DNA of 64,000 bases from an uncultured Alphaproteobacteria bacterium (GTDB taxonomy: Bacteria; Pseudomonadota; Alphaproteobacteria; Caulobacterales; Caulobacteraceae): contig CAIOSI010000017.1 in NCBI GenBank assembly GCA_903860975.1, forward strand, positions 62,001-126,000, given 5' to 3'. Below the pieces are notes generated by a model. It made no database searches and was not told the DNA's origin. It was given only the letters and a program-made list of their open reading frames with translations. The position numbers and the translations under genes were made by a program. Shown here one piece after another: positions 1-64,000 of the stretch; the first letter of the stretch is position 1, and the number at the start of each line of letters is the position of its first letter.

Positions 1-342
1 GGCCGCCCGGCCCCGAAGTTGGTCTCGGCCGCACAGGTGGCTTCGATGAAGCCCGGCTCTGTGATTGTTGACCTCGCCATCGAGCAGGGTGGCAATGTCG
101 AAGGTGCCAAGCTCGGCGAGGTCTTCGTGACCCGGAACGGTGTGAAGATCTTGGGCGTTGCAAACCTTCCCGGACGCATCGCCGCCGACGCCTCGGCGCT
201 CTACGCCCGCAACCTGATGGCCTTTGCGGGTCTCTTCCTCAACAAGGAAGGCCAGCTCGCGCCAGACTATGAGGATGAGATCTTGAAGGCGGCCCTAGTC
301 ACACAGGGCGGTGTGGTCGTCCATCCGAACCTCAAGGGCTGA
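1..342 (+). CDS. pntA1: NAD(P) transhydrogenase alpha subunit part 1, C-terminal end (partial)
   Basis: The reading frame is open from the left edge and ends at TGA at 340-342, so only about the last 113 residues are present. The text matches the end of the NAD(H)-binding domain of proton-translocating transhydrogenase, including the stretch MKPGSVIVDLAIEQGGN and the closing GGVVVHPNLKG. The soluble domain I binds NAD(H) and exchanges hydride with NADP(H) bound on PntB. The protein stops after domain I, and the membrane part is a separate gene 5 bases downstream, the split arrangement usual in alphaproteobacteria. The true start lies outside the window. Confidence 0.96.
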   Translation, partial: GRPAPKLVSAAQVASMKPGSVIVDLAIEQGGNVEGAKLGEVFVTRNGVKILGVANLPGRIAADASALYARNLMAFAGLFLNKEGQLAPDYEDEILKAALVTQGGVVVHPNLKG

Positions 343-347
343 ACCCG

Positions 348-692
348 ATGGAAGCCGTCGATCCAACTGTCTTCCGCCTGGCCATTTTCGTCTTGGCGAT
401 CTTCGTCGGCTACTACGTGGTTTGGAGCGTCACACCCGCCCTGCACACACCCTTGATGGCTGTGACCAATGCCATTTCCTCGGTGATCATCGTCGGTGCC
501 CTACTGGCTGCGGCAGCGCATGCGCCGAACGGCGGCGCATTAACGGGAAATATCATGATCTCTAAGGGCGCCGGCGCGGTCGCTGCGGCTTTCGCCTCGG
601 TCAATATTTTCGGCGGCTTCCTCGTCGTCCGGCGGATGCTGGCGATGTACAAAAAGAAGGCTCCGGCACCGAAGAAGGACGCCGCAGCGTGA
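348..692 (+). CDS. pntA2: NAD(P) transhydrogenase alpha subunit part 2 (membrane)
   Basis: A 114-residue membrane protein with about three hydrophobic helices, including FRLAIFVLAIFVGYYVVWSV and a helix after HTPLMAVTNAISS, which is the conserved PntA2 signature. It ends in a short Lys/Ala/Pro tail. It supplies part of the proton channel domain of the transhydrogenase. Five bases separate it from pntA1, and its stop overlaps the GTG start of pntB, so the three genes should be translated as one unit. Confidence 0.96.
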   Translation: MEAVDPTVFRLAIFVLAIFVGYYVVWSVTPALHTPLMAVTNAISSVIIVGALLAAAAHAPNGGALTGNIMISKGAGAVAAAFASVNIFGGFLVVRRMLAMYKKKAPAPKKDAAA

Positions 693-2107
693 ACGCCAAT
701 CTCGCCGCTATTCTTTATCTCGTCTCCGGCGTCCTGTTCATCTTAGCGCTGCGGGGTCTGAGTTCGCCCACCACCAGCCAGGCCGGGAATCGGAACGGAA
801 TGATCGGCATGGCGATCGCCGTTGGCACAGCCTTGGCGACGTTATGGAGCCAGGGCGCGCTCGATCCTCTCACGCTGGCCTTAATTGGCACCGGTGTTGC
901 GATCGGCGGTGCGGTCGGTGCCGTGATCGCACGTCGCGTGGCGATGACGGCTATGCCGCAGCTGGTGGCGGCCTTTCACAGCCTCGTGGGTATGGCGGCG
1001 TGCCTCGTGGCGGTGGCGGCGATCCACACGCCGGTGGCCTATGGCATCGCCTCACCCGATGGTGGGGTTATCACCCATTCTCTAATCGAGTTGGCAGTGG
1101 GCTTGGCCATCGGTGCGGTGACTTTCACGGGCTCGGTGATCGCCTTCGCCAAGTTGAACGGCAACATGTCCGGTGCGCCGATCCTGCTGCCTGGTCGGCA
1201 CCTGCTCAATTTGACGATCGCCCTGGGGATTGTCGCCATGATCGTGGTCCTGGTGATGAGCGGCGGAACAGCGCTTTGGGCCTTCTGGGCGATCTTCGGC
1301 CTTTCGCTGCTGGTTGGGATTACCCTGATCATCCCGATCGGCGGGGCGGACATGCCGGTCGTCGTTTCAATGTTGAATAGCTATTCTGGCTGGGCGGCGG
1401 CGGCACTGGGCTTCACGCTCGAGAATACGACCCTGATCATCACGGGCGCCCTTGTGGGCTCTTCCGGTGCGATCCTCAGCTACATCATGTGCAAGGCGAT
1501 GAACCGGGGTTTCATCTCGGTGATCTTGGGTGGCTTCGGCGCTACCGACACCTCAGCAGCGGCTGGCGGTAAGGTTGAGACAAGGCCGGTCAAGCAGGGC
1601 TCGGCAGACGATGCCGCCTTCATCATGAAGAACGCCAGTAAGGTCATCATCGTCCCTGGCTATGGCATGGCGGTGAGTCAGGCGCAGCACGCGCTGCGCG
1701 AAATGGCCGATAAGCTGAAAGCGGAAGGCGTTGCGGTGAAGTACGCCATCCATCCGGTTGCTGGCCGCATGCCCGGCCATATGAATGTGCTTCTGGCCGA
1801 GGCCAATGTTCCCTACGACGAGGTCTTCGAACTGGAAGACATCAATGCTGAGTTCCCGACCGCCGACGTGGCCTTCGTTATCGGCGCGAATGACGTCACA
1901 AATCCGGCGGCGAAGACCGATACAGCCTCGCCGATCTACGGCATGCCGATCCTCGATGTGGAGAAAGCGCGTACGGTGCTGTTCGTAAAGCGAGGCATGT
2001 CGTCGGGCTACGCTGGCGTTGAGAATGAACTCTTCTTCCGCGACAACACCATGATGCTTTTTGGCGACGCCAAGAAGATGGTCGAAGGCATCCTGAAAAG
2101 CCTCTGA
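689..2107 (+). CDS. pntB: NAD(P) transhydrogenase beta subunit
   Basis: 472 residues, the usual PntB length. The first ~270 residues are a run of hydrophobic helices. The last ~180 form the NADP(H)-binding domain, with the fingerprint VPGYGMAVSQAQHALREM and the later VIGANDVTNPAAK motif. It couples inward proton flow to reduction of NADP+ by NADH, supplying NADPH for biosynthesis and redox defence. The GTG start at 689 overlaps the pntA2 stop by 4 bases, which indicates translational coupling. No strong terminator follows; only a weak GC-rich inverted repeat is seen near 2107-2130. Confidence 0.97.
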   Translation: MNANLAAILYLVSGVLFILALRGLSSPTTSQAGNRNGMIGMAIAVGTALATLWSQGALDPLTLALIGTGVAIGGAVGAVIARRVAMTAMPQLVAAFHSLVGMAACLVAVAAIHTPVAYGIASPDGGVITHSLIELAVGLAIGAVTFTGSVIAFAKLNGNMSGAPILLPGRHLLNLTIALGIVAMIVVLVMSGGTALWAFWAIFGLSLLVGITLIIPIGGADMPVVVSMLNSYSGWAAAALGFTLENTTLIITGALVGSSGAILSYIMCKAMNRGFISVILGGFGATDTSAAAGGKVETRPVKQGSADDAAFIMKNASKVIIVPGYGMAVSQAQHALREMADKLKAEGVAVKYAIHPVAGRMPGHMNVLLAEANVPYDEVFELEDINAEFPTADVAFVIGANDVTNPAAKTDTASPIYGMPILDVEKARTVLFVKRGMSSGYAGVENELFFRDNTMMLFGDAKKMVEGILKSL

Positions 2108-2232
2108 GGCAGGCGCTTGTCGCCTCTCTGTCGTCAATTTCGGGTTTATTGCAATCCTGCGGTGGTCCTGACCTCGACGCGCCACATCGGCCTGACCATA
2201 TGGCAGTGCATCCCCAACCTTGGAGAGGCCCC

Positions 2233-3282
2233 ATGAAATACAATCAGCTCGGCCGCACGGGCCTCTTCGTATCCGAAATTTGCTTGGGGACCATGACCTT
2301 CGGCGGTTCTGAGAACGCTGGAATGTGGAAGGCGATCGGCGCACTGCAGCAAGATGATGTGGACGCGATCGTCCAGCGCGCGCTGGAGGCCGGCGTGAAT
2401 TTCTTCGATACGGCCGACGTCTATTCCCTTGGCGGGTCTGAAAAGCTGTTCGGTCAAGCGCTGAAGAACCTCGGGACCAAGCGCAAGGACGTGGTCGTCG
2501 CCACCAAGGTTTTCGGCGAAATGGGCCCGCGTCCCAATGATCGCGGAGCCTCGCGGGGACACATCATGGACTCGGTGCAAGGCAGCCTCGAGCGGCTGCA
2601 GACCGACCACATCGATCTTTACCAGATCCACGGGAACGACGCGGTGACCCCGATCGAGGAGACCCTACGGGCGCTCGACGATCTCGTCAGCCAGGGCCTC
2701 GTCCGCTATGTCGGCGTCTCGAACTGGTCCGCATGGAAGATCGCCAAGGCCCTGGGGTTGAGCGAAGCGAAGGGTTACGCGCGGTTTGAGACGCTGCAGG
2801 CCTACTATTCGATCGCCGGTCGTGACCTGGAGCGCGAATTGGTTCCGATGCTGACGGCGGAGCAACTGGGCCTGATGGTCTGGTCGCCGCTGGCCGGCGG
2901 GTTGCTTTCCGGCAAGTTTGGACCGGGTTCAAACAATCCAGAAGGCGCTCGGCGCACCACCTTTGACTTCCCGCCGGTAGACAAAGATCGCGCCTGGGCG
3001 TGCATCGAGGTGATGCGCGAGGTCGGCGAGGCGCACGGCGTATCGGTGGCGCGCGTAGCGCTGGCCTGGATCCTTCAGAAGCCACACGTGATGAGCATCA
3101 TTATCGGCGCCAAGACCTTGGAGCAGCTGGACGATAATTTGGCGGCTGCCGGGCTGATGCTGACGGATGAGGAGATAAAGCGCCTAGACGAGGTCTCTGA
3201 ACTGCCAAGCGAATACCCAGGCTGGATGTTCGCCCGCCAAGGCGGCAATCGCCGGCCGAAGCCCTTCGTCAAGCCGAGTTGA
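2233..3282 (+). CDS. Aldo/keto reductase
   Basis: 349 residues starting MKYNQLGRTG, chosen over an upstream in-frame start because a GGAGAGG ribosome site sits just before 2233 and homologues begin here. The family's catalytic tetrad is visible: D59 and Y64 (FFDTADVY), K92 (VVVATKVFG) and H133 (YQIHGND). A C-terminal IIIGAKTLEQLDDNL stretch matches the NADP-binding edge of the barrel. It should reduce aldehydes or ketones with NADPH in the cytosol; the subfamily resembles YghZ/voltage-gated potassium channel beta-like reductases. The substrate is unknown. It follows pntB by 125 bases in the same direction. Confidence 0.93.
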   Translation: MKYNQLGRTGLFVSEICLGTMTFGGSENAGMWKAIGALQQDDVDAIVQRALEAGVNFFDTADVYSLGGSEKLFGQALKNLGTKRKDVVVATKVFGEMGPRPNDRGASRGHIMDSVQGSLERLQTDHIDLYQIHGNDAVTPIEETLRALDDLVSQGLVRYVGVSNWSAWKIAKALGLSEAKGYARFETLQAYYSIAGRDLERELVPMLTAEQLGLMVWSPLAGGLLSGKFGPGSNNPEGARRTTFDFPPVDKDRAWACIEVMREVGEAHGVSVARVALAWILQKPHVMSIIIGAKTLEQLDDNLAAAGLMLTDEEIKRLDEVSELPSEYPGWMFARQGGNRRPKPFVKPS

Positions 3283-3301
3283 GAGGAACCGCCACGGGGC
3301 T

Positions 3302-4186
3302 ATGCCTGTCGTCCAGATCCTCAGGCCCGCCAAGCTCTCACCCCGCGGCGAGATGATCGACGTTGGCGGGCGGCGGTTGCGCATGGTCCGCGCCGGTCAG
3401 TCTGGCTCACGCCCGACCATTGTGCTGGAGCACGGCGCCTTTGGCTGTGCTTCAGATTGGGCTGTTGTGCAGGAGCGGCTAGCCGCCAAGGGCCTCGCAA
3501 GCATTGCCTATGATCGTGCTGGCCTGGGATACTCCGAACCAGGACCGAAGCCGCGTGACGGCAAAGCCATCGTGGCTGACTTGGCAGCACTGCTTCGCGA
3601 GTTAGACGAGCGCGGTCCCGTTGTGCTCGCCGGCCATTCGATGGGCGGGCTAATGGTGCGTCTGTTTGCCCTTACACATCCCGACCGGGTGTTGGGCGTG
3701 GTGCTGGTTGACGCCGTTACGCCCGATGTCATCAACTCTCCCATCGGCAAAAAGGGTGTCTACGCATTTAGCCGCATCCTAAGCTGGGTGAGCTTGGGCG
3801 CGCGCTATGGGATGATGCGGCCGGTGGCGATTGTGGCCGGCGATCGTATCGGCCTGCCGCCGCAAGCTTCGGCCGAGAAACGCCGTATCCATGGCTCAGC
3901 TTTGCACGCGCATTGGGCAGCCGAAGAAGTTGCGCAATGGCGGGCAACCTCGGATCAGGCTCGAGCAGATGACTTCCCTCCCGCCATGCCGATTGCTGTG
4001 ATTACGGCGGGCAGCGAGAATACCGTCACAGCGTTGAAAGACGTCCAGTCAGTTCCAGCCTTGGCCTCGCAGAACGGCTATATCGAGCACGTGATCGGTG
4101 CCGGTCATGCAAACCTGCTTGGCCGGCGCTTCGCTGACCCGATCGTGCGGGGCGTCGAACACGTGCTCGCGACCGTCAATCGCTAG
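3302..4186 (+). CDS. Alpha/beta hydrolase
   Basis: 294 residues with the alpha/beta-hydrolase layout: an oxyanion region LEHGAFG near residue 43, AYDRAGLGYSEPGP near 70, and the nucleophile elbow AGHSMGGLMVRLF near residue 113. A late His in HVIGAGHANL completes the likely Ser-Asp-His triad. No signal peptide is evident, so a cytosolic esterase, epoxide hydrolase or C-C hydrolase are all possible. It lies 19 bases after the aldo/keto reductase and is probably co-transcribed. It converges on tilS with a 4-base gap, occupying the place where ftsH often sits in related genomes. Confidence 0.88.
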   Translation: MPVVQILRPAKLSPRGEMIDVGGRRLRMVRAGQSGSRPTIVLEHGAFGCASDWAVVQERLAAKGLASIAYDRAGLGYSEPGPKPRDGKAIVADLAALLRELDERGPVVLAGHSMGGLMVRLFALTHPDRVLGVVLVDAVTPDVINSPIGKKGVYAFSRILSWVSLGARYGMMRPVAIVAGDRIGLPPQASAEKRRIHGSALHAHWAAEEVAQWRATSDQARADDFPPAMPIAVITAGSENTVTALKDVQSVPALASQNGYIEHVIGAGHANLLGRRFADPIVRGVEHVLATVNR

Positions 4187-4190
4187 GGCA

Positions 4191-5384
4191 TCAAGCAGGC
4201 TCACGCTCGATCGCGCCACAGGCCGCCAGCAGCCGATCGTAGGCCAGAGGCTTGGCTGCGATGGCTTCGAATGAGCCGTCGTCTCTGATGATTCCCGGCA
4301 TTGTCGCACCAGCACGCGCGCGGACCTCCATCGCCCGATCCGCTGTGATCTCGAAGCGGCCGTCCCAGACACCTGTTACGTCAGTCAGCAGACGCAGAGG
4401 AGCCAAGCCGCCCCTTGAAACTTCCCCGGCCTCGCGAAGGAAACAGGCATGGTCGGTATCGGCCTCGATACGGGACCCAGCGAGCGTGGCGATGAACGGC
4501 GCAATGCCTGTCAGGCGCTCAGCAAGCCCCTCAACCCGGCTTCGAGCTGGCGGCCGGCGAGCGCCTGCGGCGCAGACGCAAGCGGCTGACACAAATCGCC
4601 TCAGCGCGTCAGGAGACGCATTGCGCAGCGCTGACCGGTCGACCTCGAAGCCGCCGCCAGCGTTCGCTCGTATGGCCAGCGCCAATGCTCTGGCTGAGGC
4701 ACCGGGCGTGGCGGCGGCCGGCAAAACGCCGCGAGCAACCATCGCGCGGGCGCGTGGCCTGGCGTAGGTCTCGTCATCATTCGCCGGATCGTTGATCCAG
4801 CATTCGCCGCGTGCCTGCAGCCATTTACGCAGCTCGGCGCGGCGCACGCCCAGCATGGGGCGAAGCACGAAGATGCCGCGGCCCTCCGGCCAGGACGGTG
4901 ACGGCGTCCATTCCTGAGGATCACGTGTCGATGAGCCGCTTGCCCGCATCAGCCCGGCCTCGAGCGCATCATCAGCTGTATGGCCCATCAGGATCACACG
5001 TGCGCCGGCCTCACGCGCGGCCTCAGCCAGAAGGGCATGACGGGCGAGGCGTGCTGCTGCCGGGAGGCCCGTCACAGGTTTGTCGCCGGTCCAGGCGAGT
5101 GCCCGAAACGGGAGTCCAAGTCGTTCGGCGCTCGAGGCGCAGGTCCTGGTCCAATCGGCGCTCAGCGGACGCAGCTGGTGGTCTACGGTCAAGACGATCA
5201 GCCGACGCCCTGCGAGCTGCGCCCATTTCGCTGCGATCAGGAGCAGAGCCAGACTGTCGCCACCGCCAGACAGCGCCACGGCGATGGGGTGCGGGCTATC
5301 GTCGAGGAGCCGGCGGTCGAGACCCTCGCCGACCGCGCATTCGAGGCCGGACACGACAAGGGCCATCGCGGCGCCTAGTTGCAC
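4191..5384 (-). CDS. tilS: tRNA(Ile)-lysidine synthase TilS
   Basis: Up to 397 residues. The N-terminal PP-loop ATP pyrophosphatase motif AVALSGGGDSLALLLI identifies the enzyme that converts C34 of the CAU anticodon tRNA(Ile) to lysidine, so that it reads AUA. A second conserved patch, MGHTADDALEAGLMR, follows near residue 145. The start may be GTG at 5384, overlapping the cpoB stop by 10 bases, or ATG at 5366; the coordinates use the longer form. It is the last gene of the tol-pal transcription unit. Unlike many alphaproteobacteria, no ftsH follows. Confidence 0.93.
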   Translation of the reverse strand: MQLGAAMALVVSGLECAVGEGLDRRLLDDSPHPIAVALSGGGDSLALLLIAAKWAQLAGRRLIVLTVDHQLRPLSADWTRTCASSAERLGLPFRALAWTGDKPVTGLPAAARLARHALLAEAAREAGARVILMGHTADDALEAGLMRASGSSTRDPQEWTPSPSWPEGRGIFVLRPMLGVRRAELRKWLQARGECWINDPANDDETYARPRARAMVARGVLPAAATPGASARALALAIRANAGGGFEVDRSALRNASPDALRRFVSAACVCAAGARRPPARSRVEGLAERLTGIAPFIATLAGSRIEADTDHACFLREAGEVSRGGLAPLRLLTDVTGVWDGRFEITADRAMEVRARAGATMPGIIRDDGSFEAIAAKPLAYDRLLAACGAIEREPA

Positions 5385-6271
5385 TTCGCCTGAAGGCGGA
5401 TCGTGGCGGCGTGAGCCGTCACTGCCGCAGGCACCTTAGGGTATTTGTGGCTAAGCTCGTTCAGCGTCTGGCAGGCGTCTGCGGGCTTCTTCAACTGCAC
5501 CAGGGATCGTCCGAGCTCGACCACGGCATCGGGCGCCCAAGGGGTCTGTGGCCATCCGCGGATTGAGCCAATGAAGGCGCCTGCGGCCTTCACATAGTCG
5601 CCCCGCACCGCCAGTGTTTTACCCCACCAGTAGCGCGCCTCCGGCGTCCGCGGCGTGTCGGGATAGGTCGTAACGTAGTCGTTGAAGGCGGTCTCGGCAC
5701 CATCATAGTCGCCATTCAACATCAGCTGGCGGGCCTTTGTGAAAGCTGCGTTCGCTGCTGAGGCGGAGGCCTTTGGATCTGCGGCCGGCTGGGGGTCCGG
5801 CGGTGGCGGCGGCCCGGCCTGGGCTGCAGCGGCCGCAGCGGCCGCCTCAGCTTTCTTTTCGTCCGCGTTTAGCCGCTCGCTCAGCAATTTGATCTGTGCA
5901 CGAAGCGCGGTGTTGTCTCGTCGAGCCTGGTCCAGCTCGTGGGTCGTGCCCTCAAGCGAGCCGTTTAGCTTGGTCAGCGTGCTTTCAAGGTCGGCGACCT
6001 TCGTCGCCAGTTCGGCCATGCGTGCGTCTGTGTCAGCAGGCTCAACCACGACCGGTGCTCCGGTCTTCTGCGCTTTGAAGACGATGTCGCGCAGTTCGCG
6101 CACGACTTTCTCCATACGGTCCATGCGCTTAGCGTCCCTCGCGTCCAGAGGGTCATCCATCGGTGTCTGAGCAACGGCCAATCCGGGGAAGGACGGGGCG
6201 GAAATCAAGATGACCGCCGCCGTCGCAACCAGGAGCCGCCAGTTTTGGCCTGAGCGGCGTGCATTCATCAT
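5375..6271 (-). CDS. cpoB: Cell division coordinator CpoB (YbgF)
   Basis: 298 residues. A signal peptide (VATAAVILISAPSFPGLAVA, cleaved after AQ) exports it to the periplasm. Residues ~40-130 form a heptad-rich coiled coil (ATKVADLESTLTKLNGSLEG region), then a Pro/Ala linker, then C-terminal TPR repeats from ~170 (AFTKARQLMLNGDYDGAETA). CpoB trimers link Tol-Pal constriction with peptidoglycan synthesis at the septum. Its start overlaps the pal stop by 4 bases and its stop overlaps the longer tilS form. Confidence 0.95.
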   Translation of the reverse strand: MMNARRSGQNWRLLVATAAVILISAPSFPGLAVAQTPMDDPLDARDAKRMDRMEKVVRELRDIVFKAQKTGAPVVVEPADTDARMAELATKVADLESTLTKLNGSLEGTTHELDQARRDNTALRAQIKLLSERLNADEKKAEAAAAAAAAQAGPPPPPDPQPAADPKASASAANAAFTKARQLMLNGDYDGAETAFNDYVTTYPDTPRTPEARYWWGKTLAVRGDYVKAAGAFIGSIRGWPQTPWAPDAVVELGRSLVQLKKPADACQTLNELSHKYPKVPAAVTAHAATIRLQAKCN

Positions 6272-6840
6272 TGCATCCGTGCGCCGCCGACGATGGCCGT
6301 ATGCGAATTGCGGTTATGGCTTTCAGCCGCCTCGCCCGTACCCGCATCGATCGGCTTTTCCTTGCCATATGAGACGGTCGTGATGCGACCCGCGGTGACG
6401 CCGTGGGCGACGAGGTAGTCGCGCACGGCATTTGCGCGCCGGGCTCCGAGGGCGAGATTGTAGTCCTGGGTACCGCGTTCGTCGCAGTTACCTTCGATGC
6501 GGACCTGAACGGCCGGGTAGCGCTTCAGCCAAGACGCCTGTGCATCCAGCAAAGGCGTGGCGTCACTGCGCACCGAGTACATGTCGTAGTCGAAGTATAC
6601 GCGGTCACCCACATTGATCGTAAAATCCCGCTCAGAGCCTGGCAACGGTGCCTGGCTGACGGGTTCAGGTTGCGGCGCAGGTGCAGGGCTACGCGGCGGT
6701 TCTACCGGCCGAGAAGGTGGCGCAGGCTGGGTGGTCGGATAGGCGGGCTTGGGATGTGACGCACACGCTGCAAGCGATACGGCGGCAGCTGAGATAAGCG
6801 CCAATCGTAAGGCGCTCCCCGAGTTGCGGATCGTGATCAT
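6268..6840 (-). CDS. pal: Peptidoglycan-associated lipoprotein Pal
   Basis: 190 residues. A lipoprotein signal ends in the lipobox LAAC, with C26 as the lipidated residue. A Pro-rich spacer (~residues 30-65) precedes an OmpA-like domain with VYFDYDMYSVRSDATPLLD and the diaminopimelate-binding region NCDERGTQDYNLALGARRA. Pal tethers the outer membrane to peptidoglycan and is relocated to the division site by TolQRAB. It lies 73 bases downstream of tolB, and the 4-base overlap with cpoB argues for coupled translation. Confidence 0.97.
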   Translation of the reverse strand: MITIRNSGSALRLALISAAAVSLAACASHPKPAYPTTQPAPPSRPVEPPRSPAPAPQPEPVSQAPLPGSERDFTINVGDRVYFDYDMYSVRSDATPLLDAQASWLKRYPAVQVRIEGNCDERGTQDYNLALGARRANAVRDYLVAHGVTAGRITTVSYGKEKPIDAGTGEAAESHNRNSHTAIVGGARMQ

Positions 6841-6913
6841 GGAAAGCGTCTCCTTGGAAAGGCGCGCCGACGGCGCGGGTGAAGAATCTTACGTCAGGCT
6901 GCAGCGTGCAAGC

Positions 6914-8245
6914 CTAGTTAAGCAAGGGCGACCAAGCCGGGTCTGATCCCGAGCCAGGGTAGGGCATGGGCTGGATGATCCGTCCTGTGACGTCCACGCT
7001 CCAGAGCTTCGTGCCGCCGCCTGCGACTTGACGGCTGAATAACAATACCCGCCCGTTTGGAGCCCACGCAGGCCCCTCATCTAAGTAACTAGAAGTCAGG
7101 ATTCGCTCGTCGGTTCCGTCGGGCTTCATCACACCGATATGGAACTGATTTCCTGTCTGTTTCGTGAAGGCGATGAACTCGCCAGTCGGGCTCCAAACCG
7201 GCGTGGTGTAGCGGCCCTGAGTAAAGCTGATCCGACGCGGGTTTGAGCCGTCAGCGCCCATAATGTAGAGCTGCGGCGAGCCAGACCGGTCGGAGTTAAA
7301 GGCGATCATCGAACCGTCCGGCGAGAAAGAAGGCGAGGTATCGATGGCTGGATCGACAGTCAGCCGGGCTGTCGCGCGGCTCTTTAGGTCCATGACGAAG
7401 ATGTCGCTATTACCGCCGCGCTCTACAGAAAATGCGACCTTACCGCCGTCCGGGGAGAAGCGCGGTGCGAACACCATGCCCTTGAAGTCGCCAAGGCTCT
7501 CCTTGCGGGTCGTTTCAAGATTCAGCAGGTAGATCTTTGACCCCTCGGGCCGAAGCTCCATGTAGGTGATCTCCTGGGTGTTCGAGGAGAACCGCGGGGT
7601 CATGATCACCGCTGAGCCATCCGTGAGATAGCTGGGGTTCGCGCCGTCCTGATCCATGATCGCCAATCGTTTGATCTTGGAGCCTCGCGCACCACTCTCG
7701 GCGACGAAGACGACACGGGTGTCGAAGTAACCCTTCTCACCCGTCAGTCGCTCATAGACAGCATCGGATATTTTGTGCGCCAAGCGCCGCCAGTTTTCAG
7801 GGCTCGACGCAAACTGCAGCCCCCCACTGCCCGTTCCGTGATTGGCAAAACCCAGCTCGTGCTCGGCAAACACATCATAGAGATGGAACCCGGCCTCCAA
7901 TCGCCCGCTGACGAGGCTGGCTTGGCCGACGATCAGAGCTTGGGCTTTGATCTGTTGCCAGGCAGGGAAGCGGGGTTGGACAGCGATCGTCAGGTCGCGT
8001 TCGACGAAGCTTGCGGGATCCAGTGGCCGGAATAGGCCTGAGCGCTGCAGGTTCGCGCTGATCACACCGACGATGTCGGCCCCGATCTGGCCGCCGCTGA
8101 AAATCGGGAGTGCGATAGGTAGCGGCTGCACGTCGCCGCGATTGACGTTGACCTCGATGTCTGCGTGCGCGGCAGGCGCCAACAAAGCCGCAGCCGGCAG
8201 GGCGGCGAGTGCTGTCAGCAGGGACCGCTTGGTGAAGTGCGTCAT
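6914..8245 (-). CDS. tolB: Tol-Pal system beta-propeller protein TolB
   Basis: 443 residues, the usual length. A signal peptide ([19 protein letters not shown]) precedes the N-terminal TolB domain (~30-165) and a six-bladed propeller built of WD40-like PD40 repeats. Repeats such as [38 protein letters not shown] and [16 protein letters not shown] are plain in the sequence. TolB is periplasmic and shuttles between Pal and TolA. The stop codon of tolA touches its start, so it belongs to the tolQRAB unit. Confidence 0.97.
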
Positions 8246-9037
8246 CTAAGAACAAGCCTCGCGCGCATTAAAAGTTACCGCGATTCTCTCGCCATAGAAT
8301 TCCCTGGGTAGGGTGCGGAAGGGCGCGGCGGCGTAGACCGCACTGACGGCTCGCTCCGAAGCGGTGCGGGCGACCGGGGTTGTGGGGCCGGTGATCTTAG
8401 CGGAGACATCGCCGATCACTTGGCCACCGGCGCCGAGCGTGAAGGTCACGCGAAGCTGTACGTCGCGCCCGCCCTCGACCTCGCAATTGGGGTTCCAACG
8501 CCGCTGTAGCTCATCGGTGAGGCCACTCATGGCGGCTGCGGAGAGGCCGGATCCGGGCACTGGCCGCGCCTGCAGCGCAGTTTCCGACCGGGCCGGACCC
8601 TTTGCCGCGGACGATGGCTTCGGCACCATCGGCTTGGTCATCTTCGATAGGCTCGCTGATAGCGCGTCAAGGTCGAGGCTCTTTTCGGGTTTTGTCGGGG
8701 CCGGCTTGACAGGGGCCGGCGTCGGGACCGGCTTGACGACCTTGGGCGTCGGCGCAGGCTTTGGCGGGGGTGGAGAAGGTTTAGGTTCCGGCGCAGGCGG
8801 ATTTGATTGCAGAGGCGCTTCGGGGGTCGGTGTATCGGTCTGGGCAGTCTGTTCGACGGGCGCTTGCTCGGCGGGCCGGACATCGGTGGCCGGCGCCCTG
8901 GCAACGATCGTCACCGGAACGACCGATCCCACCTTTAGATCTCGGGTGAAATTCCAGGAGATCAGCAAGGCGACGGCCAAGGTCGCGTGCAGCAGCACCG
9001 ATCCCAACATCGCAGGTGAGAGCTCCCGGCGGATCAC
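8246..9037 (-). CDS. tolA: TolA, energy-transducing inner membrane protein
   Basis: 263 residues. One N-terminal membrane helix (LGSVLLHATLAVALLISWNF) is followed by a long Pro/Ala/Lys-rich linker (~residues 60-130; PPAPEPKPSPPPPKPAPTPK) and a compact C-terminal domain with WNPNCEVEGGRDVQLRVTF. The linker crosses the periplasm, and the C-terminal domain meets TolB and Pal under control of the TolQR proton motor. The linker is Pro-rich, as in Caulobacterales, rather than the long Ala/Lys helix of enterobacteria. It overlaps tolR by 4 bases. Confidence 0.94.
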   Translation of the reverse strand: MIRRELSPAMLGSVLLHATLAVALLISWNFTRDLKVGSVVPVTIVARAPATDVRPAEQAPVEQTAQTDTPTPEAPLQSNPPAPEPKPSPPPPKPAPTPKVVKPVPTPAPVKPAPTKPEKSLDLDALSASLSKMTKPMVPKPSSAAKGPARSETALQARPVPGSGLSAAAMSGLTDELQRRWNPNCEVEGGRDVQLRVTFTLGAGGQVIGDVSAKITGPTTPVARTASERAVSAVYAAAPFRTLPREFYGERIAVTFNAREACS

Positions 9038-9549
9038 TGGGTCGCGGGCTCCCCAGGGATAGTTGCCGGCTTTGCGGGCGTCGCGCCAGATGAGGGGCCG
9101 CCGGTGTCGGTGATCAGGTTTATCGAGGAAAAGCCGGATGTCTGAAGGGCGGCCATCACCTGGGCGACGATCGCGTAGGGTGCCTTGCCGTCGGCTCGAA
9201 CGTAGATCGGTTTGGCCGCGCCGCCGGTCATCTGTCTAAGGCGCGGGCCCAGGTTGCCGAAGGGAACCTCATCTTCCTTCACGAAGATTTGGCCATCCGC
9301 GCGGATGGTGATCGTCAGCGGCTCGGAGTGATCTTGCAACGAGCCAGCCTCGGTTTTCGGCAGTTCCACCGGTACGCCGGCCGTTAGCAAGGGCGCGGAG
9401 ATCATGAAGACGATCAACAGCACCAGCATCACATCAACCAGCGGCGTGACGTTAATCTCCGACAAGGCGCCGCGCCGAGCGCGCGCGCCGCGACGCCGTC
9501 GGCCGCGCCCTGCGCCGGCTGCAAAGGCGTCGTGAGCGGACAGCGCCAT
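9034..9549 (-). CDS. tolR: TolR biopolymer transport protein (ExbD family)
   Basis: 171 residues with one membrane helix, INVTPLVDVMLVLLIVFMIS, that carries the essential proton-path Asp (LVDVM). The periplasmic ExbD-like domain follows (LPKTEAGSLQ...). The N-terminal cytosolic stretch is unusually Arg/Gly-rich (GAGRGRRRRGARARRGA). With TolQ it forms the proton-driven motor that energises TolA. Only 3 bases separate it from tolQ. Confidence 0.96.
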   Translation of the reverse strand: MALSAHDAFAAGAGRGRRRRGARARRGALSEINVTPLVDVMLVLLIVFMISAPLLTAGVPVELPKTEAGSLQDHSEPLTITIRADGQIFVKEDEVPFGNLGPRLRQMTGGAAKPIYVRADGKAPYAIVAQVMAALQTSGFSSINLITDTGGPSSGATPAKPATIPGEPATQ

Positions 9550-9552
9550 CGA

Positions 9553-10257
9553 TCAGACCTTCTCGGCTAGCCGCCGCTGAATGGCGGTCGAAAGGTCGTC
9601 AGCGAAGCCCTCAAGGCGGCCACCAAACTTGCCCGCGTCAGTCGAGAATTTGTTGTAGGCGATATAGGCAGGAATGGCGGCCGCCAGGCCGATAGCGGTC
9701 GCGAACAGAGCCTGGGCGATCGAGGGCGCCACGACGGCCAGCGAGGTGTTCTTCTGGATCGCGATCGCCTGGAACGAGTGCATGATGCCCCACACTGTCC
9801 CGAAGAGCCCAATAAAGGGCGACGCGGTGGCGACGATGGCGAGTGAGCCCAGGCCTTCCTCAATGCGAGCGCTTTCACGCGCGATAGCCGCATCAAGCAC
9901 TCGGTCGATGCGCTGGATCAAGAAGGCGGCCTGACTGTCGGTGGATAGCCCCTTGTTGCGCGCATCTCGCCATTCGCGAAGCGCGCCTTGCAGCATACGA
10001 GGCAGGGCATGACGGGGCCGTTCCCCCGCTTCAGCCGCGACCTCCTCAAGGCTCTTGCCGGAGGCGACGGCATCCTCGAAGGCATTGGCGTCTCGGTTGA
10101 GGGCCGCAAATCGGAAGCTCTTGTCGAGGATGATGGTCCACGACCACAGCGAGGCACCGGCCAAGCCGAGCATCACCAGCTTGACGACCCAGTCTGCCTG
10201 CATGAACAGGACGAAGAAGTTGAAACTCTCAGGCGTAACGGCGGGGGCGGAATCCAT
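9553..10257 (-). CDS. tolQ: TolQ, proton channel subunit (MotA/TolQ/ExbB family)
   Basis: 234 residues from the ATG at 10257 (MDSAPAVTPESFNFFVL). A longer reading frame reaches 10347 but adds 30 residues that do not look like the family, and it would run nearly to ybgC. Three membrane helices are visible: near residues 15-40, and the family core with LGSLAIVATASPFIGLFGTVWGIM and VAPSIAQALFATAIGLAAAIPAY. It is the pentameric channel surrounding TolR. It follows ybgC by 73 bases. Confidence 0.95.
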   Translation of the reverse strand: MDSAPAVTPESFNFFVLFMQADWVVKLVMLGLAGASLWSWTIILDKSFRFAALNRDANAFEDAVASGKSLEEVAAEAGERPRHALPRMLQGALREWRDARNKGLSTDSQAAFLIQRIDRVLDAAIARESARIEEGLGSLAIVATASPFIGLFGTVWGIMHSFQAIAIQKNTSLAVVAPSIAQALFATAIGLAAAIPAYIAYNKFSTDAGKFGGRLEGFADDLSTAIQRRLAEKV

Positions 10258-10330
10258 TCGAGTTCCAAGAGCTCCGGGAATCAGATGCAGGGTAGGTAGC
10301 GGGCCAAGGTGGGGGTTTGTGGTGTCGATC

Positions 10331-10786
10331 TTATGGCGGGGTCGCAAGAAGGGGCGAGAGTGTCTGCGCCATGCCGGGCGGTGGGCGTCGCGCGCGACCC
10401 TGCAAGTCGATACAGGCGGCCTCGACCGCAGCGGTGGCGATAAGTTCAGCGCCGCGCATGATCCATTGGCTGATGAACAGGCGCGGCCCCTTCACACTGT
10501 CATAGGTGGTGCAAACCATTAGCGCATCGTCGATGCGGGCGGCGCGTTTGAAGTCCACCGCTATGCGTGTGATTGTAAAGGCCGCTGGGTCAGGTCGGTC
10601 CAGGAGCGCTGAGTGGCTGATGCCGACAACTCGGAAGAAGTCACTCCGCCCACGCTCGAAGTAGCGCAAGTAGTTGGCGTGATAGACGACGCCGGTGAAA
10701 TCGGTGTCCTCGTAATAGATGCGCACCGCCAGCTGGTGCTGACGGCCGACAAGCCGGCCAGGAGATGGGTCTGTCGTTTCACTCAT
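10331..10786 (-). CDS. ybgC: Tol-Pal associated acyl-CoA thioesterase YbgC
   Basis: 151 residues from the ATG at 10786 ([10 protein letters not shown]); a longer frame running back into ruvB is rejected. The hot-dog fold signature of 4-hydroxybenzoyl-CoA-type thioesterases is clear: [20 protein letters not shown], with the catalytic Asp in DTDFTG. It hydrolyses acyl-CoA thioesters and is almost always found just upstream of tolQ. Its first codons overlap the ruvB 3' end by 8 bases. Confidence 0.95.
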
Positions 10787-11810
10787 CAAACAACGCCCCT
10801 GGCTGGGGTTGTCCAACACCTTGCGGCGCGGACATCCCCAGATGGGAATAGGCCTTTGCGCAGGCCATACGTCCTCGCGGGGTGCGCTGTATGAAGCCTT
10901 GTTGCAACAAGAAGGGCTCGATGACGTCCTCGACGGCGTCGCGGGCCTCGGCGATGGCATAGGCGAGGGTCTCAACGCCGGCCGGCCCGCCGGCATAGTT
11001 TTCGATGAGGGCGCGCAAGTAGCGCCGGTCGAGCGCGTCCAATCCCATCTCGTCAACATCGAGTCGGGCGAGCGCGCTGGCGGCGGCCGTGCGGTCTATC
11101 AGATCGACACCGTCGCTGGTGGCGAAATCGCGGACGCGGCGCAGCAGGCGGCCGGCGACGCGCGGCGTGCCGCGAGCGCGTGCGGCAATCTCGGCGGCAC
11201 CGTCTAGATGCAGGTTTAATCCCAGTTTACCGGCCGCCCGGATCAAAACTTTTTGCAGTTCGGCAGGTGTGTAGAACTCCAGTCGTATCGGGATGCCGAA
11301 GCGGTCGCGAAGCGGCGTGGCCAGCAGGCCCGCTCGTGTCGTTGCAGCCACTAGCGTGAAGGGCGCCAGGTCGATACGGATGGACCGGGCTGAAGGGCCC
11401 TCTCCGATAATCAGGTCGAGGACGTGGTCCTCCATCGCCGGATAAAGAATTTCTTCGACGTTGGCGGCGAGGCGATGGATTTCGTCGATAAAGAGGACGT
11501 CATTTGGCTCTAGGTTTGTGAGGATCGCGGCGAGATCGCCGGCCTTTGCCAGCACCGGCCCGGACGTGGCGCGGAATCCGACGCCTAATTCACGGGCGAC
11601 GATCTGGGCCAGCGTGGTCTTTCCAAGGCCTGGTGGCCCGAAGAGTAGGACGTGGTCCAAAGCTTCGCCGCGCGATTTCGCTCCCTCGATGAAGACGCTC
11701 AGGTTTCCTTTGGCCTGTTCCTGACCGACGAATTCGGCGAGCGTTTGGGGTCGGAGCGCCTTGTCGGGTGCCTCGAGCGGCGCGGCTTCACCGGATACGA
11801 GCCGGGTCAC
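10779..11810 (-). CDS. ruvB: Holliday junction branch migration ATPase RuvB
   Basis: 343 residues, the typical length. Walker A is [16 protein letters not shown] and Walker B is [10 protein letters not shown], and the arginine-rich RuvB C-terminal winged helix ([15 protein letters not shown]) binds DNA. It is the hexameric motor that drives branch migration with RuvA. Its start overlaps the ruvA stop by 4 bases. Confidence 0.98.
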
Positions 11811-12412
11811 CTACCCAACTCCTGGAGCGCCGCCTTGATCAGCACCGCCGCTTCGACCCCATCGCCCATGCGAAGCGCTGCCTGTTCAACAACCCGACGT
11901 GCGGCGGGCTCGGCGACACCAAGACCCATGAGGGCGGCGACGGCTTCGCCAGTTGCAGACGCCTTGGCAGGCGTGGCTGAGGCGTGGAAAGCGGCAACCG
12001 CACCATCGCCAATCGGCTTATCCTTGAGCTCGGTAACAATCCGCAACGCCAACTTAGCCCCGACGCCTTGGGCACGGGCGACAGCGGCTTGGTCACCGCG
12101 CTGAGCGGCGGACGAGAGCTCGGAGGGCGGCAAGACATCGAGCACCGACAGGGCGGCCTTCGGCCCGACGCCTTGGATGGTCTTCAGCATGACGAAGGCG
12201 CGGCGCTCGTTGCGGTCGAGAAAGCCGTAGAGCGTCATCCCGGTCTGTTCGCCCCACTGGCTCTCAATGTGCAAGTTTGTCGTCTCGCCGACGCTGGGCA
12301 GGCGAGCGAGAGTGCGAGAGCCGCATCTCACGAGGTAGCCGACCCCACCCACGTCAATGAGCGCCTCTTCCTCGCCAACCTCAGCGACGATGCCCCAGAG
12401 CCGCCCGATCAT
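11807..12412 (-). CDS. ruvA: Holliday junction DNA helicase subunit RuvA
   Basis: 201 residues from the ATG at 12412 ([20 protein letters not shown]), the canonical RuvA start; the longer open frame back to 12598 is not supported. It has an N-terminal OB fold, helix-hairpin-helix motifs ([17 protein letters not shown] and [17 protein letters not shown]), and a C-terminal three-helix domain that contacts RuvB. Tetramers hold the four-way junction. The 265 bases before it, shared with the divergent MFS gene, should hold the ruvAB promoter. Confidence 0.97.
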
Positions 12413-12677
12413 GTCGCGCTTTCTGGCCGGGACACAGCTCGGCTGTTGGACGACCAGGTTCGCCAGGGATGACGGATTTGAAAATGAATCACGTTCAGCA
12501 TCTGTTCCAAGCATGCCGTAAACCACGCTGCGCCGCTTTATCAATCGTGAATGGTAGCCGATCAGGAGAATGGTTTTTCGCTGAGCCGTTAAGCGCACTG
12601 GCGACCTGCCGTTGGGCGCCGCCCAAAGGTCAAATATGTGCGCTTCCGTAGCCGCCTCGCGCGGCTAAAGTGACGGG

Positions 12678-13949
12678 ATGACGGGATCCTCAAGTATGAT
12701 CGACGCCTCGGAGCCAGAGGGCAGCGCCCATCCGATCGTCTATCTCATTCTTTATCTGCCCCTTGGGATCGCTGCGGGATACGCCACGGTGACGCTCGGT
12801 TGGTTGCTCAGTCACGCCGGGGCGAGCGTCGAGCAAATCGCGATGTTGGCGAGTGTTGTATTTTTGGCCAACACCTGGAAGGTGGCTTGGTCGCCGCTCA
12901 TCGATACGACGCTGACCGCCAAGATCTGGTTCATGATCGGCTTGCTGTTGACGGCGGTAGGCATCATGGGCGCCGCGCTCCTGCCGCTAGAGACGCGCCT
13001 GCTTGGGACCTTCGGTTGGCTGGTGTTGGGCTTCAGCATCTCGGCAACCGTCTGCTCAATCGCCGTGGACCGTCTGATGGCTTTCGACGTGCCGGATCAT
13101 CTCAAAGGACAGGCTGGAGGCTGGAGCCAGGCTGGCAATCTGGGGGGGGCCGGCCTGGGCGGCGGCGCTGGATTGTGGCTCTCGCAGCATTCTGGCCATC
13201 CGTGGATCGCTGGCGCCGTCCTTGCTCCCATCTGCATGGTCTGCGCGCTACCCCTTCTGACGATACGCGAGCCCGGCCGCGTCGGGCGCGGCAAGAGCTA
13301 CTGGGCCACCTTGAGCGAGACCGGCTTGGATGTGCTGACTTTAATCCGCGCCCGCATCGGCCTGCTTGCCTGTTTCATTATGCTGCTCCCAATCGGCTCG
13401 GGGGGACTGCAGCAGCTTTGGGCCGCCATCGCCAAGGACTGGAGCGCAGGCGCAGATGAAGTGGCTCTGGTCGGCGGCTTGCTCTCGGGCTTGGTCAGCA
13501 TCCCCGGGTGCATTGCTGGTGGCTATATCGCCGACAAGATCGACCGCAAATTGGCCTTCAGTTTGTTCGGAATTGCGCTCAGCGCTGTGGCTGCAATCAT
13601 GGCGTCTACGCCGCACACACCCATGGCATTTCTGGTGTCGGCCTGCGCCTATAACGCCACGGTGGGCTTCTGCTACGGGGCCTATTCGGCCGTCACCCTT
13701 GAAGCCATTGGCAAGGGCGCGGCCGGGACGAAATTCAACCTGATTTCTTCGCTATCTAACGCACCGATCTTGGTGGTCACCCTGGTGGACGGTTGGGCGG
13801 AGACACGGTTCGGTGCTACCGGAATGCTCTATGTGGAGGCGGCAATGGGCGTTGCCGGCGTGGCCATCTACGGCCTTGTTGCCTTCGCCACGCGCGGGCT
13901 CAGTTGGGGAGTGCTGTTCGGCAAGGGGAACATCGCGCCGGCGTCATAG
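12678..13949 (+). CDS. MFS transporter (AmpG/acetyl-CoA-permease-like)
   Basis: 423 residues with about 12 hydrophobic helices, for example IVYLILYLPLGIAAGYATVT at the N-terminus and WFMIGLLLTAVGIMGAAL. A glycine-rich loop around residues 150-165 (QAGNLGGAGLGGGAGLW) and the helix-2/3 text VFLANTWKVAWSPLIDTT resemble the AmpG/RhtX/FptX branch of the superfamily, which moves muropeptides or siderophores. The exact substrate cannot be read. It lies on the plus strand between ruvA and ruvC, breaking the usual ruvCAB order, and converges with ruvC. Confidence 0.88.
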   Translation: MTGSSSMIDASEPEGSAHPIVYLILYLPLGIAAGYATVTLGWLLSHAGASVEQIAMLASVVFLANTWKVAWSPLIDTTLTAKIWFMIGLLLTAVGIMGAALLPLETRLLGTFGWLVLGFSISATVCSIAVDRLMAFDVPDHLKGQAGGWSQAGNLGGAGLGGGAGLWLSQHSGHPWIAGAVLAPICMVCALPLLTIREPGRVGRGKSYWATLSETGLDVLTLIRARIGLLACFIMLLPIGSGGLQQLWAAIAKDWSAGADEVALVGGLLSGLVSIPGCIAGGYIADKIDRKLAFSLFGIALSAVAAIMASTPHTPMAFLVSACAYNATVGFCYGAYSAVTLEAIGKGAAGTKFNLISSLSNAPILVVTLVDGWAETRFGATGMLYVEAAMGVAGVAIYGLVAFATRGLSWGVLFGKGNIAPAS

Positions 13950-13991
13950 GTCTTGCCTTCAAACCGCCTGACCGGGATCTTTGTGTTGGCC

Positions 13992-14495
13992 TTAGGCTGC
14001 GTAACTCCGGGCCCGCCTCGCATGGCCGTGAGCGATTGCCACGGCGAGCGCGTCCGCAGCGTCGGCGGTGGTTTCGCCAGCCGTCGGCAACAGGCGGCGG
14101 ATCATGAAGCCGACCTGGGTCTTGTCGGCCGCACCCGTACCGACGACGGCCTTCTTGACGACGGTGGCGGCGTATTCAGCGACGCTCAACCCGGCTCTTG
14201 CCGGGGCGATGAGGCAGCAGGCTCGAGCGTGACCAAGCTTCAGGGCTGACTGGGCGTTGTTATTCATAAACGTTTCTTCCACTGCGGCCTCATTCGGCGC
14301 GTGAAGTTCGATGACCTGGGCGATCGCCTCGAAGAGGATCAAGAGGCGCTCGGCGAAGGGCAGTGTCGCCGCAGGCGCGATCACCCCGTGAGCGATGTGC
14401 GTCAGCTTTGCACCCTCCACAGCCACCACGCCCCAACCCGTGCGGCGAAGCCCCGGGTCGAGGCCAAGGATGCGGATGGAGCGAATCATGTTCAT
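13992..14495 (-). CDS. ruvC: Crossover junction endodeoxyribonuclease RuvC
   Basis: 167 residues from the ATG at 14495, which has a GGA at good spacing; an ATG at 14489 is the other candidate, and the frame extends to 14522 without support. Catalytic acidic residues of the RNase H-like fold are visible in ILGLDPGLRRTGWGV, AVEETFMNNNAQSALKLG and DAADALAVAIAHGH. It resolves Holliday junctions held by RuvAB. It is about 1.6 kb from ruvA, separated by the MFS gene, which is read the other way. Confidence 0.96.
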   Translation of the reverse strand: MNMIRSIRILGLDPGLRRTGWGVVAVEGAKLTHIAHGVIAPAATLPFAERLLILFEAIAQVIELHAPNEAAVEETFMNNNAQSALKLGHARACCLIAPARAGLSVAEYAATVVKKAVVGTGAADKTQVGFMIRRLLPTAGETTADAADALAVAIAHGHARRARSYAA

Positions 14496-14537
14496 CGTCT
14501 GTTCCAGTGTGGAGCAGGACAATGAGCTCGGGAAGGG

Positions 14538-14825
14538 TTGAGGAAGAGTGAGCGGCTATTTCCGAAGTCGACGCCGCCACAGAGAAACTGTCGAAACGCC
14601 GCCTCGCGGCACACCCGCGAAATCCCCAAGCTGCTGGATGCGCTCGAAGAATGGACCAGGCAGGGTCAGGCGTCCGAGGGCCTAGATCTGCGGGGTTTCA
14701 CCTTCGGTGGGCGGTATGACGCCAAATCAAAGACGGCTTTGGAGGGGCTTAGCGAACAGCTCGCAGACTATTCGCCACAGGATGTGGGTTTGGATCTGGC
14801 GACCCAAACAGGGTGCCGGTCATGA
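14538..14825 (+). CDS. Possible small protein, unrecognised
   Basis: An open frame of 95 codons beginning with TTG in an otherwise gene-free 438-base gap (14496-14933). The first ~25 residues look random, but the part from IPKLLDALEEWTRQGQ through ALEGLSEQLADYSPQDVG has protein-like helices and codon use. No ribosome site is convincing and no family is recognised. It could be a short real gene with an internal start, or the decayed end of one. The remaining ~100 bases up to 14933 show nothing I can name. Confidence 0.3.
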   Translation: MRKSERLFPKSTPPQRNCRNAASRHTREIPKLLDALEEWTRQGQASEGLDLRGFTFGGRYDAKSKTALEGLSEQLADYSPQDVGLDLATQTGCRS

Positions 14826-14933
14826 CGCTTGAGATAGAAGGCATGCGCGCCGGGTTGACCTCCGTTAGGGTTCGGGCTGCGGTGTCGGCGTGCGAGATGG
14901 CACAGGCAGATCGGTGGCGAGGGGCTAACCAAG

Positions 14934-15557
14934 ATGACGCTCGCAGGCAGAGTTGTGGCCATTGGGCTTGCGACAAGCATGCTGTCGATCGGGCCTGCCG
15001 TTGCGGCTGATCCGTCTGCCTCGGTGTCTGATGTCGTGGTCACTGCGACGAAGATGGTCGAAGAGCTGACTGTGATGGCGCAGATCAGGTGTCTGCATCC
15101 AGAAAAAGGCGTCGAGCGGGCCGAGCGACCCAGGGTCGTCAGCAGCTTCCCGGAACAAGGCGCAGTGGTCCGGCCAGGCCTGCTTATTGTCCGTATGACA
15201 TTCAACCAGCCGATCACCTGTGATGGTCTGTTTCTGGCAAATCCGCCGCTTCAGAATCCATGTCCAGAGAAGCCGCAGAAGATGCTGCTTAGCTATGATC
15301 GGCGCACGGTGCGAACCCTATGCGTCGTGGCGCCAAACACGCACTATGGACTGCTGACGAACCGGGATTTGAGCGGCAAGGTCTTCACGGGGTTGTCAGG
15401 TCTTCCGTCAGAATCCCACGAATTCAATTTCACGACCTCCGCAGAAGCCCCGCTTACGACGGTCTGCGATGCGCTGGTCGAAGACTCGGTCGGTGCGCGT
15501 GAGATTCTATCGCAGCGCAAGCTCAACTGTAGGGATGCATCTGCATCTGGAGGGTGA
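14934..15557 (+). CDS. Exported protein of unknown function
   Basis: 207 residues. A signal peptide (VVAIGLATSMLSIGPAVAAD) leads into SASVSDVVVTATKMVEEL, which looks strikingly like the TonB-box/plug start of a TonB-dependent receptor, although no barrel follows. The rest is a soluble domain with at least six Cys and the phrase VVRPGLLIVRMTFNQPITCDG, reminiscent of an Ig-like bacterial fold. The protein is probably periplasmic. It precedes the amidohydrolase gene by 83 bases on the same strand. I cannot assign a function. Confidence 0.7.
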   Translation: MTLAGRVVAIGLATSMLSIGPAVAADPSASVSDVVVTATKMVEELTVMAQIRCLHPEKGVERAERPRVVSSFPEQGAVVRPGLLIVRMTFNQPITCDGLFLANPPLQNPCPEKPQKMLLSYDRRTVRTLCVVAPNTHYGLLTNRDLSGKVFTGLSGLPSESHEFNFTTSAEAPLTTVCDALVEDSVGAREILSQRKLNCRDASASGG

Positions 15558-15640
15558 CGCCGCCGCCGTCCTGCCCGATACTGCACCTGAAAACGCACGG
15601 GCTCTCGGATCAAGAAGAGCGCGGCCAAACGGAGGACTCC

Positions 15641-16855
15641 ATGACCTACGCTCCTGCAACGCGTGCCATCTATGATGCCGATAGTCACATCATGGAGCTT
15701 CCGGATTTCCTGAAAGCCTACGCAGACCCAGCGCTACGCGATGAAATTCCCGAGGTAAGCTACAGCGCTTCAATCGTCACCGACGAGGAGGTGGCGGTGA
15801 TCATGGGGCAAGGCGGGAGGCACAGCTCCGAGCACGTGGCAGCCCAGATCGCGCTCGGCGATAAGCTGATTGAGTCCTCCAAGGAAATCCAGGCGCTGGG
15901 CGCGTTCAATAGCGCTGACCGGTCGACGGCAATGGATCTCCTAGGCTTCCGCCAGCAATTGGTCTTTGCCACCCACAGCCTGCGCATGCCGTTTTCGCCA
16001 AGCTCAAAGCTTGAGCCCCGCCTGCGCTATGGCGCGGCGCGCGCCCACAACCGGCATATGGCGGAGTTCTGCAAATCCGACCGCCGGCTGATCGGCGTAG
16101 CGGCGATCCCATTAGACGAGCCAGACCTCGCCATAGCGGAGTTGGAATTTGCCCTTCGGGCGGGCCTCGGCGCCGCTTGGGTTCCGCATCGGCCCTGCGG
16201 CGAGCGCTCTCCTGGCCATGTGGACCTGGATCCATTCTGGGCACGTCTCGCAGAGAGCCGCATGCCGTTCGTGCTACATGTCGGTGGCGCACCCCTGCAA
16301 CTTGCCAAAGCCTGGATGAACAATGGCCGACCGTCGACCAAGGACTGGCTGGGCGGGGGAGAAAACCTGCGGACCAAGGACGTGGCTCTGCTGCATGAGG
16401 GCCCTGAGCAGTTTTTGACGATGATGGTTTTGGATGGCGTCCTGGAGCGCCATCCGGACCTGCGCGGCGCGGCCGTTGAGCTGGGCGCCGGCTGGGTCCC
16501 CGAACTGCTTAGCCGGCTCGACTGGGTCGTAAAGCACTGGAGCCGAAACGACGCCAACCTTCAGGCCTTGCGGCGGACGCCTTCGCAACAAATCACGGAG
16601 CAGTTGGCTTTCACTCCATTCGTATTCGAGGAAGTCGGGAAATTCATCGACCAGTCGAACCCGGATCTCTACCTGTTCTCTAGCGACTATCCGCATATCG
16701 AAGGTGGCCGGAACCCGATCGCTCGCTTCGAAACCGCGCTAGGTGATCGCGATGAGTCCGTGCGCGACAGATTCTACACGCGGAATTTCCTTCGGGTGTT
16801 TCGGAATGCGGGCTTAGAGCCGCAAGCGTCGGAAGCAATATCGGCGAGGGCTTAG
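15641..16855 (+). CDS. Amidohydrolase family protein (ACMSD-like, Amidohydro_2)
   Basis: 404 residues from the ATG at 15641, 4 bases after a GGAGGA ribosome site; the frame open upstream to 15554 is not needed. The metal-binding start YDADSHIMELPDF (D-x-D-x-H) and the late FSSDYPHIEGGRNPI (catalytic Asp region) mark the TIM-barrel amidohydrolase-2 family of decarboxylases and hydrolases. Members in alphaproteobacteria often act on aromatic or lipid-derived acids; the substrate here is unknown. A hairpin overlaps its stop codon. Confidence 0.9.
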   Translation: MTYAPATRAIYDADSHIMELPDFLKAYADPALRDEIPEVSYSASIVTDEEVAVIMGQGGRHSSEHVAAQIALGDKLIESSKEIQALGAFNSADRSTAMDLLGFRQQLVFATHSLRMPFSPSSKLEPRLRYGAARAHNRHMAEFCKSDRRLIGVAAIPLDEPDLAIAELEFALRAGLGAAWVPHRPCGERSPGHVDLDPFWARLAESRMPFVLHVGGAPLQLAKAWMNNGRPSTKDWLGGGENLRTKDVALLHEGPEQFLTMMVLDGVLERHPDLRGAAVELGAGWVPELLSRLDWVVKHWSRNDANLQALRRTPSQQITEQLAFTPFVFEEVGKFIDQSNPDLYLFSSDYPHIEGGRNPIARFETALGDRDESVRDRFYTRNFLRVFRNAGLEPQASEAISARA

Positions 16856-16875
16856 GTGCCGATTTTTTCGGCACC
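16855..16875 (+). terminator. Hairpin at the amidohydrolase stop codon, terminator-like
   Basis: An 8-bp perfect stem, GGTGCCGA pairing with TCGGCACC, closed by a TTTTT loop. The left arm begins on the last base of the amidohydrolase stop codon. No U-run follows the stem, so it may be a weak terminator or an mRNA-stabilising hairpin rather than a classical intrinsic terminator. Confidence 0.5.
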
Positions 16876-17068
16876 ATCGCCTCAAAACCTCAATCGTCGC
16901 GTGTCAGCTCGCCTCTAAGGCGACTAATCGACCAAAAGCGCTTCTTTATGCCTGAATAGGCTATATCCAGGCGGCTCCTCACTCCGTAGCTGTCAGCCTT
17001 GAGACGGGCTGAGTTTGTCGCCGATCAGGTTCACCCTAGGTTGCACCAACCGCCATGGGCGCCTGATT

Positions 17069-17088
17069 GACCGGTAAATTTATCGGTC
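17069..17088. promoter_or_regulatory. 20-bp palindrome upstream of the XRE regulator, candidate operator
   Basis: GACCG-G-TAAATTTA-T-CGGTC, a 20-bp inverted repeat broken by a single mismatched pair, with an AT-rich centre. It ends 27 bases before the ATG of the XRE gene at 17116. The size, symmetry and position fit an operator for a dimeric HTH repressor acting on its own promoter; this function is inferred. Nothing else in the 260-base gap (16856-17115) is recognisable. Confidence 0.5.
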
Positions 17089-17115
17089 GTTGAGGGCTTT
17101 GTGGGGTAGTGCGGT

Positions 17116-17409
17116 ATGCGTGGCCAGGACATCTATCGCCTGATCGGTCGAAGGCTTCGGTTGCGGCGTCGGCTGCTGGATATGACTCAGGGCCAGGTCG
17201 CAGCCCAGTGTGGACTGACGTTCCAACAGATTCAGAAATATGAGGCCGGGATCACCGCTATGCCGCTGGCGCGGCTCGTGGCGCTGGCTGAAGTCTTGGG
17301 AACGCCGATTGAGGTGCTCGTCCAGGGCCTTTGCTGTGACGATGTTTCCACGGACGAACCGCGTGATAGCCGCCAAACGCTCAGCGTAGCGCGCGAACTC
17401 GTGGCCTAG
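17116..17409 (+). CDS. XRE-family helix-turn-helix transcriptional regulator
   Basis: 97 residues, mostly one HTH_3 domain (residues ~8-65): LGRR-type first helix, TQGQVAAQCGLTFQQIQKYE as the turn and recognition helix, then LARLVALAEVLGTPIEVL. It is of the size of stand-alone DNA-binding regulators and resembles the small SinR/ClgR-like proteins common in Caulobacterales. The short tail has two adjacent Cys (LCCDD). It sits alone, behind a palindrome that is a likely autoregulatory site, and directly before a decayed copy of the same domain. Confidence 0.9.
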   Translation: MRGQDIYRLIGRRLRLRRRLLDMTQGQVAAQCGLTFQQIQKYEAGITAMPLARLVALAEVLGTPIEVLVQGLCCDDVSTDEPRDSRQTLSVARELVA

Positions 17410-17559
17410 ACCGGTCGGCGACCCGGCCCCGGGCCCCGGTTTATCGTCTGGAACTTTATTGATATCGCCAACGGGCCGGGATCGCGCAGCGCCCTATGGG
17501 CCTGGTTGGGGGGCGACTTGGGTTGGGACTAACCAAGTCGGCGCAACGAAGATGTCCAC

Positions 17560-17737
17560 ACCCGGGGCCAGCGTCGGTCAGCGAGCTTGTCGTCGGATAT
17601 TCGACGAGACGCCGGTACAGGTCACGTCGGGTTGGGTGCTTACCGCTCAGCAGATCCAGACTTTTGAAATCGGCGTCCCGGGCTTTCGGTTTGCGAGGTT
17701 TGTCCGGCGGGCGCGGACGCCCGCACAGCGCGGGTGA
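17560..17737 (+). pseudogene. Decayed XRE-type HTH paralogue
   Basis: In the frame ending at TGA 17735-17737 the text DETPVQVTSGWVLTAQQIQTFEIG... lines up with the intact neighbour's DMTQGQVAAQCGLTFQQIQKYEAG..., and continues FRFARFV-RRARTP against LARLVALAEVLGTP. Small deletions and missing first-helix residues break the fold, and there is no plausible start codon with a ribosome site. I read this as the remains of a tandem duplicate of the regulator at 17116. The rest of 17410-17884 holds a hairpin at 17515-17539 (arms GACTTG/CAAGTC) and no gene. Confidence 0.55.
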
Positions 17738-17884
17738 GCAACGATAGCCGGTTCGTGGGGTGGATTAGAAAATGCCCGCGATCGCCCTTGGACAATCGCG
17801 CGCCTTGGACCCGCCATTGTCCGAGGTGGCATAGGGGCAGGCTGACTTTTTCGAGATGGGCCCCTCATCGCCCGGGGCGAGGCG

Positions 17885-18199
17885 TTAGTTGCGGCTGGCG
17901 AGCCGCGTTAGCGCGGTGGCCTTTTCGTCGATCTCTGCGCGGACGGCGGTCTGGCATAAGGCCTTCAGTTCGAGGTTCTTTTCGCCGGAGCAGAAGTGGC
18001 GCGTGACGTGGTCGACCCGTTGGGCGAGTGCAGCCTTACCGGAGGCGGGTCCGAGGTTCAGATCAGCGACCCGGACGACGGCCCGGGCGTAGCCGTAGCT
18101 CGTGGTTGCGGCATGGGCGGCGGTGGAGAGGGCAGCTAACGGCAGCGCGGCCAAGGCCAGTCCAGCAACACCGGCAAAGCACTTGGTGAGGCTTTTCAT
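17885..18199 (-). CDS. UrcA family protein
   Basis: 104 residues. A signal peptide (AGLALAALPLAALSTAAHAA) precedes a short mature domain with AVVRVADLNLGPASGKAALAQRV and two spaced Cys (HFCSGEKNLELKALC). This matches the UrcA family, small exported proteins of Caulobacterales and Sphingomonadales with no known activity; the two Cys probably form a disulfide. The 170 bases before it are AT-rich and carry a repeat described separately. Confidence 0.85.
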   Translation of the reverse strand: MKSLTKCFAGVAGLALAALPLAALSTAAHAATTSYGYARAVVRVADLNLGPASGKAALAQRVDHVTRHFCSGEKNLELKALCQTAVRAEIDEKATALTRLASRN

Positions 18200-18291
18200 G
18201 ATCGTATTCCTTCGTCTGAATTTGTTGGGCGGCGCGAGCCGCCGATGACGATGAAATACTGTTCGATGCTATATAAGTCCCGTGAAGCTTG

Positions 18292-18336
18292 CGTAATGAC
18301 TTAGACTTCACAAAATTAAAAAGCCGTAATGACTTA
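18292..18336 (-). promoter_or_regulatory. Promoter region of urcA-like gene with a 12-bp direct repeat
   Basis: CGTAATGACTTA occurs twice, at 18292-18303 and 18325-18336, 33 bp apart, close to three helical turns. Read on the minus strand (TAAGTCATTACG), the nearer copy ends 15 bases before TTATAT, so it sits where a -35 element or activator site would be. A GTGAAG/CTTCAC pair also flanks the nearer copy. The surroundings are markedly AT-rich for this genome. Activator binding is an inference. Confidence 0.45.
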
Positions 18337-18369
18337 AAAATATTGTAACGTCCGGTCGTGGCTTCCTAC

Positions 18370-18996
18370 TTAGGAAGTTGGGTTTGGAACTGGCGGCGCG
18401 CGGCGGATCGTCAAGATGCGGACCGGTTTGACCAGCATTTCGCCCTTCATGGCCCCGACGCCGGCGTTGGGATCGGTGGGCATTCCCAGGATCGTCTGAG
18501 CAACCTGCATGCCGTCAATCACATGGCCGAAGGCTGCGAACCCCGGATTGCTAGGGTCCTTGGGATCAGCGTCGAGATAGGACATGTCGCCGATGCAGAT
18601 GAACCAGTCGGCCTGGGCGGTGCCCGGCGCGTGACGACCCATAGAGATCATCCCGTCAGAGTGCTTCAGGCCGGTCTTCAGCGTGCTCTCATGAGCAATA
18701 GGCGCCAGCACCTTCTTTGGGTCGTTCTGGAGGCCGCCCTGGATGGTGCCGTAGTCGTTGGCGACCTGACCCTTGGGTTTCGAGGCGCGGTAGAATTTGG
18801 AGCCGTCATAGAGTTTACGGTCGACATACTTCAGGAAATTGGCTGCGGTGATGGGCGCCTGGTCGGTGAAGAGTTCCAGCGTGATAGCGCCCTCCGTCGT
18901 CGTGACGATCACTCGGGGATTGGCGGTTTGGGCGTGCGCTGAAGACGTGATTGTCGCTGCGACGGCTAGGGCGATGAAGGTTCGGCGAAGAAGCAT
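18370..18996 (-). CDS. Peptidyl-prolyl cis-trans isomerase, cyclophilin type, exported
   Basis: 208 residues. A signal peptide (RTFIALAVAATITSSAHAQ) precedes a single cyclophilin domain. Active-site landmarks are FYRAS (catalytic Arg), ADWFICIGD and FAAFGHVIDGM. It should catalyse proline isomerisation during folding of exported proteins in the periplasm. The gene is read away from the zinc protease gene's 3' end, with a 23-base gap, and may share its transcript. Confidence 0.92.
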   Translation of the reverse strand: MLLRRTFIALAVAATITSSAHAQTANPRVIVTTTEGAITLELFTDQAPITAANFLKYVDRKLYDGSKFYRASKPKGQVANDYGTIQGGLQNDPKKVLAPIAHESTLKTGLKHSDGMISMGRHAPGTAQADWFICIGDMSYLDADPKDPSNPGFAAFGHVIDGMQVAQTILGMPTDPNAGVGAMKGEMLVKPVRILTIRRAPPVPNPTS

Positions 18997-19019
18997 GCAG
19001 TGAGTTTACCTGTGCTCTG

Positions 19020-19814
19020 TCATCGCTGCCAGAAGTGGAACGCGCGCCAACCGCCCTGCAAGGCGTCAAGGTCGAGTCCCAGGGCTATGCCCAGTCTTGC
19101 GGCGGCGTTGAAAAGAGCGGCGCCCGCGCCCGGGATCCAGAAGATTACGAGGAGCAGACCGACCATCACCAGGCCCTCTGCCTTTCGAATGTGCGGAGAA
19201 AGGCGGGCGGGCAGAAAGGGCCGGATAGCGCCAAAGCCATCGAGGCCGGGGATTGGCAGCAGGTTGAGGATCAGCCCCATGGCCTGCAAAAACGCGATTA
19301 CCGTCAAAGCTTCGAAGAGCGCAACCGGCCCTTGACCTATAAAGCCAGTGTTCTGCCAGATGACGAGGCCGAAGCTCAGCGCCAGCAGGATCACCAGTGT
19401 CGCCGCCGGCCCCGCAAGCGATGACGCCGAGCGCCACAGTCGGTTTCGGATGAGGTCGTGGCGGATGTAGACGGCACCACCTGGAAAGCCGACGCCGCCC
19501 ATGACCAGCGCAAGGAGCGGTAGCACCAGGCTAACGCCCAGGTCGCCATAGCGGCGTGGGTCGAAGGACAGATAGCCCTTCTCTGCGACCGTGTGATCGC
19601 CGCCCAGCCAGGCCACAGCCGCATGACTGAACTCATGGGTCATCACCGATAGGATCCAACCCACCATGATGAAGCCGAAGGCCGCCAAGCCACTGGGATA
19701 GGCCAGGACAAGCGTCCCCAACCCAAGCCAGGCGAGTAGGATCGCCGGCCCGATGAACGGGTTCGATTGGGGTAGGGGCAAGGGGGCTTGGGTCACAGGG
19801 TGCGCATAGCACAC
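19020..19814 (-). CDS. Site-2 protease family (M50) membrane metalloprotease
   Basis: 264 residues with about six membrane helices. The zinc motif HEFSH lies in helix 2 (SVMTHEFSHAAVAWLGG) and the second ligand region is LNLLPIPGLDGFGAIRP, both typical of the YwhC/FrpP-like branch of S2P proteases, which lack the PDZ domain of RseP. It cleaves membrane-embedded substrates; the target is unknown. The start is GTG at 19814; a second GTG six codons later (VTQAPLPL) is also possible. Confidence 0.9.
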   Translation of the reverse strand: MCYAHPVTQAPLPLPQSNPFIGPAILLAWLGLGTLVLAYPSGLAAFGFIMVGWILSVMTHEFSHAAVAWLGGDHTVAEKGYLSFDPRRYGDLGVSLVLPLLALVMGGVGFPGGAVYIRHDLIRNRLWRSASSLAGPAATLVILLALSFGLVIWQNTGFIGQGPVALFEALTVIAFLQAMGLILNLLPIPGLDGFGAIRPFLPARLSPHIRKAEGLVMVGLLLVIFWIPGAGAALFNAAARLGIALGLDLDALQGGWRAFHFWQR

Positions 19815-19928
19815 CAGGGGGGCCCATCGCGCTCATCATCCCAGGTCATCGCCTCAGGACCTTCTGGCCACCGCATTACGACCCAGGGCCGTCGAAACCG
19901 CCGGCTGGCGGCCTCGATAGTCCTTTGA

Positions 19929-20540
19929 TCACATTGGCGGCTTGGCTCCGTTTTCACCAATCGACACGGAACCGGCCATCAGGCCGTTCGGAGTCTTCTG
20001 CACAACCATAAATACCGGCGTTCCGACCTTGATCATTTCCCTCTTGCCAGGGCCGATCTGGACGACGGGGACATTGGCCGGCACGACGATGTGGCGCTGA
20101 CCGTAGGAGTAGTTCACGTCCAGTTCACGGCTGCCCTTCTTGCCGGCAACGACCGTACCAACGGTTCCGTTGGTCATCATCGAGCCGGGCTTCAGGTCCC
20201 AGCCGTAGTGGCCTTCGCCCATTTTTACGCCAGGTGGGAAGACGTGGACTTCCAGGCTCTCGCCCTGACCATTCGCCTTCGGCATCTCTGAGGTGCCGAT
20301 GAAGCTGCCGGGCTGGATGGCGTCAATGGGCACAGATTTCAGCACGGCGACCGACCATGTCGCCGTAAGCCCCACGACCTGAGAGCCCTTGTCGGTTTTA
20401 ATCGTTATTGAGCCGTCTGTGAGCGCGCTGACGGCACCGCGGACCACAGTGGGTGCTGGCGGCTGGGCAGGTGGCTGAGCGGCCACGACCGTGGCGGAGA
20501 ACGCGACGGCGGCGAGCGCAGTGACGATGGGACGGATCAT
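19929..20540 (-). CDS. Exported protein, DUF5666-like
   Basis: 203 residues. A signal peptide (VTALAAVAFSATVVAA) and a short Pro/Ala spacer precede a beta-rich domain with VRGAVSALTDGSITIKTDKG, a pattern seen in small OB-like DUF5666 proteins. No catalytic residues stand out. It is probably periplasmic. It has its own upstream gap of 84 bases and may be transcribed with the NTF2-like gene before it. Confidence 0.65.
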   Translation of the reverse strand: MIRPIVTALAAVAFSATVVAAQPPAQPPAPTVVRGAVSALTDGSITIKTDKGSQVVGLTATWSVAVLKSVPIDAIQPGSFIGTSEMPKANGQGESLEVHVFPPGVKMGEGHYGWDLKPGSMMTNGTVGTVVAGKKGSRELDVNYSYGQRHIVVPANVPVVQIGPGKREMIKVGTPVFMVVQKTPNGLMAGSVSIGENGAKPPM

Positions 20541-20624
20541 GGACGGTTCCCTCTAAAATTTGAAACGGCAGTGGGTTTTGTGAGCGCTGTTCACTGCGGC
20601 GAAGAGTTGGGCTTTGCATTAGCA

Positions 20625-21104
20625 TCAACGAGAACAGCGAACGTCGGTTTCTGTTTGGCCTTGGGAGAGTATGCGGCGCTTGGCGAGGACCAAGGTCTGT
20701 CGGGTCTCGGCGCAGAGTTTCTGAGGCGGCCGCCCCGCCTTTTCGATCTCTGTGCTCACATGTCCAAACACCTGCGCGACGTGGCCGTCAGGTGGAATGA
20801 TCACCCGGTCTATCACGCCCGTCTCATGGAAGCGGCTTGCCGCGAAAAATCGTTGGGCCTGCGCCGTCGCCTGGGACACCGTGCTGCTGCCGTTTGAAGT
20901 CAGCCCGCCGTGTGAGTCACAGGCCTGGGCCACGAACTTGGCATCGGCGGTGAAAGTCGCGAAAAAGGCGCGCGCGTCCTTGGCGTTCCAGGCGGCTTCC
21001 TGGCGGATAACGAAGGCGCGGACGGATGCGTCGGTCAGTAAGGCCTCACCCGACTGCGCCTTTGCTGCGACAGCCAATATCAGCAGGGCCAACGCCAGAG
21101 GCAT
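20625..21104 (-). CDS. Exported NTF2/SnoaL-like protein
   Basis: 159 residues with a short signal peptide (LALALLILAVAAKA). The pattern VRAFVIRQEAAWNAKDARAFFATFTADAKFV is typical of the NTF2-like cone fold (SgcJ/EcaC/ketosteroid-isomerase-like), in which a pocket binds small hydrophobic ligands. The C-terminal Arg/Gln-rich stretch is not typical. The stop of the M28 peptidase lies 5 bases upstream, so the two are probably co-expressed. Confidence 0.7.
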   Translation of the reverse strand: MPLALALLILAVAAKAQSGEALLTDASVRAFVIRQEAAWNAKDARAFFATFTADAKFVAQACDSHGGLTSNGSSTVSQATAQAQRFFAASRFHETGVIDRVIIPPDGHVAQVFGHVSTEIEKAGRPPQKLCAETRQTLVLAKRRILSQGQTETDVRCSR

Positions 21105-21109
21105 GGCAC

Positions 21110-22777
21110 CTACCTCCGAGCGGCGGCGGTTTTGGCTCGGACCGGCTTAAATTCTGAACTGACGTTCCAGTCTGGCCAGCGGCTTGAATTGGCGAGATCG
21201 CGACCCACTTCGAAGAGGAGATCAATGTCTTGTGCCGCACCGGTTAGGTCCCAGGTCGGGCTCCAGTTATCGCAGACCTGGTGATAACAGCGCTCCGTAT
21301 AGTCTTTAACCCAGCGATCGCCCGCCTCGCGGCCCCCTTTGAGCAGGTCCGGCCCGCCGGCCATGCCCATGATTAAGATGGTCGGCACGCCGCGCTTGGC
21401 GAGGCTGAAGTGGTCGGCGCGGTAGAAAAGCGCCTTTTCCGGATGGGGATCGGGTGTAATGGCGCGGCCTTGCGTGGCGGCGGCCTTGGCGAGGTCGGCC
21501 TCTAGCGAGTCCTGTCCGGCGCCCACCAGGACGAGGTCGTGGCTGGCACCTGCGGTCTGCACGACATCCATCGTGAAGTCTCCAGCGGTGGTGGCCAGGG
21601 GTAGCTTCGGATGGTTGGCGTAATATTCGCTACCCAGCAGGCCGCGCTCTTCAGCCGTCCAGACGCCGAAGACGACCGTTCGCTGAGGCTTCGGGCCCTG
21701 GGCGAAGGCCCGCGCGATCTCGAGCACGCCTGCCACACCTATGCCGTCGTCGACGGCGCCGTGGCGCACGATATCGCCGGTCGTGTCTGCCGGACCCTGA
21801 CCGAAGGCGTCCCAGTGGGCGCCGAACATCACGCTCTCCTGGGGACGCGTTGCGCCTGGGATTTCGGCGAGGATATTGTGGCTCAGGAGTTGGGCGGTCT
21901 TTACGCCCATGTCCGCCGAAAAAACCGCGCCAGTGAGCGTTACGGGATGGAATTCCGCGGTTCGGGCGGTCTTCTTGAGCCCCTCGAAGTCCAGGCCGGA
22001 GGACCTAAAGAGGTCGATGGCTGTGTCGCGCTGGATCCAGCCTTGGAGGAGGGGATGGATCGCGGCGGGGTCAGCGCGGACGACGTCGAAACTTTCACCG
22101 TTAGAGGCGACAACGGTCGACCATGGATAGGCTGCTCCCGCCGTCTCGTGGACGATAAGCGCACCCATTGCGCCGCGGCGTGCAGCCTCTTCGAATTTGT
22201 AGATCCAGCGGCCGTAGTAAGTCGCCGCTTTGCCGCCGAACTTGCCTGCGACCGGCTCTCCCGGCTCGGCCTCAAAGTCAGGGTCGTTGATCAAGATGAC
22301 GGCGATCTTCCCCTTCAGGTCAACGCCCTTGAAGTCGTCCCAGCCACGCTCCGGCGCGGTGACGCCATAGCCCACGAACACCAGCGGCGCGTTTTGAATG
22401 GTGACCCGATCGGTTGGCCGCTGCGTCCAGGCCATAATTTGCTGGGTCTGGCCAAGCGGATAGGTCTTGCCGCCCGCAGTCAGGCTGAACTTGGCATTGC
22501 TGGCCGTTGTGAAGCGGATTAGCGGCACAGCTTGGGTCCACCCCCCCTTGTCGCCGGCGGGCTTCAAGCCTGCGGCTTTGAACTGGCTGACGATGTAGGC
22601 GATCGTGCCGGCCTCGCCGGGACCGCCGGGGGCTCGGCCAGCAAGTTTGCCATCGGCAAGGACCTTGACGTCCATCGAAAGGCGCGTGGGTGAGATGGGT
22701 CCGGAAGGCGAGGCTGCGGTGGCGGGAAGGGCGAGCGCCAAAAGGGCGGTCGCGACGACGAATGAGGGGATGCGCAT
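21110..22777 (-). CDS. M28 family zinc aminopeptidase, exported
   Basis: 555 residues with a signal peptide (FVVATALLALALPATAAS). A PA domain lies around residues 130-250. The M28 catalytic core follows with the metal ligands and general base visible: GAHWDAFG (His, Asp), GAVDDGIGVAGVLE (Asp), WTAEERGLLGSEYY (Glu-Glu) and ADHFSLAKRGVP (His). It should release N-terminal residues from peptides in the periplasm or outside the cell. It is the first gene of a probable pair with the NTF2-like gene. Confidence 0.93.
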   Translation of the reverse strand: MRIPSFVVATALLALALPATAASPSGPISPTRLSMDVKVLADGKLAGRAPGGPGEAGTIAYIVSQFKAAGLKPAGDKGGWTQAVPLIRFTTASNAKFSLTAGGKTYPLGQTQQIMAWTQRPTDRVTIQNAPLVFVGYGVTAPERGWDDFKGVDLKGKIAVILINDPDFEAEPGEPVAGKFGGKAATYYGRWIYKFEEAARRGAMGALIVHETAGAAYPWSTVVASNGESFDVVRADPAAIHPLLQGWIQRDTAIDLFRSSGLDFEGLKKTARTAEFHPVTLTGAVFSADMGVKTAQLLSHNILAEIPGATRPQESVMFGAHWDAFGQGPADTTGDIVRHGAVDDGIGVAGVLEIARAFAQGPKPQRTVVFGVWTAEERGLLGSEYYANHPKLPLATTAGDFTMDVVQTAGASHDLVLVGAGQDSLEADLAKAAATQGRAITPDPHPEKALFYRADHFSLAKRGVPTILIMGMAGGPDLLKGGREAGDRWVKDYTERCYHQVCDNWSPTWDLTGAAQDIDLLFEVGRDLANSSRWPDWNVSSEFKPVRAKTAAARR

Positions 22778-22883
22778 GGCGCAACTCTAGCCATAAATCT
22801 TACGGTGGCCAGCTTGCCGATGGCCCGAATTTTCTTGGCGCTGAAGCGATCGGGGACGCTCAATAAGCCAAGGCCAAACGAAA

Positions 22884-22911
22884 AGGGCCGGCACCTTGCG
22901 GCACCGGCCCT
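22884..22911 (-). terminator. Rho-independent terminator of cspA
   Basis: A GC-rich hairpin 37 bases beyond the cspA stop. Reading the minus strand, AGGGCCGG pairs with CCGGCCCT, with an inner CC/GG pair around a GCAA tetraloop and one TG/TG internal mismatch. The run TTTTCGTTT follows directly. This is the clearest intrinsic terminator in the window. Confidence 0.85.
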
Positions 22912-22947
22912 AATTTGTGCGGGCTCTTTCGAACCCGGCTTCAGTCC

Positions 22948-23157
22948 TTAGGCGCTTTGCAGCTGGCCGGCAGACGTCTTGCCATTGCGCGGGTCTTTTT
23001 CCAGCTCGTAGCTGATCTTTTGACCCTCGTTCAGCGAGGACATATTCGCCCGCTCAACGGCGGAGATGTGCACGAACACGTCTTGGCCACCATCATCGGG
23101 CTGAATGAAACCAAAGCCTTTTTGGCCGTTAAACCACTTCACGACACCAGTCGCCAT
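22948..23157 (-). CDS. cspA: Cold-shock protein, CspA family
   Basis: 69 residues, a single cold-shock OB fold. Both RNA-binding motifs are intact: RNP1 KGFGFIQP and RNP2 VFVHIS. It binds single-stranded nucleic acid and melts RNA structure. It starts [17 protein letters not shown], preceded by a GAAGGGGA ribosome site. A long upstream gap leaves room for the structured leader typical of the family, and a strong terminator makes it monocistronic. Confidence 0.97.
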
Positions 23158-23467
23158 ATCAGTATCCCCTTCCGGGTATCTAAGTATTCACGCGCCCAAG
23201 ATGGACGTCGTGATCAAATTTTCGGAGAGGGTCGAGGGCGGTTCCGGTTCCCGATTTAGAGATCGGGGGTGGAGGGCAGGCGAGCCAAAACGATATTCGA
23301 TGTCTACTCTTTCCCATTAGCTCGCGGAAGATGCAAGGAATTTCTCCCCTATCTTGGTGAAGGAGGGAGACAGCGCTCTGTTTTACATATAGAATTCTGT
23401 CACAATTCGCTCTACTTCAAAACGCCTGGGCGCGCGTCTGCTTCGCGGCGCCAAAAAGGATCAACTC
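23158..23467. other. Divergent intergenic region between cspA and the DUF2188 gene
   Basis: 310 bases without a gene. It should hold the cspA promoter and leader on the minus strand and the promoter for the plus-strand gene at 23468. A 6-bp hairpin, CCCGAT/ATCGGG with a TTAGAG loop, is at 23250-23267 and would lie in the cspA leader. I could not identify a specific -35/-10 pair with confidence. Confidence 0.4.
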
Positions 23468-23683
23468 ATGGCCATACGTGGCGCAGCCGATCGCGAGACC
23501 CTTACCGTCGCCCGTCATGAAGGACGCTGGGCCGTCGAGCACCTGGGAATTTTCTCCGACCATTCCGTCGAGAAAGAGGAGGCCAAGGCGGCCGCGAATA
23601 AGCGGGCCCGCGCTCTCCAGGACCAGGGTCGCGCCTGCCAAGTGCGGGTAAGCGGCGAACACGGCTTCTTCGCGGACGCCTGA
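23468..23683 (+). CDS. DUF2188-like small protein
   Basis: 71 residues. The pattern LTVARHEGRWAVEHLGIF, then KEEAKAAANKRARALQDQGR and QVRVSGEHG, matches DUF2188, a short beta-alpha-beta domain of unknown function found in many Caulobacterales, often in multiple copies. No signal peptide is present. The next gene begins 2 bases after its stop, so the two form a pair. Confidence 0.75.
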   Translation: MAIRGAADRETLTVARHEGRWAVEHLGIFSDHSVEKEEAKAAANKRARALQDQGRACQVRVSGEHGFFADA

Positions 23684-23685
23684 AG

Positions 23686-24096
23686 ATGAGCATGCACGCC
23701 CCCAAAACGACCCGCCGCCGCGGCACCGCCGCTGAAGAAGCTCGCTTGGCGATCGAACAGGCCGACGCTGACGGCGTCTCGCGCGAGGCAATGACCTTGC
23801 GCATGACGTTGCGCGACGTCTCCGAGCTGAAGCGCGACCCCAAGGTCCCGATGGCGGACATCAGCTACAGTCCAGAGTGCATGCGCTATCTCGGCGTCGC
23901 CGTCGATCAAGGCGGGGTGACGCAATCCACCCTCGATCGCGGGGACACCTCTTACGTGCGTGGTGCGGTGGCTGAGCCGCCGCCGGCGAAGCCCAAGGCG
24001 ACACGCAAGAAGGCGGTCAACGCGGATGGTACGCCGAAGGTCAGGGCACCGTCCAAGGCCAAAGCCAAAGCCAAAGTCGCCGCTACGGTCGCCTAG
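23686..24096 (+). CDS. Hypothetical protein with Lys/Ala/Pro-rich tail
   Basis: 136 residues of unrecognised family. The first ~85 residues contain a helix-rich stretch (AEEARLAIEQADADGVSREAM) and a conserved-looking MADISYSPECMRYLGVAVDQ segment. The last ~45 are low-complexity PAKPKATRKKAV... AKAKAKVAATVA, like the basic tails of H1-type nucleoid proteins. The strongly basic tail could bind nucleic acid; this is inference. It is co-transcribed with the DUF2188 gene. The longer minus-strand frame over the same DNA is a shadow. Confidence 0.65.
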   Translation: MSMHAPKTTRRRGTAAEEARLAIEQADADGVSREAMTLRMTLRDVSELKRDPKVPMADISYSPECMRYLGVAVDQGGVTQSTLDRGDTSYVRGAVAEPPPAKPKATRKKAVNADGTPKVRAPSKAKAKAKVAATVA

Positions 24097-24265
24097 GCCA
24101 CCGCGCCCGATCTCGGCACAGGGCGCTGGCTTGGCCTGGGGTGTAGGGCAACCCTCAAGCCCGCAAAAGGCTTGGAGTGTAGGGACGCGCCCAGTGACGG
24201 CCATTATCGCGATCCCAGGATTGCAGATCTTGGCCGGCTGCGGCTCGAGGAGCCAGTATTTTGGG

Positions 24266-25546
24266 CTACTTCCGCGCGGCCTCGACGCGGGCGAGGCCCG
24301 CATGCAGCCAACCGCTTTCGTTTGAATTCTTCGAGGTCGAGAGCAGGTTTTCCAGCGCGTGTTTGCGCGCGCTCAGCGCCGCAGCGTTCCTGGGTTCGGC
24401 CGCGAGTGCGGCGCTCGTCAGTCGCAGCGCCAGTGCCGGGTCAGAGTTGACGAGGCTTTCGGCGCGCGCGGCCACCGGCGCGGCCCCTCCAGCAATCTTT
24501 ACGAGCTCCGCATAAGCTTCGCTCGGCGCGGTCGGATACATGGTGGCCGGATCGGTATCGAACCAGCCCGCGTAGCCTTCATAAATTCCGCGCACCGACC
24601 AGCTGATCGCGCCATATCCTTCACCGACTTCCAGCTCTGGCGGTAGCTTAATGGACTTCATGAGCGAGAATGCGTCCTTACCCTCGTTCATGCCGCGCAC
24701 CGTCGCGTCGTGAACGTAAAGGATGGCATCACGATATTGAGTCAGTGTCTTCTTGACGTTGGCGACGCCAACGATCGGCAAGCCGTGGCTTGGCAGGACG
24801 ATGGCCGGCTCTAGAGCCAGGACCCTGTTGATGGATTCGACGTAGTTCAGCGCCGGACGCGTGAGTGTTCCCCGAAGTGTGTACATGTTTGGGAACGATG
24901 CGTAATAATTGTCGCCGATGAATAGCGCTTTCAGTTCGGGGATCCAGACGTTCAGCATATCTGGCGTTTCGCCAGGCATAGATAGGCAATCAAAGGTTAG
25001 ATCGCCTAACTTGAATTTGTACTCCTTCTCGAACAACACGTCGGCGAGTTGAGGTGCCGCGTAGTTGCCGGGATTGGGGTTGGCAATGCGCCCCAAGAGG
25101 GGCGCATTGTACTGTGCTGCGTTACGGCTCGCGAAAAAGCCGTCTAGGCGCGTCAGATAGTTGCGGAACTCGACCTCGTTGGCCTGTCCAATGACGTGAG
25201 TCCCGGCCTCCTTCCAAAGCGGAACCCCGCCGGTGTGGTCGCCATGGCTGTGGGTCAGGATAATCGCCTTGATCGGCGCTGAGGATGCCGCTTTCAGTAA
25301 GGCGTGATGTCGCCGAGCGTTGGGTGCCAGCGAGGTATCGATAATCACATTACCGGCCTTGGTGGTCACCATGAAGGTGTTGCCAAAGCCGGTCGCTTGG
25401 AAGATCCGCCCGCCGGCGAATTCCAGCGCCTTGGTCTGGTTCGCGCCCGCGCTCAGGGGTTGGGCAGCGCCCATAGGTTCTTGCTGTTGAGCCCAAGCGG
25501 AGCTCGCAAGGGCAAGCAGAAGAGCTGCGGCCAACAGCGTACGCAT
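24266..25546 (-). CDS. Alkylsulfatase-like metallo-beta-lactamase fold hydrolase, exported
   Basis: 426 residues from the ATG at 25546, behind a GAGGGGG ribosome site; an upstream extension to 25681 is rejected. A signal peptide (LLAAALLLALASSAWA) is followed by the MBL core with HSHGDHTGG as the two-metal site. It continues into the alkylsulfatase dimerisation domain: VRGIYEGYAGWFDTDPATM, and near the end LLSTSKNSNESGWLHAG. The SCP2-like C-terminal lid of SdsA1/BDS1 is absent, so it may hydrolyse another ester. It acts in the periplasm. Confidence 0.88.
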   Translation of the reverse strand: MRTLLAAALLLALASSAWAQQQEPMGAAQPLSAGANQTKALEFAGGRIFQATGFGNTFMVTTKAGNVIIDTSLAPNARRHHALLKAASSAPIKAIILTHSHGDHTGGVPLWKEAGTHVIGQANEVEFRNYLTRLDGFFASRNAAQYNAPLLGRIANPNPGNYAAPQLADVLFEKEYKFKLGDLTFDCLSMPGETPDMLNVWIPELKALFIGDNYYASFPNMYTLRGTLTRPALNYVESINRVLALEPAIVLPSHGLPIVGVANVKKTLTQYRDAILYVHDATVRGMNEGKDAFSLMKSIKLPPELEVGEGYGAISWSVRGIYEGYAGWFDTDPATMYPTAPSEAYAELVKIAGGAAPVAARAESLVNSDPALALRLTSAALAAEPRNAAALSARKHALENLLSTSKNSNESGWLHAGLARVEAARK

Positions 25547-25610
25547 TGGAAAACCCCCTCGCGCCACGCGGCGCTTGACGGATGAACCCTGACAGGGCTC
25601 ATCCGCCGCT

Positions 25611-25745
25611 ATGAACGACAGTCCAAACGATCGCCCCACCGACGCTGAAGATGCCAGGCGCAGATTGATCGGCCGCGCCATGGTGATCGGCTTCGTCTTG
25701 CTGGTCGCCGTCTACGCCGTCTTTACGTTTCTCGGAAGGCGCTAG
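25611..25745 (+). CDS. Small single-pass membrane protein, 44 residues
   Basis: A short reading frame starting MNDSPNDRPTDAEDARRRLIG and ending GRR at TAG 25743-25745. An acidic, then Arg-rich N-terminus precedes one clear membrane helix, AMVIGFVLLVAVYAVFTFLG. The positive-inside rule puts the N-terminus in the cytosol. It fills the gap between two minus-strand genes and ends 8 bases from the stop of the next. No strong ribosome site is visible. Charge layout and helix argue for a real gene, but its family is not recognised. Confidence 0.55.
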   Translation: MNDSPNDRPTDAEDARRRLIGRAMVIGFVLLVAVYAVFTFLGRR

Positions 25746-25753
25746 GACTCGGC

Positions 25754-26242
25754 CTATTTGGCCTCGGCAGCAGCCTTCATGGCGTTGATCAGGACCGTGA
25801 ACTGCTTTGTGCGGTTTTCCTTGTCCTTGGCCTTGTCCTCGGGCTCGTGCTTGGGCAGGGCGTCGGCGTCATAGACCAGAGTGTAGAGCAGCTTCGAGGT
25901 TTTCTTGTCGATCGGCTGGATCTCTACGGTGCCGTGGTAGTCGATCGGTGATTTCGGCTGGCTGTAGGTGTAGCTCCAGGCGGTGTTGGCGACGAGCAGC
26001 TCGGTGACTCGACCGGCGATCAGCCGGATCGCGCCCATTTCCCGGTCCTTGCCGGACGTGATTTCGCACGTGGTCTTGAACCACGCGCCGATCTGGCAAT
26101 AGCCGTTGATTTTGGGCCAGGCCTTGTCGGCAGGCGCGTTTACGGTCACCGACAACGGCACGGTCACGAAGTCGGCGGCGTGAGCTACGCCGGCGGTCAA
26201 GGTAATGGCCCCAAGCGCTGCGGCGGCGAGTTTCAGGTGCAT
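25754..26242 (-). CDS. Exported SRPBCC/START-like protein
   Basis: 162 residues from the ATG at 26242, with a GGGGGA ribosome site; the frame open to 26320 is not used. A signal peptide (LAAAALGAITLTAGVAHAAD) precedes a helix-grip domain: VPLSVTVNAPADKAWPKINGYCQIGAWF matches the first strand and helix of SRPBCC polyketide-cyclase-like proteins. Such domains bind hydrophobic ligands. It ends with a Lys/Glu-rich stretch and a short helix. Substrate and role are unknown. Confidence 0.75.
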   Translation of the reverse strand: MHLKLAAAALGAITLTAGVAHAADFVTVPLSVTVNAPADKAWPKINGYCQIGAWFKTTCEITSGKDREMGAIRLIAGRVTELLVANTAWSYTYSQPKSPIDYHGTVEIQPIDKKTSKLLYTLVYDADALPKHEPEDKAKDKENRTKQFTVLINAMKAAAEAK

Positions 26243-26312
26243 GGTCTTATTTCCCCCATTTGAATTTCGGTGACTGTGCCCACGCGACGCGGCGGAAGCC
26301 AAGGGCCTGCAT

Positions 26313-27059
26313 CTAGCCAATCAGAGACTCCAATTCGGCCGCATCGATGTCTTCGTTGGAATAGACATTCTGGACGTCGTCATCATCCTCTAAAATCTCA
26401 AGCAGTTTCATCAGCGTGCCGGCCGCCTCGCCTGTGATCGGCGTGCGAACCTTTGGCCGCCAGGCGAGGGACGTGGACTTCGCCGTTCCGAGCGCGGCTT
26501 CCAACGTAGCGGCCACGTCAGAAAGTTCAGCAAAGGCGGTGTAGATCGTGTGGCCGTCTTCGTCGGACTCAACGTCCTCTGCGCCAGCCTCTATGGCGGC
26601 CTCCATGACCTTGTCCTCGGATCCTGCCTGTGAGGGGTAGCCGATTTGGCCGACGCGATCCCACATGAAGGACACAGACCCGGTCTCGCCCAGGTTGCCG
26701 CCGTATTTGGAGAAGGTCGAGCGGACGTTGGATGCTGAGCGGTTGCGGTTGTCGGTCAGCACCTCGACGATGACGCCTACGCCTCCGGGACCGAAGCCTT
26801 CATAGCGGATTTCTTCATAGGCTTCGGCGTCTCCTCCAGAGGCTTTCTTTATCGCCCGGTCGATCACATCCTTGGGCAAAGACTCAGCCTTGGCATTGTT
26901 CACCGCCAGACGAAGTCGCGCGTTCATGGCGGGGTCAGGCAAGCCCCCTTTTGCCGCGACCGTGATTTCGCGAGAGAGCTTGGAGAACAGCTTAGAGCGC
27001 GCGGAATCCGCCCGGCCCTTGCGGTGCATGATGTTTTTGAACTTCGAATGTCCGGCCAT
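26313..27059 (-). CDS. yebC: YebC/PmpR family protein
   Basis: 248 residues, the usual length. The start [20 protein letters not shown] and the signature [20 protein letters not shown] (here YEGFGPGG) are those of YebC/TACO1. Members were first described as transcriptional regulators and later shown to help ribosomes through proline-rich or otherwise stalling stretches. In many genomes it lies beside ruvCAB; here it is about 12 kb away. Confidence 0.96.
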
Positions 27060-27174
27060 GGTCTGCTTGAATTGGGTCCAGGAGAAGAAGAGGCGCTAAG
27101 TTCTATCCTTCGGGCTGACGGTTCGGAACCCCTGCTATGCGCAAGGGTTAGCCAAACGGTGACGGAGGATGGCG

Positions 27175-27411
27175 ATGAGCGAAGAGGGACTTGAAGAGGT
27201 GGATGACCTGAGCCAGCCGGCGGTGGACGGCGACATGGTCCATTGGATGGATCGCAGGCCGCTGCGCGTGGGGGCCGCTGGTATCACACTCACCGCGGGG
27301 GCAGCGTTCAGCCTGGGCGTCTTCGCAGCCGTTGGAGTCTTGGCGATGATCAAATGGCTGGGTCCGGAGCGCGTTGTTGTGGTCCCCGCCCGTCGAGGCT
27401 TCCACGTCTAG
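27175..27411 (+). CDS. Small membrane protein, unrecognised
   Basis: 78 residues from the ATG at 27175, six bases after GGAGG; an ATG at 27169 is too close to that site. An acidic N-terminal half (EEGLEEVDDLSQPAVDGDM) is followed by one or two membrane segments (AGITLTAGAAFSLGVFAAV) and a short basic tail. The family is not recognised. It converges on the phosphatase pseudogene with a 4-base overlap of stops. Confidence 0.6.
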   Translation: MSEEGLEEVDDLSQPAVDGDMVHWMDRRPLRVGAAGITLTAGAAFSLGVFAAVGVLAMIKWLGPERVVVVPARRGFHV

Positions 27412-27993
27412 TTCGCCGGCTCGCCGTCGATGCGGGTCACTTCGCCATGCGCCAGCCGGTAAACGGCGTCCTGCGGCGCATCCTGCTGTGCTGAGGCATC
27501 GCCGCCTTGGTTTGCGTAGATTCCACGTAAAACCCGGCCTGAGATGCCGTGGCTGACCGCAATGATCCGGCGCTGAGGTTCGAGCGGCAGGCTGGCCAGC
27601 CAGTCGCCGATGCGACAGGCCACCACTTCGTAGCTCTCGCTAGAGCTAGCCTCGAACGCCCAACCGGGTTTACCGAACGTTTCGGGGTATTCTGCCTCCA
27701 ACTCCGACCGCAGCCGCCCGTCGTGTGCGCCCCAACTCATCTCCTTCAGGCGATCGTCAAGCTCGATCGGTAAGCCTTGCATCTTTCTGGCGATGATTTC
27801 GGCGGTTGCGCGGGCTCGACCCACAGGGCTTGAAACGATCTGCCAGCCCTGGGGCTTCCCGATGAGGTCAGCGAGCAACTGGCCCATCGCCCTAGCCTGA
27901 CGAACTCTCAGTTCGGTAAGCGGGCTGTCCACGTGCCCCTGCAAGTGGCGTTCGCGATTGAACTCGCTCTGGCCGTTGGACGAGGTAGATCAC
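27408..27993 (-). pseudogene. Histidine phosphatase family (phosphoglycerate mutase-like), frameshifted at the catalytic motif
   Basis: The family start is readable in two frames. From the GTG at 27993 the frame gives VIYLVQ and then runs out of register; from about 27977 a second frame gives NGQSEFNRERHLQGHVDSPL, continuing to the stop at 27408. In this family the text should run VIYLVRHGQTEFN. At the junction, about two bases are missing (or one extra), the catalytic RHG is destroyed and the His position reads Asn. The later domain, including VSHGISGRVLRGI with the second His, is intact. Either a recent inactivating change or a sequencing error. Confidence 0.8.
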
Positions 27994-28003
27994 GCGACTT
28001 GGA

Positions 28004-28789
28004 TCACCGCTTTCTTCGGACCACCGGATGCGAACTGGAAAGGCCGCCGTCGACAGCAATGGTCTGGCCGTTGACGTAAGAGCTGTCGTCGGAGGCCAGG
28101 AACAGACCCGCATGGGCGATTTCTTCTGGGACTCCATAACGGGTTAGCGGATTCAGCTGGCCGATCTTGTCCTCGTTCCCACGGGCTCGCGCGCCGTCGA
28201 AGATCGGCTTGGTCATGCCTGTCTCGATCAGACCGGGTGCGATCGCGTTGACCCGAACGCCGGTGCCGTAGAATTCGTTGGCCGAGGTCTGGGCCAAGCT
28301 GATGACGCCGGCTTTGGATGCAGAATAGGCGGGGCCGCCGGCGCCAGAGCGGATGCCGGCCACAGAAGCCGTGCAGATAATTGAACCCTTGCCGGTCGGG
28401 ATCATAACCTGCGAGGCGTGCTTCACGGCCAGAAAGGCACCGATGAGGTTGACGCGCAGTATCTCGGCCCAGTCGTCGGGTGTCTGTTCTTCGAGAGGCT
28501 TGAAGCCACCGGAGATGCCGGCGTTGGCCCAGACGACATCGAGCCCGCCGAATGCCGTCTGGGCTTTCTCAATGTAGGCCCGCACAAAGGCTTCATCGCC
28601 GGCATCGCCCTGCAGGGCTAGCGCCTGGCCGCCGGCGCAGCCGACCAATGTCGCGGTCTCCGACACGCTTTCGGCGCGGTCGACACAGACCACGCGCGCG
28701 CCCTCACGAGCAAAGAGCAAGGACGCTGCGCGGCCAATGCCGCTACCTGCGCCGGTGATGACGGCTGTTCGGCCCTGGAGACGTCCCAT
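28004..28789 (-). CDS. Short-chain dehydrogenase/reductase
   Basis: 261 residues, a classical SDR. The dinucleotide-binding motif TGAGSGIGRAASLL is at residues ~12-25, the NAG motif at VVWANAGISGG, and the catalytic Ser and Tyr-x3-Lys at CTASVAGIRSGAGGPAYSASKAG. It oxidises a secondary alcohol or reduces a ketone with NAD(P)(H); many relatives act on hydroxysteroids or 3-hydroxyacyl compounds. The hydrolase gene lies 15 bases upstream, and the broken phosphatase starts 10 bases downstream. Confidence 0.93.
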   Translation of the reverse strand: MGRLQGRTAVITGAGSGIGRAASLLFAREGARVVCVDRAESVSETATLVGCAGGQALALQGDAGDEAFVRAYIEKAQTAFGGLDVVWANAGISGGFKPLEEQTPDDWAEILRVNLIGAFLAVKHASQVMIPTGKGSIICTASVAGIRSGAGGPAYSASKAGVISLAQTSANEFYGTGVRVNAIAPGLIETGMTKPIFDGARARGNEDKIGQLNPLTRYGVPEEIAHAGLFLASDDSSYVNGQTIAVDGGLSSSHPVVRRKR

Positions 28790-28804
28790 CCTGGTTCCTG
28801 ACTT

Positions 28805-29644
28805 CTAAGCGGTTGTTTGTACGCGGCTGGCCGCAGATGTGATGGCATCGACAAAGGTATCGTGCAGGCTGGGCGGCAGGTCGTGGCCCATGCCTGGGAT
28901 GATCCGAAGCTCTGCGCCGGGGATGGCGGCTGCGGTCGCCTCACCGCCCACCTTAATCAAAAGCGGATCTTCGGCGCCGTGCAGCACGACAACTGGAATC
29001 GTCAGCTTACGGAGTTCTTCGGTTCGGTCGCTGTCAGCCGCAATCGCAGCGCGCTGGCGGGCGACGCCTACGGGGTTATGTGCGCGTTTATACTTGGCGA
29101 TCACCCGGCTGCGGAGCTCGGCTTCGGTCCAAGGATATCCCGGGCTGCCGATGGTGCGGGCGTTCTTGATTCCGTTTGCCACGAAGGCGTCGAAGTCGGT
29201 CTTGGGATTGGGGGGTGGATTGTTAAGCACCGCAGCCGCCTCGGGCGTCGACTTAAACGCATTTGGCGCGCCCGTCGTCGACATGATTGAGGTCATTGAA
29301 AGGACGCGTTCGCGGTGGTCGAGCGCCATCCGCTGGACGATCATGCCACCCATCGAGACGCCAGCGATATGCGCCTTGAGGATCCCAGCTGCGTCGAGGA
29401 CGGCGATTCCGTCACGGGCCATGTCGCAGAGTGTGTAGGCCTGCGTCGGCCAGGTCGAGGTGCCGGTGTCGCGGTGGTCGAAACGGATCGCTCGGTAGCC
29501 TTTGGCGACGAGCCGCGCACAAAAATCCTCAGGCCAGCGCGTCATCTGCGAGCCCAGTCCGTTCACGAGGAGGATCGCTTCTGACCCGTCGTCGCCGAAG
29601 CTCTGGTATTCGATTTCGACGGAGCCATTCCTGGCGCGGGGCAT
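28805..29644 (-). CDS. Alpha/beta hydrolase
   Basis: 279 residues. Landmarks are LVNGLGSQMTRWPEDF (oxyanion region), FDHRDTGTSTWP, the nucleophile elbow AGVSMGGMIVQRMAL, VLHGAEDPLLI with the acid, and IIPGMGHDLP with the catalytic His. The arrangement recalls aclacinomycin methylesterase RdmC and related esterases. No signal peptide. It heads a minus-strand set with the SDR. Confidence 0.9.
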   Translation of the reverse strand: MPRARNGSVEIEYQSFGDDGSEAILLVNGLGSQMTRWPEDFCARLVAKGYRAIRFDHRDTGTSTWPTQAYTLCDMARDGIAVLDAAGILKAHIAGVSMGGMIVQRMALDHRERVLSMTSIMSTTGAPNAFKSTPEAAAVLNNPPPNPKTDFDAFVANGIKNARTIGSPGYPWTEAELRSRVIAKYKRAHNPVGVARQRAAIAADSDRTEELRKLTIPVVVLHGAEDPLLIKVGGEATAAAIPGAELRIIPGMGHDLPPSLHDTFVDAITSAASRVQTTA

Positions 29645-29751
29645 TTCGACCTCCCTAATTGCTCCCCTTCTGGAGAGCGCAACGGTTCAACGCTCAGGCG
29701 GGCCCCGCACGATCCCAGCCCTGCCTCTGATCGCCACTTGGGCGAGGCTTG

Positions 29752-30717
29752 CTATGGCGTCAGAAGGACGCGGCCAACGGCTTGGCGGTTTTCGATATAG
29801 CGGTGGGCTTCGGCGGCGTCCTTCAGCGCGAAGGTCTTGTCGATGACCACCTTTAGAGATCCATCTGCGACGTCCTGGATCAGCTGCTGGATATTATTGT
29901 GGACCCGGTCGGTCGCGATCTCGGCACCTAAGAAGACGCCTGCAAGGGAGCGGTTACCCCCCATCATTGTCCCGACATCCACCTTCATCGGTTCGCGCCC
30001 AGCCTGACCGACCATGGAGACACGGCCGCGATAGGCCAGCGACAGGATCGACGACTGCAGCGTCGGGCCGCCGACGCTATCTACGATCACGTCAGCCATG
30101 TGCTTATCCGTCAGGCGCGCGACCTCCTGCACGACGTCGTCGCGCTGATAATTGATGCCGTGTGTCATTCCGAGCTCCTTGAGGCGCTCGAGGCGCGCGT
30201 CCGACGAAGCTGTCGCCAAGACCATCGCGGCGCCGGCGCGTGCGGCGAGCTGGATTGCGGCGACCCCAACGCCTGATGCGCCAGCTTGGACGAGCACGAT
30301 TTCACCCTTCTTCATCCGACCAAACTCGAAGAGGCAGTCATGGGCTGTGCCGAAGGGGACCGGAATGGCGGCGGCAAGCCGCACGTCCATTCCAGTCGGG
30401 ATCACCCAGGCGGTGCGAGCGGCGACGGCTCGCAATTCTGCGTGGCTGCCGAAGGCACCGGTGGTGACGACCTTGTCGCCAATCTTGATGTTGTCGACGT
30501 CTTCGCCAACCTGCACGACTTCACCGGCGGCCTGGTAGCCGACGATATGAGGCTTGGTGACAAGCTGGCCGCGAAAGCGATTGAGCGTGTCGCCGCCCTC
30601 GATAGAGACGGCCTCGACGCGGATCACAATGCCCTTTCGATGGCATTCTGGATCGGAAACATCTTCGTATCTGAAGACGTCGGGACCACCGTTTTCGTAG
30701 TAGACCGCAGCCTTCAT
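29752..30717 (-). CDS. Zinc-independent MDR family quinone oxidoreductase
   Basis: 321 residues from the ATG at 30717 (MKAAVYYENGGPDVFRYE), behind GGAGG; the frame open upstream to 31011 is unsupported. The Rossmann motif is VQAGASGVGVAAIQLAARAG, and the conserved GYQAAGEVVQVG is present. Zinc-binding Cys are absent, which places it among quinone oxidoreductase/enoyl reductase MDR proteins using NADPH. It runs in the same direction as the hydrolase and SDR genes, but the 107-base gap leaves co-transcription open. Confidence 0.92.
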   Translation of the reverse strand: MKAAVYYENGGPDVFRYEDVSDPECHRKGIVIRVEAVSIEGGDTLNRFRGQLVTKPHIVGYQAAGEVVQVGEDVDNIKIGDKVVTTGAFGSHAELRAVAARTAWVIPTGMDVRLAAAIPVPFGTAHDCLFEFGRMKKGEIVLVQAGASGVGVAAIQLAARAGAAMVLATASSDARLERLKELGMTHGINYQRDDVVQEVARLTDKHMADVIVDSVGGPTLQSSILSLAYRGRVSMVGQAGREPMKVDVGTMMGGNRSLAGVFLGAEIATDRVHNNIQQLIQDVADGSLKVVIDKTFALKDAAEAHRYIENRQAVGRVLLTP

Positions 30718-31014
30718 GATCGCGCCTCCGTGCCCAGAAACCGGGCAAACATCTGTTTGACTCAACGCATCCCACGGCGAAGTTAGACGCGCAAGATGGA
30801 ACGCCTGGTCGACATGATCTGCTCCGTTGAAAGGTACGCCAGGCACCGCAAGGGGCCGCCTCGACGCTGAAAGCGCTCGAATGGATCGCCGAAAACCGCC
30901 GTAACAGGCGCGCGACGCGCGCTTCGCCGCTTGACGTCCACATCCGATAGGAAGGCATGGACAGTCCGGGTCTCGCCGTCGATGCTCGAGGACTTGCAAT
31001 GCGAAGGACAAAAG

Positions 31015-31905
31015 ATGACGCGAGCGCTGGTGCTAGGGGGTGGCGGTCCGGTGGGCATCGCTTGGGAGAGCGGCGTTATAGCTGGGCTGGCGCAGTCCGG
31101 TGTCGACCTTGGCCAGGCGGATTTCACGATGGGCACCTCTGCGGGCTCATTTGTTGGCGCGCGATTGGCTTTGGGTGCGGATCCGAAGACGCTGGCGGAT
31201 CCGATGCTCGCTGATCAAATCCAAGGTGAGGACCGGCGCCCAACGGGCGGCAGTGGCCAACCTGCTGATCTGTCGAGGCTTATGCAACTAATGGGAGAAG
31301 CTCAGGCAGGCTTGCGGAATCCGGCCGAGGTGCGTGCTGAAATCGGGGCCTTCGCGCTCGCTGCACAGACCATGAGTGAGAATGATTTCATCGCCAGCTT
31401 CGGCAGGTCGTTTTCGGCGCTGCCGCGCGACGCATGGCCTGATCGCGGCTTTGCCTGCACCGCGGTCGATGCTGAGACAGGTGCCTTCAAACTCTGGACC
31501 AAGGATTCCAGCGTCGGCGTGGTTCGCGCTGTGGCGTCAAGCTGCAGTGTGCCGGGCATCTACCCGCCGGTGACGCTGGAAGGACGCCGCTACATCGATG
31601 GAGGCATGCGTTCTGGCACCAATGCCGACATGGCGATCGGGCATGATTTGGTCTTGGTGGTCGCCGTTATGCTGGACCCTGGCGGCAGCGCGTTGGGCGA
31701 GCGGATCGCGGCAAAGTTCGAAGAAGAGATCGAGTCCTTGAAGAGCGGTGGCTCGACGGTCCTGGCCATCACGCCGGACGAGGCGAGCCTCCAGGCCTTT
31801 GGGGGGCAAAATCTGATGGATTTTCGCCGTCGCCCCGACGCGGCCCGCGCAGGCCTTGCCCAGGGGTTGGCTTACGGCGCTGATGTGAAGGCGTACTGGG
31901 CCTGA
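31015..31905 (+). CDS. Patatin-like phospholipase
   Basis: 296 residues from the ATG at 31015 (MTRALVLGGGGPVGIAW), with a GAAGGA ribosome site; an extension to 30931 is not needed. The GGGGPVG oxyanion loop, the nucleophile serine in GTSAGSFVG and the Asp of the dyad in YIDGGMRSGTNAD are all present. It should hydrolyse acyl chains from phospholipids or other lipids. The long gap between it and the divergent MDR gene (297 bases) holds both promoters. It converges with the DegT gene with a 3-base gap. Confidence 0.92.
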   Translation: MTRALVLGGGGPVGIAWESGVIAGLAQSGVDLGQADFTMGTSAGSFVGARLALGADPKTLADPMLADQIQGEDRRPTGGSGQPADLSRLMQLMGEAQAGLRNPAEVRAEIGAFALAAQTMSENDFIASFGRSFSALPRDAWPDRGFACTAVDAETGAFKLWTKDSSVGVVRAVASSCSVPGIYPPVTLEGRRYIDGGMRSGTNADMAIGHDLVLVVAVMLDPGGSALGERIAAKFEEEIESLKSGGSTVLAITPDEASLQAFGGQNLMDFRRRPDAARAGLAQGLAYGADVKAYWA

Positions 31906-31908
31906 AGC

Positions 31909-33072
31909 CTAAGCGTTCTGCTTCACGAAGGCGCGTATGGCTATGATCACCTGATCCTGGTCGTCTTCTGAAAGGTAGGGATGCATAGGCAGGCTAATGA
32001 CTTGCCCTGCCTTGGCTTCGGTGACGGGAAGGCCGCCCGGAGCCGCCGGGTAGACGGAATAGACGGCCTGCTTATGGATCGGGATAGGGTAGTAGACGGC
32101 CGTGGGAATCCCTCGATCGCGCAGATAGGGGCCAAGCGCGTCTCGGCCTTCCAGTTCGATGGTGTATTGAGCCCAGACGCTGATGCCACCCTCCAGCACG
32201 GTCGGCGTCTTGACGACGTCCGATAATCCCGCGGCGTACCGATCGGCGATGCGATTGCGAGCTTTGATTTCGTCCTCGAAAATCTTCAGCTTTTCCAGCA
32301 GTACGGCGGCCTGAATCGTATCCATTCGGGAATTCATCCCTATGCGGACGTTTAGGTATTTCGGATCGTGTTCGAACGTCTTGCCTTCGACGTCAGACTT
32401 CACCGCTTGGCCATGGACACGAAGGCTTACCAAAAGGTCGTGAAAGCCAGCGTCCTTCGACAGCACTGCCCCACCATCGCCATAGCAGCCCAGCGGTTTT
32501 GCTGGGAAGAAGGATGTGGTCGTGACGTCGGCCCAATGGATCGGATGTTTGCTGCCCAAGGTGCACCCGAAGCCCTGGGCCGAGTCGCTGATCAGCTTCA
32601 GGCCATGCTTGGCACAGATTGCAGCGATGGCCGGATAGTCCGCCGGACCTCCGAACAGGTCGACCGCAATCACCGCGCGTGGAATCAACTTGCCTTCAGC
32701 CTTCACCGCGACCACCGCAGCTTCAAGGCTTGCGGGGTCGAGGTTGTAGGTCTCTTCGTCGATATCCACGAAAACCGGCGAGGCACCGACCAGCGCCATG
32801 GCTTCGGCCGTGGCGGCGAAGGTGAAGGACGGACAGAACACCGCATCACCCGGCCCGATGCCCCACGCCATCAGTGGCAGCACAAGGGCCTCGGTCCCCG
32901 ATCCGCAGGAGAGTACGAAGCTGGATTGCCCGAAGGCACCCAACTGGCGTTCCAATTCCGCGATCTCCGGTCCCATAATGTAGGCACCGGAACGAACCAC
33001 CTTCAGGATTGCATCCTCCAGAGGCTGGCCCAGCCGGGCTCTCTGTGCCTGAAGGTCAATGAACGGGATCAT
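31909..33072 (-). CDS. DegT/DnrJ/EryC1/StrS family PLP aminotransferase
   Basis: 387 residues, the typical length. The start MIPFIDLQAQRARLG and FCPSFTFAATAEAMALVGA are family hallmarks, and the PLP-binding Lys is in FFPAKPLGCYGDGGAV. Members transaminate keto-sugars on nucleotide carriers for surface glycans. No other sugar-nucleotide genes are nearby except a family 2 glycosyltransferase 2 kb away, so its product here is unclear. Confidence 0.92.
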   Translation of the reverse strand: MIPFIDLQAQRARLGQPLEDAILKVVRSGAYIMGPEIAELERQLGAFGQSSFVLSCGSGTEALVLPLMAWGIGPGDAVFCPSFTFAATAEAMALVGASPVFVDIDEETYNLDPASLEAAVVAVKAEGKLIPRAVIAVDLFGGPADYPAIAAICAKHGLKLISDSAQGFGCTLGSKHPIHWADVTTTSFFPAKPLGCYGDGGAVLSKDAGFHDLLVSLRVHGQAVKSDVEGKTFEHDPKYLNVRIGMNSRMDTIQAAVLLEKLKIFEDEIKARNRIADRYAAGLSDVVKTPTVLEGGISVWAQYTIELEGRDALGPYLRDRGIPTAVYYPIPIHKQAVYSVYPAAPGGLPVTEAKAGQVISLPMHPYLSEDDQDQVIIAIRAFVKQNA

Positions 33073-33159
33073 GGGCGGCGTCTCCGGACAGTAGCGGGCT
33101 GGCTGATGCCATGCGTCGCCCGCTCAAGCCAAACACGCTTCGTGACGCGGTGTTTCGAT

Positions 33160-34746
33160 TTAGATTTGCCGAGCTCGTCCCTCCCAATAGGGCGCCCGGA
33201 CTTTGTTGCGTTGTATCTTGCCGGCTTCGGAGCGCGGAAGCTCGGTCACGAAGTCGACGCTTCGTGGGACTTTGAAGGCGGGCAAGCTGATGCGGGCGTG
33301 AGACAGGATTTCCTGGGCGAGTTCGTCGGAGGCAGTGTAGCCCTCGTTCAGCATGATCACGGCCCGGACTTGTTCGCCCCACTCATCGTGGGGCACGCCG
33401 ACCGTTGAGGAGTCAGCGACGGCATGGTGCTTGATCAGCTCGTTGTCGACTTCCTGGGGGTAGATATTCACCCCGCCCGAGATAATCGTTTCGGCATTTC
33501 GGCCGGTCAGGAAAAGATAGCCGTCTTCGTCGAAATAGCCGACGTCGCCCATCGTAAAATAGTCGCCGACCCGGTTGGCCTGGGTCTTGGCCTCGTCCTT
33601 GTAATAGGTGAAGCCACCTGCGGGTGGGAGCTGGTGATAGATGCCGCCCGGCACGCCGGTGGGGCATTCGTTTCCCTGTTCGTCCAAAATCTTGGAGCCC
33701 AGAAGCGCAGGACGTTTGCCGACGCTGCCGGGCTTCTTCAGCCATTCTTCCGAAGAAATTACGAAGCCGGCACCGCCTTCGGAACCTGCGTAGTATTCAC
33801 TGAGCACCGGGCCGAACCACTCAATCATCGCCGCCTTGACCTCCGGCGGGCACGGGGCGGCACCGTGGACAATATAGATCACGCTCGACAGGTCGTACTT
33901 GGCCTTCACATCGTCAGGTAAAGCGAGCAAGCGCTGGAACATGATAGGCACCAGGTGCAAGTGGCTGACGCGCTTCTCATGCATCAGGCGCAAGACGGCT
34001 TCTGAGTCCCACTTGTCCATGAAGACCAGCTCGCAACCCGCGCCCATGGCCCCACGCACGTCAAAGGCCAGCGGGGCGGCGTGATAGGCGGGCCCAGCGC
34101 ACAGCTGCACCGATGTCTCATGGTCGTATCCGCGCAGGGCATAGAGGCCCTGCACCGCCACCACAGGCTGGGCGCGATAGACGCCCTTGGGGCGCCCCGT
34201 TGTTCCCGACGTGTACATCATCTGGTTGCCCAGAACGGGATCGTCAATGTCGGCGCCGTCGAATTGAGCGAGCGTGGAGTCATAGTCGAGGAAGCCCGGG
34301 ATCGGCGCTCCAATGGCGATTTTCACCTGCACGTTCGGGCAATGGGAGATCGCAGCTTCTGAGGCGCTGACGCGGTTCTCGCAGAATACCGCCTTGGCCT
34401 CGCAGTCGTTGACGATGTAGGCGATCTCGTCGGCGGTAAGGTGCCAGTTGACCGGGGTGATCCGCCACCCGGCACGCTGGCATGCCGATAGGACTTCGAC
34501 GAACTCCGCGCGGTTGGAACAGACCAGCGCGACCGCGTCGCCGGCCTTGAGGCCGTGCTGACGGAGCAGGCGCACGATCCGATTGGCCTGCGCATTGATC
34601 TTTCCCCAGGTATGAACCTTTCCGTCCGGATCATGGATGAAAGTTGCGTTGGGTTTGAGGTCGGCCCACACAGCGGTGGTCATGCCGTTCACGGCAGCAG
34701 CGCCCAGCCGGTCGTCGAGGCTCAAGCGATCCTTCAGGTCTTCCAT
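33160..34746 (-). CDS. Acyl-CoA synthetase, AMP-binding family
   Basis: 528 residues from the ATG at 34746, after GGAGG; the frame open to 34845 is a 5' extension without support. Adenylation motifs: MYTSGTTGRPKGVYR (A3), YYAGSEGGAGF (A5), FTMGDVGYFDEDGYLFLTGR (A7) and the C-terminal Lys in RSEAGKIQRNKVR (A10). It activates a carboxylic acid to its CoA thioester. It resembles the FadD branch used for steroid or terpenoid acids in alphaproteobacteria; the exact substrate is unknown. Confidence 0.94.
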   Translation of the reverse strand: MEDLKDRLSLDDRLGAAAVNGMTTAVWADLKPNATFIHDPDGKVHTWGKINAQANRIVRLLRQHGLKAGDAVALVCSNRAEFVEVLSACQRAGWRITPVNWHLTADEIAYIVNDCEAKAVFCENRVSASEAAISHCPNVQVKIAIGAPIPGFLDYDSTLAQFDGADIDDPVLGNQMMYTSGTTGRPKGVYRAQPVVAVQGLYALRGYDHETSVQLCAGPAYHAAPLAFDVRGAMGAGCELVFMDKWDSEAVLRLMHEKRVSHLHLVPIMFQRLLALPDDVKAKYDLSSVIYIVHGAAPCPPEVKAAMIEWFGPVLSEYYAGSEGGAGFVISSEEWLKKPGSVGKRPALLGSKILDEQGNECPTGVPGGIYHQLPPAGGFTYYKDEAKTQANRVGDYFTMGDVGYFDEDGYLFLTGRNAETIISGGVNIYPQEVDNELIKHHAVADSSTVGVPHDEWGEQVRAVIMLNEGYTASDELAQEILSHARISLPAFKVPRSVDFVTELPRSEAGKIQRNKVRAPYWEGRARQI

Positions 34747-34892
34747 TCGAAATCCTCCGGGGCGCCTCACGATGAACGGCGCACAACAATGCTCTTGGAG
34801 GCTCTGGAAGGCGCGATGAAATGATCCGCGTCTTTTGTGGTCCAAGGCCTCCCCGACACCATCACACGAGACAAAGCAGGCGACAATTGGGA

Positions 34893-35003
34893 CGCGCGTT
34901 GATCTCAGACGTTCACGGCCGCTCGCAGGCCAAAAGCGCCAGCCTCTATCCGGTCTTCCCAGGCAAGCGGGATGATCTGATGGGGAGATTGGTTCGGCGA
35001 TGA
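34893..35003 (+). pseudogene. Remnant of a TetR-type DNA-binding domain
   Basis: In the frame ending at TGA 35001-35003, the text LISDVHGRSQAKSASLYPVF then PGKRDDLMGRLV reads like helices 2-4 of a TetR regulator, where families show ...AGVSKGSLYHHFPGKEDLLAAL.... Neither a first helix nor a ligand domain follows, and the ORF has no good start. It lies just beside the acyl-CoA synthetase, where TetR genes often sit. The rest of the gap (34747-35179) carries no gene I recognise. Confidence 0.45.
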
Positions 35004-35179
35004 GGCTCGACCCTGCGCGGGCGCTCGGAATGTCCGACTGCCGCGCTGGACTTGGTCGGCGCGCCGCTGCTGAAGATCCGCCCCTCTGACTTCATAAAAC
35101 CTGTTGAGAGAGGTTGCCGCGGAACCTTGATCAGCCCGCCGGATTGAAGCGGGGCAATGGCCAGGGAATAGAATCTTCC

Positions 35180-35914
35180 ATGCGCGAGATCTCCTGCATC
35201 ATCTGCGCCTACAACGAGGGCAATCGGATCAAGACCATCCTACAAGCGGTTGACGCGCATCCGGCACTGAAGGAAATCATCGTCGTCGATGACGGCTCGA
35301 CCGACGATACCGCCGCTTTCGTCCGGGCTTACCCGAATGTTCGAACCGTCTCCTATGTGGCAAATCGCGGCAAGACCTACGCCATGGCCAGAGGTATCTC
35401 TGCGGCGTCAGGCGACCACCTGATGTTTCTAGACGCCGATCTGGCGGGCCTCGGCCCCAGGGAGATCGATATGCTTGTGGCGCCAATCAACAGCGGCCGG
35501 GCGAAAACCACCATTAGCCTTCGCCGGAACAGCCTTGGCTTCTATCGGATGCTCGGACTGGATTTCGTGTCGGGAGAGCGAGTGATTCCAGCTTGGCTGG
35601 TGCGCGACCACGTTCCGACCCTTGAAACCTTGCCGCGATGGGGCGGCGAAGCTTTCATCAATCAGCGGATCATCGAGGCCAAGCTGCCCATTGAGATTGT
35701 CGACTGGCCCGGAGTGTCCAACGTAAGGAAATATCAGAAGGTTGGACGACTTCGAGGCCTGCTCGCCGAGTTGGGCATGGTCGATGACGCTCTTCAGGTC
35801 ATGTCTCCATTAGGTTTCGCGCAGCAATATCTGGGGCTGCTAAACCTCGTCGCTCGTCCCCGTCGCGCCGCATCAAGATCCACTAAGACGTTTCCTTGGT
35901 GGTGGCGCACCTAG
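35180..35914 (+). CDS. Glycosyltransferase family 2
   Basis: 244 residues from the ATG at 35180 (MREISCIICAYNEGNRI). The GT-A nucleotide-sugar site is clear: IIVVDDGSTDDTAAFV and the metal-binding MFLDADLAGL. No membrane helices follow, so it is a cytosolic transferase acting at the membrane or a soluble acceptor. Acceptor and donor are unknown; dolichyl-phosphate-mannose synthase-like proteins share this layout. It is a single gene. Confidence 0.88.
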   Translation: MREISCIICAYNEGNRIKTILQAVDAHPALKEIIVVDDGSTDDTAAFVRAYPNVRTVSYVANRGKTYAMARGISAASGDHLMFLDADLAGLGPREIDMLVAPINSGRAKTTISLRRNSLGFYRMLGLDFVSGERVIPAWLVRDHVPTLETLPRWGGEAFINQRIIEAKLPIEIVDWPGVSNVRKYQKVGRLRGLLAELGMVDDALQVMSPLGFAQQYLGLLNLVARPRRAASRSTKTFPWWWRT

Positions 35915-36222
35915 CCGAACGCCCACGCCTGAACTCCAAGCGCACCTTTTATGGCTCCACTTGCGGCTGGATTGCGCGGGACCACCGCGCCGATCCACGG
36001 CAAGTCAGTCTGAGCCAAGTTCGCTATCGTACCGCTCACCAACTTCCAGAATCCCCCGATTCCGACGTTGGAGAGGTCGACTTTGCGCGCAAGAACCCCC
36101 ATCGCGGACCGAGCGACAGACATCCCTATTCAGGGCCCCCGGTTAGGGATGACACCTTTCATCAGCGGTTAAGCCGTGATCTCCTGGAATCTGGACAACC
36201 AAACAAGACGGGCGAGGACGCA
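35915..36222. other. Intergenic region, no supported gene
   Basis: 308 bases between the glycosyltransferase and the MBL hydrolase. The plus-strand frame open through it is a run-on of the MBL gene. A minus-strand frame of 70 codons (35911-36123) contains a hydrophobic, Gly/Ala-rich stretch (WKLVSGTIANLAQTDLPWIG), but has no ribosome site and no recognised relative. I treat the stretch as non-coding. Confidence 0.5.
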
Positions 36223-37062
36223 ATGCTGTCGTGGCAGGTAGGCGCGGTGAAGATCACACGCATTGTCGAGATGGAAACCCCGGCCAACTTCCTGGCCCAA
36301 GCGACGCCAGAAGCGCTGCGCCGCTTGCCCTGGCTCTACCCGCATTTCGTCAATGAAAAGGACCAGCTTCTGCTCTCTATTCACGCGCTACTGGTCGAAG
36401 CCCCAGGTCTGCGGCTGGTCGTGGACACCTGCATCGGCAACGACAAGGCCCGAAGCCTGTTGGGCGGCAATACCCTTTCGACTCCGTTCCTGCAGCATCT
36501 GGCCGACGCCGGCTGGTCGCGGGAGAGCGTCAATGCGGTGGTTTGCACCCACCTGCATGTCGATCACGTCGGTTGGAATACAATGCTGGAAGACGGAAAG
36601 TGGGTCCCGACCTTCCCGAAGGCCCGCTACCTGTTTGGCAAGACTGAATACGCTCACTGGAGCGCCGAAGGTGATGCGGAACAACAAGAGATCTTGTTCG
36701 ACTCGGTCAAGCCAGTCCTGGACGCGGGCCTGGCCGAGATGGTCGATCTTGACCACCGCATCAGTCCCGAGATCCGCTTGATCCCGACCACCGGCCACAC
36801 CCCTGGGCACGTCAGCGTAATGATCGAGTCCGAGGGGCATGCCGCAGTGATCACCGGAGACATGAGCCATCACCCGTGCCAATTGGCGCACCCGGAATGG
36901 TCCCCAAGTTTCGACAGCGACCCGAAGGCCGCAGGCATCACCCGCGCCCGGATGTTCGCCGAATGGGCCGACGAGCCGATCCTGGTCATCGGGACCCACT
37001 ACGCCGGGCCGACGGCCGGTCATATCAAACGAGACGGCGCGGCGTTCCGCCTTGAGGTTTGA
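36223..37062 (+). CDS. MBL fold metallo-hydrolase
   Basis: 279 residues from the ATG at 36223 (MLSWQVGAVKITRIVEM), with GAGGAC before it; the open frame to 35896 is a run-on. Metal ligands are HLHVDHVGWN (HxHxDH), then HTPGHVSV and ITGDMSHHPCQ, and a late His in IGTHYAGPTAGHI. This is the lactonase-like branch with a lipophilic pocket, similar to N-acyl homoserine lactonase and organophosphate-degrading enzymes. No signal peptide. The substrate is unknown. Confidence 0.92.
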   Translation: MLSWQVGAVKITRIVEMETPANFLAQATPEALRRLPWLYPHFVNEKDQLLLSIHALLVEAPGLRLVVDTCIGNDKARSLLGGNTLSTPFLQHLADAGWSRESVNAVVCTHLHVDHVGWNTMLEDGKWVPTFPKARYLFGKTEYAHWSAEGDAEQQEILFDSVKPVLDAGLAEMVDLDHRISPEIRLIPTTGHTPGHVSVMIESEGHAAVITGDMSHHPCQLAHPEWSPSFDSDPKAAGITRARMFAEWADEPILVIGTHYAGPTAGHIKRDGAAFRLEV

Positions 37063-37595
37063 CGGCAATTCGGACGGGCTCTGACCCGGCTATCATTGGC
37101 GGAGCGGGTCGGACGACAACGCCCGGATTTCCCGCAGAACACGCGTTGGGAAGGTCCCTAGATGGGCGAGATGGCCGCGGCCACATGGATCCTCCGTTTG
37201 GCAGTCAGCCGCCTGCGCCTTTGCCGCGCGGCGCTGCGCCGGGAGGTCAGCTCGGCAGCGCGCCTATGCTCAGAGCGACCGCTGGAGTTTGGGGGAGCGC
37301 CGGCGGTTGGCGGCGTTGATGAATAAGAAGATGACGGGTCGGTATCGGCCCCACAAAATAACCGGTGGCCGTCCTTGTCAGACAGCCGCAACGCCTTCAA
37401 ATCCACGCTCGCGTTAATTTGCTCACGGCATCTGTCTTTCAAGGGGTTGGTGAGTGTGAACGTCACCATTCTGCCGTGACCGCTCCGCTTTGGGAGCTTT
37501 GCAGAACTTCGGCACTCGAACCCTCAAGAATCCAGGCCAGACGGTCCGCGCAGCCGATGGATCAATCGGTATCATTGTAGCGTCTGCGCCAGTCG
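37063..37595. other. Intergenic region, no supported gene
   Basis: 533 bases of GC-rich DNA after the MBL gene. Several frames of 60-100 codons cross it, but all are Pro/Gly/Ala-rich and lack ribosome sites. The best is a 54-codon frame from 37162 (MGEMAAATWILRLAVSRLRL), which I would not call. No repeats or hairpins stand out. Confidence 0.5.
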
Positions 37596-37739
37596 ATGGA
37601 GGCGATGCTGTTGTCAGCCTGTCCCTCGTGGGTTGTGCCAAGGGGGGAAGACGACGCGCTTTTTGATTTCTTCAAGAGCCACAACCTGGAAGACCTCGCC
37701 GACCTCAAGATCTTCGCAGCCCGCAAGCCGGCGGGCTAG
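37596..37739 (+). CDS. Possible small protein, 47 residues
   Basis: A short frame starting MEAMLLSACPSWVVPRGEDD and ending LKIFAARKPAG at TAG 37737-37739. The second half, ALFDFFKSHNLEDLADLKIF, reads like amphipathic helices and has sensible codon use, in contrast to the noisy DNA before it. The start lacks a clear ribosome site. It could be a small gene or the tail of a longer gene that decayed upstream. Its last bases overlap the stop of the convergent methyltransferase gene. Confidence 0.3.
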   Translation: MEAMLLSACPSWVVPRGEDDALFDFFKSHNLEDLADLKIFAARKPAG

Positions 37740-38503
37740 GCTTTGAGGAAGACATGGATTTCGCCATTTTCGCCCAGACGGATCGGCTCGCGACCTATTG
37801 TCAGGCCCTCTGGAGCGGCCATGGGCGTGGGGTCGCCGCCGTAATAGGTCAGGCGCTCGAGGGACTGACGAAGCATTTGGCCGCGCGCGTCGAATTCGAC
37901 GTACTCAATGATTTGGTCGAGCTTTCCCTGGGCCACATCAAACTCACGTTCCCGAATGTATAGCCGAAGCCGTCCGCCGCTGGGCGTTGGCTCGTCGAGC
38001 GCCGCGTCGGTGGAATTTTCTGGGCCTGGCAGACGCATGAAGGCCAGCATCGGCAGATGAAAAGCCGCGATGCCTCCTGGCCTTAGATGGCGGGCAGCGA
38101 CCGCGAAGGTATTCCTCCACGCTGCACCACGCGGCAGGTGGGCCAGGGTGAAGTGAGGGCAGATGACGAGGTCGAAGGTCCGCTGGAGGTTCAGTGACGT
38201 CATGTCGCCTCGGATGAATTCCATGCGGCGACCCACCTTGGGCTCTGTATCGAAGCGCTTGGCATTTGCCTGCGCCAGCATGGCTGGCGCGATCTCAATG
38301 CCCGTGACGGTGAACCCGTGCTCGGCAAGCGGCAACGCCAGCCGCCCAGTCCCTGAGCCTAGCTCAAGGATTGTGGCACCTGCCGGCGCGAGGCTCTCAT
38401 AGATCGCCAGGTCACCGTGGACATCAGCGTCTACGGCGGTCACGGTATCGTAGAATGGCGTGCTCAGCCCTCGTGCGCCATAGTACGAACGCCTTGTCGC
38501 CAT
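37736..38503 (-). CDS. Class I SAM-dependent methyltransferase
   Basis: 255 residues. The SAM-binding motif I is ATILELGSGTGRLALPLAEH, motif II is GIEIAPAMLAQANA, and a motif near IRGDMTSLNLQRTFDLVI completes the Rossmann core. The C-terminal part is a beta-rich extension (LRLYIREREFDVAQG), as in ubiquinone or small-molecule methyltransferases of the UbiE type. The substrate is unknown. It reads away from the LemA operon. Confidence 0.88.
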   Translation of the reverse strand: MATRRSYYGARGLSTPFYDTVTAVDADVHGDLAIYESLAPAGATILELGSGTGRLALPLAEHGFTVTGIEIAPAMLAQANAKRFDTEPKVGRRMEFIRGDMTSLNLQRTFDLVICPHFTLAHLPRGAAWRNTFAVAARHLRPGGIAAFHLPMLAFMRLPGPENSTDAALDEPTPSGGRLRLYIREREFDVAQGKLDQIIEYVEFDARGQMLRQSLERLTYYGGDPTPMAAPEGLTIGREPIRLGENGEIHVFLKA

Positions 38504-38622
38504 TGAGGTCTCCGCCGGGGATTACCGAAGTGTCATGCCCGATAACGTTGCACTGCATCAACGGCAGGCCCAAATATCCGTTAGACTGAACTCCACGACG
38601 AGCCTCTGGGGGAGCCATCTAA

Positions 38623-39306
38623 GTGAACCATTTCCAAAACAGCTTCGTGCGCGTTGCGCTGATCCTGCTTGCGCCGCTGATTTTAGCCGGCTGCGGCATC
38701 AATACCATTCCGACGAAGGAAGAGGCTGCCAAAGCGAAGTGGGCAGAGGTCCAAAACCAGTACCAGCGTCGCAGCGATTTGATCCCGAACCTGGTCAATA
38801 CCGTCAAGGGTTACGCCGCCCAGGAAAAGAGCACCTTAGTTGAAGTGACTGAGGCCCGGGCGTCGGCCACCCAGGTCAAGGTCGATGCCTCAACGATCAC
38901 CAATCCAGCTCAGTTCCAGCAGTACGCCCAGGCCCAGGACAAGTTGTCTGGGGTGCTTGGCCGCCTGATGATGATCCAGGAGAAGTACCCTGATCTGAAG
39001 TCGAATGAGAACTTTATGGCGCTACAAAGCCAGCTGGAGGGCACCGAGAACCGGATCGCTATCTCGCGCCGCGACTACAATGACAGCGTCCAGGATTTCA
39101 ACACGACGCTCAGGACCTTCCCGCAGATCTTTTGGGCCAAGACCGCCTACTCGGGCTCTAAGCCAATGGTCCTATTCACGGCGACGCAGTCGGCCCAGTC
39201 GGCACCGACGGTCAGCTTTGATACATCGCCGCCACCGCCGCCCTCTGGCGTTACGCCCGCCAGCCCGGCGCTGGCCGCGCCCATTCCATCCCCGGCGACG
39301 AAGTGA
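38623..39306 (+). CDS. lemA: LemA family lipoprotein
   Basis: 227 residues, GTG start after GGGGGAG. The N-terminus carries a lipobox, ILAGC, with C24 as the lipid site, and the LemA coiled coil follows (WAEVQNQYQRRSDLIPNLVN, then VKGYAAQEKSTLVEVTEARA). LemA proteins form helical bundles in the inner membrane and pair with TPM proteins. A Pro/Ala-rich tail of ~30 residues (SPPPPPSGVTPASPALAAP) is an addition to the usual length. The gene heads the operon and overlaps the next by 4 bases. Confidence 0.92.
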   Translation: MNHFQNSFVRVALILLAPLILAGCGINTIPTKEEAAKAKWAEVQNQYQRRSDLIPNLVNTVKGYAAQEKSTLVEVTEARASATQVKVDASTITNPAQFQQYAQAQDKLSGVLGRLMMIQEKYPDLKSNENFMALQSQLEGTENRIAISRRDYNDSVQDFNTTLRTFPQIFWAKTAYSGSKPMVLFTATQSAQSAPTVSFDTSPPPPPSGVTPASPALAAPIPSPATK

Positions 39307-40112
39307 TCAACGCGTTGCACGCCCTCCTCCGACGCGGAGGAGGGCTGCTGGCCACCACGCTGGCTTTGTTTGCGATCGCGAGCGTCGCCTGCGCAGCGGT
39401 TCCAAAATTCCCGTCGCTGAGTGGCAGGGTGGTCGATGACGCCCACGTATTGTCGCCGACGACCGTCCAGAAGCTTGACGGCGAGCTTGCTAACCTCGAG
39501 GCCCAGACCGGGCGCCAGTTGGTCGTCGCCACCGTGCCCGACCTCCAGGGCCACGAAATCGAAGACTACGGCTATCAGCTCGGCCGGACCTGGCAGCTGG
39601 GCAAAAAAGGCGTCAACGAGGGGGTGATCTTGTTGGTCGCCCCGCATGAGCACAAGGTTCGAATTGAAGTTGGCTACGGTCTAGAGCCGTTGCTGACCGA
39701 CGCGCTGACCAGCGTCATTCTGCAGCAGAAAATCTTGCCGCAGTTCAAGCAGGGCCACATGGAGCAGGGTGTGGTTGATGGTGCCGAGGCGCTGATCACC
39801 CAGCTGGCGTTGCCGGAAGATCAGGCGAAAGCCAATGTCGCCCGGGCGTCTGCTCAGTCCGTTCAGGTCCATGACAATGGTGGGATGCGGCCGCATATCC
39901 CGGTCTTCCTCATCCTGCTGATCGTCTTCTGGGTCATTTCTAGCCTGCTGAGGCGCGGCGGCGGTGGCCTATGGTGGCTGCCCTTCCTGTTTATGGGGGG
40001 CGGCCGCGGCGGAGGGTGGGGCGACGGCGGCGCGGGCGGACTTGGCGGTGGCGGCGGGTTCTCCGGCGGCGGAGGCTCGTTTGGTGGTGGTGGTTCATCG
40101 GGGAGTTGGTGA
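39303..40112 (+). CDS. TPM domain protein (YgcG-like), membrane-anchored
   Basis: 269 residues, GTG start overlapping the lemA stop. A signal or anchor helix (TTLALFAIASVACAAVPKF) precedes a TPM domain (LSGRVVDDAHVLSPTTVQKL ... WQLGKKGVNEGVILLVAP). One membrane helix (FLILLIVFWVISSLL) and a long Gly/Ser-rich end (GGGGFSGGGGSFGGGGSSG) follow. This is the standard partner of LemA, thought to act in membrane protein quality or photosystem-like assembly. The next gene starts in its stop codon. Confidence 0.92.
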   Translation: MINALHALLRRGGGLLATTLALFAIASVACAAVPKFPSLSGRVVDDAHVLSPTTVQKLDGELANLEAQTGRQLVVATVPDLQGHEIEDYGYQLGRTWQLGKKGVNEGVILLVAPHEHKVRIEVGYGLEPLLTDALTSVILQQKILPQFKQGHMEQGVVDGAEALITQLALPEDQAKANVARASAQSVQVHDNGGMRPHIPVFLILLIVFWVISSLLRRGGGGLWWLPFLFMGGGRGGGWGDGGAGGLGGGGGFSGGGGSFGGGGSSGSW

Positions 40113-40813
40113 TGAAGGGCCTTACCGCCTCAGATCTGTCGTCGATAGAAGCCGCCGTTCACGCGGCAGAGGCACGCACGCGCGGCGAGATCTATTGCGT
40201 CGTAACCGAAGAGAGCTCGCACTATTCCGAGACGCCGCTCGCCTGGGCGGCAGGTATTGCGCTGCTTGGCCCTGCCGTGCTGCTGGTGGCTGGCGTGCAG
40301 GTTACAATCCCCGATTTGTTCACAACCTGGAGCGCCTATGACGTCAGTGCGGCCATGGGGCGTGCGGTCCGCAATGCCCTGATTGGGGCTATTGTTGTTC
40401 AAGGCGTGCTGTTCGTCGCCACCGCCATGATCGTTTCCATACCGGTGGTTCATCGGGCCCTGACGCCGCGCAGCCTGAAGCGCCATCGGGTTCGACGGCG
40501 CGCCGTTGAGCACTTCGCGGCCAAGAATCTGCATATGACCCGTGAGCGGACGGGGTTGATGATCTTCGTGTCGCTTGGCGAGCGGATGGCCGAACTGATC
40601 GCTGACGATGGCATTGCCGAACATGTGGATGCGCACGTCTGGGACAAGGCCATGGCGGCGTTGACAGAAGAGCTGAAGGTTGGGCGCGTAGAGCAGGGCT
40701 TCGAGGCGGCCATCAGGCTTTGCGCGGACGTTTTGGCTGAAAGGTTTCCGGCTCGTGCGGGCGACAATCCGAACGAGATTCCGGACGCCGTAGTCGTCCT
40801 TCCGAGGCCTTGA
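40112..40813 (+). CDS. TPM domain membrane protein, third gene of the LemA operon
   Basis: 233 residues from the ATG at 40112, sharing one base (TGATG) with the previous stop. The first part, LTASDLSSIEAAVHAAEARTRGEIYCVV, is the beginning of a TPM phosphatase-like domain interrupted by two membrane helices (ALLGPAVLLVAGVQ and LIGAIVVQGVLFVATAMIV). The second half, LHMTRERTGLMIFVSLGERM, completes the domain. LemA-TPM-TPM trios are common in Caulobacterales. No strong terminator follows, though a 10-bp palindrome AGACGCGTCT lies just beyond the stop. Confidence 0.88.
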   Translation: MKGLTASDLSSIEAAVHAAEARTRGEIYCVVTEESSHYSETPLAWAAGIALLGPAVLLVAGVQVTIPDLFTTWSAYDVSAAMGRAVRNALIGAIVVQGVLFVATAMIVSIPVVHRALTPRSLKRHRVRRRAVEHFAAKNLHMTRERTGLMIFVSLGERMAELIADDGIAEHVDAHVWDKAMAALTEELKVGRVEQGFEAAIRLCADVLAERFPARAGDNPNEIPDAVVVLPRP

Positions 40814-41033
40814 GACGCGTCTTCAGGCGATCGGTCAAACGCCTGACGCTGTTTGGTCGCGCAAAAACCCCCGATGGATGCTGCAATCTCGCGGGTCCAT
40901 TTTGCGGCAAAAGGGCCCTCGCCATGAAGTGTGGCGTGCCTTCCAATCATTAGGTAGTTTAACCACATTACGCTCTTTCCTTGCCGCGACGACCGGCTCG
41001 GCTTTAAACTTCGGAAAACGGGAGGATCGCCGC

Positions 41034-41498
41034 ATGGCTTTCAAGCTGAACGTCAATGGAAAGGTCCTGGAGGCCGATGTCGATCCGGATACTCCGCTGC
41101 TGTGGACCCTGCGCGATACCCTTGGGATCCTCGGGCCCAAATTCGGCTGTGGAGTCGCCCAGTGCGGCGCCTGCACGGTGCACATCGATGGCGTTGCCAA
41201 GCGTAGCTGCGTTCTACCGGTGTCCGCCGTGGGTTCAGCTCAGGTCACGACGATCGAGGCCATGGAGCACCACCCAATCGGCAAGAAGGTGCAGGCCGCC
41301 TGGATGAATCTGGACGTGGCTCAGTGTGGTTATTGCCAGCCCGGTCAGATCATGGCGGCGACGGCGCTGCTGGCCAAGACGCCCAAGCCAACAGACGCCG
41401 ACATCGACTCGGCGATGACCAATATTTGCAGGTGCGCGACCTACACGCGCATCCGCGCAGCGATCAAGCAGGCCTCTGGCCAGCACGAGAAGGCGTAG
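41034..41498 (+). CDS. iorA: 2Fe-2S subunit of molybdenum hydroxylase (IorA-like)
   Basis: 154 residues from the ATG at 41034, after GGAGGA; the upstream open frame is unused. Two 2Fe-2S clusters are plain: the plant-type GCGVAQCGACTVH near residue 40, and the C-terminal set CGYCQPGQIM ... NICRCATYTRIR. It passes electrons from the molybdopterin subunit encoded 5 bases later. IorAB was named for isoquinoline 1-oxidoreductase, but most homologues are periplasmic aldehyde or N-heterocycle dehydrogenases. Confidence 0.93.
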   Translation: MAFKLNVNGKVLEADVDPDTPLLWTLRDTLGILGPKFGCGVAQCGACTVHIDGVAKRSCVLPVSAVGSAQVTTIEAMEHHPIGKKVQAAWMNLDVAQCGYCQPGQIMAATALLAKTPKPTDADIDSAMTNICRCATYTRIRAAIKQASGQHEKA

Positions 41499-41503
41499 TC
41501 GTC

Positions 41504-43693
41504 ATGACCCTCCAACTCACCGGCGCCTCTAGGCGCGATCTCCTCAAAGCCTCCGTGATCGGCGGCGGCCTGGTGCTGTCATTCTCGATCGCTGCGAAGG
41601 CCGAAGCTGCGGCTGGCTCTGGCGCCCAAGCGCTGAATGCCTTCGTCCGTGTGGCGCCTGACGGCATCGTCACGATCATGGGGAAAAACCCAGAGATCGG
41701 TCAGGGCATCAAGACCTCCTTGCCGATGATCATCGCTGAAGAGTTGGACGTGCCGTGGGAGAACGTCAGGATCGAACAAGCCGACTGCGAGCCCAAGCTC
41801 TACGGCTCCCAATTCGCCGGTGGCAGCATGGCGACGCCCATGAACTGGGACGATCTGCGCAAAGTGGGCGCGGTCGCGCGCGCCATGTTGGTGAGCGCTG
41901 CAGCGACGGCGTGGAACTGCCCGTCGGGTGATTGCAAAACCGATGCTGGACATGTGATCCACGCCTCCACTGGCCGCAAAGCAAGCTACGGCTCGCTCGT
42001 TGGTCTGTGTGCGGGCGTTGCAGCCCCAGACCCCAAGACGGTCGTGCTGAAAAATCCCAAAGACTACAAAATCATAGGCAAGGCCAAACCGCAGTACGAC
42101 ACGGGCAAGATTGTCACTGGCCAGCCGTTGTTCGGCATTGATGTCCGCGTTCCCGGCATGCTCTTCGCTACTTTTGAGAAGTCGCCTGTCTTCGGTGCCA
42201 AGGTCGCTTCGGCGGACCTTGATGCGGCGCGGGCGGTCAAGGGGGTGCGAAAAGTCTTCGTGGTCGAAGGCGGCAGCCGCCTCGATGGCCTGCAACCCGG
42301 CGTAGCGGTGGTCGGCGATACCTGGTGGGCGGCACGTAAGGGGCGCAACCAGCTGAAAACGAAATGGGCGGACCATCCGACGTCCAAGCAAAGTTCGGCC
42401 GGTTACGACAAGCGCGCCGCCGAGCTAAATGCCGGCTCGCCGATGCAGAGCCTGCGCAAGGACGGTGATGTCGAAGGCGCGCTGAAGGGCGCGGCCAAGA
42501 CGCTTGAGGCGGCCTATTCCTATCCGTTCCTCAGCCACGCGCCGTTGGAGCCACAAAATACGACGGCTCACTTCAAAGACGGCAAGATGGAAATCTGGGC
42601 TCCGAGCCAAAACCCAGAGCCAGGTCGACAGCTGGTGGCCTCGACGCTGGGGATCAAGCCCGAGGATATTACGGTCCACATGACCCGTTGCGGCGGCGGT
42701 TTCGGCCGGCGTCTGTCGAACGACTACATGGTGGAAGCGGCCTGGATCGCGCGGGAGACTGGAGCGCCGGTCAAGCTTCTATGGACGCGCGAAGACGACA
42801 TGCACCACGATCTCTATCGCCCCGCCGGTTATCACTTCTTCAAAGGCGGCGTGGATGCGAAGGGCAACGTGGTCGCTTGGCAGGACCACTTCGTGACGTT
42901 TGGCGACGGGGCCAAGGTCGCGTCGAGTGCTGGCATGGGTGCGACGGAATTCCCGGGCCGCTTTGTGCCGAACTTCAAGATCGACCAGTCCACTATCCCA
43001 ACCGGCGTGCCGACTGGGCCAATGCGGGCGCCGGGCTCGAACGCCATCGCCTTCGTCAACCAGAGCTTCATCGACGAACTGGCGCATGCAGCGGGTGCCG
43101 ATCCATTGGCGTTCCGTAAGCAACTGCTTGGCGACAAGCCGATGGTGGGCGAAGGCCCCTCTGCCTACAACGCCGGGCGCATGCAAGGTGTGCTGGCTGC
43201 CGTCGAGAAGATGTCAGGCTGGGCCGCGCGCGGCAAACTTCCGGCGGGCACCGGCTTGGGCGTTGCCTTCCACTACAGCCACGCCGGCTACTTTGCCGAG
43301 GTGGTACAGGCAAGCGTCGCCCCCGCCACCGGCAAGATCAAAGTCGAAAAGGTGTGGGTCGCGGCCGATGTGGGACGCCAGATCGTCAATCCGGCTGGTG
43401 CAATCAACCAGGTCCAAGGTGCAGCGCTTGAGGGCATCAGCCACGCCCTCTACCAGAAAATCACTATCGTCGACGGCGCGGTCAAAGAGAGCAATTTTAC
43501 CAACTATCCGTTGCTCCGCATGGCCGATGCGCCACCTGTGGAGGTCAAGTTTGTGACCAGCGACTACCCGCCGACGGGCTTGGGCGAACCGGCTCTGCCA
43601 CCGGTGATCCCAGCGCTTTGCAACGCGATCTTCGCCGCCACGGGTAAGCGCATTCGAAGCCTGCCAATCGATACGAAACAGCTGAAAACCTAG
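41504..43693 (+). CDS. iorB: Molybdopterin-binding subunit of aldehyde/heterocycle dehydrogenase (IorB-like)
   Basis: 729 residues from the ATG at 41504. A twin-Arg signal, [20 protein letters not shown], sends it to the periplasm with its iron-sulfur partner. Aldehyde-oxidase cofactor motifs follow: [53 protein letters not shown] and [17 protein letters not shown], the last carrying the conserved Glu near the Mo. There is no FAD subunit and no adjacent cytochrome gene, so the electron acceptor is unknown. It hydroxylates an aldehyde or heterocycle with water. Confidence 0.92.
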
Positions 43694-43712
43694 GGCTTGT
43701 TCGTCGCGGATT

Positions 43713-43862
43713 TTAGGGGGTGGGCGCCGGGGCTGCCGGCGACCCATCGACCCTTTCGGCTGTGCCGATCGCATCTGATCCAATGGCATTGACGCGGCGC
43801 TGGTAGGCGCTTGCGGCGAGCTCATCATATGAGTGGCGCTGACCTTGTTCGTATGGCCGCAT
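43713..43862 (-). CDS. Possible small protein, 49 residues
   Basis: A frame starting MRPYEQGQRHSYDELAASAY and ending PAAPAPTP at TAA 43713-43715. Codon use is GC-rich at third positions and the composition is protein-like: an amphipathic start, then a Pro/Ala-rich tail. It occupies the middle of a 376-base gap between the molybdenum enzyme and the carboxylase. A weak GAAG lies 5-10 bases before the ATG. No family is recognised. Confidence 0.45.
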   Translation of the reverse strand: MRPYEQGQRHSYDELAASAYQRRVNAIGSDAIGTAERVDGSPAAPAPTP

Positions 43863-44069
43863 CCCAAGCTTCTTTGCTTAAGCGCCACGCGCAAACCCCG
43901 CGCCCTGCGCCACCGCGACAGCGTCTGGGGCCATCTTGATCCTCACGACGACCCCTCAGGTTGTCAGGAAAGGACATTTGTTTGGTCACGGCGCTTGGCG
44001 TGACGCCCTGCATCGGCATGATGTCGGCGAGGCGGCGCAAGACCGTCTGTTCGAACGGGGACGGACTAC

Positions 44070-47000
44070 GTGCAAAAGCTTCTAATCGCCAACCGCGGCG
44101 AGATCGCCGTAAGGATTGCCCGCACCGCTGCTGAGATGGGCGTGGCGACTATAGCCATTTATTCTGAAGACGATGCCGCCTCGCTGCATACCCGCAAGGC
44201 TGACGAGGCCTGGGCTCTGAAAGGGTCGGGACCGGCGGCCTATCTGGATATCGCCCAGGTGGTTGGGGCTGCGAAAGCCACAGGGTGCGACGCAGTGCAT
44301 CCAGGCTATGGCTTCCTCTCTGAGACCGCAGCCTTCGCGCGGGCCTGTGCGACGGCCGGATTGATCTTTGTTGGACCAACGCCGCAGACCTTGGAGCTGT
44401 TCGGCGACAAAGGGCGGGCCAGAGCGCTGGCCCAGCAATGCGGCGTACCGGTTCTACCGGGGTCGCAGGGGCCGACGAACCTCGACCAGGCCAAGGCGTT
44501 CTTCGCCGGCTTGGGCCCGGGCGGCGCGGTGATGGTCAAAGCCATTGCCGGTGGCGGCGGGCGTGGGATGCGGCCGGTGATGGAGGCTGGCGACCTTGCG
44601 GCGGCCTTCGAACGCTGCGCCTCGGAGGCCAAGGCGGCCTTTGGTAACGGCGATTTATATGTCGAGCAGTTCTTGGCCCACGCCCGGCATATTGAGGTGC
44701 AGATCGTCGGAGACGGCGCAGTGGTGAGCCACCTGTGGGACCGCGAATGTAGCCTGCAACGGCAGAGGCAAAAGGTGGTGGAGATTGCACCGGCCGACAT
44801 GCTGCCCATGGCATTGCGCGAGCAGTTGTTCGCCGCCGGCGTCAGTCTGGGACAGGCGGCCGGCTATGCAAGTCTTGGAACCATGGAGTTCCTGGTCGAG
44901 GGCGACCGTTTCGTCTTCATTGAGGGCAATGCGCGTCTACAGGTGGAGCATACGGTCACCGAGGAAGTCACGGGCCTGGATCTCGTGCGTCTACAGCTGC
45001 AGATCGCAGCGGGCAGAACGCTTGGTGACCTGCGGCTGACCCAGGGCGATGTGCCGACCCCGCGCGGTCATGCGGTGCAGGTTCGGGTGAACCTGGAGAC
45101 CATGGCGGCTGACGGCTCAGCCAAGCCTGCAGGTGGGGTTCTGACAGCCTTCGAGCCGCCTTCGGGCCCGGGCGTACGCGTCGACGGTTTCGGCTACGCA
45201 GGCTATCGGACAAGTGCGAGGTTCGACAGCCTGCTGGCCAAGCTGATCGTCCATGCTGGCGCAGGTGGGCTCAGCCGCGCCGTCGCCAAGGCTTATCGCG
45301 CGCTCAGCGAGTTCCGCATCGAGGGATCACCGACGAACATCGCGTTCCTCCAGAACCTGCTGGCTCGGCCAGAGGTCGCCGCAGGTGAGGTTCATACGCG
45401 GTTCATTGAACAGGAAATGGCAAAGCTGTCCGGGGCGATTGAGGCCCATCCGAAGCTCTATTTTGACGCCGCAGCGCGCGGAGCCGCCTCGGCCGTCGCC
45501 CCGCGCGTTGGCTATCAGGTGGATGCCCGCGACCCACTCGCTGTCCTGGCCTTAGGCAAGCAGGAGATCGAACAGTCTACCGACGATATCGAGCCGGTGG
45601 GGCCTGAGGGAACACGGCCTCTGCGTGCGCCGCTGCAGGGCACTGTGATCAATATCTCGGTCGTAGCAGGCGATGAGGTGCGCGTAGGCCAGGCGCTCTT
45701 GATCATGGAAGCCATGAAGATGGAGCACGTCATCACGGCCGAGGTTTCCGGGGTCGTGCGCCAGGTCACGGTCGAGGTGGGTGAAACCGTATTTGAAGAT
45801 CATCCGCTCGCCTTTCTCGAGGAAGCAGAGATCGCCAGTGACGCAGGTGTAGACGAAGAAGAGATCGACCTTGATTTCATCAGGCCTGATTTGGCGGAGG
45901 TATTGGACCGCCATGCCCTGACTTTGGACGCTGCACGGCCCGATGCCGTCGCGCGGCGACGCAAGACCGACCAGCGTACGGCGCGGGAGAATGTCGAGGA
46001 TTTGGTCGATCCGGGCAGCTTTGTTGAATACGGGCCCTTGGTGGTCGCCGCGCGGCGGCGTCGCCACAGCCTGGACGAGCTGGTCCGGACCACCCAGGCC
46101 GACGGCATGATCATGGGCTGGGCTTCGGTGAACGGCGACCGATTCACCGAGGATAGGGCGCGCACGGCTGTGCTGTCGTACGACTACACGGTTCTGGCTG
46201 GGACCCAAGGTGCCAACAACCACTGGAAGCTCGATCGTATGAGCGAGCTGATCCACCGTTGGCGGACACCAACCGTATTCTTCACCGAAGGCGGTGGGGG
46301 ACGGCCGGGCGATACCGAAGGGGGCGGTTTCACCCGTGGTTTCGAGTTCTGGGGCAAACTCTCCGGGGCCGTACCCCTGGTCGGCATCAATTCCGGCCGC
46401 TGCTTCGCCGGCAACGCCGCTATCCTTGGCTGTTGCGACGTGATCATCGCCACAAAGAACTCAGCGCTGGGCATGGGTGGCCCAGCCATGGTGGAAGGTG
46501 GCGGCCTGGGCGTCTTCCGGCCGGAGCAAATTGGGCCGATCAAAGTGATGCAGGCCAACGGCACCATCGACGTTCTGGTGGAGGACGAAGCCGAAGCGGT
46601 GCAGGCGGCTAAGAAGTACCTGTCCTACTTCCAGGGGCCGTTGACCGAATGGACGTGTGCGGATCAACGGCGACTGCGCCGCTCGATCCCGGAGAACCGT
46701 TTGCGGGTTTACGATATCCGCAAGGTGATCGAACTGATCGCCGACGTGGGCAGCGTGCTCGAGCTGCGGCCCAAGTTTGGCTTGGCGATGGTGACGGCCT
46801 TCATTCGCGTCGAGGGGCGCCCGATGGGGGTCTTCGCCAATAACCCGATGCATATCGGTGGCGCTATCGATTCGGACGCTTCAGACAAGGCCGCGAGGTT
46901 CCTTCAACTCTGCGAGGCCTTCGATATCCCGGTGCTGTCGCTGTCAGATACCCCCGGCAATATGGTTGGACCGGAGGCGGAGAAAACCGGCCTGATCCGC

Positions 47001-47423
47001 CATTGCTCACGTCTGTTCGTGATCGGCGCCAACCTGACGGTGCCGATCTTCTCGGTGATCCTGCGCAAGTCATATGGCCTGGGCGCCATCGCGATGACGG
47101 GCGGCAGTTATCAGGCCGCGATGTTCTGTGTTTCCTGGCCCACAGGAGAGTTTGGCGGAATGGGTTTAGAGGGCTCAGTTAAGCTGGGCTACCGCAACGA
47201 GCTCGCCGCCATTGAGGATGCGGTGGCCCGCAAGGCGAAGTTTGACGAGATGGTCGCTGCGGCCTACGCCAGCGGCAAGGCTATGGCGAGAGGATCGCAC
47301 CCTTCGCTCGACGACGTTATCGACCCAGCCGATACGCGCCGCTGGATTGTTGGCGGGCTGAAGGTCCTGCCACCTATAGCCCCGCGGACAGAAAAGAAGC
47401 TGCGGTGGGTGGACAGCTGGTAG
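44070..47423 (+). CDS. Acyl-CoA carboxylase, biotin carboxylase-BCCP-carboxyltransferase fusion
   Basis: 1117 residues, GTG start. Residues 1-~445 are a biotin carboxylase: ANRGEIAVRIARTA, VKAIAGGGGRGMRPV for ATP, and FIEGNARLQVEHTVTEE with E285, N287, R289. Residues ~505-585 are the biotin carrier, with K550 in EAMKMEH. Residues ~640-1117 hold both carboxyltransferase halves, including GGGRPGDTEGG and INSGRCFAGNAAILG. One chain carries out ATP-dependent carboxylation of biotin and then of an acyl-CoA, as in the single-chain long-chain acyl-CoA carboxylases. The usual ARLQVEH is preceded by EGN rather than EMNP, a mild departure. Confidence 0.93.
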   Translation: MQKLLIANRGEIAVRIARTAAEMGVATIAIYSEDDAASLHTRKADEAWALKGSGPAAYLDIAQVVGAAKATGCDAVHPGYGFLSETAAFARACATAGLIFVGPTPQTLELFGDKGRARALAQQCGVPVLPGSQGPTNLDQAKAFFAGLGPGGAVMVKAIAGGGGRGMRPVMEAGDLAAAFERCASEAKAAFGNGDLYVEQFLAHARHIEVQIVGDGAVVSHLWDRECSLQRQRQKVVEIAPADMLPMALREQLFAAGVSLGQAAGYASLGTMEFLVEGDRFVFIEGNARLQVEHTVTEEVTGLDLVRLQLQIAAGRTLGDLRLTQGDVPTPRGHAVQVRVNLETMAADGSAKPAGGVLTAFEPPSGPGVRVDGFGYAGYRTSARFDSLLAKLIVHAGAGGLSRAVAKAYRALSEFRIEGSPTNIAFLQNLLARPEVAAGEVHTRFIEQEMAKLSGAIEAHPKLYFDAAARGAASAVAPRVGYQVDARDPLAVLALGKQEIEQSTDDIEPVGPEGTRPLRAPLQGTVINISVVAGDEVRVGQALLIMEAMKMEHVITAEVSGVVRQVTVEVGETVFEDHPLAFLEEAEIASDAGVDEEEIDLDFIRPDLAEVLDRHALTLDAARPDAVARRRKTDQRTARENVEDLVDPGSFVEYGPLVVAARRRRHSLDELVRTTQADGMIMGWASVNGDRFTEDRARTAVLSYDYTVLAGTQGANNHWKLDRMSELIHRWRTPTVFFTEGGGGRPGDTEGGGFTRGFEFWGKLSGAVPLVGINSGRCFAGNAAILGCCDVIIATKNSALGMGGPAMVEGGGLGVFRPEQIGPIKVMQANGTIDVLVEDEAEAVQAAKKYLSYFQGPLTEWTCADQRRLRRSIPENRLRVYDIRKVIELIADVGSVLELRPKFGLAMVTAFIRVEGRPMGVFANNPMHIGGAIDSDASDKAARFLQLCEAFDIPVLSLSDTPGNMVGPEAEKTGLIRHCSRLFVIGANLTVPIFSVILRKSYGLGAIAMTGGSYQAAMFCVSWPTGEFGGMGLEGSVKLGYRNELAAIEDAVARKAKFDEMVAAAYASGKAMARGSHPSLDDVIDPADTRRWIVGGLKVLPPIAPRTEKKLRWVDSW

Positions 47424-47607
47424 GACGCTACCGACACCTACGAGGTGCTGTTTGGGGCACGACGGAAGGGCTGCGATTTCGCGGGCTCCAGCCTGGTCTC
47501 CAAGGCTGCCCGGGCTGTGGGCCAGATCGCGCCGGGCTTTGGGCCCGATGCCTTGGTGCAGATAGCCCCTGGCGACGACCAGCCCCGTGTCAAACGCGCG
47601 CAAGACG

Positions 47608-48972
47608 TCAGTGCGGGACGTAGGTCCTAAGCACGTCTTCGATAATCCGCTCAAGCTGTCCCAGCGTGTTGCAGGATTTCGCCACGTGGGTGAAGCGTTC
47701 GTAGCGGTGCATGACGCTGTCGCCCTGACCCCAGTAGCTCACGGGTTCAGGATTGAGCCAGATAACCGCGCGGGCGCGCTGCTGGATCAGATGCATGAGG
47801 TCCAAGCGCGGGTCGGCGAAATTGGATCGCCCGTCGCCTAAGAAGATCACTGTGGTGTGGCGATCAACACCGGCCAGATGGTTCTCACAGAAATCCTCCA
47901 GCGCCTTGCCGTAATCGGTTTGTTGGAAGCCGATGGTTTGAAGGACCTTGAGGATTGCGCCCTCTACGCCGTTATCGTCGAGGATCGCGTTCACGGGAAT
48001 CAGGCGACCTGAGAAGGCGTAGGCGTCCAGGTGATCGACCACGTCGTTCAGACTGTAAAGGAAGGTCAGCAGGAATTGAGCTGCGGCAGCCACGGACTTT
48101 GAGACGTCGCAGATCGCCACGATAGAGGGCTTGTCGACCTTCTTGATCTTCCACTCGATCTCAAAGGGGACACCGCCGTGGGCCATCGATTTGCGCAGCG
48201 TCTTGCGGACGTCGAGGTGGCCCCTATTGGCTGTGTGTCGGCGGCGCGAGTAGCGGTCGGCCAGGCGCTTGGCCATCCTCTTGACCAGCGCCTGCATCAT
48301 CGCCAGGTCGACGGGATCGATGCCACCGTCTGCGTTCAACGCCTTCTTCGCCAGCATCTCCTCTCGCAGCGCCTTGCCGGAGCCTGAAGCGTAGAGTTCA
48401 TGCTGGCGCTCGACATAGCGTTGGGCCTCGCCGGCGAGCGCCTTTCTGGCAGCGTCCAGGCGTTCGGCCATACCGGCAAGTTCGGGCAGCTTTCGAGCGT
48501 TGGCGATGATCTGCTCGATTTCTGCAAGGCCCATCTCGTCAAGCAGGCGGCGGGTCAGCCGGCTGCGCTGAGTTGATAGGCGGATTTCGGCGACGCCTGC
48601 GCGCTCGGCGGCAGCTTCCATGGCCTGTGCGACGGCGCTGGCGTCGCCCTGTAGCAGCATCTGGGCGAGCGCTGAGTCCGCGATAGCGGCCTGTTCGCTC
48701 TCTGTTTGCGGCTGGGCTATGCTCTCCTCTGGCGGCGGCGGCAGGGTGATCTGATCGCGGGTGAAGAAGGTCTCAAAGGTTTCGTCAAACCGGATGACCT
48801 CATCGGCCGACTTGGCCAGCGTCGCGCAGAGGGCGTCTTTGAAGAGTTGGCGGTCGGCGTAGCCTACGGCGGCTGCGGTGCGCGCCGCATCGATCGCCTC
48901 GGCCGGAGAGACCCGAACGTCGGACGCCCTGAGCGCCCTCAGAAACGCCCCAAGTGTATGCTGCATGGCCAC
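47608..48972 (-). CDS. VWA domain-containing protein (CoxE-like)
   Basis: 454 residues. The C-terminal half is a von Willebrand A domain with the metal-site motif AICDVSKSV (D-x-S-x-S) and a threonine loop. The N-terminal half is helical with Gln/Ala/Glu-rich segments. CoxE proteins partner MoxR ATPases in insertion of metal or maturation of molybdenum enzymes such as CO dehydrogenase. It follows the MoxR gene by 5 bases. The molybdenum hydroxylase 4-6 kb away makes a maturation role possible but unproved. Confidence 0.88.
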   Translation of the reverse strand: MAMQHTLGAFLRALRASDVRVSPAEAIDAARTAAAVGYADRQLFKDALCATLAKSADEVIRFDETFETFFTRDQITLPPPPEESIAQPQTESEQAAIADSALAQMLLQGDASAVAQAMEAAAERAGVAEIRLSTQRSRLTRRLLDEMGLAEIEQIIANARKLPELAGMAERLDAARKALAGEAQRYVERQHELYASGSGKALREEMLAKKALNADGGIDPVDLAMMQALVKRMAKRLADRYSRRRHTANRGHLDVRKTLRKSMAHGGVPFEIEWKIKKVDKPSIVAICDVSKSVAAAAQFLLTFLYSLNDVVDHLDAYAFSGRLIPVNAILDDNGVEGAILKVLQTIGFQQTDYGKALEDFCENHLAGVDRHTTVIFLGDGRSNFADPRLDLMHLIQQRARAVIWLNPEPVSYWGQGDSVMHRYERFTHVAKSCNTLGQLERIIEDVLRTYVPH

Positions 48973-48977
48973 CCCGA

Positions 48978-49937
48978 TTAGCGCCTGTGCAGCAGCTCGA
49001 CGATTTGCGGTTCGACAGCGGTAATATCCTGCTCGAACTTCAGGATCACGTTCAGCGTGTCGCGCACCATGGCTGGCTCCAGGCTGTCGGCGTGCAGCAA
49101 GATCAGAGCGCGGGCCCAGTCGACGGTCTCGGAGATCGAAGGTGCTTTCCTGAGATCCAGCGTCCGCAGCGATTGGACAAAGGCCACCAGCTGATGCGTC
49201 AGGCTCTGCTCAATCCCGGGCACGCGCGTGGCGACGATCCGCTCCTCCAGAGACGCTTCGGGCAGCGGAATATGCAGGTGAAGGCAGCGGCGCTTCAGGG
49301 CATCGCCCAGGTCGCGGACATTGTTGGACGTCAGGAACACCAGCGGTGGTGTCTTGGCGACGATAACGCCTAACTCCGGCACCGACACCTGGTAGGCTGA
49401 CAGCACTTCCAGCAAGAAGGCCTCAAAGGCCTCATCCGACTTATCAATCTCGTCGATAAGCAGGACGCAGCCGTCATCCTGACGCAGCGCCTGCATCAAC
49501 GGGCGCGGTTCTAGAAACGGCTCGGAGAAGAACAGGTCGCCCATGCCGTGGAGGCGATCCATGGCCGCATCCATGTCTGGTGCGTCGGCCAGCGCCGCGC
49601 CCATCCGATCTTTAAGGATCTGGGTGTAAAGCAGTTGCTTGCCGTACTTCCATTCGTAAAGCGCCTTGGACTCGTCCAGGCCCTCATAGCACTGCATGCG
49701 GATCAGCGGATGTCCCAGAAGGCGGGCGGTGGATAGCGCAAGCTCCGTCTTGCCGACGCCGGCGGAGCCTTCCACGAGGATCGGCTTTTGCAGGTGCACA
49801 GCCATGTAGAGGGCTGTGGCGATCCGCCGTGAGGCAATATATCCGACACGACCCAGGCCCTCGACCAGAGCGTCCACCGATGAGAACGGATTGGCGGCTA
49901 TTCCAGCTGCCACCGGGTTTGAAATCGTCAAAGCCAA
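48978..49937 (-). CDS. MoxR family AAA+ ATPase
   Basis: Up to 319 residues. Walker A is VEGSAGVGKTELALS, Walker B is CVLLIDEIDKSDEAFEAFLL, and the sensor text is VFLTSNNVRDLGDALKRRC with the CoxD-like RCLHLHIPLP. It is a chaperone-like ATPase acting with the VWA protein encoded next. The start is doubtful: the longest frame opens with TTG at 49937 and has no good ribosome site, so the real start may be one of the next valines. Confidence 0.9.
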   Translation of the reverse strand: MALTISNPVAAGIAANPFSSVDALVEGLGRVGYIASRRIATALYMAVHLQKPILVEGSAGVGKTELALSTARLLGHPLIRMQCYEGLDESKALYEWKYGKQLLYTQILKDRMGAALADAPDMDAAMDRLHGMGDLFFSEPFLEPRPLMQALRQDDGCVLLIDEIDKSDEAFEAFLLEVLSAYQVSVPELGVIVAKTPPLVFLTSNNVRDLGDALKRRCLHLHIPLPEASLEERIVATRVPGIEQSLTHQLVAFVQSLRTLDLRKAPSISETVDWARALILLHADSLEPAMVRDTLNVILKFEQDITAVEPQIVELLHRR

Positions 49938-50374
49938 AAACTTTCAAAATGAGTGCGTGGAATTCCCACGCGATCGACCGTCAATCGCACGATTGTGCCA
50001 AGCGGCCGGGATCAGGGCAAATGGGAACAACTCTTCCCATAAATTGCGGCTTGGAAATTGCACCCTTACGCGATCGATGCTGCCGGCTGAAGCTGGCAGC
50101 CTAAGTCAGTCGAGCACTCGCGGCCGTCGCCAATCGTCGATCGCGATGCCTTGGTGAGCGGCAGGTGCGCTGCAGGCTTCACAGGTCTGGCGATGAAACA
50201 GATTTAGGCTTTCCAGAAATCGCAACCCGCCTTGCGATGGCCGCCGGTTTATTTTTCGCTACGGAAGGCCTCGCCGATCTCCGCTCCTAAGGAGCTGATG
50301 TCGGTTTGAATTGAATTTTCGTCGTATTGACATTAATAATATCCATATCGATGACATCAAGCGGCGAATTGGCG
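49938..50374. other. Hairpin-rich intergenic region before the Lrp/AsnC gene
   Basis: 437 bases with no gene and at least five inverted repeats: 49955-49971 (GCGTGG/CCACGC), 50021-50040 (ATGGGAA/TTCCCAT), 50079-50100 (nine pairs with one wobble, TGAA loop), 50219-50238 (ATCGCAA/TTGCGAT) and 50283-50295 (GCTCC/GGAGC). A 14-base near-palindrome, CAATCG-CA-CGATTG, is at 49982. A TTGACA at 50327 in AT-rich DNA could be a -35 element for the regulator; I could not fix a -10. It may be a structured leader, a regulatory RNA or a REP-like cluster. Confidence 0.45.
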
Positions 50375-50800
50375 ATGGATGACCTTGACGAGCACCTACT
50401 GACGCGGCTCCGGGACAACGCGCGCGCCCCGGTGGCCGAGTTGGCGCGCGCCCTTGGTTTGTCCCGAACGACGGTGCAGAGCCGACTGGCGAAACTGGAG
50501 CGATCAGGCGTAATCGCCGGCTACGCCGTAAAGTTGTCCGACGCGCGCGAAGCCACGCTAATCCATGCCTTCGTCATGCTGAAGGTTGAGCCCAAACAGG
50601 CGACTGCCGTCACACTGGCGCTGAAGCGTATGGCCGGCGTCCGCAAGCTGCAGGCCGTTATCGGACCTTGCGACATGATCGCCACAGTCGAGGCACCCAA
50701 TGTCGGCGATATGGACACGTTGATCGAGGAGATCGGAGCCCTGCGCGGGGTCGAGAGGACCAACTCATCCATAGTTCTGGCGACCAAGTTCACCCGCTGA
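50375..50800 (+). CDS. Lrp/AsnC family transcriptional regulator
   Basis: 141 residues from the ATG at 50375 (MDDLDEHLLTRLRDNARAPV). The frame reaches back to 50327, but that part is promoter-like DNA. The HTH is LAELARALGLSRTTVQSRLAKLERSGVI-like (residues ~20-48), and the RAM domain follows with VMLKVEPKQATAVTLALKRM and GPCDMIATVEAPN. Members sense amino acids or related ligands as octamers. The target is unknown; the hairpin-rich DNA before it is the likely site of autoregulation. Confidence 0.93.
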   Translation: MDDLDEHLLTRLRDNARAPVAELARALGLSRTTVQSRLAKLERSGVIAGYAVKLSDAREATLIHAFVMLKVEPKQATAVTLALKRMAGVRKLQAVIGPCDMIATVEAPNVGDMDTLIEEIGALRGVERTNSSIVLATKFTR

Positions 50801-50931
50801 GCCGATGCCTGCCTGCCGAAATGCCCGTTTGGGGAACGGGGGTGCGACCTTTTGACTTAATGTATCTCGTCAACTTGAACTCAATGAAGCGCCTCTAGTC
50901 TCCCGGGACGAGCGGGGTTCGCAACGGTTCA

Positions 50932-53436
50932 ATGAAGTCACTTTCGCGCCGATTCCTGATAAGCGTCGGCCTGCTCTCCATGATCATGACCGTGCTTGGC
51001 ACGCTCGGCGCGTTTATCGTTTTTGAGCGCGAACTGTCGGACCGTCAGATTGGCTACCTCAAGGATTATGTCCGCGAGCGTAGCAGCAACGTCGATCGAC
51101 AATTCTCCAATCTTTCAAGCCTGCACCAGGCTGCTGGCGAAGAATTAGAGCGGCGGATGAACCATCTGTCGCCCGCCGATGTGCCAAAACTGGCCGAGGC
51201 CTATTTTCCTCTGCAAGCTGATGGCACGCGCCGTAGCCGCGACGCCTATTTCAACGGCGTCCTGGAGAATGGCTCATTTATCTATGGGATGGGCGCTTTC
51301 CTGGGGCAGGCTAAGGCTGCATCGCCGGACGCAATGCGCGCCATGGTCGCCGCCTTCCGCTTGGTGGCCAACTTCGGCCAGGCCTCCCGGCATAGCTATG
51401 ACAACCTGTATTTCTTCACGCCCAATCCCACCCGGTTGGTGATGTATGCCCCGGACCGACCCGACCACTTGATGTTCTACCGTCACGATGCGCCGGCGAA
51501 TATGTCGGTCGCTCAGGAGGAAATGTCGCGGGTTACACTTCCGCAATTCAATCCCGGCCATGTGACGCGATGCACCAACCTGCAGCGATTGGTTCAAGAT
51601 ACAGTTGGTAAGCGGTTGGCGACGGCCTGCCTGACGCCGGCCTATGTGAACGGCCGATACGTCGGTGCCTTCGGCTCCACCATGGAGCTTACGCACTTTT
51701 TCCTGAATGCGCTGAAAGACACCCCCTCGGGTGCCTCACCGATGATCGTTACGTCCACTGGCGACCTGATTGCCTATCCGGGATTCACCGACCAGAGCAA
51801 GGCGCCGGAAAAGACCCTGGCGGCCTATCAGAAGAAATTCGCGCTAACTGATCTTGTGGCGCGCATCGCTCAGGGTAACCGAGAGAACGGCGTGATCACG
51901 AGCGCCGACGGGCACCAGATCATAGCCTTTGGGCGTCTCAGCGGACCTAACTGGTACCTGCTGCTCACATATCCGAAAGCCAATGTTGTGGCCTCGGCGG
52001 CGCATTCGGCCTCGTGGGTTCTTTTGATCGGAGGCCTTGCCTCGCTGATCCAGGCCCTTGCGGTCGTCGTGCTGGCGCGGACCAGCATCGTGCGCCCGCT
52101 CGAGCGGCTTGCCGCCTCCTGTCAGCCGCAGGCCTTCGGCTACACTGAACGCCCGAACGTTGGCGACGTTGAGAGCCGCCGCGATGAGATCGGCGTCCTT
52201 GCGATGTCTCTACGCACAGAGCGCGAGAAGACCGAGGCTGTGTTGGCCTCACTTGAGGAACGGGTCGGCGAACGTACAGCTCAGCTAGAGCGCGCCAATA
52301 CCGAGAAATCACGATTCCTGGCCAATATGAGCCATGAGCTGCGGACGCCTTTGAACGGCGTCATCGCTATTTCCGAAACCTTGGCGGGACAGCAATCCAC
52401 GCCAAAGGGCCGTCAATTGGCGGAATTGATCATCTCGTCCGGCCGTCTGCTGGAGCGGGTTCTCACAGATATTCTCGATTTCTCGAAAATCGAAACCGGC
52501 GAGGTGGCCTTCGCCCGTGATGCCTTCGCCATGGACCGCCTCGTCGAGCACATCGCTGAACTGCACAGCGCTTCGGCTCATGCCAAGGGCCTCGCATTCC
52601 GCTGGTCTGTGGCCTCGGACGCCGAGGGCCATTTTACCGGCGACACCGTGCGGCTTACTCAAGTGCTCTCAAACCTGCTGTCCAATGCGGTGAAATTCAC
52701 GCCGGCCGGCGAGGTTGTTCTGGACGTTCGCGCCGCTGGCGATGAGATCTGCTTCGAAGTGGCCGATAGTGGCATTGGCTTTGATGAGGAAACCGGTGCT
52801 CGCCTGTTCCGCCGCTTCGAACAGGCCGACGTATTCATCCGCCGTCGGTTCGGCGGCACGGGGCTTGGTCTGGCCATCAGCCGTTCACTCATCGACCTTA
52901 TGGGCGGTCGAATCGAAGTCGCATCGGTGCCCGGGAAAGGCTCGACGTTCTCGGCCTATATCCCGTTAGAACGAATCGAAGGCGGCGGCGCTGACGAGAT
53001 CGACGAGCGTGGCCAGGACATCGATATCGCCGGCGCGCGCGTTCTCGTGGCTGAAGACCACCCGACCAACCAGAAGGTCGTAGAGCTCATCTTGGAAACT
53101 GTGGGCGTGACGCCGGTCATCGTCGAAAACGGTCAGATGGCTATCGACCTGCTGAAGATGGAACGCTTCGATGTGGTCCTGATGGACATGCAGATGCCAG
53201 AGCTGGACGGGCTCTCGGCGACGGCGCTCCTGCGCGAGTTCGAGCGCGAGATGGGTCTGCCGCGCACACCTGTCATCATGCTGACCGCCAATGCGCTGGA
53301 CGAGCACATCCGATCAAGCCACGACGCTGGAGCCGATTTACACCTTTCCAAGCCGATCCATGCTCAGGCCCTGATCGAAAGTATCATAACCGCCATCCTT
53401 GGCGCGGCGGGTGGGCACTCGAACAGCCTCAACTAG
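50932..53436 (+). CDS. Hybrid sensor histidine kinase/response regulator
   Basis: 834 residues. A membrane helix at ~8-32 (LISVGLLSMIMTVLGTLGAF), a periplasmic dCache-like sensor of ~310 residues (TPAYVNGRYVGAFGSTMELT), and a second helix near 350-375 precede HisKA with H468 in SHELRTPLNGVI. The HATPase has the N box (LSNLLSNAVKFTP) and GTGLGLAIS. A receiver domain ends the protein with D752 in VVLMDMQMPELDG. No HPt domain is present, so phosphotransfer must go to a partner. It senses an extracellular ligand, unknown here. Confidence 0.93.
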   Translation: MKSLSRRFLISVGLLSMIMTVLGTLGAFIVFERELSDRQIGYLKDYVRERSSNVDRQFSNLSSLHQAAGEELERRMNHLSPADVPKLAEAYFPLQADGTRRSRDAYFNGVLENGSFIYGMGAFLGQAKAASPDAMRAMVAAFRLVANFGQASRHSYDNLYFFTPNPTRLVMYAPDRPDHLMFYRHDAPANMSVAQEEMSRVTLPQFNPGHVTRCTNLQRLVQDTVGKRLATACLTPAYVNGRYVGAFGSTMELTHFFLNALKDTPSGASPMIVTSTGDLIAYPGFTDQSKAPEKTLAAYQKKFALTDLVARIAQGNRENGVITSADGHQIIAFGRLSGPNWYLLLTYPKANVVASAAHSASWVLLIGGLASLIQALAVVVLARTSIVRPLERLAASCQPQAFGYTERPNVGDVESRRDEIGVLAMSLRTEREKTEAVLASLEERVGERTAQLERANTEKSRFLANMSHELRTPLNGVIAISETLAGQQSTPKGRQLAELIISSGRLLERVLTDILDFSKIETGEVAFARDAFAMDRLVEHIAELHSASAHAKGLAFRWSVASDAEGHFTGDTVRLTQVLSNLLSNAVKFTPAGEVVLDVRAAGDEICFEVADSGIGFDEETGARLFRRFEQADVFIRRRFGGTGLGLAISRSLIDLMGGRIEVASVPGKGSTFSAYIPLERIEGGGADEIDERGQDIDIAGARVLVAEDHPTNQKVVELILETVGVTPVIVENGQMAIDLLKMERFDVVLMDMQMPELDGLSATALLREFEREMGLPRTPVIMLTANALDEHIRSSHDAGADLHLSKPIHAQALIESIITAILGAAGGHSNSLN

Positions 53437-53441
53437 GCGGC

Positions 53442-55013
53442 TCATGGCGCGTTGAGGTAGATCGGATTTCCGAGAACCCGCAGCCTGCCGTCTGGTCCGC
53501 GCACGTCGAAGCGCAGCCAGTGGCGTTGGCCATCGCTGGCGACCTCGAAGCTGCGCGTCTCATCCTCTCCGACAAGAATGTCTTCGCCCAATTTCGGTTT
53601 CAATCCGTCGCCCGCCACAGACAGTGACGCACCGGCGGCGTGGCTCACATGGACGCGAAATCGAACCATCGTTCCGGTTGGTGCGGCCAGTGTGTCGCCC
53701 ATCTCGGCGGTGCGACCGTCGGCTATCGCATTGACCTCTAGACGTTGGTCGTGGCTGCCTGTGATGTCGACGAACACATGACCGGCGCGCAGAGCAGCCA
53801 GGATCGCGGGCTGGGAGAGTTCCGTTGCGTGCACCACAGTTGTGGGAAAGCCGATCCCGGTCTTCGTCGTCGGGTCAATTCCTGCGTCGTGATTATCCGA
53901 GCCACCGACGGCGGTAATGCGGAAACCTGCATTGAGCCGCGCTTCCCAGAACGGAATTCCAGAGATCACATTCTCCGCGCCCCCCGGAAGTCGCAGAGAC
54001 CCGCCGTTTACGGCCTCGATCGCCTGGACCCTTGAGAAGTCGGTGTCCTTCGCGGTCCAGCCGCAGCCCATGCACGTTTCGCCCGACGGTTGACCGGGAT
54101 GATTGATCGACAGTAGGCCGCCTGCCTTTTCCACCTGGGTCTGAATCGCCGCCAGGCTCGGCGCGCGCGGTGAGCTGAGTTGGAACTCCATCGGGCCGGT
54201 CGGACCCCAGATGTTGGCGTGACCTTGGAAGGTCGTGAGCTCCCGGCCCGGGATCAGCAGGAGATTGTCAAAGTACGGAGCCAGCTCGCGCAAGGCTTGG
54301 TTTTGAGCCGTGTCGTTGTGATCGGTAACCGAGATGAAATCGAGCCCTCGCGCCTGCGCCGCTTGTAGGGTTTTGAAGACCGGACAGGGCACGCGAACGT
54401 CGCGTTGCGAAAGGCAAGAACCGTCGGAGTGGGCGGTATGCATGTGCAGGTCGCCGCGGTACCAGCCAGGGGCAGCCGTGATGGCCGAGGCGCTGAAGCC
54501 GGTGAAGCTCGTCGCGTGCTCGAATGTTATGTGGGCGATGTAATGGGCCTGAACCCCGACCCTCAGGTTGGGAACGCCCAGAATAAGTTTCCAGGCCCCT
54601 GGGGGTAGCGGCCCTGGCAGGTAGGACGGGGTCGCCTCTGAATCAGAGATCGTGAAGCTCTGCTTGTTACCCCCGCTCCAGCCGCGCAGCCGGACGGGGT
54701 CGCGGACGCCCAGGTCGATCACCGACTTCTGGTCCTTGCCGGTGTAGCTGAAGTCCACGCTGAGCCGGGTCGTCCCTGCCGGCACGATGAAGGGGACCTC
54801 CCGATAGTGTTCGTGATCGGCGCGGGTCATGGCACCGGTCAAGGTAAGGTCCTGGCCGATGGCGGGCGTGGCGAGGAGCGCGCAGAAAATCAGCGCGCGC
54901 GTTCTCCTGGCTCTGGAGAGCGGTTCCACTAAAAACCGCCAAAAGAGGGCACGTACCGACCTCACCACCACGACCAGCCTCTTCAATCGTGAAAGGCCCA
55001 CGCGTCCCTTCAT
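53442..55013 (-). CDS. CehA/McbA family PHP metallohydrolase, exported
   Basis: 523 residues. After a basic N-terminal stretch comes a signal segment (ALIFCALLATPAIGQ), so export is likely; the basic stretch suggests the real start may be downstream of 55013. The PHP metal site is DLHMHTAHSDGSCL, then FISVTDHNDTAQ, HANIWG and SINHPGQPSG, and DNHDAG. Homologues include carbaryl hydrolase CehA and other phosphoester or carbamate hydrolases. The substrate is unknown. Confidence 0.88.
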   Translation of the reverse strand: MKGRVGLSRLKRLVVVVRSVRALFWRFLVEPLSRARRTRALIFCALLATPAIGQDLTLTGAMTRADHEHYREVPFIVPAGTTRLSVDFSYTGKDQKSVIDLGVRDPVRLRGWSGGNKQSFTISDSEATPSYLPGPLPPGAWKLILGVPNLRVGVQAHYIAHITFEHATSFTGFSASAITAAPGWYRGDLHMHTAHSDGSCLSQRDVRVPCPVFKTLQAAQARGLDFISVTDHNDTAQNQALRELAPYFDNLLLIPGRELTTFQGHANIWGPTGPMEFQLSSPRAPSLAAIQTQVEKAGGLLSINHPGQPSGETCMGCGWTAKDTDFSRVQAIEAVNGGSLRLPGGAENVISGIPFWEARLNAGFRITAVGGSDNHDAGIDPTTKTGIGFPTTVVHATELSQPAILAALRAGHVFVDITGSHDQRLEVNAIADGRTAEMGDTLAAPTGTMVRFRVHVSHAAGASLSVAGDGLKPKLGEDILVGEDETRSFEVASDGQRHWLRFDVRGPDGRLRVLGNPIYLNAP

Positions 55014-55028
55014 GACAGCCTGTTGAGC

Positions 55029-55063
55029 AAACCTCCTTTTCCCGCATGGGGAAAAGGAGGTTT
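55029..55063 (-). terminator. Perfect 15-bp hairpin after the thiolase gene
   Basis: A 15-bp uninterrupted stem with a 5-base loop (GCATG on the plus strand), ten bases past the thiolase stop at 55073 and 15 bases before the start of the CehA-type gene. On the minus strand TTTGCTC follows the stem. The U-run is short, but the stem is strong enough to stop transcription. One arm contains AAGGAGG, a perfect ribosome-binding sequence held in double-stranded form. Confidence 0.7.
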
Positions 55064-55072
55064 TGAAAGTCC

Positions 55073-56215
55073 CTACGGCGCCTCGTTCGAAAACACGATC
55101 GTGCCGGAGGCTGCGAACATGCCGCCAACGCCGTGGGCGATGCTGATCTTGGCACCTGGGACCTGGGCGGGGGCAATACCACGCATCTGGCGCACGCTCT
55201 CCTGTAGAGCGTACATCCCGTACATGCCCGAGTGCATGTAGGAGAGCCCGCCGCCGTTGGTGTTGAGCGGCAGTTTCCCGCCAGGCGCGGTGTTGCGGCC
55301 TCGAATGAATCCCGCCGCCTCGCCCGGTTTGCAGAAGCCGAGGTCTTCCAGTCCGTAGAGCGGAAGGTGGGCAAAGGCATCGTAGATCATCAGGTGATCG
55401 ACGTCGGAATGGCTGATGCCAGATTCCTCGAACGCTTTTTTCCCCGATACGCGGAAAGCCTTTGAGGAGGTGAAGTCCTCCATTTGGCTAACCATTGGCG
55501 TCTCGACGCTTTCGCCCGTCCCCAAAATATAAACCGGCTTTTGAGGGAAATCCTTGGCTCGCTCGGCGCTGGTCAAGATCAATGCACCACCACCGTCGGT
55601 GACCAGGCAGCACATCAGCTTGGTGAAGGGCCAGGCGATCATGTCGGCGCCCAGAACATCGGCGACCGTGATTGGATCTTTGAAGCTGGCGCGCGGGTTC
55701 ATCGCGGCCCACTCCCGCTGGATCACCGCCACATGCGCCAGGTCTTCGACGGTGTAGCCGCGAGCCTTAAGGTAACGCAGCACTGGGATCGTGAACATGG
55801 TCGGTGGGCCCATGGGGCCGAAGGGCATCTCGAATTGACCGGCCAGGCTTGAGGCCGCCCGGGCAAAGCCGCCGGCGCCGACGCGAGAACGTCCACTCTC
55901 ACCGTGCGTGATCAGAACGGTGTTGCAGAGCCCCTCGTTAATCGCCGCAGCCGCATGACGCACGTGCAGCATGAAAGAACAGCCGCCGACGCTGGTGCCA
56001 TCTGCATAGGTGGGCGTGATGCCCATGTAGTGGGCGAGGTCGACGGGGCTGATGCCCGCGGTGGCGACACCGTCGATGTCGGAGGGTTTGAGGCCGCAGT
56101 CCGCCATCGCGTTAAGCGCTGCGTCGGCATGCAGGCCGATCACGGAGACGTCTGGGATTTTGCCCATCTTGGTGGTCTCGGCCGCACCCACGACCGCGAT
56201 TGATTTCTGTTTCAT
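55073..56215 (-). CDS. Thiolase-like protein (SCP2/Ltp2 type)
   Basis: 380 residues with the fold of non-decarboxylating thiolases: GTSVGGCSFMLHVRHAA at the active-site segment, the glycine-rich NTNGGGLSYMHSGMYG, and IAHGVGGMFAASGTIVF near the end. The classical second Cys is not evident, as in the Ltp2-type retro-aldolases that split sterol or bile-acid side chains with a DUF35 partner. Its partner gene is directly upstream in the same operon, which supports that reading; standard thiolase activity is the alternative. Confidence 0.88.
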   Translation of the reverse strand: MKQKSIAVVGAAETTKMGKIPDVSVIGLHADAALNAMADCGLKPSDIDGVATAGISPVDLAHYMGITPTYADGTSVGGCSFMLHVRHAAAAINEGLCNTVLITHGESGRSRVGAGGFARAASSLAGQFEMPFGPMGPPTMFTIPVLRYLKARGYTVEDLAHVAVIQREWAAMNPRASFKDPITVADVLGADMIAWPFTKLMCCLVTDGGGALILTSAERAKDFPQKPVYILGTGESVETPMVSQMEDFTSSKAFRVSGKKAFEESGISHSDVDHLMIYDAFAHLPLYGLEDLGFCKPGEAAGFIRGRNTAPGGKLPLNTNGGGLSYMHSGMYGMYALQESVRQMRGIAPAQVPGAKISIAHGVGGMFAASGTIVFSNEAP

Positions 56216-56219
56216 GCGC

Positions 56220-56630
56220 TTAGCCCTTCACGGGTTCGAAGAAGGGGAGCGAGATGTCGTCGTTCTGGGCGGCGAACGTGACCGTCAGCGGCATGTCCAA
56301 CTGCAGCGCCTCAGGCGTCTGTGGGCAGTTGACGATGTTGCTCATCATCTGAGGACCTTCGGCCAGCTTCACCACCGCAATGGCGTAGGGCTCGGTTCCC
56401 ATGTCAGGGCGCGGTCGCATGTTGATCACATAAGACCAAAGCACGCCCTTGCCACTGGCGGCGTAGTTTTCGACCTTGCGGCTGCCGCACTTGGGGCAAA
56501 AGGGCCGGGGCGGAAAATAGCTCCCGCCGTCGCAGTCCGTGCAGCGCTGCAGGCGAAGTTCGCCGGCTTTGCAGCCGTCCCAGAAATGCCGGGTCTCCGG
56601 CGTGGGCTCAGGCAACATCCTTGGTGGCAT
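56220..56630 (-). CDS. DUF35 OB-fold zinc-ribbon protein, partner of the thiolase
   Basis: 136 residues. The rubredoxin-like zinc ribbon CTDCDGGSYFPPRPFCPKC is followed by an OB fold (GVLWSYVINMRP...). DUF35 proteins form complexes with thiolase-like enzymes and shape their active sites, for example ChsH2 with Ltp2. It precedes the thiolase by 4 bases, so the two are a cotranslated pair. Confidence 0.92.
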   Translation of the reverse strand: MPPRMLPEPTPETRHFWDGCKAGELRLQRCTDCDGGSYFPPRPFCPKCGSRKVENYAASGKGVLWSYVINMRPRPDMGTEPYAIAVVKLAEGPQMMSNIVNCPQTPEALQLDMPLTVTFAAQNDDISLPFFEPVKG

Positions 56631-56712
56631 ATGAAAATTGTTCCCTATGAATTTATGGGTCGGGGAGCGCCCAATAGCGGGCGTCGCAGAAAAGCCGACT
56701 AGACCGTAATTG

Positions 56713-57417
56713 TCACGCTATGGCTTCGTTTTCCGGAGCGACGCCAAAGATTTCTCGGAAGGCGTCCAGCCCGCGCGGCGCAAAGATGACCAGGCGTGTG
56801 CCGGCCTCACGAGCCGCCCAGCCAAGGCTGAGGAAACGCTCGAGCAGGGCCGCGCCGAGCGCGCCCGCCATGTGGCTGCGCCGCACGCTCCAATCGAGGC
56901 AGCCTTTGCAAAGTGGCCTGCGCAGCGTCGACAACATCGCCACGTTCAGGCCTAGGGCTTCCATGAAAATCTTCCCCGTCTCTGTGAGGGTCAGCGCCTC
57001 ATCCACCTCGATGACGAAGCCTCGGGCCACCAGGTGCTCCAGCATGTCGACCGCGAGGTCGCCGGCGAGATGGTCGTAGCAAACACGTGCTCGACGCAGC
57101 GCCGGTTGCATCGGACCCGTGCGAATGTGGGTGTGGCCGGTACGGGCGGCCAGGCCCATCAACGCTTCGAGCACATCGGCGAGGTCTTGGCCGGAGAGCG
57201 CGTAGTAACGGTGGCGGCCCTGTTTGCGTTGGATTAGCAAGCCACCGCTTTCAAGGCGCGAAAGGTGAGAACTGGCGGTTTGGGCCGTCACTCCCGCCTC
57301 GCGTGCCAATTCACCGGCGGTGAGGGCCGGGCTGGCGAGGAGCGCCGTCAGCATTTTGGCGCGCGCAGGCTCGCCCATAAGCGCGCCGATGGTGGCGATA
57401 TCCGGTCCGACGTTCAT
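56713..57417 (-). CDS. ArsR family winged-helix regulator
   Basis: 234 residues. The winged helix is in the first ~85 residues: KMLTALLASPALTAGELARE, then TAQTASSHLSRLESGGLLIQ and KQGRHRYYALSG. The C-terminal part has several Cys and His (LCKGCLDWSVRRSHMAGALG) and may bind an effector or metal. The same arrangement is seen in YgaV-like regulators near oxidation and efflux genes. It lies between the thiolase pair and the efflux operon and could control either. Confidence 0.87.
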   Translation of the reverse strand: MNVGPDIATIGALMGEPARAKMLTALLASPALTAGELAREAGVTAQTASSHLSRLESGGLLIQRKQGRHRYYALSGQDLADVLEALMGLAARTGHTHIRTGPMQPALRRARVCYDHLAGDLAVDMLEHLVARGFVIEVDEALTLTETGKIFMEALGLNVAMLSTLRRPLCKGCLDWSVRRSHMAGALGAALLERFLSLGWAAREAGTRLVIFAPRGLDAFREIFGVAPENEAIA

Positions 57418-57549
57418 CCTGCGAGCCTAGACGGGGCCGTATAGCCTGGCTACCACCTATGCTTCGGCAACGATCGAAGCATGTGACGTCTGGGGCGCTC
57501 CAAACGCCGCCCTACAGGAGGTGTCGTTGGGATTGCGAGCCTCGACTTG

Positions 57550-59076
57550 CTAGTCGGCGACCATCTCCGGCGCTGACGATGGCAGACTCTTGGGCGGTTT
57601 GAGCAGCAACAGGCTGGGCGCAAGGAGAAGACAGCCGATGGCCATGCCGCTGAAAAGAGCATCATAGCTGATCATTGAGCCCTGGCGGCTGATCTCACCA
57701 TTGAGGGCGCCCAGACCGGGGCCAGACTGCAGGTTGAACATTTGGGGCAGGGCCCAGCGCAGCACCGGGTCGGTCGCCGTGATATGCTCCGATAGGCCTG
57801 AATGCGTTGTGGCTGCGTCGCGGATTAGCATAGCCTGTAGCAGCGAAATGCCGGCGCTGGATCCGAGGCTGCGCGCCATGGTGGCCACGACTGTGCCTTC
57901 CGTCCGATGGATCGGCGCAAGCTTGGCATAGGCCAGCGTATTCAGCGGCGCAAAGAGCAGGCCCGTACCCAATCCCTGTACGAAACCCGCGATCTCGATG
58001 GGCGTCGGGGTCATCGAAAGGTCGAACTGGCCCATCTGCCAAAGGGCGAGGCTAGACAGCAAGATGCCAACCAGGAGCACCATTCGGGGTCCGAAACGCA
58101 CCACCAGCATCGGCACGGCGAGAAACGCAATCAGCGAACCCAGGCCTCGCGTTACGCTGGCCACTCCAGCCTGCAGGGCGGAGTAACCCATCAGGTTCTG
58201 CATCATGGAGGGTAGCAGCGCGCTGGTGGAAAACAGCAGCACACCCACGAACATCCCAAAGAGCGTCGTGCCGACGAAATTTCCGTCCTTGACGAGGTCG
58301 CGGTGGAAGAAGGGATGCTCGGCCGTCATCGTTTGAACGATGAATATCCATAGGCCAGCAAGGCAGATCGCGGTCTCGATCCAGATCTCCTTGGAATCGA
58401 ACCAATCCTGAGATGGCCCCCGGTCAACGAGCAGTTGGAACCCGCCGATGAAGAGGACGAGCGCGCCGAAGCCCAGGAAGTCGAACGGTCGCTCCCGTCC
58501 GCCATCGTCGCGGTCCATAAAGGTCCAGATGCCCACGAAGGCCAGGATCCCGATCGGCACGTTGATGTAGAACACCCAACGCCAGGAAAGGTTCTCGGTC
58601 AGCCAACCGCCGAGGGTGGGGCCGATGATCGGCCCCAAGATCACCGCGGCGCTCCAAATGCTCATCACCCGAGGGATCAGCCGCTGCGGGTAGATATCCA
58701 GCATCGTGGTTTGGGACAGTGGCATCAAAGATGCGCCCGCGACCCCCTGGAGAAGTCTGAAGATGACGAGCTCGGGCAGACTGGTGGCGATCCCGCAGAG
58801 GATAGACGCCATCGTAAAGCCTGAGATCGAGGCCAGGAACATCGTCTTGCGGCCGATCTTCATGGACAGCCAACCCGAGAGCGGCGTCATAATCGCGGTG
58901 GCTATGATGTAGGACGTCAAAACCCAGACGATTTGATCCGCCGCCGCCGAAACGCTGCCCTGCATATGCGGCAGCGCCACATTGGCGATGGTCGAATCCA
59001 GCGTGTTCATCAGGGTTGCCAGCATCAGGGCCCCAGTGATCGGGAAACGATTGGCGATGTCTTTTTGGGAAGCCAT
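57550..59076 (-). CDS. DHA2 family MFS drug/solute exporter (EmrB/QacA-like)
   Basis: 508 residues with about 14 membrane helices. The EmrB signature is near the N-terminus: MLATLMNTLDSTIANVALPH, and motif C-like text follows, SAAVILGPIIGPTLGGW. A late RTEGTVVATMARSLGSSAGI repeats the family pattern. It should export organic compounds with proton motive force. It is the last gene of an operon with a P450 and a phosphotransferase, so its substrate may be a pathway compound. Confidence 0.93.
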   Translation of the reverse strand: MASQKDIANRFPITGALMLATLMNTLDSTIANVALPHMQGSVSAAADQIVWVLTSYIIATAIMTPLSGWLSMKIGRKTMFLASISGFTMASILCGIATSLPELVIFRLLQGVAGASLMPLSQTTMLDIYPQRLIPRVMSIWSAAVILGPIIGPTLGGWLTENLSWRWVFYINVPIGILAFVGIWTFMDRDDGGRERPFDFLGFGALVLFIGGFQLLVDRGPSQDWFDSKEIWIETAICLAGLWIFIVQTMTAEHPFFHRDLVKDGNFVGTTLFGMFVGVLLFSTSALLPSMMQNLMGYSALQAGVASVTRGLGSLIAFLAVPMLVVRFGPRMVLLVGILLSSLALWQMGQFDLSMTPTPIEIAGFVQGLGTGLLFAPLNTLAYAKLAPIHRTEGTVVATMARSLGSSAGISLLQAMLIRDAATTHSGLSEHITATDPVLRWALPQMFNLQSGPGLGALNGEISRQGSMISYDALFSGMAIGCLLLAPSLLLLKPPKSLPSSAPEMVAD

Positions 59077-59083
59077 CTTCGCC

Positions 59084-59467
59084 TCAGACCAGAGATATCG
59101 AGAGCGCGCGACGCTCAGTTGAGGTGCGCAGTTCGGCCCAGATCGCCTCCTGGCGAACGGTGTCGCCGGCGTCTTCAGCGGCGACGTGGGCGATGATCAG
59201 CAGATCGCGCAAGCGATCGTTCTGCGCTTGCAGCACGGACAGGTGCAGGTCGGTCTCTACGGCAGGGACACTCAGCAGCCTCGCCAAGGCGCGGTTTTCC
59301 TGAACGAGTCTGTCCGCCGCTCCGTCCCAGACTTCGGCGGCCAAGGCGATCAGCATCGACGAAAGCGTCAGCGCATTGGCCCGCTCGCCGTCAGGTGTAC
59401 CTGGCGCGGCGTTGCGGATCAGCAGCTTTGCCATTTCGGAAAGGACGACGGGAACTTCGGGGGTCAT
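59084..59467 (-). CDS. Hypothetical protein between APH and MFS genes
   Basis: 127 residues, helical throughout, with no membrane segment: the stretch EVWDGAADRLVQENRALARL and LSVLQAQNDRLRDLLIIAHV suggest a coiled coil. Its start overlaps the stop of the phosphotransferase by 4 bases, and 7 bases separate it from the MFS gene, so it is fully embedded in the operon. Small proteins in this place beside ACAD10-type phosphotransferases are common in alphaproteobacteria, but no function is known to me. Confidence 0.75.
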   Translation of the reverse strand: MTPEVPVVLSEMAKLLIRNAAPGTPDGERANALTLSSMLIALAAEVWDGAADRLVQENRALARLLSVPAVETDLHLSVLQAQNDRLRDLLIIAHVAAEDAGDTVRQEAIWAELRTSTERRALSISLV

Positions 59468-60489
59468 AGCCGGCCCATCACCTTCAAGATCGCCCGGTCT
59501 TGAGCGTTAAGCAGCCACCAGGCCGGATAGACCATGATCGGCTCCCTGTTGCCGCCGTCGATAAAGGCGCGCGCAGAGCCTACCCAGATACCTTGGCCCT
59601 TCACACAGTTGAAAAGGATCCACCAGTGCAGCGCGGCCGGATCGGCCAAAAGGCCGCTGCTTTGCTCCCATATTGCAACGGCCTGGGCCTGCGGAATTAG
59701 ACCGCCAGAGTGTCCGCGGCCGAACTGCCAGATGGGGTTGAACCCCCATGCCAGATCTTCCAGTGGATCGCCCAGATGCGCCATCTCCCAATCAAGGATT
59801 CCGTGAATCTCTCCCTGTTCGTCATAGAGGAAGTTGCCGGTGCGATAGTCGCCGTGGACGACCGACAGCGTCTGGGCGGGCGGCGGTGGATTGGCGCGCA
59901 GCCACCGGATAGCGGCCCGCGCGATCGGCTGTGGGGTGGCTTCGTCGGTATCGAAGATATGCTCCCAGTGATCGAGTTCACGCCGCCAGCAAGCGTCCGG
60001 CGCGATCCGATCCATTATCGAGGTTAGGCCCAGCGCCGCAGGGTCTGCGCGGGCGATCTTGCCCAGGATCGTCCATTTGCGCTCGGCAACCTTCGACAAA
60101 ACGCCGTCGTAGCCCCCTGCAAAAAGCATCTGCGGTGCCGCCTGGAATCCAGTCAGCTCCTCGGCGATGAAAAAGGGGTGATCTAGCGGCTCATGAGCTT
60201 CCTCTAGCCACATCATCTTGGGCACGGGGACCTCAGAGCCGTGGAAGGCGCGATAGGCCTCAAACTCTATTCTGCGCTCCGTGTTGATCAGGCTTGCTGG
60301 CGGGTCGCGTCGCAGGATGAGCTTGCGTGTGTGGCTCTGGCCGCCCTCTCGATATCGCAACTGGAACCGATAGGTCTCCCGCGACGCGCCTCCGGAGATG
60401 CGTTCTAGCGCCGAGACCTCAATGTGCGAGGCATCGGGCATTCTCGTCGCGATGTAGCGCGCGAGCCTGGGCTCGAGGGAATGGCTCAA
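59464..60489 (-). CDS. Phosphotransferase family protein (APH/ACAD10-like)
   Basis: 341 residues. Kinase-fold landmarks are ISGGASRETYRFQLRY, KLILRRDPPASL, VVHGDYRTGNFLYD (catalytic Asp) and ILDWEMAHLGDPLEDLAW. These place it in the aminoglycoside phosphotransferase superfamily, in the ACAD10/FadE36-like branch that phosphorylates hydroxylated acyl compounds before elimination. It is cytosolic. Six bases separate it from the P450 gene, so it is probably the next step or a companion in the same pathway. Confidence 0.93.
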   Translation of the reverse strand: MSHSLEPRLARYIATRMPDASHIEVSALERISGGASRETYRFQLRYREGGQSHTRKLILRRDPPASLINTERRIEFEAYRAFHGSEVPVPKMMWLEEAHEPLDHPFFIAEELTGFQAAPQMLFAGGYDGVLSKVAERKWTILGKIARADPAALGLTSIMDRIAPDACWRRELDHWEHIFDTDEATPQPIARAAIRWLRANPPPPAQTLSVVHGDYRTGNFLYDEQGEIHGILDWEMAHLGDPLEDLAWGFNPIWQFGRGHSGGLIPQAQAVAIWEQSSGLLADPAALHWWILFNCVKGQGIWVGSARAFIDGGNREPIMVYPAWWLLNAQDRAILKVMGRL

Positions 60490-60494
60490 TCCGA

Positions 60495-61781
60495 TCAGCT
60501 CATCTTGAAGCGGATCGGCAGGCGCTTTGGACCGTTTACGAAGACGGACTCGCTCATGGCCGGATTTCCGTCCAACGCCAGCTCTGAAAGACGCGGCAAC
60601 AGTTCCTCCCAGAGGATCCGCATCTCCATCTTGGCGAGATGCTGGCCAAGGCAGAGGTGCGCGCCATAGCCGAAGGCCAACTGCTTGTTGGGTCGGCGGT
60701 CGACGCGAAACTGGTTGGCGTCTTCGAAGACGGTCTCGTCGCGATTGCCTGAAGCGTAGCAGAGCATCAGCCAGTCATTTTTCTTGAAGTCTCGACCTGC
60801 GAACGATGTATCGGCGGTGACCGTTCGCATGAAGGTTTTCACCGGCGTCGTCCATCGGATGGACTCCTCAACCAGCGAGGGAATCAGCGACAGGTCCGCC
60901 TTGACCTTAGCCAGCTCCTTTGGGTTCTCGGCCAGCGCCCACATGGCACCGGCGGTGGACGAGGAGGTGGTGTCATGCCCGGCTGTGGCGACAATGATGT
61001 AGTAGCTCATGGCCTCGAGGTCTGAGATCGGTTCGCCATCGATGGTCGAATTGGCGATCAGACTGGCGAGATCGTCGCTCGGGCGCGCGCGCTTGGCCTC
61101 CGAAAGCGCCCGGAAGTAGTTCGAGAAATCAATGATCACGCCGAAGTCGAAGTCGCGCTGCTCCATTGGCTTGTCGCCATCGCGGCCGAGCTCAGGGTCT
61201 GAGGCGCCGAATAGCTCCTGCGTGAGCTTCAGCATCCGGGGTTCGTCTTCCTCCGGCACGCCCATGATGCTCATGATAACGTGCAGCGGGTAGTGCAGGG
61301 CGACTTCGCTGACAAAGTCGCAGCTGCCGCCGCTTGCGGCCATCTTCTCGACCGAGGCTTTGGCGAGGACCCGGATCTGATCCTCCAGCCGCCTAAGGTT
61401 TTGCGGCATGAACCAGCCCTGGGTCAGCGCCCGGTATTTCGGGTGATCAGGCGCGTCCATGTGGATAAGCGTGCGCAGCAAATGCGGGCTGCCCCCCATC
61501 ATCTCCCGGACTTTCTTGTCGCCTTCCTGGCTGATCAAGGTCGGGGAACGGTCGCCGTTGTGAAAGAGGTCGTTCTGGCGGCTGATCTCAAGGATGTCCT
61601 CGTGGCGAGTGACGACCCAGAACGGATCAAGCCCCTCGATGTTGGCGACCCCTAAAGGCTCGTTCTTTCGCAGCCACGCATAGGCCTGATGGATGCGTCC
61701 GTCTGCGTAGGCGCCAGGTGCGGCCAGTTGGTCCGCCACATCCTTCGGGATGCGATGGTCTGCGGCGGTCATCGGGCTCAT
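60495..61781 (-). CDS. Cytochrome P450
   Basis: 428 residues from the ATG at 61781 (MSPMTAADHRIPKD); the frame runs back to 61868 without support. The heme thiolate is in FGYGAHLCLGQHLAKMEMR, the I-helix oxygen motif is ATAGHDTTSS, and the K-helix ExxR is at VEESIRWTTP. It is a soluble bacterial P450 of the size of the CYP families that hydroxylate terpenes and steroids. No ferredoxin or reductase gene is next to it. It heads the operon P450-APH-hypothetical-MFS. Confidence 0.95.
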   Translation of the reverse strand: MSPMTAADHRIPKDVADQLAAPGAYADGRIHQAYAWLRKNEPLGVANIEGLDPFWVVTRHEDILEISRQNDLFHNGDRSPTLISQEGDKKVREMMGGSPHLLRTLIHMDAPDHPKYRALTQGWFMPQNLRRLEDQIRVLAKASVEKMAASGGSCDFVSEVALHYPLHVIMSIMGVPEEDEPRMLKLTQELFGASDPELGRDGDKPMEQRDFDFGVIIDFSNYFRALSEAKRARPSDDLASLIANSTIDGEPISDLEAMSYYIIVATAGHDTTSSSTAGAMWALAENPKELAKVKADLSLIPSLVEESIRWTTPVKTFMRTVTADTSFAGRDFKKNDWLMLCYASGNRDETVFEDANQFRVDRRPNKQLAFGYGAHLCLGQHLAKMEMRILWEELLPRLSELALDGNPAMSESVFVNGPKRLPIRFKMS

Positions 61782-61893
61782 TGGATCGTCCCCTATCAGC
61801 TTGTCTTGCGTTCTTCTTGTCTTGCCTACTTGATACGGGCTCGAAGCGGGTCGCAAGCATGACAGCACGTCAACGGGATGGAGCGGACGTACG

Positions 61894-62973
61894 ATGCTGA
61901 CAAGAGGCGATGACTATCCAATCCACCAAACGCCCGAACCGATCGCCTACGCGGGGTCGGATCGGAACTTCTACGACCGCTATTTCTTCAATGGATATGC
62001 GCCAGATGGGTCGGAGTTCGTCGCCGTTGCGTTCGGGGTTTACCCAGCGCTGAACGTCGCTGACGCCCACGTCTCGATTATCCGCGATGGGATCCAATAC
62101 TGTCTGCATGCCTCGAAGATCCTGGGGATGGAGCGGATGGAGCTCGCGGTGGGCCCGATCCGCATTGAAGTCATCGAGCCGCTGCAAACGCTGAAAGTAA
62201 CACTCGACCGCGCCGAGGGCCTGGCCTGCGAACTGACCTTCGAGGGGCGAGCCTTTCCCATCGAGGAGCCTCGCTTCACCTACCGCAACGGACCGCGGAT
62301 GTTCATGGATTACACCCGCCTGACCCAGAACGTACGGGTATCTGGCTGGACAGAGGTGGACGGCGTGCGCCGGCAGACTTCAGCGGGCTGGACCGGCACG
62401 CGCGACCGCTCCTGGGGCATCCGTCCGGTTGGGGCGCCTGATCCTCAACCGACGCCGGGCGGTGGCATGATGGGCTTTTTTTGGCAGTGGACGCCGCTCA
62501 ACTTCGCCGACCGCAGCGTCTTTTTCCACGTCAACGCAGACACCGAGGGCAAGCCCTGGAACACCAGGGCGGTGATCCTGCCAGATGGCGCGGGTCCAGA
62601 TGGAGGGTGGCATTCCGATGCGCCACGGATGGAAGAGGTCGCGATCAAGACGGGCACCCGGCACGCGCTGAGTGGGACGCTCAAGATCCCTTTGCAGCAG
62701 GGCGAGGCGTCGGTCCGGATCGAGCCGCTCAGCGTTTTCCTGATGCGCGGCATCGGCTACAGCGGCGAATGGCGCCATGGGGCGCTCAAAGGTGAATTGG
62801 CGATCGCGCGTGAGGATATCGACCTTGCCAAGACCGACATGGCCGCGCCAGAAAATTGGCATATCCAGGCGATCTCTAAAGCCGTGATGGAAATTCCCGG
62901 GGAAGCATCTCAGGCCGGGATCGGCATCTTCGAACAGCTGATCGCGGGCCCCTATCGCCCTTACGGGCTATAG
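61894..62973 (+). CDS. DUF7064/7065-like protein (CrtC-related fold), unknown function
   Basis: 359 residues without a signal peptide. Motifs such as NFYDRYFFNGYAPDGSEFVA, SAGWTGTRDRSWGIRPVG and FFWQWTPLNFADRSVFFHVN match a beta-rich family, DUF7064/DUF7065, that sits in steroid- and terpene-related clusters and recalls the lipocalin-like hydroxyneurosporene synthase fold. The reaction is unknown. It starts 112 bases from the P450 on the opposite strand, so the two promoters are shared and the genes may be regulated together. Confidence 0.75.
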   Translation: MLTRGDDYPIHQTPEPIAYAGSDRNFYDRYFFNGYAPDGSEFVAVAFGVYPALNVADAHVSIIRDGIQYCLHASKILGMERMELAVGPIRIEVIEPLQTLKVTLDRAEGLACELTFEGRAFPIEEPRFTYRNGPRMFMDYTRLTQNVRVSGWTEVDGVRRQTSAGWTGTRDRSWGIRPVGAPDPQPTPGGGMMGFFWQWTPLNFADRSVFFHVNADTEGKPWNTRAVILPDGAGPDGGWHSDAPRMEEVAIKTGTRHALSGTLKIPLQQGEASVRIEPLSVFLMRGIGYSGEWRHGALKGELAIAREDIDLAKTDMAAPENWHIQAISKAVMEIPGEASQAGIGIFEQLIAGPYRPYGL

Positions 62974-62975
62974 AC

Positions 62976-63935
62976 CTACTGCTGCGAAAAGACGTGCATC
63001 AGGCGAGCGGCCGCAGGCAGCATTAGCGAGCCTAAGAGGCACGGGAAGATGAAGAGGATCAGCGGCACGGTGAGCTTTGCCGAGAGCGCGAGGGCCTTCT
63101 CCTCAGCACGCAGCATACGCTTTGAGCGCATGTCTTGGGAGAACACGGTCAGGGTTTCGCCAAGGCTGGTCCCCATTTCTTCAGCCTGACGCAGCATGGT
63201 GGCGAGCTGGCGAGCGTCGTCGATTCCCAATCGCTCGGCGAACGCCGACCAGGCTTCCTTGCGCGACTTGCCAGCGCGCAGTTCGAGCACCAGGAAGCGC
63301 AGGTGTACGGTGAGGTTCGGATAGCGCCGCGCGAGTTCTTCGGTGACCCGTGTCACGGCTGCGTCGAGACTAAGGCCCGCCTCGACGGATGCCACCAGCA
63401 GATCCAGAAGGTCGGGGAAGCCGTCACCATATTCAAGCTCGCGCTTGGTCTTGCGAACCTTCAGTACCTGATCGGGGCCGAGGATCGCGGTGCCGGCGAG
63501 CACACTTGCGACCATGATGCCGCCCATGCCGCCCTTGCCGCCGGCGATCAGAGGCACGACCATCATCACGCCAAGGGTCGCGATCGCCAGCGCGACAGCT
63601 CGGCACCCGAGATAGATCACCGGGGCTTCGCGGTTGTAGAAGCCCGCCTGCATCAGCCGCGAGCGTAGCAGCGACAGCTTGGCCGGGTCGCGAACAGCGC
63701 TCTGTTGGCCCAGCGTGCGAAGCGCGCCCATGAACTGAGCGCCGATGCCGTTGCTGGGCTTGCTGATGTTGCGTCCAGTGGCGGAGGCAGAGCCGCCGGC
63801 GGTCTGCATCCGGCTGCGGCGGATGGTGCGAAGGCGAAGCTCGCTTGCCGCCAGCCAGGCCACGCCGCCGACACCGGCCAACACCAGGGTGGTGCCGATG
63901 ATCGAGACCAAGTTCTGAAGTTGATCAGGCGACAT
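62976..63935 (-). CDS. tadC: Type II secretion system F family protein TadC
   Basis: 319 residues. An N-terminal membrane helix (IGTTLVLAGVGGVAWLAASE), a cytosolic T2SF domain with DGFPDLLDLLVASVEAGLSLDAA, and a C-terminal helix pair (LTVPLILFIFPCLLGSLMLPA) match TadC, the inner-membrane platform of the Tad/Flp pilus. It pairs with TadB, whose stop lies 4 bases before its start. This marks the edge of a tad cluster that continues beyond the window. Confidence 0.93.
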   Translation of the reverse strand: MSPDQLQNLVSIIGTTLVLAGVGGVAWLAASELRLRTIRRSRMQTAGGSASATGRNISKPSNGIGAQFMGALRTLGQQSAVRDPAKLSLLRSRLMQAGFYNREAPVIYLGCRAVALAIATLGVMMVVPLIAGGKGGMGGIMVASVLAGTAILGPDQVLKVRKTKRELEYGDGFPDLLDLLVASVEAGLSLDAAVTRVTEELARRYPNLTVHLRFLVLELRAGKSRKEAWSAFAERLGIDDARQLATMLRQAEEMGTSLGETLTVFSQDMRSKRMLRAEEKALALSAKLTVPLILFIFPCLLGSLMLPAAARLMHVFSQQ

Positions 63936-63939
63936 GTCG

Positions 63940-64000
63940 CTACAGCCGGAGATCGATCATGCGGCGCATGACCATGTTGCCGATGAACATCCAAACCCCC
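63940..64000 (-). CDS. tadB: TadB, C-terminal end (partial)
   Basis: Only the last 19-20 codons lie in the window, ending at TAG 63940-63942. They read GVWMFIGNMVMRRMIDLRL, which matches the closing helix of TadB proteins. Together with tadC this is the platform of the Tad pilus. The call rests on position and a short match. Confidence 0.75.
   Translation of the reverse strand, partial: GVWMFIGNMVMRRMIDLRL

Follow-up and report, generated by a model that had tools for sequence, protein, structure and literature searches.

Comparison of the encoded proteins showed that, in some Phenylobacterium species, a single-chain acyl-CoA carboxylase (SCC) carries, at the same locus and on the same biotin carboxylase half (BC), the carboxyltransferase (CT) of another SCC lineage. 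We studied the SCC gene found in a 64,000-nucleotide stretch of DNA (hereafter the window). We consider it likely that this gene encodes an SCC of the LCC/YCC family, that the two halves are exchangeable modules in Phenylobacterium, and that a motif, DPLAVL, located in the linker between BC and the biotin carboxyl carrier (BCCP), follows the type of CT and either docks on it or positions the carrier for it. The enzyme and its family were already known; the natural exchange of CT, together with a linker motif that co-varies with it, appears to be new. Literature searches, with most subscription papers outside their scope, returned no report of a natural CT exchange, of the DPLAVL motif, or of an acyl-CoA carboxylase from Phenylobacterium.

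We analyzed the sequence of the SCC. Pfam placed Biotin_carb_N (residues 2-108), CPSase_L_D2 (113-319), Biotin_carb_C (337-448), Biotin_lipoyl (518-581), and Carboxyl_trans (632-1097) on the protein. This BC-BCCP-CT order within one open reading frame bore out the claim of an earlier, sequence-only reading that a full acyl-CoA carboxylase, including the carrier lysine K550, is contained in a chain of 1117 residues. K550 and ten BC positions, which we take to be the catalytic residues of E. coli AccC, were unchanged in 112 of 112 aligned sequences. The best solved relatives were 4rcn, matched over the full length (1089.8 bits), and 5fif and 5h80, each matched by one half; in Foldseek, alignments to 4rcn ran along the chain, and 5fif reached a TM of 0.91 to 0.95 of the target. 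With a BC, a BCCP, and a PF01039 CT on a chain of ~1,100 aa, the lysine of the EAMKM motif, and 4rcn and 5fif/5h80 as nearest structures, the SCC was confirmed by these matches as a known enzyme of the LCC/YCC family, complete on one chain. The same structural matches upheld its earlier assignment to a family that contains long-chain acyl-CoA carboxylases; membership of this family would further entail a homo-hexameric assembly and a preference for long acyl-CoAs. Comparison with an orthologue of the same genus (L248) gave low NG86 dN/dS values in BC (0.087/1.0) and in CT (0.059/0.891), which points to purifying selection on both halves. A scan for promoters and terminators found nothing beyond chance, and the match list of a VIA-align search was taken up by the BC.

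Table 1. Features at and around the SCC gene (positions are those of the window)
Feature	Position	Strand	Basis
CoA ligase, 9.2 kb upstream of SCC	33160-34845	-	
Molybdenum hydroxylase iron-sulfur subunit (IorA)	40878..41498	+	Pfam Fer2_2
Molybdenum hydroxylase large subunit (IorB); listed ORF, start may be later	41324..43693	+	Pfam MoCoBD_1, MoCoBD_2
SCC gene, 1117 aa, GTG start, one open frame	44070..47423	+	ORF
BC part, residues 2-448	44073..45413	+	Pfam
BC-BCCP linker, residues 449-517	45414..45620	+	Confidence mostly low in the two AlphaFold models
Linker motif VGYQVDARDPLAVLALGK, residues 480-497	45507..45560	+	Counts by CT type
BCCP, residues 518-581	45621..45812	+	Pfam Biotin_lipoyl
K550 in EAMKM, predicted biotinylated lysine	45717..45719	+	Invariant in two alignments (A2; 112/112)
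Site matching the chimera switch point, residues ~631-650	45960..46019	+	30-codon nucleotide identity, 7 intact chimeras
CT part, residues 632-1097	45963..47360	+	Pfam Carboxyl_trans
I1007, aligned (MAFFT) to PccB D of acyl-CoA choice	47088..47090	+	Alignment
CoxE-like VWA protein, convergent to SCC	47608..48972	-	Pfam VWA_CoxE
AAA ATPase	48978..49937	-	Pfam AAA_5; NCBIfam MadB under its cut-off
Thiolase-like gene, 7.6 kb downstream of SCC	55073-56215	-	Thiolase_C_1 match only

The fusion had been set against the use of separate subunits by most bacteria, and this emphasis proved misplaced. A full single-chain gene was present in 105 of the 116 loci examined (the other 11, cut or without the start motif, were dropped before later counts), and relatives of the CT are encoded in at least 586 stretches, for part of which the single chain was confirmed. 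Sampling of the order yielded a CT match in 39 of 299 genomes (E ≤ 1e-100), and within the genus 80 of 101 genomes had one (E ≤ 1e-60). SCCs also occur on plasmids of Tistrella, Rhodococcus, Deinococcus, Paracoccus, and others, so that the fusion is ordinary in its family. The closest named relatives among the matches listed belong to Phenylobacterium, and the BCs of two genomes of the same genus (G371 and G324) are identical to those of Phenylobacterium records (L096 and L099).

We compared the BC and CT halves across the genus. A BC or CT is said here to be of the window type when it resembles that of the gene at 44070..47423; the donor type is the SCC lineage of L084 and L069, and a chimera is an SCC at the same locus that combines a window-type BC with another CT. 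Four SCCs at this locus (L066, L067, L068, and L076) have a BC 79-83% identical to that of the window, as among orthologues, and a CT 57-59% identical. In CT, the four share 77-83% identity with L084 and L069, two SCCs of the same genus that are encoded elsewhere; in BC, identity between the four and these two drops to 57-59%. Over 6216 pairs, the 25 lowest residuals (z from -5.2 to -3.8) all joined one of the four chimeras with a window-type sequence. A two-sided index calculated for 112 sequences gave 24.4 to 27.5 for the four chimeras then known, at most 16.9 for the window type, as the mirror image, and 14.2 for the next unrelated sequence.

Among the 101 genomes of the genus, 52 contained a BC at least 70% identical to that of the window (4 of them as partial matches). 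The CT was of the window type (at least 79% identity) in 41 cases and 57-59% identical in 9, with the contig ending before the CT in 2. Seven of these nine chimeras are intact single frames; the genes of G011 and G355, in which the frame is broken, were counted among the nine and kept out of the trees. BC and CT lie wholly or partly on separate contigs in the fragmented genomes G347, G352, G357, G019, and G367 and were paired by hand, and L188, L230, L256, and L257 were left out before the counts. A reverse chimera was not found, as none of the 42 window-type CTs in the 101 genomes was accompanied by a BC below 70% identity; the partial BC found with the window-type CT of G008 is of the window type too. 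Window-type and donor-type SCCs occur together in three genomes (G337, G376, and G326), which indicates that the partners of the exchange do meet.

Nucleotide identity over 30 codons located the switch at residues ~631-650 in all seven intact chimeras, within a stretch that is conserved on both sides. Between the 7 chimeras and 27 window-type sequences, we found no fixed difference over the 450 positions of the BC, none in residues 591-640, and 63 over the 477 positions of residues 641-1117. Residues 451-590, inside which the motif deletion lies, showed, with gaps included, 9 fixed differences over 140 positions and a further 24 positions at which no state was shared, and segments 561-610 of L068 leaned to the donor side. 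Judging from these alignments, the stretch between BC and CT in the chimeras is mixed, with no single clean type. In the CT tree, the window type formed one clade (100/100) and the chimeras another, next to the donor type; the BC tree placed the chimeras inside the window type. AU tests rejected a clade of chimeras and donor type for BC (4 + 2 rows; p = 2.6e-6) and a clade of window type and chimeras for CT (p = 9e-6). A single origin of the chimera BC halves was not rejected with four chimeras (p = 0.112) and was rejected with seven (p = 4e-7), and chimera labels on the BC tree required at least four changes on starred branches, while the CT halves of the chimeras formed one clade (99/96). 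Our reading is that the halves were joined once, with further recombination between alleles afterwards. Low dN/dS values were obtained on both sides in three chimera pairs (for L076-L067, 0.093/0.547 in BC and 0.077/0.506 in CT).

The motif, with the family form AG[AV][KR][IV]DxxDPLAVLx[HLY]G[KR], is the sole conserved island in the variable BC-BCCP linker. DPL was set by the search expression, and among the freely varying positions G occurred at -7 in 36/40 cases and at +8 in 34/40. The motif was found in 27/27 window-type sequences, in 0/7 chimeras, and in 0/17 sequences of the donor type, and a stricter expression retrieved it in 25/27 window-type sequences and in none of the chimeras or donor type. 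By alignment, the linkers of the chimeras keep window-type flanks and lack the motif block. On trees of 88 sequences (all 7 chimeras and otherwise rows below 80% identity), the motif needed 3 changes on the CT tree versus 10 on the BC tree, a contrast that leans on weak branches, as the well-supported ones force just 2 changes on either tree. One clade of the CT tree had the motif in 39/41 sequences and the remainder in 1/47 (L165, with a weak motif). Carriers were labelled Pseudomonadota, Myxococcota, Binatota, Actinomycetota, and Chloroflexota, and are mostly MAGs. The linker stretch had no match in Pfam and none in the PDB, both at E ≤ 10. Upon changing from alignment A2 to the motif-bearing-only alignment A5, AlphaFold confidence increased from 34 to 54 in block 481-490 and from 35 to 45 in block 491-500; this rise is no support by itself, since block 461-470, outside the motif, rose more (32 to 71), and the models, being monomers, are blind to docking. 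The motif adjoins BC and yet goes with the type of CT, which is most simply explained by a contact with CT; we infer that the motif serves the CT.

The two CT types also differ at residue 1007, which is I in 27/27 window-type sequences and Q in 7/7 chimeras, and in the loop at ~749-760, which is shorter by 6 in the window type. I1007 faces the D of PccB in both MAFFT modes, and pairwise BLAST shifts the column by one, to A1008; by either alignment, the D found at the PccB-D422 position, a feature of the PCC beta type, is absent from the SCC. According to PMC7835884, this position steers the choice of acyl-CoA, and an I there goes with the use of acetyl-, propionyl-, and butyryl-CoA by Streptomyces AccB. 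From residue 1007 and the loop length, we predict that window-type and chimera CTs probably differ in the acyl-CoAs that they accept. Split carboxylases are encoded by the genome as well. Besides an AccC-like BC, they comprise a PCC-type pair, whose beta scores 844 bits with a PCC beta chain, an MCC-type pair, whose beta scores 783 bits with MCC and 812 with AccD1, and an MCC/GCC-type pair with weaker scores (492 bits with MCC and 440 with GCC). A single match to the biotin/lipoate ligase family PF03099 may be a lipoate-type ligase instead of BirA. Given these split enzymes, the SCC is probably an extra and not a housekeeping enzyme, and its likeliest substrate is something other than those of the PCC-, MCC-, and MCC/GCC-like enzymes, presumably an acyl-CoA that is saturated or branched and has a short to long chain.

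We weighed other readings of the enzyme and of the chimeras. The SCC could serve as a backup for the split enzymes, as a promiscuous carboxylase of acetyl- and propionyl-CoA, which we find rather doubtful: in PMC6491548, a Pseudomonas-type LCC is reported to act on C2 to C16 acyl-CoAs, and I1007 matches the residue of the C2-C4-using Streptomyces AccB described in PMC7835884, but that residue bears on the substrate only indirectly, and the genome already holds the full PCC pair and the AccC-like gene. There appears to be a negligible probability that the SCC belongs to the pyruvate or urea carboxylases and has an unusual CT. Although the BC half scores high with pyruvate- and urea-carboxylase models and PDB chains, the CT is PF01039, neither enzyme was among the 44 distinct PDB sequences matched by the CT half (E ≤ 1e-10), and the curated model cut-offs were missed, the two pyruvate-carboxylase models reaching 584.5 of 965 and 513.2 of 1114.45. 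Placement among pyruvate carboxylases, which the sequence-only reading had set beforehand as one of its refutations, was excluded by the PDB matches and by both models. As to the chimeras, broken frames in two of nine genes could suggest artefacts of assembly or binning, but we regard this as very improbable, since there are nine such genomes, seven of them with intact single frames, and the switch falls in the same region in these seven. Moreover, IorB and CoxE flank eight of the nine chimeras (the ninth, G373, was seen with IorB only), and no second SCC of the donor type was found in the chimera genomes at E ≤ 1e-60, the second SCC of G387 being of another type.

The genetic neighborhood raised one more alternative, in which the SCC would partner the adjoining molybdenum hydroxylase and act on its product in one pathway. 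The arrangement in the genus places the SCC between the hydroxylase, whose subunits we take here to be IorA and IorB, and the convergent CoxE-AAA pair, in agreement with the earlier description of the SCC as standing alone downstream of a molybdenum hydroxylase; the CoA ligase and thiolase genes, described there as near, are 9.2 and 7.6 kb off, so that this part of the description was loose. In 12 of 35 loci (L078 was left out of this comparison), the SCC is followed by the convergent CoxE-AAA pair, and IorB is upstream in 11 of these 12 (L061 has a small IorB-like piece). However, 8 of 28 genomes of the same genus (G003, G005, G007, G016, G119, G154, G257, and G277) have an IorB/CoxE junction that lacks the SCC, with the two matches 32-67 bp apart, none of the 23 other loci has a hydroxylase near the SCC, and the distance that separates IorB from the SCC ranges between ~0.1 kb (G109) and 3.1 kb (G010). 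The locus of G013, a genome with another SCC elsewhere, contains an in-frame remnant of ~140 codons in which the start of BC (to residue ~91-95) is fused to the C-terminal ~50 residues of a CT of the window type. Together with the SCC-less junctions, this remnant identifies the hydroxylase neighborhood as a place of insertion and loss. A partnership with the hydroxylase is thus improbable, and the molybdenum-hydroxylase context is a genus-level insertion site and poor evidence for a pathway.

Outside the Phenylobacterium group, a CoA ligase lies within 2.5 kb of the SCC in 18 of the 87 loci with 2.5 kb available on both sides (4 of these 18 are plasmid loci that had supplied queries), which, for those members, is consistent with a role downstream of acid activation; within the group, this was the case in 0 of 14 judgeable loci. 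A Pfam tally of nearest neighbors revealed no dominant partner (at most 5/71 upstream and 4/69 downstream). This tally, based on our own gene calls, was picked by hand (71 of 92 and 69 of 93 candidates, with short ones and near-copies omitted) and undercounts ligases, as the omitted rows include several Bradyrhizobium-type loci with an upstream ligase. With the hydroxylase link having failed and no neighbor being dominant, we dropped an operon or pathway reading.

We therefore retain exchangeable halves in an LCC/YCC-family SCC, with a motif that follows the CT, as the preferred reading. From the family and the conserved residues, the BC is expected to carboxylate biotin on K550 with ATP and bicarbonate, the BCCP on its flexible linker would carry carboxybiotin to the CT, and the CT would move the carboxyl to the alpha carbon of the acyl-CoA, yielding an (alkyl)malonyl-CoA. 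A swap of CT on the same BC should alter the acyl-CoA accepted, and DPLAVL may dock on the window-type CT or position the carrier for it. In a broader proposal, which we put forward tentatively, SCCs would be evolvable two-module enzymes, with a BC-BCCP chassis and CT heads traded by homologous recombination at the conserved seam RRRKTGQRTAREN, thereby switching acyl-CoA, and DPLAVL, found in several phyla, would be a CT-specific docking site kept or lost with the head. If true, this would be the natural counterpart of swapping acyltransferases in polyketide synthases and would provide a rule for the design of new carboxylases. The locus amounts to a natural experiment, with the same BC, different CTs, and a motif present or absent according to the CT. 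The natural chimeras lend themselves to asking which part sets the substrate, at which points the chain tolerates cutting and rejoining, and what function the linker has, with a possible use in engineering carboxylases for malonyl-CoA-type building blocks.

We compared the SCC with the closest known systems. The single-chain carboxylase YCC of Deinococcus radiodurans, which we take to be the source of 5fif (CT) and 5h80 (BC), has the same domain plan as the SCC, and a D. radiodurans homologue, L183, shares 54% identity with the SCC in BC and 53% in CT; in contrast to the SCC, L183 has a linker without the motif and Q at position 1007, and it adjoins an AMP-binding gene of the CoA ligase type. 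The second system is 4rcn, presumably the long-chain acyl-CoA carboxylase of Mycobacterium avium subsp. paratuberculosis (Tran et al. 2015). It shares the BC-BCCP-CT order on one chain and is similar over the whole length, but has only ~13 residues between the aligned stretches (473 to 487), which leaves no room for the DPLAVL block, and M at window position 1007. This enzyme type, long-chain acyl-CoA carboxylase, is described in PMC6491548. In that source, SACE_4237 of Saccharopolyspora erythraea, also a single chain, is reported as a homodimer that uses acetyl- and propionyl-CoA only, and we set it beside the SCC by description alone. The split PCC, MCC, and GCC types have a BC and a CT of the same superfamily (PF01039) as the SCC but are built of two subunits, and the split CTs of this genome are only 27-31% identical to the CT of the SCC.

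At the IorB-CoxE locus of G013, a genome of the same genus, we found a carboxylase remnant of the window type (window-like biotin carboxylase, BC, and carboxyltransferase, CT), in which the start of BC is fused to the end of CT. Elsewhere, this genome carries a single-chain carboxylase of the donor type, the same-genus lineage whose CT resembles that of the natural chimeras. Upstream of the window's carboxylase, the block ending in the molybdenum hydroxylase genes iorA-iorB is kept in several loci of the genus.

Positions of the features described
Sequence	Positions	Strand	Feature
Window	38623-43693		LemA, two TPM-domain genes, IorA-IorB
Window	53442-55013	-	Long frame, 523 aa; no Pfam match at E<=0.001
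Window	61894-62973	+	Long frame, 359 aa; no Pfam match at E<=0.001
L191 (G013)	7406-7822		Carboxylase remnant, in-frame, ~140 codons
L095 (window's genome, G000:C19)	5392-9002		Third split acyl-CoA carboxylase

Compared with the window's carboxylase, that of a Phenylobacterium aquaticum MAG (L097) is distant in BC (70%) and close in CT (85%), a milder kind of mismatch that may reflect another exchange or a fast-evolving BC. A search for EAMKM-type biotin motifs gave no match in L091 (G119) or L079 (G277); the carrier domain of L091 has EALKM in place of EAMKM, and L079 is a near-copy of L091.

In score, the third split carboxylase of the window's genome stands between MCC and GCC, with 492 bits to the former and 440 bits to the latter. 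On a Deinococcus radiodurans plasmid (L183), a single-chain carboxylase has an AMP-binding gene on one side and a urease cluster on the other.
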